A DNA stretch of 64,000 nt from Rhodocollybia butyracea. Taxonomy: Eukaryota; Basidiomycota; Agaricomycetes; Agaricales; Omphalotaceae. The position numbers were made by a program, and so were the translations under genes. The stretch covers positions 124,001-188,000 of the forward strand of contig JADNRY010000064.1 in the NCBI GenBank assembly GCA_015501585.1, in the 5' to 3' direction. Positions 1 through 64,000 of the stretch are shown piece by piece (position 1 is the stretch's first letter; each line of letters opens with the position of its first letter). The notes beneath the pieces are model-generated. The model did not search any database and was not told the DNA's origin. It saw only the letters and a program-made list of their open reading frames with translations.

Positions 1-23
1 CAAACATCAGAGCTGCGTCGTAG

Positions 24-486
24 ACATCTGGTGCATTCTGATCGTAAGGGGGCCGAGCACAACATAGCCACAGTGACATACCTGTGACATATACCTGCCC
101 CGTCCTCTTCCAACGTATTCAGAGGTAAAATTGAAGGTAAAATGGTGATAAAACATTTGTTTTTGGTAATAAAAAGAAGTAAGTCCAAGTCTACCAAGAA
201 TAATGTTCATTCTGAGTTGTGGTGACTGGTCAGTGGCAGATAGCTTTTGTGGCCATTTTGTGGCAGTTTGAGCCTTTTGTTAAGCTTTCTCATAGTATCT
301 ATTATGGTTCTCTATGCAAGAATGCATAGTAATCTTTAAAGGAAGCTACACACGGCCACTGCCAGTCCAAGTCGCAAGACTTCGAGTTTCTTATTCATTG
401 AGGCGCAAGCTGCTGGGCGTCAAACCTGTCACGCTAAGGTGGCTATGTACTGCTCGGCCCCCTTACGATCAGAATGCACCAGATGT
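24..486. repeat. TIR-bounded, MITE-like element
   Basis: Positions 24-59 and 451-486 form a perfect 36-bp inverted repeat (starts ACATCTGGTGCATTCTGATC). A second, imperfect inverted match, ACATAGCCAC, lies just inside each arm. The 463-bp span has no convincing coding sequence, so a non-autonomous DNA transposon is the best reading. TAG occurs next to both ends (21-23 and 488-490) but with one extra T on the right, so the target duplication is uncertain. It could also be a hairpin-forming relic of a larger element. Confidence 0.6.
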
Positions 487-828
487 TTAGGAAACGCTCG
501 GTTGTTTGTTTGTTTGTTTGTTCGATGTTTATGTCTGTATTTATTGTGTAGCGGTCCGCGTTTCCGTACATCTGGGTACGAGATTAAGGTCTCCTAGCCT
601 AAGGTCTACTCCTTTACATAAGAACATCAGAACTTGGACTTGACTGATTTTTCACCTTTTCCGTGATCAAAGCACGTTCCCGAAGATTATTGGAAATACA
701 TAAAAAGGGTCGTTTACTTAGGAGGAGCTAGGAGCTGCTAGGAGGAGCTAAGTAGGACAGCCAAGTGGCCGCCGTCGGCTAGTAGGAGCTAGCTAGTAGC
801 GGGTCACAAGTACCCTCATAGCTATTTG
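487..828. other. Upstream spacer with short simple repeats
   Basis: No gene seen. It contains a (GTTT)n tract near 503-522 and irregular repeats of AGGAGCTA between about 719 and 795. Around 660-720 it shares words (CACGTTCCCGA, AAAAGGGTCGTT) with the region upstream of the second secreted kinase-like gene near 5580-5620, showing that promoter DNA was duplicated with the gene. Confidence 0.5.
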
Positions 829-882
829 TATAAAAGATAATGTCGAGTTCGATTTTCGGTATCAGGCTGGTCCTGCAACGAC
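829..882 (+). promoter_or_regulatory. TATA box and conserved leader block, copy 1
   Basis: TATAAAA lies at 829-835, 124 bp before the ATG. The block GGCTGGTCCTGCAACGAC follows at 865-882. The same block precedes the other four family members at 5732, 19992, 21169 and 23562, so it probably lies in the 5' leader of all of them. Confidence 0.55.
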
Positions 883-952
883 GCTACTTTCCTTTTATCA
901 TCACCCTGTTGCTGTGCAATTTCTTTTTATTGTTGTTCATTGCCTGCGCAGT

Positions 953-1957
953 ATGCGCTTCCCATCTTTCACTCTATCACTCTTCGCACTCTCGACTGTT
1001 CTGCCCACCATATATGCAGCCCCTTGCCAGTATGGAGATTGTTCGCTGCAACGCCGTGCCGCCACTTCCCTCATCGGGACCACCCTCACCATCGAAGGCA
1101 AAGGGGCAGTCATTGGTCCTCAAATTACAGACAAGGAGAATAAGTGGCGCCCCGTATATCACCTAGGTCAACTCGATTCCGCGTTTTCTTCATTGAGACT
1201 TTACTAACAGTTTACTTCAATCACTTTTAGCTTCATGGGACAATGAGAAGAAGGAAGCGGATAAGCCTGGTTACATCTTAAAACTATTCCTATGGGCGCC
1301 TGAAGATTCAAAATTGCGAAGAGAGATAGAGGCTCTCAGGCTCGTGGGTCAACTTGTTAAAGCAGGTCAAGTTGTTGTAGAAAATCAGAAGAAAAATGCA
1401 ATCGTGATGCATGAGGCACCAGGGAAGACAATGAAACAATTACGGGAGGACCACCCAAAAGAGATTGTGAAGATAATGAAACGATGGATACCCGCAATTG
1501 CGGCCAAGGCTGCTCATTTTGCTAAGCAAGGGCTAAGTCATCAGTGAGCAACTTAATTCCCCTGCGATTTTGTTGGATTTTGTTAAATTTTGTCGCTCTA
1601 GTGATCTGAACGAAGGCAATGTGAGTAACTCATAGAGCTTGCTCACTTGAAGCTAACTGTGGCCAAGATTTTCATAAGTATGAACAAGAATACAGCAGAA
1701 GACTTCCTTCCCTCGACTGGAGTCACCCCGGCTGACATGATGAGCCGAGTCACCCTGATTGACTGGGGGTACTATGACAGACCTGGCGAAAAAGTACGTC
1801 TACATTATAACTTTTAACTCTTCAAGTTTAATGCTTTTCCGCCCTACAGGGCTTCACGGATGATTCTAAAGAATTTGAGAGAAGAATGGGAGCAGATTGG
1901 GGCCTGATGGAATGGAGCCAGAGGAATGGACCCACGGAAGCCTGGCTGGGGATATAA
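953..1957 (+). CDS. Small secreted kinase-fold (APH-like) protein, copy 1
   Basis: Five exons by splice phase: 953-1166, 1231-1543, 1602-1620, 1668-1793, 1850-1957, giving 259 aa. A signal peptide (starts MRFPSFTLSLFALSTVLP, cleavage near the following alanines) leads to a short region with two cysteines, then a compact kinase fold. The ATP-anchoring lysine is in GYILKLF, a hinge-like segment is IVMHEAPGKT, the catalytic loop is DLNEGN and the metal-binding motif is LIDW. HxDLNxGN plus IDW resembles the aminoglycoside-phosphotransferase/choline-kinase superfamily more than classical protein kinases. Intron 1 has TACTAAC as branch site. Very little C-lobe follows LIDW. The catalytic residues look intact, so activity is possible; substrate and location beyond the secretory route are unknown. 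This copy has an unusual insertion before LIDW and a longer tail. Confidence 0.7.
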
Positions 1958-2765
1958 AAAAAACATTGAGTCTACAAGAGCGTCTACTGCAATCCCAAGT
2001 CTAATCACCAAGCCTAATAATACTGTCACATCTTGATCTCTTCGTAAAGTCTGCCCCTCTTTGCAAAATATATTTTTGTAAAATCACTTATCAATGTGCC
2101 CTACTTTGCTCATGTAATATACATAGATATAGGGAAGCGTTGGTCGACTAATTATACCTTGACGCGAATGAGTAGGATGTGTTGATATCATGCGAGTAGG
2201 TGATTGACATGGAAGGGCCTTACTCGCAAATAGCTCCCTATACCCATAACCCCGTTGCTCAAATCTGAGGTTATACTCCGGCTGGCTCATGGTGTTAGCA
2301 TGGTGTCCGCGCATAGATAATGCACTTCTACATCCATTCTCCAGTGCCCACCTCAGCCCTTGAAATTCGCATTCCTTCACCGATCACGCTTCCCCTCCTG
2401 CAAACCCTTCACAAACTACAACATCCCTCATTATCAACCCACTCCGACAACCTCTGATATTTCAGTAGCAGTGTGATACAATAATATTAGTGAGAAGCGA
2501 TACTTATCTTGTGCGTGTTACGTCCTGTACAGTTGGGATATCGCGATCCAGCGACACCCTCGCATTTCAGGACCATAGATCGACAAAATCCACGAGTCTT
2601 GACTCCGACCACGTTTGCATCCACACCATGTAAATCCCAATTTTACCTCACTCGGGAGCTCGGGAGCTCAATGACGTTGGCAGGAATAAAGCTTAACAGA
2701 CAGGGAGATTCTCTTAATATAGTGCGTGCCGGCTGTATTCTCGCTGCCATATGCTCTGGCACAAT
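1958..2765. other. 3' flank shared within the kinase-like family
   Basis: No gene supported. The stretch around 2030-2180, with the words CATAGATATAG and CTAATTATACCTTG, recurs downstream of copy 2 (about 6730-6860) and of copy 5 (about 25620-25730). The duplication unit therefore includes the 3' flank. From about 2350 the sequence also resembles the DNA at 18037 onward, just beyond the copia insertion. Confidence 0.5.
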
Positions 2766-4100
2766 TCAGGCATATAGGAGAGTAGGAAACCAAAAACAAA
2801 CTAGAATAAAAAGATGGAAGGTAGGAAAAAGGACTACGAGCCTTGTCATCGTCTTTGAGCATCTCCCAAAAGCCCCCCAGCATGTGGTGAAACTATTTGA
2901 GAAGGAGGGGTGGGGTAATGGGGGAGCCAAGGTTCCACTGTTTCGTACTGACCTTACTGCGCAGGTGATACCGAGCATTGGCAACGAGCACTGGAAGAGG
3001 TGGAAGACTGTGTCTGAGTTACAGTGACAGCATGGACATAGCAGAGAGTCGGCACGTTTGATAGTATATAGGTTTTTCTGACGCAGAATAGGCCCAGTCC
3101 GAAGCTGTGTAAGGACAGCGAGGAGCTTGCCAGATAGCTTCCAATAGTAGGTTACTGTAGCGCCGGATTGATCTCCTTGAAACTTGTGTAGCGAGGTGAC
3201 TTCATCCATTGCTCGCTGCGTTGCTTTGCTAGCTCTCTGCGGAATATGAGGACGACTGCAGCGCGGCTATGAGGATAAAGTTCCTCTGACAATAAGTATT
3301 CTGTTGCTCGCTCTCCTGCCGCAGCTTTCTTCCGATTCGCTTCCTAATCCACTCTCTTGTTTTCCGTCTACACCTTCATGGCCAGGCACCTAGGGAGTTG
3401 CTACCTCTAAATCCGGGAATGCTACGTCGTGTAATTGAGTGAGTGTGAAGTGAAAGAAGTCGAGAATGCGGTTGCCGGGTTGCCGTTATTGCCGAGGTGC
3501 AGTTTCCCGACAACTCTCGGACCGGCGGTTCAACTTGACTTCAACCAGCATGCCAGCCAACAGCGTGCCCGAGTCTGGATCTTATCGTTGTTCTCCATTC
3601 TTAACTAGCATTGCAGCAGCCTAAACGTGTCCTTTGTAACCAGCTGCCGAGCCCTTTTTCTCATCCAAATGATTATCAGGCCAGGATCGTACCGGACTGC
3701 CTCTGTTTCTCGATAGCTTTTGGCTTCAAGCCGTATGCGTAATATTCCATGAGGTCATGAAGGTGCCGGGGTCGCAGGAGTAGCGGGCTGATTTGGGACT
3801 CGTTTAGAGTGGGTATTCAGAAAGCATGGTAAGCCTTGTCGCCGCTCGTTGTCGTACCTTTCGACTCGCATATATATCTAGAATCTCAGTAGCCGTTGAA
3901 ATTTGAACTGTTGACGTTGTGCACCTGTTGTCAATCGTGCTTCCTGCCGCTGAACGGAAACGAGGCATCGTGTTATTGCCATCTTCTTTCCCTCTGTCCG
4001 AGTACATGGGACAAGCGCCACATTCACCGCATAGACCATTTGCGGCGGCACTTTGGACCTGTAAAGCTCTCGGATAGCTTTCATTATTTGCCTGCCTCAA
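2766..4100 (-). mobile_element. Tad-like LINE relic (RT end, RNase H, zinc knuckle)
   Basis: Read on the minus strand from high to low coordinates, three decayed pieces appear in the order expected for a fungal non-LTR retrotransposon. First comes the end of the reverse-transcriptase ORF (about 3800-4100; words like QRQEARLTTGA and the frame-shifted ATEILDIYASR). Next is an RNase H scrap near 3340-3420 (VPGHEGVDG). Last is a C-terminal zinc-knuckle segment (2770-3209; LTQLRTGPIL then CPCCHCNSDTVFHLFQC). Stops and frameshifts interrupt it throughout, so it is inactive. Much of it is repeated in degenerate form at 18037-18700. Confidence 0.65.
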
Positions 4101-4159
4101 AAAAATGCACTAGCCTAATAGCAATGCTAACCCGTATCCTCTATTGACAATCACAGGAT

Positions 4160-5070
4160 GTTCCTCCTTGTTCTCATCTGTGTCCGTCCGCTCTCGTTGA
4201 TGCTATCGCCGTTAGGCATACCTCTCCATACCTCAACCAACTCGGAGCCTCAGATTCAACCAGTGGTTGAGGTATCATTGGCGAAATGGAGACATGGCTG
4301 TTGACTGTGATCCACAGGTGTTTTACGAGTATATCCGCCCTTGCAATCTTTATGAGGGCAAAAGGAGATGGATGAGAGTCTAGAGGAACCTACAGAGCTT
4401 TCTGGTCCCTTGGCGGGTCAAAGCTCGCTTATTCACGCGTTGAATGTGTTTCTTGGCGTGGAGCAGTATTCGCATTCAAGGACCTCAACTGGATGGTCCC
4501 GGTCATCTACTACCGCTTCTGAATACGAACGCTCTGATGATACCTCTTCTTCCTTTCCTTCTCGCACACAACTCTACATGCCCTAGCTACACATGCCCTA
4601 GCACCAACGTAACGTCTTAACTCACCTCCAAAACACCGAATGTGCTCTCGAGTCTCCGTGCACTCGTCTTAAGTTTGACACCCTTGCCTCCGCTGGTCTC
4701 TCTCCTAGCGGAACACCAGTTCATCCACTGCTACTTCCACTTCCACCTTCACTCCCATCACCACATCATTCAATCCCCCATTATCCTCGTCTTCCATCGT
4801 CGCTGGCGCCACTGACGACGCCCTCCTCTTCTCTCAGCGTACAACGCCGCTGCCCTAGCGCTCAAAAAACTCCGAGACTCTCATATTGTTATCGTAACGC
4901 GGTATATTACTGCTCCTGCTGCAAGGGCAAGGCGTGTGCAGTCTACCGCAAGGGATACTCCTGCTGCCCGTGCGAGGGCACCTGTGCAGGAGGATCATCA
5001 GACTCGCACGGAAGCCTGAAGCCTGAGGCCGAACCTAAAAGGCAGCGTCGGGACTGAGCTCACTCAATTT
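4160..5070 (+). pseudogene. Degenerate duplicated segment, copy A
   Basis: No intact frame remains, but protein-like stretches occur on the plus strand in changing frames, for example ALKKLRDSHIVIVTRYITAP near 4860-4920 and GTELTQFSKAVRDETKD near 5050-5100. The same DNA order recurs at about 18730-19440, and a shorter part at about 22230-22400. I do not recognise the ancestral protein. It is probably a dead gene carried along when the neighbouring secreted kinase-like genes were duplicated. Confidence 0.4.
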
Positions 5071-5434
5071 TCAAAAGCCGTTAGGGATGAGACAAAAGAC
5101 GCTGTTATTAATTCTTCTTTGAAGTTTGTACAGTAGGCGTTGTATGTGTTGTAAGCTGGGGGTTGCAAGGTGAAAGGAGGTGGTTATTTAGATTTACAGT
5201 CTAATGGGTTCGACGAACTCATTCCTATTCTTAATTACTTGAAATACATACGTAGTAGAGCCCAGCGGAGCTGCAGAAGCAGCTAAAATCGTGTGTATTA
5301 GATGTGGTACATAATACTTTCTGCTGAGTATACCGAGCATGAACCGATCTTTCGGGGGTCCAGATTTATGGCTGGAAGGCGATGCTGTCAGGATTTATTT
5401 AAAATTCCTCTTTGACCCTAAGTCCTAATTTACC

Positions 5435-5749
5435 TGAGCGCGTTTGAAACTGTGTTGTTACCATTTTTGAGGCTGAGGGATTTTATAGTTGCTTCTTTCG
5501 CGTCTTTTTTGTGAACCCTCATTCCAGTAAGTTGCAACCTGTTACAATCACAACTACTTCTTATTGAAGCCCATTGGAGCGTGTTCCCGACAATTGGAAA
5601 ATGCATGCAAGGGTCGTTCAAAGCGACAAGGGCCAGCAGTAAGCGGCTAATGGAATCTTGATCACAGGTTCCGTCACCCCTCATAGCTATATCATATAAA
5701 AGATGGGTGTCAACCTACATTTTCGGTATCGGGCTGGTCCTGCAACGAC
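5435..5749 (+). promoter_or_regulatory. Duplicated promoter region, copy 2
   Basis: This stretch shares an upstream block (GAGCGCG...AAACTG, ACCATTT, GGGATTT) with 19820-19870 and 20925-20985 in front of copies 3 and 4. TATAAAA is at 5695-5701, 109 bp before the ATG, and the GGCTGGTCCTGCAACGAC leader block is at 5732-5749. Confidence 0.5.
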
Positions 5750-5803
5750 ACTAATTTCCTTTTATCACCATCTCATTGCTCTTTTATCATTGTTCATCAA
5801 GTT

Positions 5804-6687
5804 ATGCGCTTCCTATCTATCGCTCTATCGCTCTTTGTACTCTCAACTGTCCTGCCTACCATATATGCAGCCCCTTGCCAGAAAGAGGGTTGCTCACTGC
5901 ACCATGCTACCCATATCCCCGCTGGCACTACCCTCACCATTGACAGCAAGGTTGCAGTCATTGGTGCTCAACTTACGACTCCCGCCGATGATAAACTATG
6001 TACTGTGTATCGACTAGGTCAACTCAGTTCTGCATTGTTCACTGAGTCTTTACTAACTCCTTCAATAAATTTTAGCTTCTTGGGACGGTAAAAAGAACCC
6101 TACACCTGGTTACGTTGTAAAGATATTCGATCTGAAGTCTATTACCAAAGAGGAGATAGAGGGTCTCAAGCGCGTGGGTCAATATATTGCAGTGGATGAG
6201 AAGCAGAAAGCTCTCGTGATGCGCGAGGCACAAGGTGAAACGCTGGACAAGCTATTGGCCAAACACCGAATTTTAGATAAGGAGTTACATGAAAAATGGA
6301 TACCCAAAATTGCGGCTGAGGCTGCTCATATTGCCAAACACTGTGGGATATACCATTCGTGAGTATCTCAACCCACCAATTGTTTACATTTCCCTATCTT
6401 AGTGAATTTCCTTATATTTTGTTGGTCTAGTGATCTGAACGATGGTAATGTGAGTACTTGCAGAGTTTCACCAGCTCAAAGCTAATTTTCGTCAAGATTG
6501 TCATAGATATGAAGACAGAAAAAGTCACCCTAATTGACTGGGAGTACTATATCAAAGACGGGGACAAAGTATGTGTAACTACAACTTTTTTGACTTTTCA
6601 AGTTTTTTCAGGTTTAAGTAATACCTTTCTGCTCTACAGGGATTCATGTCTGATGTCGAGGATATCAAGGAGTATTTGGCAAGCTAA
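5804..6687 (+). CDS. Small secreted kinase-fold (APH-like) protein, copy 2
   Basis: Five exons: 5804-6017, 6076-6358, 6431-6449, 6497-6568, 6640-6687, giving 211 aa. Signal peptide MRFLSIALSLFVLSTVLP, two cysteines in the mature N-terminus, lysine motif GYVVKIF, hinge LVMREAQGETL, catalytic loop SDLNDGN, metal motif LIDWEYY. Intron 1 has a perfect TACTAAC branch site and removes a stretch that would otherwise shift the frame; the fourth exon starts after GTCAAG, giving GN followed by IVIDMKT. Flanks on both sides are shared with the other copies. The fold and key residues argue for a phosphotransferase-type enzyme; what it acts on outside the cell cannot be told from sequence. Confidence 0.72.
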
Positions 6688-7979
6688 TGATATGAGAGAA
6701 TCATGGAGTCTGAAAGATATTTTGATCATTTCATAACGTCCTTACAAAATTTATTTTTCATAAATTCAATGCAACCTTACTATAAGACCCCTTCACTCAT
6801 GTATATATACATAGATATAGAGAAGTGTTAATTGACCGATTGTACCTTGACTTGATAGCATGCAGGCAGGGTGATGACAGGGAAGGACTTAGTACTCACA
6901 AACATGTAGCTCTCGATCCGAGTCTTCAGACCCACATATCCCCAATAAGTATATCCCTTGCTCAAATTTGAGGCTCTACTTTGGCGGGCTCCAGTTAGTG
7001 TTGAAAAGACAGATTGAAGACAAAAGGAGCAGATAAAAGGCGCCAACTTTCTGCACCAAGTTTTTAATTGCTTATTCGGGATTCGGAATCCGGATGAGTA
7101 GAGCATCGGGCAAGGCATCTGGAGAAGCTTGTACAAGTAGTAAAACTGTAGAAGTTATCCTCAAAGTCAGACTATCAGCTTGAAGACAATAATTGCTATA
7201 GCAGATGATAGTCGGTCCTGGTACTATGTTCATTTCCGGCGAGTGTCAATCATAGTCCAGGTACTAGTAGTATAATAAGTAGTTTCATCTAACCTCGTCG
7301 TACGTGTAGGTTTATCTGGGTACTACAGAACTCTATATTATTGAGTTAAGAGGGCTGTTATTTTTTACCCAGTGCTCCAGACATAAAAATAACCGTCGCA
7401 ATACCCTAGTAGGAACCGTATGAATTGTTTAGTATGATTGTCCTGGCGAGGCTCTCTTCAGAGTCCTCACCACAATGATGTCGAATATCTGTATACACTG
7501 CAGGCAAGACATAGTGAAGGAAAAAATTCACTACCTTACCTCTTGCCTCACAATGCACTACCAGAAATAGTAGAACAGTATACTGATACACAAAATACAC
7601 AATGATGTTATGACAAATTGGTTCTGAGTCAAGGGCCACACAGCTATTGTCTGCAAAAACCCATAGTTTTCTGACTCTGGAAGCTGCATTGCGTGTTTCT
7701 CATGCTGATAACTTGTACCCCTTGGCCCAGAGGACAAATTCACAACAGGAGTTGCCGTACATAAACTTATACCTGATTAAGCAGTGGTTGAGCCGAAGAA
7801 GACACTCTGTTATATTACTGCTACTTACCTGGTTCAAGGGGTTGATTTAATATTGTAGTCTGGTTGATGATATGAGCCGAATTGAACTGGCTGTTATGTA
7901 CCTCAAAGTCAGAGGCAAACGAAAAGGCACTGGAAATAGGAAATGGTTAGGTGTACACAACAACTTGAAAGAAGCTGGA
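6688..7979. other. Intergenic, no gene supported
   Basis: The first 180 bases are the family 3' flank, with a short TATATATACATAGATATAG run near 6800. From 6900 to 7979 only short frames occur, with no recognisable domain, splice pattern or repeat. Confidence 0.5.
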
Positions 7980-9346
7980 TTACCCGAAATTTGCTTGGTC
8001 CGGATTGTGTGTGGCAGAGGCAGGAGCGGTAATGGGAGTCTGTGGTAGGTTCCAGCGTATAGCAGGTGCTTCAGGGGGATTTTGCGGTTGTGATTGTATA
8101 TCTTCGCTAACACAAGTCAAGGTGAGATCAACATCAACAGGACTGGGTAGAGGGAGAGCAGCTTTGTCTGCTACATCATCAACTCGGAATGGTAACTCTG
8201 TGTTTGACTTCTCGTGAATCACCGGGGCTTTGGGATCCTGTAGTTGTAATTGTTCATCCTGACTGCCATGAGCCTCGGTGAGATCAACAACAGGAGGTAG
8301 AGGGAGAGTGTCCTGTTCATCAAATAATTCCTCTTCCAAATTCTCCTCAGGAATCACAGGTAAGATGAGCTGTGGTGGTTCATCCTCAGACGTTGGGGTG
8401 AGATCAGCGCCAGGAGCTGGAGGTAGAGTAGTATCAAGCGATTCTATGACTGGGACCTCTGCATCAATGGCGGGGGCGCTCTCCCACTCCTGACCTAGCT
8501 CTATACGTATTCTAACACACTTGTATATATCATCGCTCTCACCCCGATAACTCTCACCCAACTGTAGCAGGTCTCCATCCTTGAGTTGGTACGGATGCGA
8601 GGGAGATTCTAGGCGGATGCCATTGAGAAAAGTACCTGTAGACGACTTTGTGTCGCGGATGAAGAGTTTTGGTGCGGCGGCACCTAGAGCTGATGGTGGG
8701 CCAGCCTCGACCCATAGTTCTGCATGAGCGCGACTGACAACTATGCTTTCAAAAGTCAATTTGAACAAACGGGGATCGTTGTTAATGACTCCACTGCCAT
8801 TTAAAAGATCTCCCATGAAGCGGCCTATTTGTAGAGCTGGGTCGCCAACATGCATATCGCGAGTGATAGCATCGAATTGTAGCGAACGACGGGGTTCAGG
8901 ATCGGAAACGAGACGAAGACGGAATGGGCCAGAGGTAGAGGATGGAGCGGGTGGAGTGGTGGGATGAGTTCCTGCCAAACGCCGTCGTCTAAGCATTGAA
9001 GGAAGTCCTGGAGGAAACCCAATTCCCAGGTTAGCTGCATCCCGGTTGATGGTTGCAGGAATATTGGTGGGAGCGTTCGTGGCACCCCCCGAAGATCTGC
9101 CTTGAGGAAGTAGACGAGGTCGCGTGAGTTTATTCTGTGATGAGGTTGTGCGAGTCTATTTTGTGGTGGCTCTCGATGAAGAGGGTCACTTGGGGGGTTG
9201 GATGTTGCAGAATTTACTGGTTTTCCTCTGGGAAACAAGCCAAGAATCGTTGAGCGTGAGGGAGGAGATTCCATTCCTGCGGGTGGAGCCTTGGCTGGGC
9301 CCATGATTCTAGCTGGATAATTAGAACAGTTGAATGTTTCAATCAT
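7980..9346 (-). CDS. Dma1-like FHA-domain protein without a RING finger
   Basis: Two exons on the minus strand, 9346-9218 and 9155-7980, joined through a 62-nt GTAAAT...AATAG intron in phase, giving 434 aa. Residues 1-110 are proline/basic low complexity. The FHA domain follows (about 115-270): IGRFMGDL, then VVSRAHAELWVE, RDTKSSTGTFLNGI and LKDGDLLQLGESY, with the phosphothreonine-contacting arginine and Ser-Arg-Ala-His present. The run from LQFDAITRDM to CVRIRIELGQEWES resembles Dma1/Chf-type FHA-RING ubiquitin ligases of fungi. The remaining 160 residues, however, are an acidic, proline-rich tail with no cysteine/histidine RING. It probably binds phosphothreonine partners but has no ligase domain of its own. 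Confidence 0.75.
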
Positions 9347-9969
9347 GGATAAGTTGCGCACCTATTCTACTTCAATGCTAGACCCAGAATTGTCACCTTT
9401 GAGTTTTCTTTTTTCATACGAGTCTCACCCTATACTAGTTGAGAATGCTCGATGACTCTGTCTGCAATTCTCGGGTTTACTTGCCAAAGTTCTGCCTGAT
9501 TGTGAGAGATATCTCAAATGGGATACTGTTCATTCGAGTATCAGAAAGCCAAACGGCGAAGTATTGTGATTTGTTTCTCGTTGCAGATAAATAAGCGGGG
9601 GAAAGGTCAAAAGGTCAAACTGCTAGGATACCAGTGTTATCGTCGTAGAGATAGCTGTAGAGTTTTAGGGTCAGATGACGGGCACCATCAAAACACAAAA
9701 ATGCATGTGGTCAGCTGCACAGGCGTCTAAAGCTATGAAGAAGCTCGAGTGAGGCTTCGAGGAAGGAAGGAAGGAAGAATTTATTACACGGCATGGTCCA
9801 AGTGCTGAACGCCGGAACCATTGGGAGAGGAGTGGACGAGCTCGCAACTAAGGTGCTGTAGATCCACCCGCCTCATCAATGGCTAGATAATATATATATA
9901 TGTGGCGTACATTGAAGGCTATTTATGTATGTGACAACTACTTTGGGCTTATGGTAAGGTGTGAATAAC
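9347..9969. other. Intergenic, includes GGAA microsatellite
   Basis: No gene seen. A (GGAA)n tract at about 9760-9777 precedes the LINE fragment, and an AT dinucleotide run lies near 9890-9902. Confidence 0.5.
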
Positions 9970-11082
9970 TTATCGGCGGTATTGGCTAGGGATGAGCATA
10001 GGAGTTGCATTGAAGAACTTGGTTAATTCAAATGCCCATTTAGCAAGAATTGGGAAGGTCAAGCGACAGGAGGCAATGTATGCCAAATAATGGTGAAGGT
10101 CCATGGTATTGCATAGGGGAATGGCATTTGGTTGGATTGTGTAAAACTTGGCCAGGAAGGAGGCGTGCATATTGATAATGGGTGGATGTAAGCATTCGAG
10201 CATAGCATGCTCAGGTGTTTCAACTTTACATTTGCAGAATCGGCATAAGCGTTCATTGTGAGGGACAGGAACATGGTGATTGTCTGCCCATGTAAGTCGT
10301 ACTACAGCTAGTGAGTGATCTCCTGCTAAAATTCTTGTGAGAGCTTTACGGTGTTGGGCATTATAGACATCGGCAAGGTATTGACGCCGGCACATTGTGT
10401 GATATTTAACAAGGCCATTCTCCTGTGGCTCCTTGCGAAGGCATAGTAGGTAAGAGCGTTTTTCCACTCTGAATAATTCATTTTGAACCCATTGAGATGC
10501 GGCGCTGAAGATGGATTTAGAGTAGTCACCTAACGATTCAGCCGATGTGGCAGTGAGGAGGTGGTTGGCATTGGGAAAGGTTAAGTGAGGGCATAAGTTT
10601 GATTTTACCTCTATGAGGTCACTGAACCATGAAGGTTTATTGCATAGATGCAAGTTAATGCTGTCATTGAGGGCAGTCCTTGCCAGGCAGTCCAATGGAC
10701 GAGTGAGCAGGTAGTCAAGAAAGCGAACTTGTAAGAGGAATCTGCGGTGTTTTAGAGGCATTATACCTGTTTCAGCAAATATTGCCGCAATGATGGAGGT
10801 TTTGGATAGCCCTAGTAGTCGTCTGTAGAAAGACTTCTGTACATCATATATAACATCAGATGAGGAATTGCAGGTGTCAATTGTAACCTCACATCCATAT
10901 GTTAAGTGTGGGTCAACACATCCCATGTAGAGGGTGGTTGCTTCATGCACAGGGAGAGCGCCAATCATGGACTCAATGTGAAGTACAGCATGGGCAAACT
11001 TACACAAGTTTTTGGCAGTTTTGTCTCCCGGAGAGATTACGCAAGACAATAGTCCATAGATGGTAGTTGATCCTATTTTAGC
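9970..11082 (-). mobile_element. 5'-truncated LINE: C-terminal part of reverse transcriptase ORF
   Basis: An open minus-strand frame of about 360-370 codons, read from about 11080 down to the stop at 9970. It matches the post-RT region of agaricomycete non-LTR retrotransposons: SMIGALPVHEATTLYMG, DPHLTYGCEV, FYRRLLGLS, ETGIMPLKHRR, then a C-terminal cysteine cluster LCRFCKCKVETPEHAMLEC. No catalytic YxDD region, endonuclease or upstream ORF is present, as expected for a 5'-truncated copy. The frame is still open, so the insertion is not very old. It is a different lineage from the relic at 2766-4100, which carried an RNase H. Confidence 0.72.
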
Positions 11083-11268
11083 ACGGTGCTACATACTAAG
11101 TACTTAGTACTTAGTCTCTAAGAATTATCTGGATACATGATTGGGTCAAGGGATCACAGCATCCTAGTAATTAGAAATGACAAGGCCAAATTTATAGCTA
11201 TATACGTGTTTTTATATGGGTGGATTGAGCATTACGACGAGTTGACGACAAGTGCTTCACAGGGCCTT

Positions 11269-11273
11269 GACCT
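11269..11273. repeat. Target-site duplication, left copy (GACCT)
   Basis: GACCT directly precedes the left LTR and is repeated exactly at 18037-18041 after the right LTR. Five bases is the usual length for copia integrase. Confidence 0.93.
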
Positions 11274-11788
11274 TGTAGAAACAGCGGTCAGTCAACACAA
11301 GGTCGACAGCATACTCACCTTAGAGTGTAAGGGTGTTTACAGGAGTTAAGAGTGCTTGTTGAGAGCAGAACAAGTGTCCAGACGAATAGTAGGATTCTTG
11401 GTTATTGTTACAGGAAAATATCTACAGTATTTATACTACAGAATATAATAAACCCTATAACAATGTATGAGTCTACTTGAGTCGTACTGCTAAACATAGT
11501 GCATATACATGTGCATAATGTACCCTAGAAGATGGAGTCCGTATGGTAATTCTATAGGTATTGTTCATAGGTACTGCAAGGCAGCGTACAAGCTATGTAT
11601 CATAAGACTAATAGCGAATGGCATAATTGACTACATCTATACGAACTTGCGTAGAGGCTGCGTCTAGTGTTTGAGGGTGAGTTTCAACATAGCATATATC
11701 GACAGTTCATCGATCGTATAGCAAGTGCGTCTAGTCGACTCACATCACTGATTAGATACGACTCATAAGCGGTAATCTAGTTTCAACA
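11274..11788 (-). repeat. 3' LTR of the copia element
   Basis: 515 bp, bounded TG...CA. I found two differences from the other LTR (CTTGCG against CCTGCG, and CTGCGTCT against CTGCATCT), about 99.6% identity. Confidence 0.93.
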
Positions 11789-11797
11789 CTCCCCCTC
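11789..11797 (-). promoter_or_regulatory. Polypurine tract of the copia element
   Basis: On the minus strand GAGGGGGAG ends exactly at the 3' LTR boundary, the expected plus-strand primer position. Confidence 0.85.
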
Positions 11798-11883
11798 GCT
11801 AAGAATTGTAGCTAAGAAGTATAATTTTTATCGACTTTAAACGGCATTATAGTTTATAGACATATTGCACAGTCTATAGCGAA

Positions 11884-14118
11884 TCAATTAAAGAGAATTC
11901 CAAGACTGTTGCGGAATTTCTGAAATTTGACAAGTGCAAGATTCTTCGTGAGAAGATCTGCAACATTATCATCAGTAGGAACATAGAAGAGTTCTATTTC
12001 TTTTGATTCAATGCGTTCTCTGATATAATGATATCGTATATCAATATGCTTGGTTCTTCTTTCTTGTACAGGATTAGATCCCAGAAAGATTGATCCTTGA
12101 TTATCACCACATAAGGGCAATACAGCGATAGTAATTCCAATCTCAGAAAAGAGAGACTTGAGCCACATAAGTTGTCTACACGAATCAGATAAAGCCATGT
12201 ATTCAGCTTCAGTCAATGAAAGAGCAACTGTTTTCTGTTTGTGAGAAGTCCAGCAGATTGGACCTGTGGCAAGTTTGATAATCATCCCAGTATGGGATTT
12301 TCGATCATCTGGATCTGACGCCCAGTCAGAATCACAATAGGCTAAGAAGCCATGGTCAGATCTACCATCAAAGACAAGTACGTAAGTAGAAGTCCCAATT
12401 AAGTAGCGCACAATGTAAAGTGCTTTGGCCAGGTGGTCTGGGTTTGGATTCGCCGAATACTGTGAGAGTTTTATAACGGAATAAGCAATGTCGGGTCGGG
12501 TGCCTAGCATCAGATACAATAAAGATCCAATTACGCTTTGGAAGCGTTGTCTAAGTTTGGCATCTACACAACCAGTGTTTGCACGAGGAACCCAGGATGA
12601 AGGTAATGGGGTTGGGGTAGCTTTGGCATTAGTCAGTCCAAAACGTTCTATGACCTTTCGAAGATAAGGTTGTTGGTCAAGTGTTAAGACACGTTTGGAA
12701 TGATCCCGTGTAATCCGCATTCCAAGGAACTCAGTTGGTTCTCCTAGATCACGACATTCCCATAATTTCATAAACTCATTTTTCTTTTTAAGAACAAGAT
12801 CTTTGTCCTTGCCAAGAAAGAGTGCGTCATCAACATAGATGATGGCAGTTACGGTTTTGCCATTTGATTTAAAGACGTATACACCAGCATCTGAAGAGCA
12901 GCGCTTAAATCCCAATTTTCCCATGGAGGTGTTACATTCCTTCCACCAGGATAAGCTAGCTTGTTTCAGTCCGTATAATGCACGATGTAACCGCCATACT
13001 TTTGGTGTGCCTTCTTTAATGAAGTCTTTAGGTTGTTCCATGTAGATCTCTTCATCTAGCTTGCCATAAAGGAAAGCCTGTTTGACGTCAAGAGCCTGGA
13101 TTTCCCAGTCCTCTAATGCGGCTAAAGCTAGGAGAGTTCGTACAGTTTCAAACCGGGCGACCGGTGAGAACAACTCATTATAATCCACACCTTCTACTTG
13201 TGAAAAACCTTTTGCTACGAGTCGGGCTTTATAGCGACCGTCAGATTTTTTAGTAAAAACCCATCGACAACGGATAGGTTTGCGACCTTTTGGTAGATCA
13301 ACTACTTCAAAGACATTTCGTTTCTTCAAACCATCGATCTCATCTTTGCATGCTTGATCCCATTTCTTTCTTTCAGCAGATGGTAAATGACGATATGATG
13401 TTGGAGAAATCCAATTATCAGGATTATTCCTAGCGGCTTCGTGTTTAGCCGGTATCATTTCACTGTCAAGATCTGTGATAAAAGATGATTCTTCTAGAGA
13501 ATCAGAGATTGCTTGCGAAAGAAGGTATTTTTGTAATTCAACTCCCCCTTCCTGAGCTAGTTTAGTCAGAAGTGCTTCCTCTTCTATGTCAGAATCCGGA
13601 GTAGCGCCGGGAGGTGGCGGTGTGACCATACGGTCATCAGGATTCAATGGACGTGGTGGTGGAACCGGTGGTGGAACTTGATCAGGAACTATATTGCGAG
13701 CAGGCACAAGTCCACGTCTAGCGTGTCCAAAGCGCTCAGCACGTTCTTCACGATCAGCTTGTCGGCTCCAAGTGCCAGGCGTGGGTATCATGCCAGGGCG
13801 CAAGGGTGCACGGCGTTCTCTAGTGGGGTTCACACGTTTCCATGCTTCAACGTCTTCAGGACGGTAGCTGAATGGATTAGGATCGGGAGCAGGTGGTGAA
13901 GGGTCTCTTGCTTGAGGTGGAGGGGTGGGTGATCGAGATGGTACCGGAGGATTGGGATTTGGAGCATCATCATCACCAGGCAGATCTGGATCTGGGCCAG
14001 CTGGTGGACTGTGCGGTCCATTATCCGGTTCAGTAAACGGTTGTGGTTGATCTTCCGGGAATTCCGGAACAAATGGAATGTCTGCACCATTACCATTTGA
14101 AGGTTGCGAAGGTTTCAC
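11884..14118 (-). CDS. pol: copia ORF2: reverse transcriptase and RNase H
   Basis: 744 codons counted from a GTG; no ATG opens the frame, so it is probably reached from ORF1. A proline-rich spacer (first about 200 residues) is followed by the copia RT domain: RCRWVFTKK, ARLVAKGFSQ, LDVKQAFLYG, the catalytic YVDD in TAIIYVDDALFLG, and FLGMRI. RNase H follows with CDSDWASD, TEAEYMAL, CGDNQGS and HIDIRYHYIRE. The C-terminus DNVADLLTK is standard for the family. No stop interrupts it. The frame overlaps the end of ORF1 by about 14 codons and lies one base back from it. Confidence 0.92.
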   Translation of the reverse strand: MKPSQPSNGNGADIPFVPEFPEDQPQPFTEPDNGPHSPPAGPDPDLPGDDDAPNPNPPVPSRSPTPPPQARDPSPPAPDPNPFSYRPEDVEAWKRVNPTRERRAPLRPGMIPTPGTWSRQADREERAERFGHARRGLVPARNIVPDQVPPPVPPPRPLNPDDRMVTPPPPGATPDSDIEEEALLTKLAQEGGVELQKYLLSQAISDSLEESSFITDLDSEMIPAKHEAARNNPDNWISPTSYRHLPSAERKKWDQACKDEIDGLKKRNVFEVVDLPKGRKPIRCRWVFTKKSDGRYKARLVAKGFSQVEGVDYNELFSPVARFETVRTLLALAALEDWEIQALDVKQAFLYGKLDEEIYMEQPKDFIKEGTPKVWRLHRALYGLKQASLSWWKECNTSMGKLGFKRCSSDAGVYVFKSNGKTVTAIIYVDDALFLGKDKDLVLKKKNEFMKLWECRDLGEPTEFLGMRITRDHSKRVLTLDQQPYLRKVIERFGLTNAKATPTPLPSSWVPRANTGCVDAKLRQRFQSVIGSLLYLMLGTRPDIAYSVIKLSQYSANPNPDHLAKALYIVRYLIGTSTYVLVFDGRSDHGFLAYCDSDWASDPDDRKSHTGMIIKLATGPICWTSHKQKTVALSLTEAEYMALSDSCRQLMWLKSLFSEIGITIAVLPLCGDNQGSIFLGSNPVQERRTKHIDIRYHYIRERIESKEIELFYVPTDDNVADLLTKNLALVKFQKFRNSLGILFN

Positions 14119-16778
14119 AGGCGTGGGGCAACAGGTATAGCGGGTTTTACTCCAGAATCAGATTCGGATTTGCACCGTGGAAACCATTTCTCATAGAAAG
14201 TTGCTTGTGCAGCATGCACTACGGAATTATCGCTACGCATGAATAGATATCCTTTGCTTCCTTGGTCATATCCAATGAAAGTCATCGCTTCAGAGTGTGG
14301 GGATTGTTTATTTTTTCGCTTGTCAATAGGAATAAAGACATAAGCGCCACAGCCAAAGGTTCTGAAGTACGAGACATCCGGTTTCTTTTTGAGAAAACTT
14401 TCAATTGGTGTCTTCCAGTTCAATCGACGGATCGGTGTGCGGTTATACACATGTACTCCTGTGGAATATGAAAATTGCCACCAGGACTCCGGGCAGCATG
14501 CATGGTGTCGCATGGCTTCGGATTTTTCCATGAGTGTACGGTTGATACGTTCCGCTCTACCATTCTGTTGATGAACATAAGGTTCGGACATTTGAATATC
14601 AATACCCTCAGACTTGAGAAAGGAAGTAAATTCCTTTGAAATAAGTTCTCCCCCTCGATCAATGCGGAAACGCACAAGTTTGCGTCCAGTTTGTTTTTCA
14701 GCCCAAGATTTGAAATCCTTGAAGGCTTGAAACGCTTCTGATTTTTGTCGCAGCATGATCGAAGTAGCATGAGAAGAGCAGTCATCCAGCAGAGTGATCA
14801 CAAATTTAAATTTATGATAAGAGACAGTTGGAATTTCAACCAAATCTGCGTGAATTAAATCCATAGGGTTGGATGCTCGTTTCTCGGACTTAGGATATGC
14901 TTTGGAGGCAGCCTTTCCAAGCGCGCAACCTTTGCATGGAGATTCTTTATCTGGTATCGACAACTTAGGTAGTCCGTTGACATTTCCAGGAGCATTGCGT
15001 AATACGACATCACCGGGATGTGCAAAACGGTTATGCCAGGTGTTAAAATCATTAGGAGATGATATCATGCCTATCTCAGATTTCACTACATCGGCCTTTA
15101 GCCAGTGAATATTATCCCTATCGTTATTGGGATATAAGGTCATGATGGTTGAGTCATCATCTGTCTTACGAATAACTGATTTTTCAACGTTAATAGTTGT
15201 GTAACAACCCTGTCGATTTAATAAACCAACAGATAGAAGTCGGTGTGTGCAATGCGGTTGGTAAAACACTGGGTGTAACTTAGTCGTGAGGATTTTTCCT
15301 TCGCCGTTGTCATGCCTTATGTAGACTGTTCCGGCACCTTCAATAAAGGTTGACGTACGTTCGTCAGCGGTCTGGACAGGTATCGGATGTGTGAATTTTT
15401 TATAAGACACAAAGTCTTGCCGATAAGGGGTAAAATATCCAGATGCACCGGAATCAAGCAGCCATGTGTTAAATATCTGACTAAGGTTCTTATTCACACC
15501 ATGCACATCATTAGAAACCATTTTATTTAATTTACCCTCGCTAGGAGGTACAGAGTTCAAGAAGCGTGGAGAATGTGATACATAAGGTCCATTTGGACCG
15601 TTTGATATTCCAGCCATATTATTGAACATCTGTTGTAATGAGTGCAATTGGTCAGTGAATTTTTCCTTAAGACTATTAAGGGAAGCTTGCCAGAAAATAA
15701 GGCGCTCATCTCCAGAGCCATACATTTCCTCGTCAATGTCCATTTCGAGTTTAGTCTGAGGCCAAAGGTGATCAGAGAGATCGACTTCTACTTCCTCGAT
15801 CTTCATCCTGTCAAGGACGGAGTCGTGGGAGGCTTCACGGAGGAAGCTGTCGTTAATGCGCGAGGCAAGGCAGGTGGCGAAATTAGAGACATTGGAAGTC
15901 TCCACTTCAGCCGATTCATGAGCCTTTTCTTTGCCTTTTCCTCCTTTCTTTCCGCGGCGTGTCTTTTTGTCTTTGTCGGAAGAAGAGGACGAGTCGTTGG
16001 AAGGTTTGCTTGCCGGGTAAGGCGCTCCCTTCTTGGTGTCCTTCTTCTTTTTCTGATCATTCCAAGAAGACTTGGAGTCAGATTGACGTTTGACGCCGGA
16101 GATGCGTGCCGCGAGAGAGGTAGCGTTGGATTGGCGGCGGCGGTACTCGTCCTGAATAATCGGCATGATGTTGGACGGAGTAAGAAGAGTAGCATCTCGA
16201 GAAAGGATTGTCATCGCAAGACTATCCCATTGAGTAGGTAAGGCGGCCAAGAGAATCATAGCTTTTACCGGTTCAGGAAGAATGAGACCAGAGCCATCAA
16301 GGCGGGAGAAGGTGGAGTTTAAAGATGCTAGGGCAAGAGTAGGGTCGTTTCTTCCGTCGATTTGGAAGTTAATGGCCTCTTTGAAGATGCCAAAAGTGCC
16401 GGCAGAGCCGGGTTTGCCGTAGATCTTTTTGATTTCTTCCCAAGTTTCGCTAGATTCAGTTTTTAGGACAGTAGCCCTGATGTCATCAGGAAGTCGGAGG
16501 GCAATTAAGCCCATGGCTTGGTCGTCAAGGCTGTCCCAGTCATCAATCTCTTTCTGCCGTTCGGCAGTGGTGGTCTCAACGTCTTCATTGGCCTTGTAAG
16601 TGCCAGCAGCGACTTCAGAGGCGCTTGCTTTGCGGAATGTTGGTTTGGGGCGAGGGATCTGTCCACATACAACAGACCAACAACGAGAAGCTCTAAGGAG
16701 CGCTGTCATTGAACTGGACCAGGAGGGGTAGTTAGCCCCATTGAGGAGAGGAACACTAGAGAGGTTTGAGAGAGACAT
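14115..16778 (-). CDS. gag-pol: copia ORF1: Gag, protease, integrase
   Basis: 887 aa starting MSLSNLSSVPLLNGANYPSW. Residues 1-290 are a copia-type Gag (NYPSWSSSMTALLRASRCW, an FKEAINFQ...LNSTFSRLDG core) ending in a lysine-rich stretch; I see no CCHC zinc knuckle. The protease has WLLDSGASGYF. The integrase has its His-Cys zinc region (WHNRFAH...CKGCALGK) and catalytic core with D in HADLVEI, D in RIDRGGE and E in NGRAERINR. It ends at TGA (14117-14115), which overlaps the ORF2 frame. Intact throughout, consistent with the near-identical LTRs. Confidence 0.93.
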   Translation of the reverse strand: MSLSNLSSVPLLNGANYPSWSSSMTALLRASRCWSVVCGQIPRPKPTFRKASASEVAAGTYKANEDVETTTAERQKEIDDWDSLDDQAMGLIALRLPDDIRATVLKTESSETWEEIKKIYGKPGSAGTFGIFKEAINFQIDGRNDPTLALASLNSTFSRLDGSGLILPEPVKAMILLAALPTQWDSLAMTILSRDATLLTPSNIMPIIQDEYRRRQSNATSLAARISGVKRQSDSKSSWNDQKKKKDTKKGAPYPASKPSNDSSSSSDKDKKTRRGKKGGKGKEKAHESAEVETSNVSNFATCLASRINDSFLREASHDSVLDRMKIEEVEVDLSDHLWPQTKLEMDIDEEMYGSGDERLIFWQASLNSLKEKFTDQLHSLQQMFNNMAGISNGPNGPYVSHSPRFLNSVPPSEGKLNKMVSNDVHGVNKNLSQIFNTWLLDSGASGYFTPYRQDFVSYKKFTHPIPVQTADERTSTFIEGAGTVYIRHDNGEGKILTTKLHPVFYQPHCTHRLLSVGLLNRQGCYTTINVEKSVIRKTDDDSTIMTLYPNNDRDNIHWLKADVVKSEIGMISSPNDFNTWHNRFAHPGDVVLRNAPGNVNGLPKLSIPDKESPCKGCALGKAASKAYPKSEKRASNPMDLIHADLVEIPTVSYHKFKFVITLLDDCSSHATSIMLRQKSEAFQAFKDFKSWAEKQTGRKLVRFRIDRGGELISKEFTSFLKSEGIDIQMSEPYVHQQNGRAERINRTLMEKSEAMRHHACCPESWWQFSYSTGVHVYNRTPIRRLNWKTPIESFLKKKPDVSYFRTFGCGAYVFIPIDKRKNKQSPHSEAMTFIGYDQGSKGYLFMRSDNSVVHAAQATFYEKWFPRCKSESDSGVKPAIPVAPRL

Positions 16779-17509
16779 GTTTTGATAAGGTTCTAGAAAA
16801 AGTAGAGCAACAGTCAGTGACGTGCTTCCACAAGTTATGAACTCAGATCACAACAACAGAGTCAGAAACCCGTGACAAGTGTTTTCAGTGTTGATCGCAT
16901 ATAATTATCCATCCATTTTCCATCCACTGATCCGATCATTCCAATTCGGACTCAGTCACTTAAGTTGATCGGAACACAAATAGGGTAACTGAATGCCAAG
17001 AATATGCGTTCAGTCAACGTTCAGATGTGCTTTGCAGCACAATCGAACAGTATCCCTTCAGCATGTGAAGAACTTAAGGCAAGCAGCAGGTAGGTAATGT
17101 GTATGTACAATTATTCTACGAAGGCCAAGAACCCAATGATCGTTCGCAGTTTGCCAGCGGATGCACATGAACGCTTTTATGGCTATTATAGCGGTGACCC
17201 CAAGTCTACCTGGCAGGGAATAAAACCCTAAAGGGAATGCCATCACAGCAAAGCCCTTAAACAGTTCGTTCGATCATTGGGTGCCTATGTAAATACATGT
17301 GTGTGTCAGTGTGCAAAGTCATGTATATTTTTGAACAATGCAGGAATGGAGAGAAATGCGATCCATGAATGTTACCATGTACCATGACCAGCTATGCACA
17401 ACACGCGAACTTCGTACACTCCAGGAATGAGCGTTGGACGTTCATTGAACACTGTCTAACCAAGTGCAGTAAGCACAATGGAGGGCACAACATGTGTTGA
17501 AGCGATCCG
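16779..17509 (-). other. Untranslated leader of the copia element
   Basis: About 730 bases between the primer-binding site and the Gag ATG, without a long frame. It should contain packaging signals, which cannot be identified by eye. Confidence 0.6.
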
Positions 17510-17521
17510 GGGCCCATAACC
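17510..17521 (-). promoter_or_regulatory. Primer-binding site, half initiator-tRNA-Met type
   Basis: On the minus strand GGTTATGGGCCC starts immediately after the 5' LTR. It is complementary to GGGCCCAUAACC, which spans the anticodon (CAU) arm of eukaryotic initiator tRNA-Met. Drosophila copia is known to prime from such an internal half-tRNA site rather than from the tRNA 3' end. Confidence 0.82.
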
Positions 17522-18036
17522 TGTAGAAACAGCGGTCAGTCAACACAAGGTCGACAGCATACTCACCTTAGAGTGTAAGGGTGTTTACAGGAGTTAAGAG
17601 TGCTTGTTGAGAGCAGAACAAGTGTCCAGACGAATAGTAGGATTCTTGGTTATTGTTACAGGAAAATATCTACAGTATTTATACTACAGAATATAATAAA
17701 CCCTATAACAATGTATGAGTCTACTTGAGTCGTACTGCTAAACATAGTGCATATACATGTGCATAATGTACCCTAGAAGATGGAGTCCGTATGGTAATTC
17801 TATAGGTATTGTTCATAGGTACTGCAAGGCAGCGTACAAGCTATGTATCATAAGACTAATAGCGAATGGCATAATTGACTACATCTATACGAACCTGCGT
17901 AGAGGCTGCATCTAGTGTTTGAGGGTGAGTTTCAACATAGCATATATCGACAGTTCATCGATCGTATAGCAAGTGCGTCTAGTCGACTCACATCACTGAT
18001 TAGATACGACTCATAAGCGGTAATCTAGTTTCAACA
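17522..18036 (-). repeat. 5' LTR of the copia element
   Basis: 515 bp, same ends and length as the copy at 11274-11788. On the minus strand it begins TGTTGAAAC and ends TTCTACA. It should hold the element promoter, but I could not fix a TATA box with confidence. Confidence 0.93.
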
Positions 18037-18041
18037 GACCT
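18037..18041. repeat. Target-site duplication, right copy (GACCT)
   Basis: Exact partner of 11269-11273, directly after the TG...CA LTR. Confidence 0.93.
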
Positions 18042-18700
18042 CAACCCCCAAAATTCACATTCCTCCACTGACCCCCACTTACCATCATCCCTCCTGCAGA
18101 TTTCTCAAGAACTACAACTCTGTAGTGCTGCTGCAAGGCAAGCGATGATGAAATTCCTCTGGCAATCTTCTTTGCTCCGCTCCGCGCTCTCTCGTTTCCG
18201 TCCACATATTTGCGGCCAGGTACCCAGAAAAACTCTACCTTCAAATCCTGGAATACAACGTCGCGTAACTGAGTGAGTGTAGAATGAGGTCGAGGAATTG
18301 GATGCCTCGTCAGTTGCCGTTATTGCCGAGGTGCGAAATTGACAGCGGACCGGCTGTTCCTTAGACGCCAAAACCTCAACCAGCTCGTCCTCGTGCCCGA
18401 GTCTGGCCCTTCTTATCGCTGTAACGTGTCCTTTGTAACCAGAGCCCTCTTTCTCATCATCACACATCCTGATTAATGATTATCGATTATCAGCAGGATC
18501 CCAATTTGCTTTGTACCAGATTGCCTTCTGTTTCTCGATAGTTTTTGCCTTCAAACCGTAGGATCCTATGAGGTCGTGAAGAGGAGAGAAGCGTCGGGAT
18601 TTCCGGGAGTCGTAGGCTGCGCTTGCAACTCGGTTAGAGAGTGGGTGAGTTCATAAAGCGTGGTAAGTCTTGTTGGCGCTCCCTTTCGATTTACGCACAT
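18042..18700 (-). mobile_element. Tad-like LINE relic, second copy
   Basis: On the minus strand KVEFFWVPGRKYVDGNERA (about 18180-18244) is a clear RNase H signature (VPGHxGxxGNExA) of a non-LTR retrotransposon, followed by AKKIARG. The nucleotide order matches 2360-3850 with many indels: GAGTGAGTGT, TTGCCGTTATTGCCGAGG and TTTCTCGATAG occur in both. The copia element inserted at its downstream edge. Inactive. Confidence 0.62.
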
Positions 18701-18729
18701 GCACTAACCATTTGTATCCTCTCTTGAAC

Positions 18730-19440
18730 ATTACAGCATGCTGCTCCTTGAGCTCATCGGTGTCCGTGTGCAATCCACCCTTGACGCGCTCTTCGTCGGT
18801 GATGCTAGGCCTAAGGCATATCACCAGATACCTCAACCAACCAACTCGGAGCCTCGATTCAACCAACGGTCAAGGCCTTAGATCTTTGGATATATCGAGA
18901 CAGATGAGAGGCCGGAGAAACCCACGAAGCTTTCTGATCCCTTGGTGGGTTTATTCACGCATTAGATGTGTTCCTTGGTGTATTCGAGACTGTACGGTTG
19001 TCTACTGCTACTTCTGAAGACGAGTGTCCTGGCGGCTACCTCTTCCTCCTTCCTTTCGATTCTCGCATGCAACTCTCCATGCCTCGCCACCACCGTAACT
19101 TCCCAACTCACCTCCAAAACCAAAACAGAAAATGTTCCCTCCGTGCACTCGTCTTCGACGCCCTTGCACGGTGCACTCGCTCATCTTCAGCCTACAGTTG
19201 CCCCCTCTCGAAAAGTTCCGAGACGCTCATATCGTTATCATAGTGCGCTACATCATTGCTCCCGCTACCTGTGCGAGGCGTACGAGAGTCCCTGCGCAGG
19301 AGGATCACGAGTCTCGTATGGAGGCTGAGATGTCCTCAGGCCCGCACGGAAGCGGAAGCAGAGCCTCGAACCTAACGTCGAACCTGACGCTCCGCTAAAA
19401 GGCAGCGGCGGGACAGAGCTTGCCCAATTCTCGAACGCTG
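18730..19440 (+). pseudogene. Degenerate duplicated segment, copy B
   Basis: Parallel to 4160-5070: shared words include CAACTCGGAGCCTC, GCTTTCTGATCCCTTGG, CGAGACGCTCATATCGTTATC and GCAGGAGGATCA. Frames are broken in different places in the two copies, so this is a dead gene or gene fragment of unknown ancestry. Confidence 0.4.
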
Positions 19441-19819
19441 TTTAAGATGGGACAAAGATGCTGTTGTTGGCTCTTTGTAGGTATTGTAGTCCTGGGGTTA
19501 TATTTGGTTATCTGTATTTACGGTTATCGAGATTTACGGTTACCTAGATGTCTATGCACTAGCGAAGCCAGCGATCGCAGCCCATAATATGGCAACATGC
19601 GGATGGCTTACCGGGTACTACCTAGGAGGGGCCAACTGAAAATCGTTTATCGCGTTCTGAATTACGCGATACACTGTCGGGGATTTAAACCCTTCTGAGA
19701 TCCTGAGTCCCTACTGACTCTCCCAGACTCCCTCGATGCATGCTCTCTTGACTCACGATCAGCTCCCAAGCCGAACGTCGAAGTATGTCAAAGAATGCCT
19801 CTTTTACCTACAAGTGCGT

Positions 19820-20009
19820 GTTATAAACTGTGTTGTACCATTTGGGGGTTGAGGAATTTGATTGTGGTATTGAATAGAAAATACACGCAGATGCTGAAAT
19901 ATGATGCAACACCATAAATCAGATACGACGATACCCTCTTGGTGAGTTATTTATGTATTTCGAGCAAGTACATACTACTTATGTCTTATCGGGCTGGCCC
20001 TGCAACGAC
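19820..20009 (+). promoter_or_regulatory. Duplicated promoter region, copy 3
   Basis: It shares the AAACTGTGTTGTACCATTT...GATTGTGGTATT block with 5435-5500 and 20935-20985. The leader block GGCTGGCCCTGCAACGAC is at 19992-20009. No clear TATAAAA is present, unlike copies 1, 2 and 5. Confidence 0.4.
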
Positions 20010-20038
20010 ACTACTATCCCGAGTCCATCGCCAGCTTA

Positions 20039-20905
20039 ATGCGCTTCCTATCTATCGCTCTATCGCTCTTTGCGCTCTTCACTGTGCTGCCTACCATATA
20101 TGCAGCCCCTTGCCAGTACACAGATTGTTCACCGCAGTGCAGTGCTACTTTCACCATTGATGACAAAGTTGCGGTTACAGGCGCTCAACTTACGCCTCCT
20201 ACTGATAAACAATGCACCGTATATCGACTAGGTCAACTCGATTCTGCATTTTTGGATCGGGACTTTGCTAACAGACTACTTCGATGGCTTTTAGCTTCAT
20301 GGGACGGCAAAGAGAACCCTGGTTACGTTATAAAGATATTCAAGCAGAAGCCTTTGACCAAAAATGAGATAGCTGGTCTCAAGCTCGTGGGCCAATTTGT
20401 GGCAGTGGATAAGAAGGAGCGAGCTATTGTGATGGTTGAGGCACAAGGTGAAACACTGGGTAAATTATTGAAAGGACAACCAACAAGTGGTGTGGAGTCA
20501 CTATTGAATCAATGGATACCTAAGATTGCAGCAGAGGCTGCTCGTGTTGCCAACGCCTATGGGATATATCATGGGTGCGTCAAATCCCCACTCTTTTGTG
20601 GATTTCCTTACTGTATTTTGTTGTCCTAGTGATCTGCATGATGGCAATGTGAATACTTGTTAGAGTTCGCGAATCTCACAGCTAATTTTGGTCAAGATTG
20701 TCATAGAGACAGAAACAGGTAGAGTCACCCTGATTGACTGGGCATACTATTTCATACGTGGCCAGCCGGTACGTGCACATTATCAATCAACTTTTCAACT
20801 CTTCGAGTTTAATGCCTTTGGGCTCTACAGGGATTCGAGGATGATGTCACAGTTATTCAGAAGTCATTAAAACTTGACTTGGAGATTCTCTGGCTAGGGA
20901 TATGA
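20039..20905 (+). CDS. Small secreted kinase-fold (APH-like) protein, copy 3
   Basis: Five exons: 20039-20231, 20295-20574, 20630-20648, 20697-20768, 20831-20905, giving 212 aa. Signal peptide MRFLSIALSLFALFTVLP, three cysteines early in the mature part, GYVIKIFKQKPL (lysine), VMVEAQGETLGKLL (hinge), IYHGDLHDGN (catalytic loop, closest of all copies to the APH motif HGDLHxGN), and GRVTLIDWAYY. Intron 1 is 63 nt, a multiple of three, so an unspliced transcript would also stay open; the conserved branch site GCTAAC and the other copies support splicing. The C-lobe is very short. Neighbours copy 4 head to tail about 350 bp away. Confidence 0.74.
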
Positions 20906-21252
20906 GAGATGTGCCCCTTTTACCCGAGCGCGCGCTATAAACTGCGTCGCACCATTTTGGGACTGCGGGATTTGATTGTGGTATTTCAGATCCAACGTTC
21001 CTGGAAGCTGAAAAAATTTCTACTGAGAAGAGAAAATACACGCAGAGATATATGGTGATATACGATGTGACACCAAAATATCGTAAATCAGATACGACGA
21101 TACCTCTCGGTGAGTTATTTATGTATTTCAAGCAAATATATACTACTTATGTTTATACATACTTATCGGGCTGGTCCTGCAACGACTTTACTATCCTAAG
21201 TCCATTGCCATCTTATTGCTGTGCGATTTCTTCTATTTCTGTTCATTGCAGT

Positions 21253-22109
21253 ATGCACTTCCCATCGTTCGCTCTATCGCTCTATGCACTCTCGACTGTG
21301 CTGCCTACCATATATGCAGCCCCTTTCCAGCATACATATTTCTCACTGCAGCGCCGTGCTGCCACTACCCTCACCATTGACGGCAACATTGCAGTCATTG
21401 GTGCTCAACTTACGCCTCCCGAAAATGAATACTGCCCTGTATATGAACTAGGTCACCTCGATTCTGCATTTTTCATTGAGACTTTGCTAACAGATTACTT
21501 CAATCGCTCACTTTTAGATTCATGGAACGGCAAAGAGAACCCTGGCTACGTCATAAAGATATTCAAAAGGAAGCGTTTGAATCAAAAAGAGATAGAGGGT
21601 CTCAAGCTCGTGCATCAATTCATTGCAATGGATGAGAAGGAGAAAGCTGTTGTGATGCTTGAGGCGCCAGGTAAAACACTGGCGAAATTATTGGAAGGAC
21701 ACCCAAATGAGAAGGCAGTATGGAAACAATGGATACCTAAGATCGCGGAAGAGGCTGCTCGTATTGCCAAAACCTATGGGGTATATCATACGTGAGCATC
21801 CCAATCCCCACTCCTTCAATTTGTAGATTTCCTCATATTCTGTTGTTCTAGTGACCTGAACGCTGGAAATGTGAGTACTTACTTGTAAAGTGCGACCAAC
21901 TCAAAGCTAAACTTTGATCAAGATTGTCATCGATACAAAAACAGACAAAGTCACTCTGATCGACTGGGAGTACTATCTCAAATCTGACGACCCGGTACGC
22001 ACCAATCAAAATTTCAACTGCTCAACTCTAATGCTTTTACGCCCTACAGAAGCTCACTGATGCCGCAGTTATTCAGAATTACTTGGAAGAATTCTGGCTA
22101 GAAGATTGA
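21253..22109 (+). CDS. Small secreted kinase-fold (APH-like) protein, copy 4
   Basis: Five exons: 21253-21451, 21518-21791, 21852-21870, 21923-21994, 22050-22109, giving 207 aa. Signal peptide MHFPSFALSLYALSTVLP. The two N-terminal cysteines of the other copies are replaced by phenylalanine here (PFQHTYF). Kinase motifs GYVIKIFKRK, VMLEAPGKTL, HTDLNAGN and VTLIDWEYY are intact. An extra A upstream of the fourth exon fixes the acceptor at ATCAAG, because any earlier acceptor would break the frame; this helped set exon 4 in the whole family. It shares its upstream 130 bp and leader block with copy 3. Confidence 0.72.
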
Positions 22110-23524
22110 GAGAGACGTGGAGTCCGGTGTCGATTTATCCGGCGCATCATCGGGAGGAACGCCTCATCCTACGGTACATTCATTATACTAAGTTTTCCTC
22201 TGTTTATCTATGCGTGACTCACAGAAACACTTTTACTCATATACGTAGCCGCTTGATGAGCTCTTCATAGGTGTAGCTATCGCTGTTCAGCGTATCACCA
22301 AATGCCTCGACCAACTCGGAGTTACCGATGCCTCTGGTTCAACTAGCAATTGAGGTATCACAAACGATATGGAGAACGAGCTCAAAGCTAACTTGATTGA
22401 CCTGAGGCTCACCTGGGTTGGCTTGAGTTCATAGGTACTTCTCCTGATGCAAGGGAATTCCAAACACCTGACCAATAATATATAACAAACATATTGAAGT
22501 CATCGTCTATGAAGTCTTGCACCAGAAAACAGACAGATAAGTCAACACAGAGGAGCAAATTGAACAGTAGACTGCGGTGAATTGAATAGGTACATTGTGG
22601 AAGGTGATGATACAGGGCAGGCCAAAAATACACGTTTCCCGCATACGACCCGAAGTAGGCTGTGGTTTCTCATCAGGTGGTGCTACTCAGTGCTCCCCTT
22701 AAGATAGTTAAACGCTGAGCACCGCGCTCCGAAGGCTACTCGATTTTGGCTGATATTAACGACTGGCCGATAGATAAATAATTAAACTTACCCTCAGAAA
22801 TGTACGAATACAAACAACTGAGGGATAATGAATGATATGTGAAGCATATAAGTAGAGCCACAAAACTGCCGGGGTCAAAGAAAATGGGAAGATAAATAGG
22901 ATAGGAAGGTAAAAGTAAAGTTCCTCTTCGACGACTGACTAAGATCCATTGTCCCTTCGGAACCTTGCAGACACTCTTACGAAGCCGTTTGGGCGACCCT
23001 CTATTGTCGGACTCTAGGACCACTGGGGATGGGCGGCGGGGGTGAGCGAGACAATAGGAGGGTGTCTGGACAGCAGGGAGTTCCGCCACCAGTCGGCCCC
23101 CGTATGGTTTCCCTATACGGATATATGCTATACAATTTCCCTTTAGCTTCCTTTGTGTATCACCTTGTATCACCTAAGTTTTACCTTCCTATTCCGTTTA
23201 GGCTTCTATTTCTCCGGTAACTGTTTTAGACTGAACCTGTGTAACTGTTGGTATTTTCTCTCAAGCACCCTCAGCGGTTGATACACTTCGTGTACAGCCG
23301 AGGATACCGTACTTACTAGTTCTTACATATGTGGCACAAAGGAGCTGGAATTTCTCGCGTTGTACGTTCTGTGAACCCGCAGAGTATGCTACATTGAAGC
23401 GCAGTATGCCTAAGCATGCCGTCCCGAATGTTGAGATAAGGGATGTTTCGAGCGTTTCTGATAGCGGCAGCCGCTTGCTAGTCACAGTGGGTCACAGGTA
23501 CCACCTCTCCTATAGTAGCCATCG
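22110..23524. other. Intergenic with duplicated fragments
   Basis: 22230-22400 repeats part of the degenerate segment at 4160-4290 and 18740-18870. 22480-22670 is an inverted copy of 42320-42490 (for example CCGCATACGACCCGAAGTAG against CTACTTCGGGTCGTATGCGG). The rest (22680-23500) shows only short frames. Confidence 0.5.
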
Positions 23525-23579
23525 TATAAAAGATGGACATGATCTTCGACTTTCGGTATCGGGCTGGGCCTGCAACTAC
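23525..23579 (+). promoter_or_regulatory. TATA box and leader block, copy 5
   Basis: TATAAAA at 23525-23531, 103 bp before the ATG, and the leader variant GGCTGGGCCTGCAACTAC at 23562-23579. The promoter has been kept although the gene behind it is broken. Confidence 0.5.
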
Positions 23580-23627
23580 ATACGTCCAGACTACATTACT
23601 ATCCTAAAATCACCACCCCATTGCAGT

Positions 23628-25541
23628 ATGCGCTTCCCATCTCTCACTCTATCACTTTTCGCACTCTCGACTGTTCTGCCTACCATATACGCAGCCCCTT
23701 GCCAGCATACAGGTTGCTCACTGCAGCACCGTGCCACCTTCACTATTGACGGCAAAGAGGCAGTTACCGGTGAACAACTGACGTCTCCCACCAATAAAAA
23801 ATGCACTGTGTATCGCCTAAGTAGGTCAACCCGATTCTGAATTTTTTATTGAAGCGTTGCTAACGAAATACTACCGTAACTTACTACACAGCTAGCCCAA
23901 TCTATTAAACTGAGTTGAACCCAAAGCCGCTGGTGCGTGGCTTTATTGTTTTGATGCTAAGGGTCAAAGTGAGCAACAGTACTGGGGATCAAATCAGTCC
24001 CAGGAAGCAAACGGATCGTCTCTGGGACCAATTGCTGTTACAACGTGATGTGCCTTTCCGATTATTTCCAAATCCTATTCCGCTTGTCCCCGGTTCTTAT
24101 TCCGAGTGCCCCGATAGTTTGCAGCCAAAAGAATATATATTGTATTGCACACTACTAGCTATGCTATCTGTAGTCGTACTGCACAAACGCTGTGCGGCAT
24201 ATTCATACCAACGATGCAAAGAAGAAAACAGAGTTACCTTGCTTTGATCCACAGGATGAAAAATTAGCGAAAAAACCTACCTCACTTCAAAGGTTGGAAG
24301 GGAAGCCTTGAGATATTGAGATACTTGAGTGTCTTGAAGGGTTTGGATATTACTATTTGTAGTCGTTCTCCGAACGTGTTGAATAATTTCTTGAAGCTAT
24401 CATGACTTGAAGTTGACTTGAAGGACGTTAGTGTTACATATTTGTATCTTGATTCTTGAGCCTGTATGCTTGAGAACTACTTGCTGGCTTGAACACTTGC
24501 ATGACTCGAATGAATCGAAAGGTGAAGCTTGAAGAAGGCCATGAAAATTCGGAATCGGAATGCAAAGGAGAGGAAGGAAGAAGGACAGAGAAGGACTCAT
24601 GAAGAAAGCGACGGCGATGAACCAACACGAGCCAACACGTGCAAGCGGTCTCGTGGTCGTTTGGCTTCTGGAATGATGACAGATGAGCGTGGAGGGTTCG
24701 TCCCAGGTGCAGCCAAGTGGTCGCTGAAGTGTAAAACTAATAAAATTTGCGTTCTAGTGCTATCTACGCTGTTTGAAGTTTGGGTTAAATTTTTTAAAGA
24801 ATAGGTCAAAAATAAGATTGATGTGTGGCACTGCGGCCGGCAGATAAACCAAGCGCATCTGAGCGTCTGGCCGTGTACTTAGCTTCCTGGGCTGGTAAAG
24901 CAATCGGTAAAGGGGACCCTGGTTACGTCATGAAGATATTCAAAGAGGACCCTTTGACCCAAACTGAGATAGACGGTCTCAAACGCGTGAGACAATATGT
25001 CAAAGTGGACGAGAAGGAGAAGGCTATTGTGATGGTTGAGGCACGAGGTAAAACGCTGGAGAAATTATTGAAGGATCACCCAGAAGGTGGTGAGGAGTTG
25101 TTGGAACGATGTATACCTAAGATTGCGGCGGAGGCTGCTCGTATTGCCCATACCTATGATATATATCACGGGTGCGTATCTCAACCCCCACTCCGCTGTA
25201 GATTTCTTTACATCTTGTTCTTCTAGTGATCTGCACGAAGGCAATGTAAGTACTTGTATAATTTGCCAATCTCAAAGCTAACTCTGGTCAAGATTGTCAT
25301 AGATACGAAAAGATAAAGAGATCCGAAAACAGGTAGAGATACGATAACAGATAAAATTACCCTAATCGACTGGAACCGCTACTTCCTACGTGGCAGTCCG
25401 GTACGTTTATTTACAACTCTTCAACTCTTCAGCTGTGTTTAATGCCTTTGCACTCTACAGAAATTCAAGGAAGATGTCGCGGCTATTCAGAAATACTTGA
25501 AGAGTATGGAACATCTCTGGCTGGGGAACATCTATGAATAG
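23628..25541 (+). pseudogene. Secreted kinase-fold protein, copy 5, split and interrupted
   Basis: Exon 1 (23628-23819) encodes a normal signal peptide and two-cysteine N-terminus, but the splice donor is altered by a small insertion (CTAAGTAGGTCAAC instead of CTAGGTCAAC). About 1 kb of unrelated DNA then separates it from a good exon 2 (24883-25171: GYVMKIFKED, IVMVEARGKTL, IYHG), exon 3 (25227-25245, DLHEGN) and the rest. Exon 4 starts at 25293 with IVIDTKR and then meets TAA; a small internal duplication there (25310-25350) breaks the frame before LIDW. The last exon (25461-25541) is still recognisable. Probably a pseudogene; a truncated product ending after DLHEGN is the alternative. Confidence 0.7.
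23885..24865. other. Foreign segment inside intron 1 of copy 5
   Basis: About 980 bases lie between the remnant of intron 1 and the start of exon 2. Intact copies have about 60 bases here. I could not find terminal inverted repeats, LTRs or a target duplication by eye. A 110-codon frame (23915-24247) looks unremarkable. Repeats of a TTGA-rich motif (TTGAAGTTGACTTGAAGG and similar) occupy about 24280-24540. Confidence 0.5.
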
Positions 25542-26167
25542 GGATATGAGAGAGACATCGAGTCTACATATGTATATCAAGCGATACTTGAGCTTCGATC
25601 ACTTCGTCCTGTGACCCCTCCGATGAGATTTATTTCATAAAATAGATGGGCCCTTATATGTACTCAATTACTTCGCTACATATACAGATATAGAGAAGCG
25701 TTGATCAACTAATTATACCTCGGTACCTCCAGTGGGAGACATCGACATCGTGTATGCAAGTGAAGGGCCTATATGCATGGACCTCATAGAGTCCTTTCTC
25801 GCTCGCACCCCTTTGCCATTTGCGCGAGCGACGTTTTTGCTACTCGAATGATGCTCAATTAAGTATAGTACTTATCATTGTGCTATCTTAAACAATTTTT
25901 GCGCGTCCAGTGGCGCCCTCGTGACCATACAAGAATCTCCTGAATTCTCACATGATCATGATGGTGTTTTGATTCAAAACCTTTCAAAAACCGCACCCGC
26001 TCATCTCATGATATCTAAATGAATTACTTCCACAGCGGGCGAATTTCGGTTTATCTCGAGTGCAGAGTTTCTGAGTCGCCTGATGACTTTTTTCGTCCGG
26101 AGGATATAGAAGCTATAAAAGCTATAAAAAAGAAACTTGACATTTCAAGGGATACCATTTCCAAGGG
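25542..26167. other. Intergenic: family 3' flank, then esterase promoter
   Basis: 25600-25740 matches the 3' flank of copies 1 and 2. Downstream, 25990-26167 leads into the esterase gene, with a repeated GCTATAAAAGCTATAAAAAAG near 26112-26132 that can serve as TATA element about 50 bp before the ATG. Confidence 0.45.
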
Positions 26168-27823
26168 ATGTTCGCGACTAGTCTAGCGCTGCTGCTCTCC
26201 TATGTCTCTATGTCTCTGTTGCACTGGCCGCTCAAAATGGGCAATGGGTTAATACCTGGACGTCTATGCCTCAACTAACTGAATTCGCAAACTTACCGAA
26301 TCCACCATTCGTGCGTTATCCTCCTTCCTCTCTCCACCACCCAAACTAACCATACCCGTACTTGGGTCATCTCGCGCAGAATGGCTCTACCGGTGTTTTC
26401 AGAAACAGCACCATTCGGCAGACACTGCACATGTCCATCGGTGGCGACCAGATTCGCGTCGGTTTTCCAATAACTTCGGGATAGACACTGCACCGTTGAA
26501 TATCACAGCCGCTACAATAGCGCTTCCATTAAACGGAGCTCCTGGCGCGAGTGCCATAGACCCCAAGACCCTCCAGACTCTCACGTTCAGCGGCAGCCCC
26601 AGTTTTTCCCTCCCAAACGGCGCGCTCCTCGTATCCGATCCGGTTAAGTTTCCCATCGAAGCGCTGTCCACGCTGACGGTGACGATATATCTTGAAAATG
26701 GCCAGGATGCGTTTAATGTTACGTCTCACCCTGGCTCGAGGACAACGACGTCAGTTTTTTTTTTTTGGAATTTAAGCAGTTTCTGATGTTGAGAATTCTA
26801 ACGTTCTATATATATATATATATATATACTTTTTAGATGGATGTCGTTTGGGAATCTCGTCGAGGCAGCTAATATTTCCTCTGAATCGACGACTAGTCTT
26901 GAACATTGGTGATTTCGATCTTTTCGTTTCGAATTTCTCTTCCACGTTAACTCATTCCCAAACTTTACAGGTACTACGTTAGTGCTGTAGAGACGTGGAC
27001 CACCACCCCTGCTTCGGCCTTTGCTATTATCGGAGACAGTATCACAGATGGCCGGGGTAGTATTGATAACGAGAATAACCGGTACGTGCACCTCACGCAT
27101 CTGTTACCTACATTCCAACTAACAACAGCATATATCTACTATCAGCTGGCCCGACCTCGTCCTAGCCCGTATGCAAAAAAACCCCAGCACCTCCCGAATC
27201 GCACTGAACAACCAAGCCGCCGGCGGAAACCGCATCCTCGCCGACGGTAACGGTCCTAACGCTCTCGGCAGAGTCGAACGCGACGTCCTCTCCCAATCCG
27301 GCGTCAAATACGCCATGATCTTCGAGGGCGTCAACGATATCGGCGTCGCCGATCCCTCCGAGGAGAGTCAAAAGCAAATCGGAGACCAGCTTATACTGGC
27401 GTTCAAGCAGATCGTTACTCGGATACATACATTTGGTATCCCCATGGAGCCGCTACGATAACCCCGTTCCAAGGCCCGAACACGACTATCCAGCCGTATA
27501 CGAGTCCTGTCAGAGAGGCGACGCGCCAACGCATCAATGCGTTCATTCGCGCTCCTGGCTCGTTTGACTTTGTCGTAGATTTTGATAAGGTAGTGGCGGA
27601 TCCGGCAGACCCTTCGCAGCTCAATCCCGCATTCAATTCAGGCGACTTCCTTCATCCCAGTGAGTACCACATCAATAATAAAAAAAGTTGTCTTGCCGTT
27701 TTTGGAGGTTAAAATCTCACTTTTTTTTTTTTCGTAGATGTTAGCGGATATGAAGCGATGGCTAATATCTTTCCATTGGGGGTATTTGAGCAGTTTGCTG
27801 AAGGTGTTAGTAGGTTCTCATGA
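26168..27823 (+). pseudogene. SGNH/GDSL esterase with three frameshifts
   Basis: Six exons: 26168-26310, 26380-26749, 26837-26908, 26971-27081, 27146-27659, 27738-27823. The four SGNH blocks are all present: AIIGDSITDGRG (nucleophile Ser), NQAAGGNR (Gly), FEGVNDIG (Asn) and GDFLHPNVSGYEAMA (Asp and His). The N-terminal half has the beta-sandwich lead-in seen in secreted fungal GDSL esterases (NTWTSMPQL...RQTLHMSIGG). Three frame breaks are needed to read it: in the signal peptide (about 26205-26220), at about 26460 (IRV then RFSNNFG out of frame) and at about 27443 (FGIPM then GATITPF out of frame). No intron fits these points. Either a recent pseudogene or assembly errors; if intact elsewhere it would be an extracellular carbohydrate or lipid esterase. 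Confidence 0.75.
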
Positions 27824-28755
27824 GTGGATGTATATTCCAAAATGTATCATTTATCATAATATACGTTCAACCGAATTTGAAGCCAGGGAACGGAAAGGGA
27901 GCTCCTTCGGGTTTCTCTTGAATCAGTCTTTGAATTTTGAGTCAGTATCGTCTCTACTCTGACCTCCACCTAGCTTTGCCCAGCCTCCCGGGTTGCCCGT
28001 CGCTTCCAGAGCTTGATTGTTTACGTGTCTTGGAACTATGCATGATGCTCTAGATATTGTTGGCTACTTGAGTAGACACTTTAGTAGCTGACTATGCATC
28101 GTAGAATGATATCTGTAATATTATCTGCACGTACGGGAAATTGGGTCCCAGCAACTAAGGAGGTCCACAGTCGGCTGCGATACCCACCTAGTAGGAGTGC
28201 ATGACGCATCCAGAAGACTGTGGATCCCCTATGAGTAGGAGGGCACTCAGTGCACTGAGGGTAAGACACACTGAATGCAGCTCATGAAGTAGAGCCGTCC
28301 ACACGTAACGAGCCTTTGTGCAAGGTCACTCTTCCTACGACCAATAAATAGCATTTAGCAGAGAGCGCGATGATTAATAATAGCAGATGGATAAGCTTAA
28401 TGATTGTGTAGCGATGAGCGCAAAGACATAACCATAAAGGAACAATGAGAAGGATGGAAAGAGTGGTATTGTATGCAGGATGTATGATAGGTAGAGCTGT
28501 GTGAGACAACTTCTTGGACGCCTGGAGGTGTATACTACATATGTGTAACATGTGAGAAATGGGGGAAGCGGCGAAAATCCAGCGTGGATTCATTGAGAGT
28601 TAAAACAATAAAAGAGGTTCTAGTCTCCATGTTCTCATGGCGAGAAAAGCAAGAGATTGCTAGCTTCAAGTAGAATGGTGTAAGACCAGTTCTGTTGAAT
28701 ATAAGTAGTCGTGCAAAGACGAGCTACGAAGCGGCATAAGACCGACTTTTAGCAA
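27824..28755. other. Intergenic, no gene supported
   Basis: Only short frames on both strands, no domain or splice pattern recognised. Confidence 0.5.
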
Positions 28756-28925
28756 TTAGCATTAGCAGAGTAGCATTAGCAGAGTAGCGTTAGCGGAAGG
28801 TGTGAGCGATTAGCGTTAGCAGAAGGCAGAAGCGATTAGCATAAGCAGGGGGGGCGCAAGCAATTAGAGTTGGTGGATGGCATAAGTGATTGGCATTGGC
28901 AGAGGGAATAGGTGATTAGCGTTAG
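28756..28925. repeat. Degenerate minisatellite with GATTAGCRTTAGCAGA core
   Basis: About six to eight imperfect units of roughly 15-30 bp built on ATTAGCATTAGCAGA / GATTAGCGTTAGCAGAAGG run from 28756 to 28925. Not coding. Confidence 0.6.
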
Positions 28926-29361
28926 AGAGTGTAGTAGTGAGAGCGAGAGCGGGAGGGATTGACATTGTATATTACACACTCATACTGTAGCCTCTAGCTA
29001 CTTTGTACTAGTACCTCTCTGGGAGAGCTTGCAGTCTACCTTCCCTTCGTGGGTCGAGCTCGCTGCCTCTCTCCCCTCTGAGAGTCCGGCTGTTCCCTCG
29101 TGGGACCCCACTGTAGAGCGGAGCCGAGTATAATACTACTACTACTTATTATCTGATTACCCCCGGATCGGGTATACAATTGTATGTCTAGGTTTTAGAG
29201 TCCTGCCTCAGTCGAAGATAATAGCTTTGCCGGTGGGTATTAGTCTATGTACGTAACTCAGCGCATAGCTATGCTCACATTCCCTCAATGAAATCTGTCC
29301 GGAGTAGTGTGTATACTCTTCCAATCTATCTCAATCGTTTTCGCAAGTCCCAAACCGTTTT
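28926..29361. other. Intergenic
   Basis: Short CT/GA-rich patches (near 29060-29100) but no gene or structured repeat recognised. Confidence 0.45.
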
Positions 29362-29682
29362 GTGAACGCAGAAATGCCGGCTTTTCGACTAGAAAATGCA
29401 TTGCTGGTCGAGTACGCAATGGAATCTATTTTTGAAAAGACTTGGATGGTGAGTTATTCAGGCAGAAAGGCCTTTCCGGCGCGTTCGAAGTATGAAGGAA
29501 GTACGATTTTAGATGTGGATACGAGCGCCACGCAACGCGTCATTCTTTCTGAAGTTTTTGCGTTGGTGGGGAGTCGGATAAAGCTCAGCCCAGCCTGGGT
29601 TGGTTACCGAGGTCATAGAGCAAGGAAAGAGATGGAAGTTGCGTCGGAAATGCGGGCCATTTTTGCTGAAATCTACACTTGA
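29362..29682 (+). CDS. Small uncharacterised ORF
   Basis: A 106-codon intronless frame (starts MNAEMPAFRLENALLVEYAM). I recognise no domain and no signal peptide; composition is plausible for a soluble helical protein. It sits 280 bp upstream of the sugar transporter on the same strand. It may be real or chance. Confidence 0.25.
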   Translation: MNAEMPAFRLENALLVEYAMESIFEKTWMVSYSGRKAFPARSKYEGSTILDVDTSATQRVILSEVFALVGSRIKLSPAWVGYRGHRARKEMEVASEMRAIFAEIYT

Positions 29683-29902
29683 GCTCGAGACTCATGAACT
29701 ACGTGAAGAATAAACTGTCCGCAGTATGAGGATGAGCGCTTGAGCCTTCGAGATTTTGGACGTATCTACTTGAGCGCTTAACTGACCTTAACCCTACGTC
29801 ACTACAATTTTTTTCAATCGATCGAGTAATCAAAGCTCCAAATGTGGTCGGTGGGCGCTTCAATGTAGTTCCACCACCAACCAGTTAAAAAAAATGTTTC
29901 GA

Positions 29903-29909
29903 TATAAAA
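29903..29909 (+). promoter_or_regulatory. TATA box of the sugar transporter
   Basis: TATAAAA 50 bp before the ATG at 29959. Confidence 0.6.
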
Positions 29910-29958
29910 GAGCTTTCGAGGCTCCATCTCATTCTTACTTTTTCCGAAAACTGTTACG

Positions 29959-32400
29959 ATGGCCTCTTCCGTGGACTCTCCTCAGGGCTCTACGCCCGCA
30001 GACTCGAAAATCAACATCAGGTCGACGCTGAAGGATGTTCCAACTTACATGGGTCTCAAAGGCGATGCTTTACTACGCGCCATTACTTTTACTGCTACAT
30101 GTGGTGAGTACTCAATCTCTTAGTATCTCCGCTTCGACTTATGCCTGTTTCTTTCTAGGATTTCTACTGGTAAGACTCAACAATACTCGTCGCTATCGTG
30201 AAGGTGCTCATGCTTTCGACTGCAGTTTGGTTATGACCAGGGCGTGGTACGTACACAGTTATTCGCTACACCAATACTTGCTAACTCTGCTTCAGATGTC
30301 CGGAATCATATCCGCACCCCAATTCTTTCGTATATTCCCCGACCTAAACCCAGATGTCTCCGGCAGCTCGTATTCATCAACGATGCAAGCGTTCTACACT
30401 GCCATCTACGAAGTCGGCTGTCTAGCTGGCGCCATCGTTGCTCTCTTTTTCGGCAACAAGCTCGGTCGTCGACGTTGCATCACCGTTGGCGCTATATTTG
30501 TTATCCTCGGTACTATCATCCAGATAACGCCTATCCCTGGGTATGTTTCCCCGTGCTTCTTCCCTGCAAACTATGCTCATCGCGAAACAGACACAAAGCA
30601 GGCTATCAGTTCGTCATCGGACGTATCGTCACAGGTACATATCTTACAAACGATACCTTCACCAAACTGACATTACTTTTCTACAGGCTTTGGTAATGGT
30701 CTCAACACCGCTACCATCCCCACTTGGCAAGCAGAATGCTCCAAAGCCCACAACCGCGGACTCCATATCTGTATCGAAGCCTCTATGATCGCCACCGGTA
30801 CCGTCATCGCATACTGGATCGGTCCGTCTTGCATTCTTCCAATATCCCAATTGTCGCCCTAACCAGTTCCCTAGATTTCGGAATGTCCTTCGTGGACACC
30901 TCTATCTCCTGGCGCCTACCAATCGGCCTCCAAATGATATTCGCCGTCATCCTCCTCCTCGGTATCTACCGCCTCCCCGAATCACCCCGCTACCTCCTTT
31001 CCACCGGCCAGCACGACGAAGGCACACGAGTCGTCGCAGCGCTCGCTGCTCTCCCCGTCGATCACGACGAGACTCAGCTCCAGAAGCGCCTCATCATCGA
31101 GGCGCTCGAAAATGTCGGCGATCTTCAAATCAAGCACGTCTTGACTCGAGGTCCTTCGCAACATCTGCGCCGTACGCTTATCGGTGCTTCCTCGCAGTTG
31201 TTCCAGCAGATTGGGGGTTGTAATGCGGTTATATATTTCGCGTGAGTTTTCTTGCACTGGTTTCGTTCTGGTTTCTGGTACTCCGTCTTACTCACTCTTT
31301 CTTTCTTTCTTTCTTTGTAGGCCCGTCATCTACCAGCAATATATTGGACTGGACCGTAGACTTTCGCTGATCCTTGGGGGAGTCAACTCCACCGTGTACG
31401 CCTTGTCGGCATTTGGGTCATATCCTATGATAGAGAGAGTGGGTCGCAGGAACATGTTCATATGGGGTACAGCCGGCCAGGCTTTCGCTATGGTGCGTTC
31501 CTTCCTTCTATTCCTTCTATTTCCGTCTACGATGATCCTGAACCAAAATCTACTTTCGCTTTTTAGTTCCTCGCCTCGTTCTGCTTGATCCCTGCAAATG
31601 TCTACGGCGATTTATCGAGCGGAGCTAACAAGGGTGCCGTCGTCGGCTTGTTCGTTTTCCTAATTTCTTTCGGATGGTGAGTTTTACATCTATGACAGCA
31701 GGGAAAACTGAGAGGCTTATTTGTCATATCTTCCTACAGTACCTGGCTTGAACTCCCAGTAAGAAATTTCACATTATTATCGCTGAATAACTCCCCCTCT
31801 AATATCGTTGTTATAAACAGTGGTTATATCCTACGGAAATCAACCCAAACGCCATCCGTACCAACGCCAACGCAATATCGACCATGACCAACTGGAGGTA
31901 TGCATAACTTTTCTCATACTCTCTTTTCGCTCAACTAACCAATCCAAAACCACAACCACTTCTCGCCCAACTAACCAAATCCAAATTCATCAAACCCACA
32001 AAGCTGGAACTTCGCCGTCGTCATGTTCACTCCCCCCCTCCTCAACGCCATCGGCGGCTTCGGGACCTTCCTCTTCTTCGGCATCGTCAACCTCTCCTTC
32101 TTCCCCTTCATCTACCTCTTCTACCCCGAGACCAGGGGCCGCGCCCTCGAGGAGATCGACATCATCTTCGCGAAGGCGTATGCGGAGGGGGAGTGGTACG
32201 TCAAGGCTGCAAGGGAGATGCCGAAGTTGAGCGAGCGGGAGATTGATTGTGCGGCTGTGAGGTATGGGTTGGCGAGTGAGGGTGCTGGTGCTACTGGTGC
32301 GACTGATGTGGAGAAACGGAGGGATGGGTGTGAGTGTTTTGGGTGTTTGGGTGAGGTGAAGGGGGGGTGGGAACTAATGGCTTTGTTTGGAGCTGTTTAA
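29959..32400 (+). CDS. MFS sugar transporter (sugar porter family)
   Basis: Twelve exons: 29959-30103, 30159-30169, 30226-30246, 30296-30540, 30591-30634, 30687-30821, 30875-31241, 31321-31492, 31567-31676, 31740-31758, 31821-31897, 32004-32400, giving 580 aa with phase kept throughout. Sugar-porter signatures: FGYDQGVMSG in TM1, GNKLGRRR between TM2 and TM3, RIVTGFGNGLNTATIPTWQAE, PESPRYL before the central loop, QQIGGCNAVIYFAP in TM7, ERVGRRNMF, WLYPTEI in TM10, and PETRGRALEEID after TM12. It should be a plasma-membrane proton-coupled monosaccharide uptake carrier of the hexose type; the exact sugar cannot be read. The exons of 11, 21 and 19 nt are unusually small. The C-terminal tail is glycine/cysteine rich. 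Confidence 0.92.
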
Positions 32401-33206
32401 CCATCTCCTCTCCTCTTCGATCGTGTGTTCTCTCGTCTATCTCAATTTCCACACTGTAGCAAAAACGCATCGAGTTTAAACTATATCTATTCAGTTTCCT
32501 TCTAATCCATTTTTATCGCCGCTTTTCGTAGCTTATCCCCCTTCGTCCATCACTTCAGCATGACCTTTTTACCATCCTCCAGACGATAGAATCATAGATC
32601 TACCTAGATATCATTTTTGTTTCTGATTTCAAGATTTTAATTGTTCTGTCGTTCTGTCGTTCTTGTCGACGTACGAATTATGCAGTCTTATGCAGTCTTT
32701 ATAGGAACGAATCAAAAAGACTCTCATGAGCATGTTTTCAACCTCGATAAGCATGGTTGTCACGGTTTTATATGAGCTTGGAGCATCAGATTGCAGCCGT
32801 GATAACGACAGTTATAGTTCCTTCAAATGACGAGCATCCTTGCCTTTTACATGCGGAGGCTTCGCCATGCGTAGGAAGCATTGGAAGCATCGGAGAAAGC
32901 GTAACAGGCTGTATTTCAGGGCTCGTTGACTTGCCCCAGTATAAGAACGGGGAATAAATTTAATAATACGATAGTCATAGTATGGTGGTAGATAATAAGT
33001 AGGTGAATATGATACAGTGCGAAGTGCTATAACAGTGCATATAACGAATAGATATGTCCAAGTCCGTACGGAAACTACAAAAATCCCAGTGTCTTGTTAG
33101 GTATATTTGCACGAAGAATAAATACATCACGACGAATACAACAGAGTACGAGGGTCCGTTGTATTCGGTAGCGCACAACGGAGACACGAGCCAATTGTGC
33201 CATAAA
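32401..33206. other. Convergent 3' region
   Basis: 3' sides of the transporter (plus) and the Hsp20-like gene (minus). No further gene recognised. Confidence 0.5.
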
Positions 33207-33681
33207 CTAGACGTGGTAGCGTGGTCGACGACGAACATCAATAACCAAAAGCCCCGAAGCTTCGAATCTCGCCTTTACCGCGTTCAAGTCAATATCATTC
33301 GAGAAAAAGCTGATCAGCCATTCATAGTGACCTAGTAACAAAAAAAAACCAGCAGTCAGCACCGTACCGGAGAAACTCGGGAGGTTAAAAAATAAAGAGA
33401 AAAAAAAAACACTTGCAGTCTTTCTCCATATGCCACGCATCCGCAACGATTCGCAATTTGCGCCCCCGGAGAACAGAGATGGTGACCATTTCGGGGTTAA
33501 TGTATTTTGGGAGATGGACCGTGATGACGTGGCTTGAAGGGAACGACTCGACGTCGACAGGAGGGGAATTTGGGGGAAGGACGGCGCGGCGCTCACGCTG
33601 GGTGGGAGAGAACTCTTCGTGAGCCGGCAGGACGTACGGCTGGAAGAATACTTCGATTTTTGGGAGACGATACATATGCAT
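33207..33681 (-). CDS. Small Hsp20/alpha-crystallin-like protein
   Basis: Two exons on the minus strand, 33681-33413 and 33309-33207, joined through a 103-nt intron whose acceptor GATCAG keeps the frame, giving 123 aa. The core HVITVHLPKYINPEMVTISV, LRGRKLRIVA and, after the intron, ARFEASGLLVIDVRRR follows the alpha-crystallin strand pattern (V-LP...V-V...L-I...F..GLL.I...). The usual A-x-x-x-N-G-V-L motif is present only as ASGLLVI and there is no IXI tail, so oligomerisation may differ. Probably an ATP-independent holdase or a p23-like relative. Poly-A/poly-T tracts lie in the intron and upstream. Confidence 0.65.
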
Positions 33682-34515
33682 AGCGAAGAGCGTAGTGACT
33701 TGATGTGAGAAGGTTTTTTTTATTCGTCTATACGAGAACGAGAGAACAGTTGTCGGTATAAGTTGGATTTGAAAAGGGTAAAAACTTTGAAAGTTGTTGT
33801 TGATTCGGAAAGGGTTGTTTTTTTTTTTTTTTTTGACTGAGCACATACGGAGGGCTTATAATGGAATTAACAGGAGGGAGACGTGGCTGTCATACGCAGA
33901 TGCGGGCGTTGTGCAGCCGACCTTGACGTCGTCGTCATTGCGATGCTGCTGTTGGGGCAAAAGTGTAAAAGCTTGGAGGTCTTAATAAAGGACAAACATG
34001 TGTGCGTATGTCTTAGTCTGGGTTTCGACGACACATCCATTTGCGAAACATACGGGGGAAAAAGGGGTGCTACTGCGGTCGGTATGTCCAAAGAAGTGCC
34101 TAGAAAATATGGCTGGTGAAAGAGCTTAGAGACTCGAGAGTTGCAACAGGAGAAAAGCTCTGTATTCTGGACCACGGCTGATACTTTCGGATTGCGAGGA
34201 TAAGAGAAGTGGTGGGAAGTCAAGCTTCAAGCTCAAGATTTCAAGGTTTTGCTGAGAATTTTAATCTCCAAGAACATCGGTGTTCAACGCATGAAACTAC
34301 CTCGGAGCAGACGTTGAAGCATGCGCAATTGCCAATGATGAAGGCACGAAATAACAAGCGCCCGCATGTGCTCACGTGAACGACAATTTCAGCGCTTAAT
34401 TACATTCAACAGTTACATTGTTCGTCTTTGAACTCATCTTCAAGAATCTCGCCTTTTGAAACTGATCAAGACTCGAGGATAACTCAAGGCTAGCGCGCTA
34501 CGCGCAAACCCACAT
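33682..34515. other. Divergent intergenic region
   Basis: Between the Hsp20-like gene (minus) and the cysteine-rich gene (plus). A T-run of about 17 lies at 33818-33834. No gene supported. Confidence 0.5.
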
Positions 34516-35623
34516 ATGTTCTCGGACTGCAGATCTCTGATTTTTTGGATCGCCTTCTCGTCACTTGCGTACGCGGGCTCTTCTGGACTTGGACAACCAT
34601 GTTCCGTCTCGCGAAATCATCTTGATCCCAACTCACACAAGCTCATCTCTGACTGCTCTGAACTCGGTTACTGCTCTGGATCTGTAAACGGGACTTGCGT
34701 TCCAAGAACTTGCCGGAGAGACGAATTCCCTTTTGGATATACTGCTGCCGACGCTCTTCCTCCGCTCTGTCCACCAGGATCGTTCTGCCCAGATGAAGGA
34801 AATGGATGTCGGGCTCAAGTTAGTCCCGGTGGTGCGTGCCAGATGAATAGAGACGAACAATGCGCTCGGGCAGTCAATTGGCAAGACTTTGCAAGTTCGG
34901 ATAACTTCTATGGCTCCATTTGTTTGCACTCTATATGCATGCAAGTACTTCATTTCGGCCTTTTACCCCTCGCTGAATTCCCTTTCATGTTCAGGTACGC
35001 GAACGCGACTACGGCCTGCGTCATCGACAACACCACATACACTGACGTCGGTTTTAATGGGCGATTGTTTAACACTGTTGTTGTTCGAGATAACTGTCGC
35101 TCTCCCCAGCTCTACTGTGGCCAGGATACTCTTGTGTGCGAACGGAGTAAGGTCCTGGGCTCGTCTTGTCAAATTGACCAGGAGTGCCAAGAGGTGAGTA
35201 CTTTTCAACCTAGTCTCGGCGCCTCTACTGATTTCATGCGCAGCGAAATTGCTTGTCGGGTCTCTGCACAGAACCACCAGAAACTCCTCTTCATGTTGCC
35301 CCATGGCAGTATGTCCTCACAGCGATCTGTATCGTGGGCGGTACGTTTCACTGTCCCCCGAGTCATACACATGTCGATTCATGACTTTTTGGCAGCAATG
35401 ATGTCAACGTGCTTGTTATTAACTCTTATTCATAAACGCCATCGTCTAAAGCGGTATAGGGAGTTGCGAGAGTACTACATGGAGCAGTCGACGTATGTTT
35501 TTCCTTCAATTGCCTTCAATCCTCATTCAAACAGCTGCTCTTCACAGTCTGCGAAGTTCGATTGTGGCGTTACACTCTGCTGCGGCAGGAACAGGACCAA
35601 GGCTTGATAGCAAGCGGAAATAG
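34516..35623 (+). CDS. Cysteine-rich ectodomain, single-pass membrane protein
   Basis: Five exons: 34516-34940, 34995-35193, 35244-35340, 35396-35492, 35548-35623, giving 297 aa. A signal peptide (LIFWIAFSSLAYA) precedes a cysteine-rich ectodomain (GQPCSVS, SDCSELGYCSG, CRRDEFPFGY, CPPGSFCPDEGNGC, GGACQMNRDEQC). A transmembrane helix formed across two exons (YVLTAICIVGGAMMSTCLLL) and a basic cytoplasmic tail (HKRHRLKRYRELREYY) follow. This layout occurs in conserved basidiomycete proteins of unknown role. Intron 1 has a GC donor (AT|GCAAGT), needed to keep the frame. Likely at the cell surface or secretory membranes; ligand unknown. Confidence 0.72.
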
Positions 35624-35825
35624 TGGTGCCACTTCTTATACTGTGTCTTCGTATGTCTGAATTGACAGAATAAATCATGCTGCATGAACTCTGATATGCT
35701 CGCGTTGGTCGCGCTGGTCATGCCAGAAACACATGACATCTCTAAATGACATAACTCTGACATAACTACTAGCGCCAGAAATGTAACCCCTAAAAACTTC
35801 AAAGCTTTCTGCGACTTCCAACTCC

Positions 35826-37080
35826 ATGTCTTCTCAATCATCTCAGTCTGCTCCCCCCCGTACGAGTACCATAAAACGTCTCGAGGCCACTCGTCGAACG
35901 GCGTATATTGCGTCCCAAAACAAACTTCCTACACTCCCGATTCGCACTTTCGACCTCGAAATCTTCACGGAAGAGCGCAGATCCCGTTCAAAACTTGCCA
36001 AGGAGACCCATCAAATCTTTGAAGAGCTCGCCTCGATAGTTCTTACTCACCTCATCACCTCGTCCAAGGAAGCGATGGTCTCATATCTTAGTGAAGTCGC
36101 AAATTGGACCTATCAGGCTGAAGACGTCTTCCGACAGCAGTTCGGTAAATATCTCACCGCAGAAAATCTAAAAGACGAAATCTGTTCCCACAAGAGTACA
36201 CAAAGTTTTTGCAGCTGACAATTCATTTCAGCAAAAGAGTATTTATTTATTTATGAATTTCAAATCTTGTCTGTCATCCTTTCATTCCTCTTCGAGACGA
36301 ACAGACCAACCGTCGTATTTGCCCGTTTTCAAGAAGACGCTGAAACATTGGTTTGGGGCGAGGTGTATAGGGACGGAGATGATGGATCCAGAAACGAAAT
36401 GTTCCTGTCTATGGAACTCATGGAAGCCATTTCCGGCGAGGTATGTACTTGCCTAGCTATACACTTACTTGCTTTTTCAAAACTTGTAATCCAGCAACCA
36501 CGGCTTGACAAGGCACGAGCGGCAGTCCTCCACTCCACCCATCGTCTCTGCTGGATGATAACTTTCCTACACAAAATTCATCCTTTGTCTTTACAAACAT
36601 TTATTCCGGGATCTACGTACTCCTTTACTTTTTCTCTTCGTGGAAGATCCACACGCAAAGGGTAGCAGTGAAATCGGATCCACATCTGCCCAGCGGAATC
36701 TTGGCTTTGTGCTCGAAATGGTGGTCAAAAAGAGCGCAAACACTCCAGGGTCTCGGCTGTGGCACCCCGACACGCGGATAATCGCGCGCCTCCCAGATCA
36801 TAGTGAGGTTTTATTAGGTAGGTGCGCACTATCTGCCTATCTTTGAATACTCCTCACTGCAATCCGGACAGATGCCAAAACTATTGAAGGTATTTATGAA
36901 AGCTTCTCCAAAGAGTGGATATGGAAGTTGAAGGATTCTTTGGACATATCGCTTCACAGCTATGAAGTGAAAGATTCCTACATTCGCCTTCGAGTAGGTT
37001 CGGCACCGGAGGATGATGAAGAGGTCGAATCGCAATTTGAGCCGCTGGGTTTAACATGCGGGCGTCGTTATGTATCATGA
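35826..37080 (+). CDS. Uncharacterised multi-exon protein
   Basis: At least four coding pieces share this strand: 35826 to about 36194 (starts MSSQSSQSAPPRTSTIKRL), about 36230-36440 (VVFARFQEDAETLVWGEVY), about 36494-36820 (LDKARAAVLHSTHRLCWM, later DTRIIARLPDHSEVLL) and about 36872-37080 (ESFSKEWIWKLKDSLD). Exon edges are only approximate, and the first intron would be very short (36 nt). No signal peptide or membrane helix. I recognise no domain; the layout suggests a soluble intracellular protein of about 350-370 aa. Confidence 0.45.
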
Positions 37081-37387
37081 TCTTACAACTGTAGCAGCCC
37101 CTAGCTTGCTATCAATCAGAGCTAATTGTGATGCCGCCTGATGATGGGTCCGCTAGCCTGTCTCACCCTTTACTTTTGCGCCATTTTCAGGCTCCCCAGG
37201 TTTTTACTCTGCGAATGGGCGCTCCGGAACGCCGGGGTGAAAACGAGAAATTGAAAATGGTCATACCCTTGAAAAAACGCAACTTGTGGACAGGAATACC
37301 CCCACTGCCGGTTAGTCTTTCGTCACTCCTATCCAGTTTGCTGGTCAATCTGCGTTCTTTGGCGATATTGCTCAACAATTCTCCACC

Positions 37388-38549
37388 ATGCGCACTGCGC
37401 TTCTCTTTACACTCATAGCGAGCTCCATACTTGCTGTGTCCTCTATACCGATGCCAGCGGGGCCCTCAGGTGCGGCGGGACCTTCAGGTGCCGGTGTAAG
37501 TCTTTGCTTGTAGTTTGCTGCTATACCCTAAAATACCTACGAATCCCAGTATCCCGTCGTTCGCTTTATCGATGGTGAAACAGGTGAAGGCTTGGGAAAC
37601 CACCAAACTGAATTTCCTGCCATAGGGATCGAACGTGGCCTCACCAACATACTATGTGCACTTTTTGAACGTGAACAGAACTGCCTGATATTTTACAAAG
37701 GCTCATATTTACCTGAAAGGCGGCGACGGCTTTATTTCAAAGTCGCCGGAGTGGATCAGTGTCCAGAGGGATGTTTTGGGTGGAGCGCAAAAGGGTGTGA
37801 GTACTCCGAGTCACTACCGAATCTGGCATCTCTTGCATTCCTCATATCTATCCTAGATCATATCGCCAATACTGGGGACGCGTACAAAGGTCGCAAATAT
37901 GACAAATTGTATGCTGGCATAGCCTTAGGCGACCCACACCGGCCAGACCAAGGCAAGCCAGAAAAGGGCTGGTTTGAAGCCATTATGGGCCAACCCGCAA
38001 AGCTAGGCAAAAAAAAAACTGTCGCGCTACGAGTCCAACTCGCTAAAAGAATGGAACGTGCTTTTGATGGAGTTTGAGATACGCTTTATGGTCGCCAGGC
38101 AAAATTTCCGTGCCTTGACCTTCATTGATATCGATGGTAAACCGTTAAGCGGGGGTCATGTACTCAGCGTCTCAGGCCAGAACTCCCTCACCAATCAGAT
38201 CAACGAAGCTTTAGGTGTAGAAACGGGCGCAAAAACCTACGATGGTCCATATTTCCAGCAAACGTATTCATTTTTCAAGCACATCAAAGCGTTCCCGTCC
38301 TGTACAACTACGACTCCTTGTTTTGGGTTTGTAAGAACACTTGGTATTGGTGAGTGCTTTGTTCCTAGTTCTCTTTGTGTTCCTTATAAATGCATGAAAG
38401 CCGTACATGTATTCATTGTCCGGCGGGCACTAGGTTCCTTGAGCCCCAAGCGATTTGACGTTGTTAAGGTATATCCTTCCATGAGGCAAAAACTGTATGA
38501 GGAGAGTATAGACATGATGGAAAAAAAATTTATGCTTCCGACTGAGTAA
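37388..38549 (+). CDS. Secreted uncharacterised protein with A10 frameshift
   Basis: Exons 37388-37495, 37550-38349 and 38401-38549. Signal peptide MRTALLFTLIASSILAVS, then a Gly/Pro/Ser linker and a domain beginning YPVVRFIDGETGEGLG. In the genome frame the protein stops at 38077, but reading one base less in the run of ten A at 38009-38018 opens a natural continuation (LSRYESNSLKEWNVLLMEFE... to LPTE) of about 351 aa in all. The downstream half then has its own clean intron, so it is clearly coding. Causes could be an assembly error, a young pseudogene or polymerase slippage. Function not recognised. Confidence 0.6.
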
Positions 38550-39703
38550 TAGGATGTACTTAATGTGCTCGCGTTGTGCAACCTGTGTGCAACCAAGCTT
38601 GGGCTGACAGAAATAAAATAATATTGTCGACAGCCAGTAAACGCCTATTAGAGAGTTTCGTGAACTAGATGTAGTGCTAAAATATACTGTGTTCAAACCT
38701 CGACGGACAGATAATCTGAAAGATACATACTTATGCCGCAGAAAGAATATGTCGAAGACTGAGGTTCACGATGGGCACTTATACGCAGACGCGCGAATCT
38801 GTCTCCATTTTCGTCACTAGGGATTAGTTTGATGAACAATGAGTGGCAGAAGCCATTTGATAGCAGGACACTGAGCTCATGCGCTTAAACGCACACATGA
38901 GTCTCCGGGGCATGCGTTGACTGAAGGCTTCTGGTGTTTCAACGCATGTCTGAATTATGAACCAGGAACCTTTGATCGAAGGTGGATTAATGAGTATCTT
39001 GGAAAACGACCAAAAATTGACTACGTTTACTACTATTGCTATTTTGATAATTCCAAAATGAGTCAATGCTTTCAACTGTGGGTTTGTACCTGTGCCGATA
39101 GGGAGTCCAATAATATTTTAAAGCATCAATAACATAAATATGTATTGATGAGAGCTCAGATGTTCACCTGCTCTTGCCCCTTACCGCTCACCTTTCACAT
39201 GTGACGTGCTTTGAAAAGCCATTTTTGGCGAACAAGTGTTCAAGTTCCTTGATGTCAGTGTGGTCCCCAAATAGAAGATCGCTGCATATGTTCTTAGTCC
39301 CTTCGAAGACCTCGAACAAACCTCGACTTCCGTTCCTGCCGGAAGTGGGAACATAAATATTTTGCAGCATGCGGAATACACCACCCTGTTATAGAATCAA
39401 TGACAGGGAGGAATTAAACAGTAGCGCACAGACTCCTGGACTCTGCTGTACCTGGATTGCCTGGGGAAATAAAAGCAGCTCCTTTGCTTTCACATTCCTG
39501 CCACCCAGGTCCTACTCCGCCAACCGCTCTCAGAGTCAGGTTTTCCGAAAGAAATCACCAACTGTCAGCGTGTTGTAGGCTGCCGCATACTTAGTCTTCT
39601 TCACTCCTTAGTCCTCCGTTGGAAACACTTCTCTGTAAGTTTAAATCTCGGCTGACCCTCGCTCGTCCCATAAGCTTTGTACACAGGAGCAGCTTAAGTA
39701 GCC
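38550..39703. other. Upstream part of tandem duplication unit 1
   Basis: No gene supported. Segments around 38820-38920, 39170-39280 and 39600-39700 recur before the other two tandem paralogues (for example CACATGTGACGTG then TCCTTGATGTCAGTGTGG), so the duplicated unit includes about 1 kb of upstream DNA. Confidence 0.55.
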
Positions 39704-40753
39704 ATGTCAGCGTTCCTTGCATTCATCGGCATTATCAGTGATCTTTTCACTGTGGTCGGCGGTTTCCAGAGCCTTTTTCCATCCAACTCACCAACTATAA
39801 TATCACTCCAGGATTTCACGCGTCTACTTCGACAGGAGAATGTGAGATTCTTTACCCAAGTTGAAACCGCACGACTTCAATCCACCCGACTCAATTTCTA
39901 TGATGTATGGCTACCTGCAATCGCTTCACGTACGGTTATCGATGCCAGTGATATCGACTCCCCAAGTGGTGCATTTCATCACGTCTTCAGAAACCTCAGT
40001 GATTCAATCCAGGAGGTTCATATGCGCGTAGAGACCCTAGCATCTGTTTTCCGCCAAAACACTGATGTACTACACACCGATGACTTTGTGCAAGGCATGT
40101 TCCTCATGATGGAGCTCTACGGCCTGCTTTTGCATATGCATGTCGTGTGGGCCACACTCCGACGTATCCAGGTTGGAGCGTCCTCTCTTGATGATCCGGC
40201 TCTCATCGTTGACACTCTGTCAGCCATGGTGTACACAAGCTCTGCTCGGACCTTTGTTCGAGAAATGCACGAACTGTCATTGGCCAGGCGGCTTGACTTC
40301 ATTGAGCATGTACGCAACGAGCGGGCATATTTCCCCAACGGGTTTTACTTCGTCATCTATTCGTTTTCCGACATATACTCGCCGCTGCCTAACACCTTAC
40401 GTCCCCTCACGATAGCCTACTCGCCCATCGTCTTGCCTACGTCGTATCAAAGGACGACCCTCGAGGATAGCAATGCAGCGAGTTGGATAGCGAACGCTCG
40501 AGTTACGCATGTAGGTGCTATTCAAATTGTGTACGGTAGCAAGACGTATGAGGCACCTGGGTTTGCAGCGGAGATGGACAAGTTGATGGTCATGTTGGAG
40601 GCTAGACTGGCTCTCCAGAGTAGAGCCAGGGGGTTAGAGAATGTGCACGGGGTGAATGATGTTTTTAACTCGGAAGAAGAGGCGAAGGCGGCATTGATGG
40701 CTATCTTTCCCAAGGACGGTAACAAGGATGACAAGGAGGCAACCGTGGTGTGA
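39704..40753 (+). CDS. Tandem intronless paralogue 1, unknown function
   Basis: A 349-aa intronless frame. It opens with a hydrophobic segment (MSAFLAFIGIISDLFTVVGG), with no clear signal cleavage site; the body is largely helical by composition (QDFTRLLRQEN, VFRNLSDSIQEVHMRVETL, MFLMMELYGLLLHMHVVWATL), and the C-terminus is charged (NSEEEAKAALMAIF...KDDKEATVV). About 204 N-terminal residues are almost the same in paralogue 2. No motif tells me its job. Lack of introns in an intron-rich genome suggests a retrocopied or horizontally acquired ancestor. Confidence 0.75.
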   Translation: MSAFLAFIGIISDLFTVVGGFQSLFPSNSPTIISLQDFTRLLRQENVRFFTQVETARLQSTRLNFYDVWLPAIASRTVIDASDIDSPSGAFHHVFRNLSDSIQEVHMRVETLASVFRQNTDVLHTDDFVQGMFLMMELYGLLLHMHVVWATLRRIQVGASSLDDPALIVDTLSAMVYTSSARTFVREMHELSLARRLDFIEHVRNERAYFPNGFYFVIYSFSDIYSPLPNTLRPLTIAYSPIVLPTSYQRTTLEDSNAASWIANARVTHVGAIQIVYGSKTYEAPGFAAEMDKLMVMLEARLALQSRARGLENVHGVNDVFNSEEEAKAALMAIFPKDGNKDDKEATVV

Positions 40754-43182
40754 ATTTAGATCTTCTATGTATATAGTATACAATAATAACGGGCCCAGGT
40801 TTCTGCGGGCACGGTTGTACAACTATCTCTTGGTATCGCTTTTTGGTATTTCGTGAGCTATGGCAAGTGAAATTTTTTTGTATAGCATGGATAAGGTAAG
40901 TGTAAAGCTCAAATACTGTGAAGTTCAATCAAACTTGGCACAAACCTCGACGGACAACTGACCTGAATAAGTACTCACTAACTCCACCATGCAAGAATTA
41001 TAACTCGATGGGCGCTTACATAGGCGCGCGCGCTCTTTTATCTACTCCACGTCGATGAAAAGACGCAACAACGATTCGGATCTCCTGCCTGGATTCACCT
41101 GAAAGGACAACACGCAATACTCATCTCCTTCACCTGAGGCCTTGAGGCGTGGAACCGGACCCAACTCACAAAACATCTCGTTTTCTACATGATTGAGCTC
41201 TTGTTGCTCGCTTTCTATTCTATCTTTCGAGATTAACCGCAGCAGCACTCAAAGAGCACTAGCATGAACAGCTGGTGTGTATACTAGAGACTGGCGGAAA
41301 GCCCTTTATTCCAATTTCGACATCTCGAGCTTCCAATTTCGTTTTTGACAACGTCACTCGACTGGCTGACTCCTTTGGTTTTCTTCGCTACGTGTGCGTA
41401 ATTTTTTGGATGCTCAAAATTCTATCCGCGATCCTCGGTCTTTGGAAATTGGTTAGGGCTCTTATGAAAAGCGTGTTTGCTGGTAAAGGATTGCAGAAAG
41501 GTACGTATGAGGATCCTATATAATACATTTCTTTCGTCGTTAACTCTGTCACTGTTACTTCCTCTGCATACCACGGTCGAACCTCAAATAACAAACACAG
41601 CGCTCCAGGCCCCAGGACCTATCTCTGGATATTACATACCCTGTCCGCCCGCTACCGCATTTCTCAGCATACTTGACACTTCAAAAGCTTTCACACAGCC
41701 TTTTCGTTACTTCCACCTCCCTCCAGCATCGGTCCTAGTTAGCTAGAGTCTCACTCGTTGCTCATTAGGCACCTATTTTCGAACTCTACGCTCGACGCTG
41801 GCAGAACAAAGACGTTTACGTGGGACATCTGAATTTCGGAGTGGCTTCAGTACCTCCTGCAGTCTCTTTCCCAGGCGTTGGTTCTCGCGGCTTGTTGAGC
41901 GAATTCAAGGAAAGTTACTCGTCCGGAACTGTACCTCCTGGTGCTCTATAGTACAGGGGCATGATCTATGGAGCATTAGGATCGTATGCGAGAAATCCTG
42001 TAATACCGTATGTACCTCATTTTTTTCTATTTTTACTTCTTTTTGACTTATCTGCAGGTTATCATATATCAGGCTCAAGATTTCGTAGACGGTGACTTGT
42101 TTGTTATTGTTCTCAGATGCTATCGGTGTCTAGAAGATTGTTTCCAAGACCGTTTGACATGGCAAGGATTCTGCCCATGATTCCTATGACGAGATGGTCC
42201 GGATCTGGAATACTACCAGTGGGTAAAACAGATACTGAACAATAGTAATTTCGGCCAAACTCGAGTAGCTTTTTGGAGCACAATGCTCGACGTTTGACTA
42301 TCCCTTCAGAGACCACAGGCTACTTCGGGTCGTATGCGGGAAAAGTTCATTTTTGGCCTGCACTGTATCATCGCCTTCCACGATGTATCTATTTACTTCA
42401 CTGCAGTCTACTGTTTGTTCCTCTGCGCTGACTTATCGGTCTGTTATCTGGTGTGAGACTTCATAGACGTTAATTTCAACGTGTTTGGGATACTGACTAC
42501 TACGCGCCTTGAGCATGTATGGCAACCTTCCCCAATATTCGGCCTATCATATCGTTGCTTGTATTTCACACTTCAGTTGTTGTGTACCACCAGGTAGTAA
42601 ATCTTTCGTCTCTCCTAACTGGGTGAAATAACTGCGTGGGGAGTGTCCAACGATCTCAAAGACATATGATATGCTCACCTGCTCTTGCCACTTAGGGCCT
42701 TTCGCATGTGACGTGTTTTAAGAGAACCATTTTTGACCCACAAGTGTTCAGGTTCCTTGATGTCAGTGTGGTCTCCAAATGCTTCATTGCATGCATGGCA
42801 CAAGTTCACCGCCTCCTGCTATAGAATCAATAACAGAGAATGACTAGTAAGTAGCGCTCAAACTCCTAGAGCCAGTCCCTGTTGTACCTGGTTCGATTTT
42901 ATCAAACTCCTGACTCCTGAGACGATAAATGCAGCTGGTCTTGCTCATTTCTGCCCCTCAGATCCTACTACTACCAGCTAGGCAGCCAACCTCTCTTTCT
43001 TGACGCCAGGTCTTCCAAATAGTTACATCTGTCAACGTTTTGCAGGCTGATAAAATCACGCATAGTCGCATAGTCGTTTTCACGACTTAGTCCTCCATTG
43101 AAAGTACTCCTTTGTAAGTTTAAATCCCTTCTGACTCTCGCTCGTCCCGTAAGCTTTTTTCACAGGACCAGCTTAAGAAGTC
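40754..43182. other. Spacer between paralogues 1 and 2, with decayed coding pieces
   Basis: Plus-strand protein-like pieces occur in different frames: PGPISGYYIPCPPATAFLSI (about 41607-41670), DVYVGHLNFGVASVPPAVSF (about 41810-41870), YGALGSYARNPVIP (about 41966-42007) and, after a clean GTATGT...CTGCAG intron, VIYQAQDFVDGDLFVIV. A repeat of the last two pieces follows at 42320-42490 and an inverted copy lies at 22480-22670. This looks like a broken gene with internal duplication; I cannot name it. 42670-43180 is upstream DNA of the tandem unit. Confidence 0.4.
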
Positions 43183-44232
43183 ATGTCAGCATTCCTTGCA
43201 TTAATCGGAATTATCGGCGATCTTATCACTGTAGTCGGCGGTTTCCAGAGCCTTTTCCCATCCAACTCACCGACTGTGATATCACTCCAGGACTTCGGGC
43301 GTCTACTTCGACAGGAGAATCTGAGCTTCTTTACCCAAGTTGAAGCCGCACGACTCCAGTCCACCCGGCTCAATTTCTATGATGTATGGCTACCTGCCAT
43401 CGCTTCACGGACGGTTATCGAGGCCAGTGATATCGACTCCCCAAGTGGTGCATTCCATCACGTCTTCAGAAACCTCAGTGATTCAATCCAAGATGTTCAC
43501 ATGCGCGTAGAAACCCTAGCATCTGTTTTCCGCCAGAACATTGCTGTACTACACACCGATGACTTTGTGCAAGGCATGTTCCTCATGATGGAGCTCTACG
43601 GCCTGCTTTTGCATATGCATGCGGTGTGGGCCACGCTCCGGCGTATCCAGGTTGGAGCATCCTCTCTTGACGATCCAGCTCTCATCGTTGACACTCTGTC
43701 GGCTATGGTGTACACGAGCTCTGCCCGAACTTTTGTCCGAGAAATGTACAATCTGTCATGGCTCAGGCGGCATGACACCATCGAGCAGATTCAAAGCGAG
43801 CGGGCATTTTTTCCCAACGGGTTTTACTTCGTCATCTATTCGTTTTCTGACAGATACTCGCCAGTCCCCAACACCTTACGTCCCCTTAGGGCTGCCGACG
43901 CAACCGTCGACCTGTCTACGTCGTATAGGAGGTCTACCCTAGAGGATAGTAATGCAGCATTCTGGATAGATCACGACCGTCTCATGCACATAAACGCTAT
44001 TCGTATACTATACAACAACACAGTATTTGAGGCGCCAACGTTCGCGTTGGAGATGGACAAGTTGATGGACATGTTGGAGGCTAGACTGGCTCTCCAGAGT
44101 AGAGCAAGAGGGTTAGAGAACGTGCACGGTGTGAATGATGTTTTTAACTCGGAAGAAGAGGCGAAGGCGGCATTGATGGCTATCTATCACAAGGATGGTA
44201 ACAAGGATGATAAGCAGGCAATCGTAGTCTGA
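43183..44232 (+). CDS. Tandem intronless paralogue 2, unknown function
   Basis: 349 aa, intronless, aligned without gaps to paralogue 1. The first 204 residues differ at only a handful of positions. From about residue 205 (MYNLSWLRRHDTIEQIQSER against MHELSLARRLDFIEHVRNER) to about 305 it diverges strongly, then becomes nearly identical again (MLEARLALQSRARGLENVHG...). Such a variable window flanked by conserved sequence fits either gene conversion of the ends or selection for change in the middle. Confidence 0.75.
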   Translation: MSAFLALIGIIGDLITVVGGFQSLFPSNSPTVISLQDFGRLLRQENLSFFTQVEAARLQSTRLNFYDVWLPAIASRTVIEASDIDSPSGAFHHVFRNLSDSIQDVHMRVETLASVFRQNIAVLHTDDFVQGMFLMMELYGLLLHMHAVWATLRRIQVGASSLDDPALIVDTLSAMVYTSSARTFVREMYNLSWLRRHDTIEQIQSERAFFPNGFYFVIYSFSDRYSPVPNTLRPLRAADATVDLSTSYRRSTLEDSNAAFWIDHDRLMHINAIRILYNNTVFEAPTFALEMDKLMDMLEARLALQSRARGLENVHGVNDVFNSEEEAKAALMAIYHKDGNKDDKQAIVV

Positions 44233-45179
44233 ATTTGGATATTCTATGCACATAAGATACAATAACGGGCCCAGGTTTTGACTTGTGTCTTCGGGCACGA
44301 TTGTACTACCATCTTGGTGTCGCTTTTTGGTTCTTTCGGCTTGTACATCTCTCCAAGCTGGGTGAGATAACTGCGTGGGGAGCAGAAAAAGATTACTGAA
44401 TCAAAATCTCATCGTGCCGTCGCTATAATGCAACATCGCTCAAGTATTCATTTTTGCAACCCGTGAGTAGTTTGATAAACAGAGTCACTTGAGTCTATGC
44501 GCTCAAACAACTGTCTGTGGGCCAACTGTGGGGATGAAATTGGCTATCCAGAGCTTTAGTTATGGCTTTCAGCTTGCGATTCAATGCATGTCCTTTAACC
44601 GAAGATGAGTTGGTTAGGGGCTGATTTCTTCAAGAATTGACCATGCTGTACTATGGGTATTTTGAGTCATCTGCTTTCAACCCATAAGTTTGCCTTGATA
44701 GGTCCGACGATCCCAACGATCCCAAAGATATATGATAAGCTCATGCCCCTCACATGTGACGTGTTTTGAGAGGGCCATTTTTGACCAACTGTTCAAGTTC
44801 CTTGATGTTAGTGTGGTCTCCAAATGCTTCAGTGCATGCGAAATCTAGTGGCACCAGTTCGCCACCTCCTGCTATACAATCAATTAGTAAGTAGCGCTCA
44901 AACTCCAGTCCCTGCTGTACCTGGCTCGATTCTATCAAATTTCGGACTCCTGAGATGATAAAGCAGCTTTTCTTGCACATTCCTATCCCTGAGATCCTAC
45001 TACCAGCTAGGCAGTCAACCGCTCTTGGTACCAGGTTAGCGCTGATAAAATAAAATCACGCATAGTCGCATAGTCCTTTTTACGACTTAGTCCTCCATTT
45101 GCAAACACTTCTTTGTAAGTTTGAATCCCTTCTGACTCTCGTGCGTCTCATAAGCTTTTTATGCGGAAGGAGCTTAGTC
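44233..45179. other. Spacer between paralogues 2 and 3
   Basis: Repeats the upstream elements of the tandem unit (44734-44840 matches 39160-39280 and 42676-42790). No gene supported. Confidence 0.5.
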
Positions 45180-46223
45180 ATGGCCTCAGCACTCCTTGCA
45201 TTGCTTGGCCTTATCAGCGATCTTTTCACTGTAGTCGGCGGTTTCCAGAGCCTTTTCCCATCCGGCTCACAAAATGTGATAACACTCCAGGACTTCGGGC
45301 GTCTACTTCGGCAGGAGAATCTGAGCTTCTTTACCCAAGTCGAATACGGACGACTCCAGTCAACCCGGCTCAACTTCTATGAGGTATGGCTACCTGCCAT
45401 CGCTTCACGGACGGTTATCGATGTCAGCGACATTGACCCCACAAGTGGTGCATTACATCACGTCTTCAGAAACCTCGCTGATGCAATCCAGGATGTTCAC
45501 ATGCGCGTAGAGACCCTAGCGTCTGTTTTCCGCCAGAACATTGCTGTACTACACAGTGATGACTTTATGCAAGGCATGTTCCTCATGATGGAGGTCTACG
45601 GCCTGCTTTTGCACATGCATGTTGTGTGGGCCACGCTCCGGCGCATCCAGGTTGGAGCGTCCTCTCTGGACGATCCAGACCTCATCGTTGACACTCTGTC
45701 GGCCATGGTGTACACGAGCTCTGCCCGAACCTTTGTCCGAGAAATGCGCGAGCTGTCATGGACCAGGCGGTCTGACGCCATTCAGCCGATTTCTATCCTA
45801 GGCGGGATCCCCGGTTGGGAGGGCGGGATCAGAATCTTTTACTTTTCCGACATATACTCGCCACTGCCCAACACCTTACGTCCCCTCACGATTGACCTCT
45901 CGCCCATCCGCCTGTATGCGTCGTATAGGAGGTCCACCCTAGAGGATAGTAATGCAGCAACCTGGATAGCGAACGCTCGTGATAATCACGAACGTGCTAT
46001 GCGGGTAGTATTCAATAGCAAGACGTGGGAGCCACTAGGGTTCGTGACGGAGATGGACAACTTGATGGCCGTGCTGGAGGCTAGACTTGCACTCCAGAGT
46101 AGAGCAAGGGGGTTAGATAATGTGCACGGTGTGAGGGATCTTTATAACTCGGAAGAAGAGGCGAAAGAGGCAATGATGGCTATCTATCACAAGCACGATG
46201 ACAAGGAGGCAACCATAGTCTGA
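45180..46223 (+). CDS. Tandem intronless paralogue 3, unknown function
   Basis: 347 aa from ATG at 45180, chosen because it aligns with the starts of the other two (MASALLALLGLISDLFTVVG); an upstream in-frame ATG at 45099 would extend into DNA that is noncoding in the others. Most diverged of the three. Its middle (about 205-310) again differs, here with ILGGIPGWEGGIRIFYFSD replacing the NERAYFPNGFYFVIYSFSD region, while the segment DIYSPLPNTLRPLT is shared with paralogue 1. That mosaic hints at exchange between copies. Confidence 0.72.
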   Translation: MASALLALLGLISDLFTVVGGFQSLFPSGSQNVITLQDFGRLLRQENLSFFTQVEYGRLQSTRLNFYEVWLPAIASRTVIDVSDIDPTSGALHHVFRNLADAIQDVHMRVETLASVFRQNIAVLHSDDFMQGMFLMMEVYGLLLHMHVVWATLRRIQVGASSLDDPDLIVDTLSAMVYTSSARTFVREMRELSWTRRSDAIQPISILGGIPGWEGGIRIFYFSDIYSPLPNTLRPLTIDLSPIRLYASYRRSTLEDSNAATWIANARDNHERAMRVVFNSKTWEPLGFVTEMDNLMAVLEARLALQSRARGLDNVHGVRDLYNSEEEAKEAMMAIYHKHDDKEATIV

Positions 46224-46613
46224 TTTGGATGTTCTATGTACACTAGATACAACAACGGGCCCAACTTTTGACTGCTGTCTGTGGGTACGATTGCATTACT
46301 ATCTCTTTGGTATTACTTTTTGGCTTGTGTACAATCTCTTTGATATTTACTTTGAATCTCGCTCTTCACTCCGGGCTCACGCGTCAAGCTTAATATCGTG
46401 TGCGCCAGTGTGGATGGCGGAGGTTAATCAACATATCCTGGATGCGCCTGCAGAAAGCTTGTGTGTTTGTTGCTAAGGGTGAACTCTGACAAGTGGAAGT
46501 TTTTAAAAAACACGGACTCGGATAAGGGCCCTAGTGTAAGTACAACTATGATATATTACAGGCAACAATATGACTCAATCCCAGATATCAAAAAAAAATA
46601 GCAGAACTAAGTC
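46224..46613. other. Convergent spacer
   Basis: Between paralogue 3 (plus) and the CVNH-only gene (minus); nothing recognised. Confidence 0.5.
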
Positions 46614-47675
46614 CTAGTACTTTCCGTTGGCCCCGTTCACCAATGAAACCTCCTTGACATCCTTGCTCAGCACAACATCCTCGCCAAATATATGCAACTT
46701 CGACCCGGTGTTAACCGAGGCGTGCACCTGTGCATTTGCACTGACACCCTGCACCATCACCTCCATGCTCTGCGATATATGCTCATACGCAGACTTGGTC
46801 ACTACCTCGATTGCTCCCGCGATAGCTAGAGCCATGATAGAGCTCATCTGTGCGGTGACATGCTCCACTGTCGAATGGGCGATTTTGTTCATAGTGGCCT
46901 GCATAACAGGGTGTGCAGCGATGACGGAAAAGTCGGGCTCGGCAACAACCTTAAACTTCATCCAGGGCACTTCACTGAGCATAGTCGAAAGGGATTCGTT
47001 GTACTCGATGACGACGATGACACCGTTGTCGGAGCGGAGTCTGGTTGCGAGGTCGAACCAGCATTCTTTGACCGCGCGGCCGTCGGTGAGTTTGCATTTG
47101 GCGAAGAGTTTTGTTCCTTCGATTCGGAAGCCCTCGGATGTACGGTGGAAGTCCTTGAAGCCCCACTTCAACTCGCCGTTGATGTTACCGAGGTATTTGT
47201 GTAGGTCGAAGGTAGAGACTTTCCAGTGTTCACCGTCGGCTAGAAGACATTCGGCTGAGAGAATACCTTCAGCTGAGACATGGTGTTTCCTGGTGCTCTG
47301 GGCGAAGGACATTGTCATCGTCCTGTAGGAAAGATATCAATATTAAATAATAATTAAAACACAACCCGGTTGACTAACCTCACGCTCTTGAAGCTTGACG
47401 TTGTTTCAGAGTGGGAGTGGGACTCTGAAAAGTATTGGGTCTTCTCGGAAACAGCGGTGGAAACAGCAGTGGAACTGCTGCTTGCGCTCATACTAGCTGT
47501 TTTAACGGCCTTGGTAGAAGCGATGTCGATTTTCAAATCTTCGACACTAGATGGGTTGGTATTAAGCTCGTATATGCAACAAGATCTGTGACTCTAGCGC
47601 TCACGCTTTCACCGCGTCAAGTACAGCGACCTTGGCTTGGGACTGAGGAGTTTTCGTGGAGTTGGTGGAAGACAT
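46614..47675 (-). CDS. CVNH-domain protein, short paralogue without annexin
   Basis: Three exons on the minus strand: 47675-47605, 47546-47379, 47322-46614, giving 315 aa. Residues 1-80 are serine-rich (MSASSSSTAVSTAVSE), with no signal peptide. A single CVNH (cyanovirin-N homology) domain follows at about 88-186: AECLLADGEHWKVSTFDLHK, YLGNINGELKWG, FRIEGTKLFAKCKL, CWFDLATRLRSDNG, matching the two-half CVNH pattern with its cysteine pairs. A helical segment (VMQATMNKIAHSTVEHVTAQ...) comes next, and the protein ends KDVKEVSLVNGANGKY. CVNH domains bind high-mannose or related glycans in characterised cases. Exon 1-2 lengths (239 nt) equal those of the larger paralogue, so the two are duplicates, one gaining or losing the annexin end. 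Confidence 0.8.
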
Positions 47676-50409
47676 CGTGTTTTTTGTTGGGCTGATATCG
47701 TATCAGACAATGAAATGAAAGAGGGTTTATCTCGACATACCTGTAGTGTGAGATATAGAGCTGGAGTTGTCTAATAAAGAAAGGAGGATGCGAGATAATG
47801 GTTTAGGATTGAAGTTCTGTGAACTGAGGAAAAGATGGCGTTTCTTACTGACCTTTATACCTTTTAAGATTCTACTATGTGGTGAAGGTAATAACCGGGT
47901 CGATATTGTCTGGATGAGGATAGACCAAGGCCAGATTGTCAGGTTCCTGAGTCGTGAAAGTCCCGAGTCCCGACGCATACATATGATACATGGCGTGATA
48001 TTCAGGGGAGTGTGTTGAGACGAGACAGTGCTGAACCATTGTCGCTGTTAAAATGGTTCAGGACGGTTGAAGCAGTCAAGGAGAGTACAGGGTCTACCAT
48101 TGTATCAGTGTTATAAGAGGTGAGATGAGAGGTGTCATTCGCTCAACATTGGTGCCTGGGCTCGTTCAGTTGCTTTCAGGAGCGCGAGGAATCCTAGTAA
48201 AATCCTGGTTGAGGGCGAGATCATACCCGATTTCGACCTAAAATGGATTTAGGTTTAACTGTGATTATCACCGTCCTAGAATGTTGATTTATTAGTGCCA
48301 CGTCCCAGGCAGCGGCGCCTCATAGTCGGCACTGATTGACATTGTATCCTTCTGACTGTCGATTCAAGACAAGTACAGACCTGTACGAACCTACTTATAG
48401 AGTACCTTCAGTGCGGAAGCATAACAACTGATAATGCCGAGCTGGGGTAGAACTTTGAAGAATTCGACGGCACATTTGTGGTTTGCCTACTACTTCAACG
48501 TTATCTGATGTACAAGTCGGGTCAGCCTGAACTTGAGCTTGAACGCTGGATTCGCGAACTTTGAAGGTTCCCCTTAGGTGACAGGATCGGAGGATGATTT
48601 TCACCGACTCATCAATCTATAGGGATGAATATTGAATAGTTGCGCTAAGTACGGATTTAAGGGAATTACTGTTGTGATTCGATCTTCTACGAAGATATAT
48701 ATCGCTGGGTGAACAGATCGTGGAGATTCCCGATTTAGAATGTGATAAACAGCTTTGGCTTGACTTTGGCTTCAGAACGTAAAACGGAGAACTTGGTTGA
48801 ATGGGTGTATTGGTATACGGATGACCATTGAGCCCAAGACGGGATTTTTTTTCAAGATTTTCAAGTTACGATGACCTTGGCAGTGACTTTTGCTCCTAGA
48901 CTCTGGTGGCGAGTCCTGGATTATTAAGAAATTCTCGTTCCACATACCCGACAAGGTACAATAAACAAAACATTCCGTAAAGAGAAAAAGAAGCGCGTAC
49001 TCGGAGTCGGGCACCAGGTCTCGTAGTTCATTGGATTGTAAGCTCGAGGTGGCCGGGAAGGCGTGATGGAGAAGTTTTTGTCGTCCTGGCTTGGGCGGAT
49101 TAAAATCGTAGCCCTCTTTATCTTGCAACAGGAGGATGTTAGTGGTTATACTCCAAATGGATCGTAGGCAGAACAAATTGTGGCTATCATAGCGCTAGCA
49201 GTAGGAGAAGAAACCGATAGAAATGACACTGGTCACAGGAATAAATTGACCGTAATTTTGGGCAGTCGCTGCTGCTCAGTACAGCAAAAAGACTTAGAAA
49301 ATGCTCTACTTACCATGACGTTAACTGTTTGATGAATCTCCCCAACTTCTCGAATCCCAATTACTCAGACTATTTCCCGCATTTTTTGCCCGTTACCCGA
49401 ATTGGTTCAAGGTTTCCACACGCTGTTGGCGAGTATGAGCTTCATAGGCGAGTGTATCCGGGTGGAAGAGATGAAATGGCAAAAGCCAAACTTGGCCAGC
49501 TTGAACCATGAATTTGACCGAACGATGGTGAAGCAGGAAGAGAGTGGCAATCGCGCCCGCACATCAGCATGAGTCAAATCGCCTTACGAAGTTTTGTGCA
49601 GCCACGCTTTCCGAAGAGAGTATTGGCGGGCCGACCGGGCCGCCTCTTTTGCTCACGATTTGCTCACGATCGTCAACAGCAGAATTCCAGTAATCAACTC
49701 TCTCAAGTAGTCTATGTCCCCTAGTAAGGAATATTGGTACTCATTAACATCCACTCTGTTCGCCATCGAGTTCGTTCTGAGTAAATCTGATTTGGTAGAA
49801 GTACGAGCTGTCTTGGAATACCGCTGGGCTGGTTCAGATACTAGTACGATATCTCATAGTGAATAAAAACAAACATCCAGTCTCCAACCTTCCATTCCCC
49901 ATCTTGTTGTATCTGACCGCGCATAAAAGCAAAAAAAAAATGTTCTCGCCGCTGTCAGGTATACAGGTACCCTCCGTACCGCCGCTCCCAAATAGTCTGA
50001 ATGAATGGGACTGGTTGTCCTTTTTTCGTTTTCGTCGATCTGATCCTGCCATTGACGTTGTGTCCAGGAAAGCCAGGGACACAAATGACTGCTGAAACAC
50101 CTCATAAATTATAAGGAAGTCGACTCGGGAGTCGGGGTGAGTCAAACCCACTCCATCATTCCCCCGTGATGCAACTTCTGTTGCTAATAATTCGATTAAT
50201 GAAAAAAAATTCGTGGTCAAAATCTTCATAGACGCAACCGGAAAGCTAACATTCTTTTCAGATGTCATGTACTTCATTAGCCTCGATGTCGCTCTCAATA
50301 TTATATTAAGTAATATATCCATAAAAAATTTTTCGACGTTTTCCGCAGAATTATGAAAACGGCTACACGACATTACGCATTCTCGATACAGTTAATAACC
50401 TATCGCAAC
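47676..50409. other. Duplicated upstream region and spacer
   Basis: 47700-49180 parallels 53220-54800 upstream of the fusion gene (for example ATTGTCAGGTTCCTGAGTCG against ATCGTCAGGTTCCTCGTCAG, and CAGCGGCGCC...AGAGTCGGC), so roughly 1-1.5 kb of upstream DNA was duplicated with the gene. A minus-strand frame at 48772-49176 may be a scrap of a neighbouring gene. 49200-50409 holds nothing I can support. Confidence 0.5.
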
Positions 50410-53220
50410 TCAAACCCCCTTAACAATTGCCAATAGAGCTGCCCCATAATTCTGGCTAGTCTCCCCACGGACCCTCTCCTCGAGAGATGTTGGCTCGTTC
50501 TTCTTGCTATACTTCGTCTTATATGCTAGTTTGATTGCCTCGAAACGGGGTGCATCCCAGTGGTATCGCACGATTCTGTAACAAGACACAGTCAGACCCG
50601 GATTACACACTAGAGCCAATGAACTGACCTCCTGACGAGCTGCGTGTCTTTAGTTCCAAAACCCACCATTGATGCTTCAAGCATCTTAGCGTCGCGCCAT
50701 ACGCCTGCCTCCATGGCATGCTTCGACTTCGCACCATTAATGATAAACAACATGGCTTGTTTTATGTGGCCGGCAGGGCTAAGTTCCAAGAATCAAATCG
50801 ATCCATGTTACCACCAAGGGAATGCTTACAAGTCGTCTGACTTGATGACTTTTGTTAATGATTGATATTTCTTTCTGTACGCTTTGCACCTATGTACAAA
50901 TGTCAGCAGATTCTCAGCGGGAAGGACGAACATTGAGCTCATCGAACAATGAGATAAACATACAATGCATCTAGATGAGTCCTCGACCTGTTGATGATAA
51001 TTTCGAAAAATGCAACCTAGGGATTACAGACGGTGAGTGCTGATCGACAGCAGACAATGGAGAAATCTACAACTGACCTCGTCCACTCTGGCTTGTTTTC
51101 CTGGACATGCTTTGTACAATGCAGCCACGTCGTTTTCGACCTGAAGAGAATCAACAGGCGCATTCTCAGGTGGCGGATTTGCTGATAAGATCATCTTGAA
51201 CACTATCAAAGTTCGAGGAAATTAGTTTTGTCAATAAGGAAATAAAGAGAATATTACTGACTTTGGTTCGCTTTTTCACCGAGTTTCATATCAGCCTGAA
51301 GATCCTGCCCGTAGAGCATTTTGTAGGCCGTCAACAGATGTTGACGATCGGAGGGGGTGCGATTGACGAGAATTTCGGTCAAAATTGGGTCATCGGGCCT
51401 GACAAAAAATTAGTTGGTCCATCGATCAAGGACAGAACAAACGCCTACATTGCTACATTGATCGCACTCTTTACAAGTTCGACATCAAACCAAAGCGGGC
51501 CAAGGACAAGACCATGCAGAATTTCTCTAAAAAATTGTCAAGAACAGCCATACAATGACTTGGGAACTTACTGTAAATAACCCGTCCCTTTGAACCACCC
51601 CAGCATACTTGTGAGCTCGCTCTTCAAAAACGCAACAAGAGTTTGTCCCATCCTTGCTTTGTAAGCCGCGGATAAAGCAGCCATAGGGAGGGAGTCAAGA
51701 TGAACGAGAATCGCGATTACTTTTCAACCAGATTCAGTTCTCACAGAGCGACAGAAACTTTGAAAAACATACGAGTAGGTTCTCTCTTGTCATTCGCTAG
51801 TTTCGTAATTTTGATGAGCTTGTCAATATCGAGCGTGGGGTTGTATCCTGGAGCAATCTCTCCCTGCAGAGCAATATCATACCCAGGAGCTGGAATCGCA
51901 GTATTAAGATACTGCACGATCGACGTTTGTTTAGGCGTAGGTTGGGCCACGGGCGGTGGGGGCGGGTGCGAGACTGCTGGCCCAGACGGAGGGAGGTCTT
52001 TGACATCCGTGGTCAACACCGTAGACTTTGGTTCAGGCGTAGGTTGGGCCACGGGCGGCGGGGACGGGGGTAGGACTGCTGCCACTGACGGAGGGAGGTC
52101 TTTGACATCCGTGGTCACCGTAGCCTTTGGTTCGGGCGTAGGTTGGGCCACGGGCGGCGGGGGCGGGGGCAGGACTGCTACCACAGGCGGAGGGAAATCT
52201 TTGACGTCCGTGATTAACAAAACATTCTCGCGAATGATCTGCAACTTGGACGCTGTGTTAACCGAAGAGTGCACGTGCGCATTTCCGCTGATCCCCTGCA
52301 GCATCACCTCCATGCACTGCGATATATGCTCATACGCGGACTTGGTCACTACCTCGACTGATCCTGCGATAGCCAGAGCCATGATGGAGCTCATTTGCGC
52401 GGTGACATGCTCCACAGCCGAATGGGCGATCTTGTGCATGGTGGCCTGCATAACAGGGTGTGCAGCGATGATAGAAAAGTCGGGCTCGGCAACAACTTTG
52501 AACTTCATCCAGGGGACCTCGCTGAGCATTGTCGAAAACGATTCATCGTATTCAATGACGACGATGACACCGTTGTCGGAGCGGAGCTTGCTGGCGAGGT
52601 CGAACCAGCATTCTTTGAGTGTTCGGCCGTTGGAGAGTTTGCATTTAGCGAAGAGCTTGGTTCCCTCGATTCTGAAGCCTTCGGATGAAAGGTGGAAGTC
52701 TTTGTAGCCCCACTTCAACTCGCCGTTGATGTTACCGAGGTACTTGTGGAGGTCGAAGGTGGAAACTTTCCAGTGTTCGCCGTCAGCTAGAAGACATTCG
52801 GCTGAGAGAACACCTTCAGCTGAGATATGGAGCTTCCTGGTGCTTCGAGAGAAGGACATTGTCATGGTTCTGCTCGCATGGAAGAGGTCAGTATCCAACC
52901 AAGTAATAAAAAAAAAGTTGACTAACCTCACGCTCGTGAAGCTGGACTTTGTTTCAGAATAGCTCGACTCTGAAAAATGTTCGCTCTTGGAAAAAGCAGT
53001 CGAGTTACTGCTTGTGCTCATGCTACCGGTTCTAACCACTGAATCCGCATTACTCCCGACAGAGGCAAAGGTCAGTTTCTCATTTTCAGTGCTGCATGAA
53101 TCCATAGTGAGTTCGTTTAGGGAGCTAGAGTTGATAGAGAACTCACGCTTTCACTGCAGCAAGCACAGCAGACTCGGCTTGAAGCTGAGGAGTTTTCAAA
53201 GAATTGGTCAAAGACATCAT
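50410..53220 (-). CDS. CVNH-annexin fusion protein
   Basis: Eleven exons on the minus strand: 53220-53147, 53091-52927, 52869-51773, 51719-51572, 51526-51449, 51398-51262, 51202-51078, 51016-50964, 50889-50830, 50778-50629, 50575-50410. Every join is GT-AG and in phase, giving 750 aa. Residues 1-80 serine-rich; 88-186 CVNH (AECLLADGEHWKVSTF, YLGNINGELKWG, KECWFDLASKLRSDNG); 190-295 helical; 299-395 three repeats around TDVKDLPP...PPPVAQPTPEPK; 425-750 four annexin repeats. Annexin marks: LIAILVHLDSLPMAALSAAY, LVLGPLWFDVELVKSAI, ILVNRTPSDRQHLLTAYKML, IIINRSRTHLDALCKAYRKK, and GFGTKDTQLVRRIVRYHW. Only the last repeat keeps GxGT of the type II calcium site. No signal peptide, so probably cytosolic. 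Inferred role: linking glycans or a protein partner to acidic membranes. Alternative: two adjacent genes, but the third exon encodes CVNH, repeats and the first annexin helix without a break. Confidence 0.82.
51934..52215 (-). repeat. Three ~100-bp in-frame coding repeats
   Basis: Units start near 51934, 52037 and 52136 (plus strand GGCGTAGGTTGGGCCACGGG each time). They encode the proline-rich linker of the fusion gene. Lengths are multiples of three, so unit gain or loss keeps the frame. The CVNH-only paralogue has none. Confidence 0.8.
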
Positions 53221-55838
53221 ATCCTGTTTTGGGTTAATATCGTATCAGACAACAAGAGGAAAGATCAGTTATCTTGTACCTAGAGTGTGATTGTAGAGTA
53301 AGGATACGAGAATGTGAAATGACTATTTAGGCCTGAAGTTCTGTCCTTTATACCTTTCGAGACTTTCTATCAAGATTAAGAAAATCTGAGGGCAATAAAC
53401 GGGTCTGAATAAGGATAGACCAAAGCTAGATCGTCAGGTTCCTCGTCAGAGACAGTCCCGAGTCCCGACCTATGTGATACAGGGCGCAGTATTCAGGAGA
53501 GTGTCGAGATGAGTCGGTGGTGAACCTTTTCCGTTGGTAAGTACATATGCAAAGCCCCATATAAGTTCTCTCAGAATGCTTGAAGTATTCAGGGCCAGGG
53601 CGGTCCAGGAGAGGAAGGTTCAATGTCTACTATGGTGGGAGAGTTTGTACGTATGAGCAATATGAGAGGTGATATGAGAGGTGCCATCTACCTAGCAATT
53701 GTCCCTGGGTCTTGCGCCTGGACTTCTCTTTCGGGAGCGCAGGACTCTTTCACAATGGTTGGATTCTATTGTAATCTTTGGCCCGTCGAGTATCTTGGCC
53801 AAAGGAAGTTGTTTCAGGTACCCGGTTGAGAGCGAAATGATACCCAATTCTGACAGACAGTGGATTTAAGCTTTGATCAGCGTCCTGTTGACTTCTTAGC
53901 GCCAGGACACAGCGGCGCCCCAGAGTCGGCGACATTCAGTCTTTTACTGACATTCTATGTATACATTTTCACTTCATCCTGATAATTCGATAAGAGTACG
54001 GACCTACAGACATGATCGAGTGTAGCTTGAGTCTGAACCTTGAAAACACGAGAACTGGGGGTGCTACTCAGAGTGAATCGCTGTCCTTGCTTATTGTGAA
54101 TGTGGGCCTTCGAAAGCTCCGGTTCATTTGTGTATTATCTGCCAACTCAATGACGGTTAGTTTTTGGTGCATCAGTAATGAGTATTCGAAAACTACATAC
54201 TTAGTAGGGTCAGTATAACCTTGAACGCCGCTAAGAGTTAATTCATGACTGTAGGTTTGTGTCGAAAGTGGCCCTTAGGCAACTGGGTCGGAGGATGGCC
54301 ATCGCCGACTCGTCAGGAGTTTGCATGGAACCTTGTGAATCTTTAGTGTATTCGCAGGTGACATGCTACATTGCTACATATCATTCAGTGAATAAATCGT
54401 GACAATCCTCGAATTGGAATGTGATAAACAGCTTTGACTTCAGGAATGAAGAAGATTGAATCTTGTCTGTGTGTTGATATACGATTGACCTTTCTTGTCA
54501 TTGAGCAAACAAAGGGTGACTTGGGAGAATAGTTTCAAGTCTTCTCAGTGTCCTGATGCAAAGTGTCTAGATAGTTTCCCGACAAGGTTCGATAAAGTAG
54601 AGAGAATTCGAGAAGGCATGTATCGGCACCGAGGGTGAATCGATGACCGATCAAGCTTGTAGATTCAAGTAACAATCGGGACAGGATATCGTGAGGGAGA
54701 TTAAGCGGATTACGATGGTGAGAGTCATGTTTATGTTCCCAAGTTCTCATCCATCCCCTTGCGGATCTAGAGCCACGGTTACCGAGATCGACACTGATTG
54801 TAAAGAAAAAAATCAGAGTGAGCGGAAACCGATAGAAATGACACCGGCTGTGTAATATCCTGAGCGTGATCTTCTGTTCCCTTCATTGGTGTCGTCCGTA
54901 AAACTCAAGCGAATCTCCCATTTCGAATTCCAATTAATCTATTACCAAATGTTTCGCCTGTTACAGAGAATTTTGTAAAGACTCTCAGATGTAGTTGGTG
55001 AAATATGACGAGAGCGACTGTCAGACGTCCAAGGCCGGCTGCGAGAAGAAGAGGCAGAGGATCAAACAGAGGATGGTGGAAACAAAGTTTCGGCCCGTTT
55101 TCTTCCGCCGGTCCGTGATCAATTGTTAACATCTGATCGCTGAGTAGGAACACAGAAAACTTCACTTCAGCACGACGGACCTTTCGCGTAGATGGTGCAT
55201 CTGGCGAATTTGCGCGGTCTAACTGTTCTTTACTGTTTGACGTCTTCACTTTTATCGCCAAACCCGAGGATCCAACGCGTTTTTCATCTTAAATTCCCGG
55301 TCTTCCAACAGCGGCAATGCAATTTCAGTCCACCTGCTTATGCTCGTTCTTGTTTCGTGACAGTTCACTGAAATGAAACTGATTATCTTTCAACACTCAT
55401 TATGCACTCAGTACTCAAGTACTCAAGTACTCAACGTTCAATGTTCAACGTCAACTATCGACGGCCACGCGAAACTCCCACTGGCAAGGCCTAATTAGAA
55501 GTTGATTACCATGACATTAGTGCAACGCTGCACTGGCGACAACTTCCCTCGAGTTCATCGGCTTTCAGTTCAAAAGGCATTTCTATCTACGGCTACCAAT
55601 GCAAGCCAAGTTCTACGGCTCGTGGACGCGTCACCGATGTTGTCATCAAAACATGAAATTTCAAACAGTGCGATTTATCAGAGTTTGGCTTCCAGTCTTA
55701 CAGCTATCTTCTTTCCCTTCTCGACAAGCCTTTGGCTCTATCTTTACCTGCAACAACCATGTATGTATATTCGCGTCTCCAGTGTATGCTAATAAATACT
55801 GATATGCAATTTCGCCATAGTAAGACGAGGCTCTATAA
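53221..55838. other. Upstream region of the fusion gene and spacer
   Basis: 53221-54800 is the counterpart of 47700-49180. A minus-strand 118-codon frame at 54905-55261 has a hydrophobic middle but no recognised domain. Around 55390-55460 there are short repeats of AGTACTCA / TCAACGTTCAATG. No other gene supported before the P450. Confidence 0.45.
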
Positions 55839-58256
55839 ATGTCTTTCAGAAGTTCCAGTTCATCGACTCGTGTCTTTCAGGCCATAGCCTTGGGAGTCAT
55901 CTTACTAGCAACCTATCTGATCCCGAAGGTTGTTCGATGGAGGAACCGGATGGCCAAGGTTTGTCGTCACCTCAAGCTCAAATAATCTCTGAACTTGTTT
56001 TCCACAGCTCAACGCTATTCCTACCGTCGGAAACTCTGGATTCTTTTCATCCTACATCAGCGCTAGGAGGTTCAAAGATCATGCTCCAGAGATAATCCAA
56101 GAGGGATATCGCAAAGCAAGTTTATTTGTCCGTCTTGCTATCAGTTGCTAACTGTTATCCAACTTCGTAGTATCCTGGGCAAGCGTTCAAAGTACCTCTC
56201 CCCGACCGCTGGCATGTCATTGTTTCTGGAGAGGAGATGGTCAATGATCTCAAGAAAGCTAGCGACTTTGATGTCTCATTCGACGACGCTACTAGCGAGG
56301 TGTGTCCCGATTTACAGCTATTACTTCTCCCAGACTAAATCTTGGATGTAGACCATGCAAACAGAGTACACGCTGGGAAAAGATGCAAAAAATCCTTATA
56401 CGATCCCCGTGAGTGAATAGTTGTATACGAGATATACTCATTCACTGTTCTCCGAAAAGGTTGTCCGTAGTTCCCTCACGCGCGCTTTGCCTTCCCAGTT
56501 TCACGATCTGCAAGACGAGATTGAGGCGTCCTTCAATGATCTCATCCCTGCCAAAGGTGAATAATACATCGCCTATCCATCCATCCAAACTCTCAATGAC
56601 TTTTCTTCTCTTTCAAGAAACGGAATGGATGAAAGTATCAATGTTGTCTACCGTCATGAAACTTGTGTCTCGAACGAGTAATCGCTTTTTCGTTGGGTTG
56701 CCGTTGTGTGCGTCTTTCTCCCCCCCTTCCCTTTGCAATCGTTTTATTCAAGAAATACCTCTAGGCCGAGACCCGGACTACGTCGTGAGTAGCCTATTCC
56801 ACTGGCTCCAACTTTTTCTCGATCTTGATTTCGCTTCAACTTGCCCTCGCAGGATCTGAATATAAATTTCACTATCGACGCTTTCAACGGTGCCACCACT
56901 CTCCGACACTATCCTGGATTTCTCAAGCCGTGAGTTCAGTATACTTTCACTTTACTTCTAAAACCTACATCGCTTTTCTTTCGTATAGCCTTGTACGTCA
57001 ATTCTTGACCAACGTCCCCGAGTGCATGGCGCGCGCTCAAAAACATCTTGCGCCTATAATCGAGGAACGACTTGCGAAGGAGAAAACGTACGGAACTCTC
57101 GATTGGCCTGATAAACCTGTAAGCTTGCTTATTCTTTCAGACCAGAGTCGAACTATGAACTGAGATGCTACGTTGTAGAATGATCTGATTACATGGTTGT
57201 TGGACGAAGCGCACGTACAAGGGAATGGTAAACGTCCAGAGGATATCGTCACTAAAACTGTCCACTATGTAATCCTGGTCAACTTTGCTGCCATTCACAC
57301 TACGGTATGTTGTGTTTCGCAAATTTGGAGTACAATCTGTTCTAATTTGCTTCGCTTCTTGTATTTAGAGTATAGTAAGTCTCCATCCCTCGAGCGTTAC
57401 TCCTGACATGCAGTAGTGCTTACGGCGGAGTTTCTCTTTGCTAGACCTTCACTAATACTATCTACTATCTTGCTGCTAACCCCGAGATCGCCGATCCTCT
57501 TCGAGAAGAAATCAACTCGACTCTTCAAGAGCTGGGATGGACGAAAGGCGCAATGGGTAAGATGATAAAACTCGATAGTTTTTTGAAGGAGACGCAGAGA
57601 TTGACTGGAGTCAGTGGATGTAAGTCTCCAATTTGGCTTATTGAAGTATCCCCATTGATTAATTTCTCCGTCTATAGTGAGTATGGACCGAATGGTACTC
57701 CGAGATTTTACATTCTCAAACGGGACCGTGGTTCCGGCAGGAACAATCGTCGGTACAGCTTTGTATGGGTTGCATCACGATGAGGTGCGTTTTCTTGTTC
57801 AGGATCTTCCCTTGGAGTTCATTTGTCTCTAATTTCATTGATAGGCGCACTACGACGATCCCGAAACCTTTAGACCTTTCCGATTCTCCGCTGTACGAGA
57901 ACACGACGGAGAGAATCTGAAGCACCAGATGGTGGCCATAGATCCTTCATTCGGGTTGTTTGGCGGCGGGCGGCATATGTGGTGAGTCCCACGTCTTGTG
58001 CTATCCTTCTCTCCACTCACATTTCATCCTCTCAACCCTCTTTATCCCTCTCATTTCTCCTCAAACCTTTCCCTTCTGTAGCCCAGGAAGGTTCTTCGCA
58101 GTAAACGAAATCAAAGCGCTCATCGCGCATGTCCTACTCACATACGACGTCAAATTCGAAGACGACAAGGGGGTTCCTCCTCCGGTTTGGAATGGGGCGG
58201 CGTATAGCCCGAATAGATCTGCGGAGGTTATGTTTAGGAAGAGAGCTGAGGCTTGA
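55839..58256 (+). CDS. Cytochrome P450 monooxygenase
   Basis: Fifteen exons: 55839-55958, 56008-56115, 56171-56299, 56352-56408, 56460-56556, 56618-56707, 56765-56784, 56853-56929, 56989-57118, 57179-57304, 57369-57374, 57445-57619, 57678-57784, 57845-57981, 58082-58256, giving 517 aa. N-terminal membrane anchor (AIALGVILLATYLI), I-helix AAIHTTS, K-helix KETQRL (ExxR), PETFRPFRF, and haem-binding FGGGRHMCPGR with the cysteine ligand split over the last intron. ER-bound; uses NADPH-P450 reductase. Fungal P450s of this style act in secondary metabolism or xenobiotic oxidation; the substrate cannot be told, and no terpene or polyketide synthase is nearby. Exon 11 is only six bases (Ser-Ile). Intron 2 has a GC donor. 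The start ATG overlaps TATAAATG. Confidence 0.9.
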
Positions 58257-59499
58257 GAAGTCTCCTATAAGCAGAAAGAACACGACGATCAAGATAAGGC
58301 TTGAGTATCTTCTGTGTTTTGCGTTTTTTTTTTTTTTGTATTACGTTTTTGTGTATTTATATCTTGGATTTTCAATCAATTTCATTCAGCTAGCTACCTC
58401 AGTGTCCTCAGCGTCATGCCCACCCACTGAAAGCACCGTACATATACTATAATCGGTAACGCCGACAAGCGGCATGGCCCGCTACCTCGATATGTATAAT
58501 ACCGTAGCTGCTTACTGCAATTTGCGCGTAAGCCATCCGAAAGTGGTAGACCCCCCTTACACACGCGTGCGTATCAGGTACTTGTTCAATTAACGCGTGA
58601 TCCCTTTCTCCCTTCTTTCCTTTCTTTGAACGACCGGCATACGAAAAGCTCAACGTTCGGACCACGAAGTCGATGTATAGCTCAATTCAATATCGATCAA
58701 TGTACCTCGATACAAGTATTCGCGGATGAGTCTCGTTACTAGCCTGGTAACCATATCTGAGTTTCCACGTCCGTACCGTAGTTGAGCGTTACCTCCACTT
58801 TGTTTTCGCCCTCGCGCTCTCTTTCTCTGTCGAGACACAGCTTTGCCAGTGTCTGCACATCTACTCTTTCTCCAGTGTCATCAATATCTGAATTCTGTTC
58901 AACATCGTCGAACCATAACTCCACTGCCCGCAAGTTGCGTAGCTTACTATAGGTATCACTCTAGTTCTAGTCACGAACTTCAGGAAGTTCTATCCGGACA
59001 ATAAGACCACTAATGATTGAATAAGATAGTTTCATGTTTACTCTGGAGAAGTTTGAATTCCATATCACTCATAGTAGAATCATGGGAAGCGTCCAAGTCT
59101 TGGCAATCTACAAGGCTGCGCTATATTCCAGTAATGTACAGGTGTCTTGAGCTGACTCGGCGATTCTTTCTGATGAAATAAATAGGTTAGTTTTTTTCTA
59201 TCTATTCTTGATCTATTCTAACCTGCCTTTTAAGCCCGTTTTTCCGAACCGTTTTTCCAGCCTGAGCGCTCCTGGGCGCTGTCGTCACAAATTCTAAATT
59301 GAACGCATGGGTACGCTTGGAAGCAACATAACAGCCCACCTGTGCTCCCAAGCCAAGGGTTATTTTGGGTAATGGGGGCTGAATTCCAATATCTCGCAAG
59401 CGAAGCTATAAAATGGCATTTTTCTTGTCTTGTTTGAATCAGGTTCTCTTTCTTTTTTCCCTCTTTCTGCAAAGCGCTTGGTCCGCTTATACTCCTGTA
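58257..59499. other. Intergenic, no gene supported
   Basis: A T-run lies at 58325-58338. Minus-strand frames near 58450-58930 and 59200-59570 lack domains and look like chance. Confidence 0.5.
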
Positions 59500-59533
59500 C
59501 TTCCTTCCTTCCTTCCTTCCTTCCTTCCTTCCT
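59500..59533. repeat. (CTTC)n microsatellite
   Basis: Eight consecutive CTTC/TTCC units about 90 bp before the ATG of the next gene; it may lie in its 5' leader or promoter. Confidence 0.8.
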
Positions 59534-59619
59534 GAATCTTTACTTTTGCCTTCGCCGCCAACTCTCGCCAACTCATATTGATTTGCCTAATACCTCATCC
59601 CCTCACGAACTCACAAAAG

Positions 59620-60355
59620 ATGTTTAGCACTCTCTTTTTTGTCTTCCTTCAATGTGTATCTTTCCCAAGGCGTAAGTATGCTATAGTACTTATTCGTCTC
59701 ATACGCTGATTTTCTCATGCTCGTCGCAGTTTATGCCTTGCCTAGCCCGCAGCAAAGTGTCACGCTTGCATTCTACGGTGATGATGGATCTGCTCTCATC
59801 CCTGGCCAAGTCCTGGTGCCGCTGGGTACTGCAAATGGTGGTGATCAAACCACATTCCAAGATGTGATCTCTGATGCTATAACTGTGACCAGTACCAGCG
59901 GTATTGCAGTTGTCACTCAGGTCGTACCCACATCGTTTACAGGCACGTATACTTGCTCGTTATATGCTTACCCTATCTTACTTTGCATTCCAGCCTTACT
60001 AGTTGCATCGGCCTCTGGCTTCGATGTACAGGGCACATTCACTAACGTAGCTGATGAAGTCGTCACATTATCCGAAAGCTGTCATGCAACTGCCGCCAAC
60101 CAGGGGGAATGTGATATCTCTCTTGCTGGAGTTGTTGGTGCCGACAGCGGTTCACTTACTGAGGAAGTAGTTGCTCTCTCCGTCCCAACTTCTGCCCCTC
60201 AGGCTTCCGGTGCTCGCCCCGGCTCTCAGTCTGGCTCATCATCTACACCTTCTCCTACCTCCAAAAATCATGGGTCCAAGCATGAGTTGAACCAAAAGAT
60301 ATTAGTGGGATTGGTGCTAGGTACCGCAGTCATGGGAAGGTTTTTAGCGATGTAA
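59620..60355 (+). CDS. Secreted, C-terminally anchored protein, unknown function
   Basis: Exon 1 59620-59671 and exon 2 from 59730. The first 20 residues form a signal peptide (MFSTLFFVFLQCVSF). The mature part YALPSPQQSVTLAFYGDDG... is beta-rich, with two cysteines (SESCHATAANQGECDISL), followed by a Ser/Pro-rich stretch (ARPGSQSGSSSTPSPTS) and a hydrophobic C-terminus (ILVGLVLGTAVMGRFLAM) like a GPI signal or membrane helix. A possible 51-nt GC-AG intron at 59943-59993 is a multiple of three: 225 aa if kept, 208 if removed. Removal joins PTSFT to ALLVASASG and drops a cysteine-rich insert, so I favour splicing. Probably a cell-surface protein. Confidence 0.65.
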
Positions 60356-60499
60356 ACTTTGGGATCCAGACCCAGTTGAATACCTCGTATGGACCAGGAT
60401 TTCGAGGGAAAGAAACCTCACATGTCTCATATGTGTACGTTGTATAGCATAGTTTCTTTCTACATAAGATAGTTACGTTCAGTTGGAGCCTGACGAAAG

Positions 60500-61330
60500 T
60501 TGAAATGCCATATACTATTTATCATGGATAGCGACCAGATCTGGTTTGTTCGCTCCTCTCACTCAACTCTCACCACTTTGAGCACTGGTCTTGATCTAAA
60601 GGGATTGGCGCTGATGCTACTCCAAGGTTATTACAATATGTGCCAGAAGCAATACCAACATCGTGACCTCAGCATCGGAAACGTTCTCATGGTTGATGAA
60701 GCCATCCAGAGCAAGCCTTTCGAAACTTCCAATCCTAATGAAGTTCAGACGGAGATTCTGAAAATTTGTGGAGAACTAAAAATCGATACGCAGTGCCATG
60801 GCTTCGTCATCGATGGGGACATGGCTGTTGACTGGAGAAATTATTTCTCCAAGGACGACATTGGTGTTAAAGCAGTAAGAGTTACATTGATATAGTGTTG
60901 CTGAAGATTGAAATTTTTATAGGGTACGGCCGAATTCATGTCCGATGAACTATTGAGATCCGGTCGCAAGGATATGCACTCCCCGCTCGATGATTACCAT
61001 TCTCTCTATGATGTCGCCCAGTGGGCATGTGTATTCCATGAGCTCTCTCTCTAGCTCTCTCTCTAGAGGACTCACCCCAGTACCCTGAATACCTTCAGCT
61101 CCTACGCAGACAACTTTCTGGAGATAGAAGAGCGGACGCGACACATCTTATCACCTCTACTCGGAAGAAGGAAATGGAGTTTGGTTGGTAAAAGCTCAGC
61201 CGTTTCTCAGAGAATGGCATGATTCTCTTGGACTACTTGGCACCAAATGGAGACTCATTACTCAATCCCAAGGCTGCAGCATTCATCCGTTTCATCGGTG
61301 TGCAGACCTCGGTCTACTGTCTTTTCTAAA
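60500..61330 (+). pseudogene. Truncated FunK1-type kinase relic
   Basis: Exons 60500-60874 and 60923-61054 carry the C-lobe of a fungal FunK1 kinase: LALMLLQGYYNMCQKQYQHR, HRDLSIGNVLM (catalytic Asp and Asn), GFVIDGDMAVDW (metal Asp shifted into the DxD form of the family), GTAEFMSDELL and PLDDYHSLYDVAQWAC. The frame stops at 61052-61054. C-terminal FunK1 words such as AQPFLREWHDSLGLLGTKW continue beyond it in other frames (61180-61250). The whole N-lobe with the ATP lysine is missing. Inactive relic of a family common in Agaricomycetes. Confidence 0.72.
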
Positions 61331-62665
<1,335 letters not shown>

Positions 62666-64000
62666 TATGAATTTGTAGAAGTTTTGAAGGGTTTGCTTGG
62701 ATAGAAAAACTGGCTGGGTGACGGAGGGTGGGGAAGAAAGGGCGAAAAAGAAACGCTTTTTCGACTGCGATTTGGTGGAAGATGTGCACGTGAGTGTCAA
62801 TCACGCACGGATCTTGGCTATTCGGAGCCACTTTCTCGTTGGAAGATTGGTTTTTATTTTTTGTAGCCTCACCCTCTTCCTTGTTCAACACAATTTCTGG
62901 CTATCTCATTTAAATTCTTATGAGGATCCTTCTCGTGTTTTTCTTGTATTTTAGCTATTTTTTCCGCATGTACAATAAATCGGATGAATCAGAGTGTTTG
63001 AAAGCACAGCCACAACAGGAATTTCTCATCATCTTACTCGAACAACGAAAGTGTTCCAATCTAATCCAGAACCCTAGTCTGGTAGGGACCTCTTGTTACG
63101 TTCAGGATTCTGATTGCTTTTTCCGCCTCAACCTCACCTCACCATTCGATTCAGGTTCTATTCCTCAAAGCTTTCGATACGGGAGCGGCTGGGTGTCGCC
63201 CTGTTCTCTGAGTCCAATGTTCGGGCCTCGGGACTAGCGCTGCTATTACAACAAAATCATCTCATTTCGACTGCCGATACTTTGAGCTCGAAATTTGAAC
63301 GGAACGAAACATCGATTCCCATGCGATTATAGATGCGATTACCGCCTGTTCCTCAGCACTCCTGGTTGCCCGAAGCTTTTCGCTTGCCGTCTTCTCCGCC
63401 GATTTTCCTTCATCAGCTTGGAACGCCATATGGACACTATTCTTCCAGGGACCTTTCAATGTCCCGCTTTGCTTCGCCTGTTGGTCTTATAGTATAGGTT
63501 ACAGCGTACACTCCTTCCGCTGGTTGTAAGTTTCTTGATTCTTCAAGTTGTGCTTTTCTCTACAGTCTAGCAGTCAATCTCAGCTTGAACCAACCCACGG
63601 GACAAATTATTCATGTCCACCAGATAAAAACGATGGCTTCGGGCCTCCAAGAACATTCCGAGTTTTTACTTCCACCAGTTGCCGAGTCATCGTCTAGAGT
63701 TCACCTAATAATTTTCAATCTCGGTGTCCCCTGTACTTCGTCGTCTCGTCCATTCACCTCCTCCAGCTCACCTCCTCTTGTTGAAGTAGACTCTTAGTCG
63801 CTCTCTTTCATATCACATTCGTTCATAACTCACTTTCTACACCGAATCGTGCAAGGTCGAGAAGGAAGCGTAAGCAGATGCGACGCATGTGTAGTATCTT
63901 TTGCATTTTTACTTATGATGGGTTACGAGATTCGGTGGTGATATTCTTTTGCAAGTAACCCTATGGGCTCTCGTCCCAAAAATCACTCCGTATACGCTGC
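62666..64000. other. Histone H3 promoter side and spacer
   Basis: Upstream of H3 on the minus strand. Only short frames on the plus strand (the longest, 62920-63237, has no domain). A partner histone gene, often divergent from H3, is not within the window. Confidence 0.5.

Follow-up and report, generated by a model that had tools for sequence, protein, structure and literature searches.

The locus at 50410..53220 raises the question of whether a single gene can join a CVNH domain to a complete annexin core and, if so, how the two were brought together and what the protein might do. The window analysed is a stretch of 64,000 nucleotides of Rhodocollybia butyracea (contig JADNRY010000064.1), and coordinates given without a contig or locus label are those of the window. 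Taken as a whole, the locus is best explained by a CVNH-annexin fusion at the DNA level that was kept by selection and whose product would serve as a scaffold largely uncoupled from calcium (probability of about 0.7).

The fused gene

The gene and its parts were read as follows.

50410..53220, minus strand: fused gene, stop codon included; 11 exons, 750 aa
52927..53220, minus strand: exons 1 and 2 (53220-53147, 53091-52927), Ser-rich N-terminal region, aa 1-79
51773..52869, minus strand: exon 3 (1097 bases), which holds the CVNH domain, the helical segment, the proline linker and the beginning of annexin repeat 1
52554..52853, minus strand: CVNH domain, ~aa 86-185
52197..52541, minus strand: helical segment, ~aa 190-304, common to the stand-alone CVNH-helical genes
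51906..52196, minus strand: proline-rich linker, ~aa 305-401, with repeated TDVKD..PP..VAQPTP units
50413..51857, minus strand: annexin core of four repeats, ~aa 418-750; last part of exon 3 and exons 4-11

The ten introns of the model are all of the GT-AG type, the frame is open from the ATG to the TGA, and the exon set was reproduced by a spliced aligner. The first-pass annotation had proposed one in-phase gene with CVNH at the front, then a helical segment and a proline-rich linker, and four annexin repeats behind, and had stressed that exon 3 holds CVNH, linker and annexin start without a stop. Both statements are borne out by the 11-exon open frame and by exon 3, which is open across the whole junction from the CVNH domain into the first annexin repeat. 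The Pfam check suggested there was likewise positive for each domain, with 51.2 bits for CVNH (PF08881, cut-off 24.5) and 101 bits, spread over four stretches, for annexin (PF00191, cut-off 25). The CVNH part has the sequence profile and two-repeat fold of its family, and the annexin part comprises four repeats of ~70 residues and aligned with solved annexins over aa 419-746 (Annexin VI, E 9.7e-38). Judged from sequence, each half is a member of its family by fold, and the novelty is the join.

Between aa 269 and 458, the window protein is devoid of an in-frame Met, and its exon 3 would thus be unable to start a whole annexin separately; the fusion on contig C675 has one in-frame Met within its linker, and the argument is therefore valid for the window gene only. 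Reading by eye gave no obvious signal peptide in the fusion protein. The frame, intron and selection evidence together points to a single transcript.

For the helical segment, a long helix was predicted with low confidence. Among the matches listed by structure searches, none was convincing for this segment; the lists were filled by the CVNH part, and the model was of low confidence. An amphipathic membrane helix was considered and rejected, since hydrophobic moments over 15 windows of the segment (0.03-0.36) were in no way striking.

Fusion copies in the genome

The genome (95.6 Mb, 1381 contigs) was scanned for both domains, yielding 23 CVNH and 9 annexin exon matches, counts that include allelic copies. 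Its gene content also comprises 94 hydrophobin matches and, with 150 of 211 candidates scored, at least 132 matches to DUF6533, as would be expected of an agaricomycete. When loci were read with a spliced aligner, fusions were found at three of them (the window, C675 and C1283), which rules out an oddity of a single locus. The C675 fusion is intact and 646 aa long, with a CVNH match of 40 bits and an annexin match of 148 bits in four stretches; 423/645 aligned residues are identical to those of the window protein. For the C1283 copy the corresponding figure is 562/688.

L022 6749-9373, contig C1283, minus strand: third fusion copy, with five one-base frameshifts

Of these frameshifts, three affect the CVNH-helical half and the other two the annexin half, which makes this copy either a broken gene or an assembly error. 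The intron positions of the three fusions correspond, one of them lying inside a codon at an alignment gap. The linkers of the C1283 and C675 fusions are shorter than that of the window gene, the gaps relative to C1283 being 96 and 54 bases. Contigs C1283 and C1094 look allelic on alignment (94-96% in the longest aligned pieces and 83-87% in the remaining ones), and C1094 ends just short of the expected position of its fusion.

Parent genes and origin of the join

Stand-alone relatives of both halves were found in the same genome. One CVNH-helical gene is located ~3 kb from the fusion.

46614..47675, minus strand: stand-alone CVNH-helical paralogue; 3 exons, 315 aa; PF08881 61.7 bits

Pfam gave no annexin match in this paralogue, which ends 11 residues after the DVKE point. 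In total, six stand-alone CVNH-helical loci were read (window 47675-46614, two on C1283, and one each on C1094, C670 and the plus strand of C675); the C670 locus is cut by the contig end, exon 1 of the C675 locus was placed wrongly by the aligner, and two of the six are allelic, namely the C1094 locus and one of those on C1283. All six have a stop codon no more than 13 residues beyond DVKE/DVKD, where the fusions read on. None of the three fusions retains this stop, and exon 3 of both intact ones runs through the junction uninterrupted. A reading as two adjacent genes was rejected because exon 3 is open, the stop is missing and the arrangement recurs at C675. Exons 1 and 2 of the fusion are also present in four of the six stand-alone loci (window, C1283 twice, C1094). 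Upstream of the fusion, the DNA aligns with that of one stand-alone gene over ~740 bases before the ATG, which suggests that the fusion promoter is probably derived from the CVNH family.

The highest CVNH score in the genome (75.7 bits) belongs to a separate short open reading frame preceding the CVNH-helical gene on C675 (L018 7143-7436, plus strand). On contigs C440 and C545, a CVNH stretch is followed by a second CVNH with a long helical tail (L028 2819-4036, plus strand, and a matching stretch of L029). These double-CVNH stretches show ~25% identity to the window family, and their helical tail makes the CVNH-helical layout look old in this genome.

Ordinary annexins are represented by C455 and the near-identical pair C697/C539, all with a P- and Y-rich (YP-rich) tail. 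The pair shares the introns of the annexin part and has one extra intron in repeat 4; the reading of C697 left one intron unplaced and showed one frameshift in its tail. In the annexin part, the fusions and C455 have eight introns at corresponding positions (one within a codon, at an alignment gap), and since they have been retained, an origin of the annexin part as a retrocopy is ruled out. The window and C1283 fusions also keep the end of the annexin tail (QxSIVQYLNT..PAPG..; C455: QTATVYYLNT..PAPT..). With this tail end retained before the core, the CVNH-helical module appears to have taken the place of the remaining tail and, as both parent types are present in the same genome, to have done so by DNA-level fusion.

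In the annexin tree, the fusions form one clade (96/95) beside C455. The CVNH tree groups the window fusion with that of C1283 (100/99) but gives the C675 fusion no supported position (56/3), so it is the annexin part, along with junction residues that by eye are common to the fusions, that speaks for a single fusion event.

Selection on the two halves

Comparison of the two intact fusions (dS 0.78-0.92) gave dN/dS values of 0.146 for the CVNH domain, 0.216 for the helical segment, 0.271 for the annexin part over aa 402-750 (0.261 over aa 411-750) and 0.271 for the N-terminal Ser-rich part; the linker value was 0.48 over 30 codons and 0.36 over 21 codons when other borders were used. Between the window and C1283 copies, values were 0.115 (CVNH), 0.149 (helical segment) and 0.239 (annexin). 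In the part of exon 3 past the junction (aa 402-446), changes at codon positions one, two and three numbered 6, 3 and 14 relative to C1283, and 14, 7 and 17 relative to C675. Both halves are under purifying selection (dN/dS 0.15-0.27), and together with the distribution of changes over codon positions this indicates that both are kept as protein.

State of the putative binding sites

A type II calcium site was scored as complete if the loop GXGT (or, in repeat 3, the KIGT form) was combined with an acidic cap residue (D/E). Tabulated by eye, complete sites numbered 1/4 in the window protein (repeat 4), 1/4 in the C1283 copy (repeat 4) and 0/4 in the C675 protein, versus 4/4 in each of the ordinary annexins C455, C697 and C539. 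Of 20 motif columns conserved in both ordinary genes, the window protein keeps 11, C675 12 and C1283 14; the corresponding numbers for the other 175 conserved columns are 132, 137 and 133. A preferential loss of calcium motifs was not significant (Fisher p 0.063 for the window, 0.093 for C675, 0.59 for C1283), so the sites appear to have decayed along with the rest of the core and not to have been specially protected. The sequences thus point to calcium-site decay in the fusions that is not provably faster than that of the remainder.

The CVNH domain was compared by eye with lists that we take to represent the sugar contacts and disulfide pairs of cyanovirin-N. Against these presumed positions, few sugar contacts are kept in the alignment, and neither cysteine pair is complete. 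Fungal CVNHs vary at the positions of the cyanovirin-N sugar contacts.

These results divide the earlier interpretation. Its fused coding gene holds, as does its CVNH fold, for which glycan binding is putative; the presumed mannose-binding contacts of cyanovirin-N are, in the same alignment read by eye, mostly gone together with both disulfides. A response of the annexin part to calcium is not supported, with one complete site in the window protein and none in C675, compared with four in ordinary annexins, and the results speak neither for nor against a part in defence or wound sealing. According to a review of fungal annexins (PMC4656261), type II sites are few or lacking in ANXC3 of A. fumigatus, and the decayed sites of the fusions may be compared with it; since such an annexin exists, membership by fold stands, and calcium binding does not follow from it.

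Proposed explanation and alternatives

We propose that a CVNH-helical gene was copied together with its first exons, and probably with its promoter, and that this copy was joined at the DNA level to a duplicated ordinary annexin, at a point inside its proline-rich first part, so that the CVNH-helical module would have replaced the YP-rich tail. The joined gene would then have been duplicated, with purifying selection acting on both halves. The product would most likely act as a scaffold in the cytosol, its annexin core providing a platform for binding membranes or proteins that is largely uncoupled from calcium because most of its type II sites have decayed. The CVNH-helical head could mediate self-association or ligand binding, presumably as in the stand-alone paralogues, and the proline linker would let head and core move apart.

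The function suggested in the first-pass annotation was a tether, in which CVNH would bind a glycan or glycoprotein and the annexin core would attach to acidic, damaged or endosomal membranes when calcium rises. In its favour, both folds are present and the type II site of repeat 4 is complete in the window protein, while sites of a residual or type III kind lie beyond what sequence can tell; against this, the other three type II sites are incomplete, C675 has no complete one, and most of the presumed sugar contacts are missing by eye along with the disulfides. We therefore consider such a tether unlikely; calcium-driven action through repeat 4 is possible, yet less likely than the uncoupled scaffold.

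That the fusion is functionless and drifting towards loss would agree with the frameshifts of the C1283 copy and the decay of the calcium sites, but the low dN/dS over both halves of the two intact copies at dS 0.78-0.92, and the lack of any stop or frameshift in either, make it very unlikely. Nor is it at all probable that overlapping or alternative transcripts of one locus yield the CVNH-helical protein and the annexin as separate products. Each half does occur on its own in the genome and the C675 linker offers a Met, but the window protein lacks a suitable one, the CVNH-helical stop has gone from all three fusions with exon 3 open in the intact ones, and both linker gaps relative to C1283 are multiples of three. 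A selected, calcium-uncoupled fusion protein remains the preferred reading. It is conceivable, at somewhat less than even odds, that it represents the first known fusion of a lectin fold (CVNH) to an annexin, formed in a basidiomycete protein lineage whose annexin, its tail replaced by the CVNH-helical module, afterwards lost most of its calcium control and became a constitutive membrane or protein scaffold.

Relation to known proteins

Annexins vary chiefly in the N-terminal tail, to which the choice of partner is attributed. Among animal annexins, ANXA7 and ANXA11 have long tails whose variable N-terminal part sets the partner, and ANXA9 and ANXA10 have decayed calcium sites, with type II sites lost in some; we know of no animal annexin with a lectin-fold tail. 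Fungal annexins of the ANXC group share the four repeats with the fusion, whereas in the latter a folded CVNH domain and a helical segment replace the N-terminal tail. The role of the CVNH family within fungal cells is, to our knowledge, largely unknown. TbCVNH, NcCVNH and GzCVNH have the CVNH fold in common with the window protein, TbCVNH being the closest of the three (36% identity). They differ from it in that the window CVNH continues into the helical segment and annexin core, has neither cyanovirin-N cysteine pair complete and keeps few of the presumed sugar contacts. In MoCVNH-LysM of Magnaporthe, CVNH is likewise a module joined to another binding domain, but there LysM is inserted within CVNH, whereas the annexin core follows CVNH in the fusion; the domains of MoCVNH-LysM are reported to behave as isolated units (PMC4392113).

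The literature searched contained no paper combining CVNH or cyanovirin with annexin, and the words 'lectin' and 'cyanovirin' have 0 occurrences in the text of the fungal annexin review (PMC4656261). Within that literature, this agrees with the earlier remark, whose author knew of no described protein with both domains. Annotated copies may well exist in other fungi. With both parents and three joined copies in one genome, it can be traced how gene fusion gave an annexin a new tail and how the calcium sites decayed afterwards; if expressed, the protein would link the CVNH family to membranes or annexin partners.

Neighbourhood of the fused gene

The window has 31 open frames with a length of 150 aa or more; Pfam searches of 20 of them gave nothing that explains the fusion, and no RNA family reached the gathering threshold in the window. 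Three tandem uninterrupted open reading frames on the plus strand (39698-40750, 43177-44229 and 45066-46220) adjoin the stand-alone CVNH gene; they share 72-83% mutual identity and have no Pfam match at E 0.01. The same holds for the Pfam search of another set of mutually similar plus-strand frames (19946-20626, 20941-21792 and 23235-23837). A Copia-type LTR element occupies 11887-16847 on the minus strand, its gag, integrase and reverse transcriptase domains being encoded in two overlapping open reading frames.
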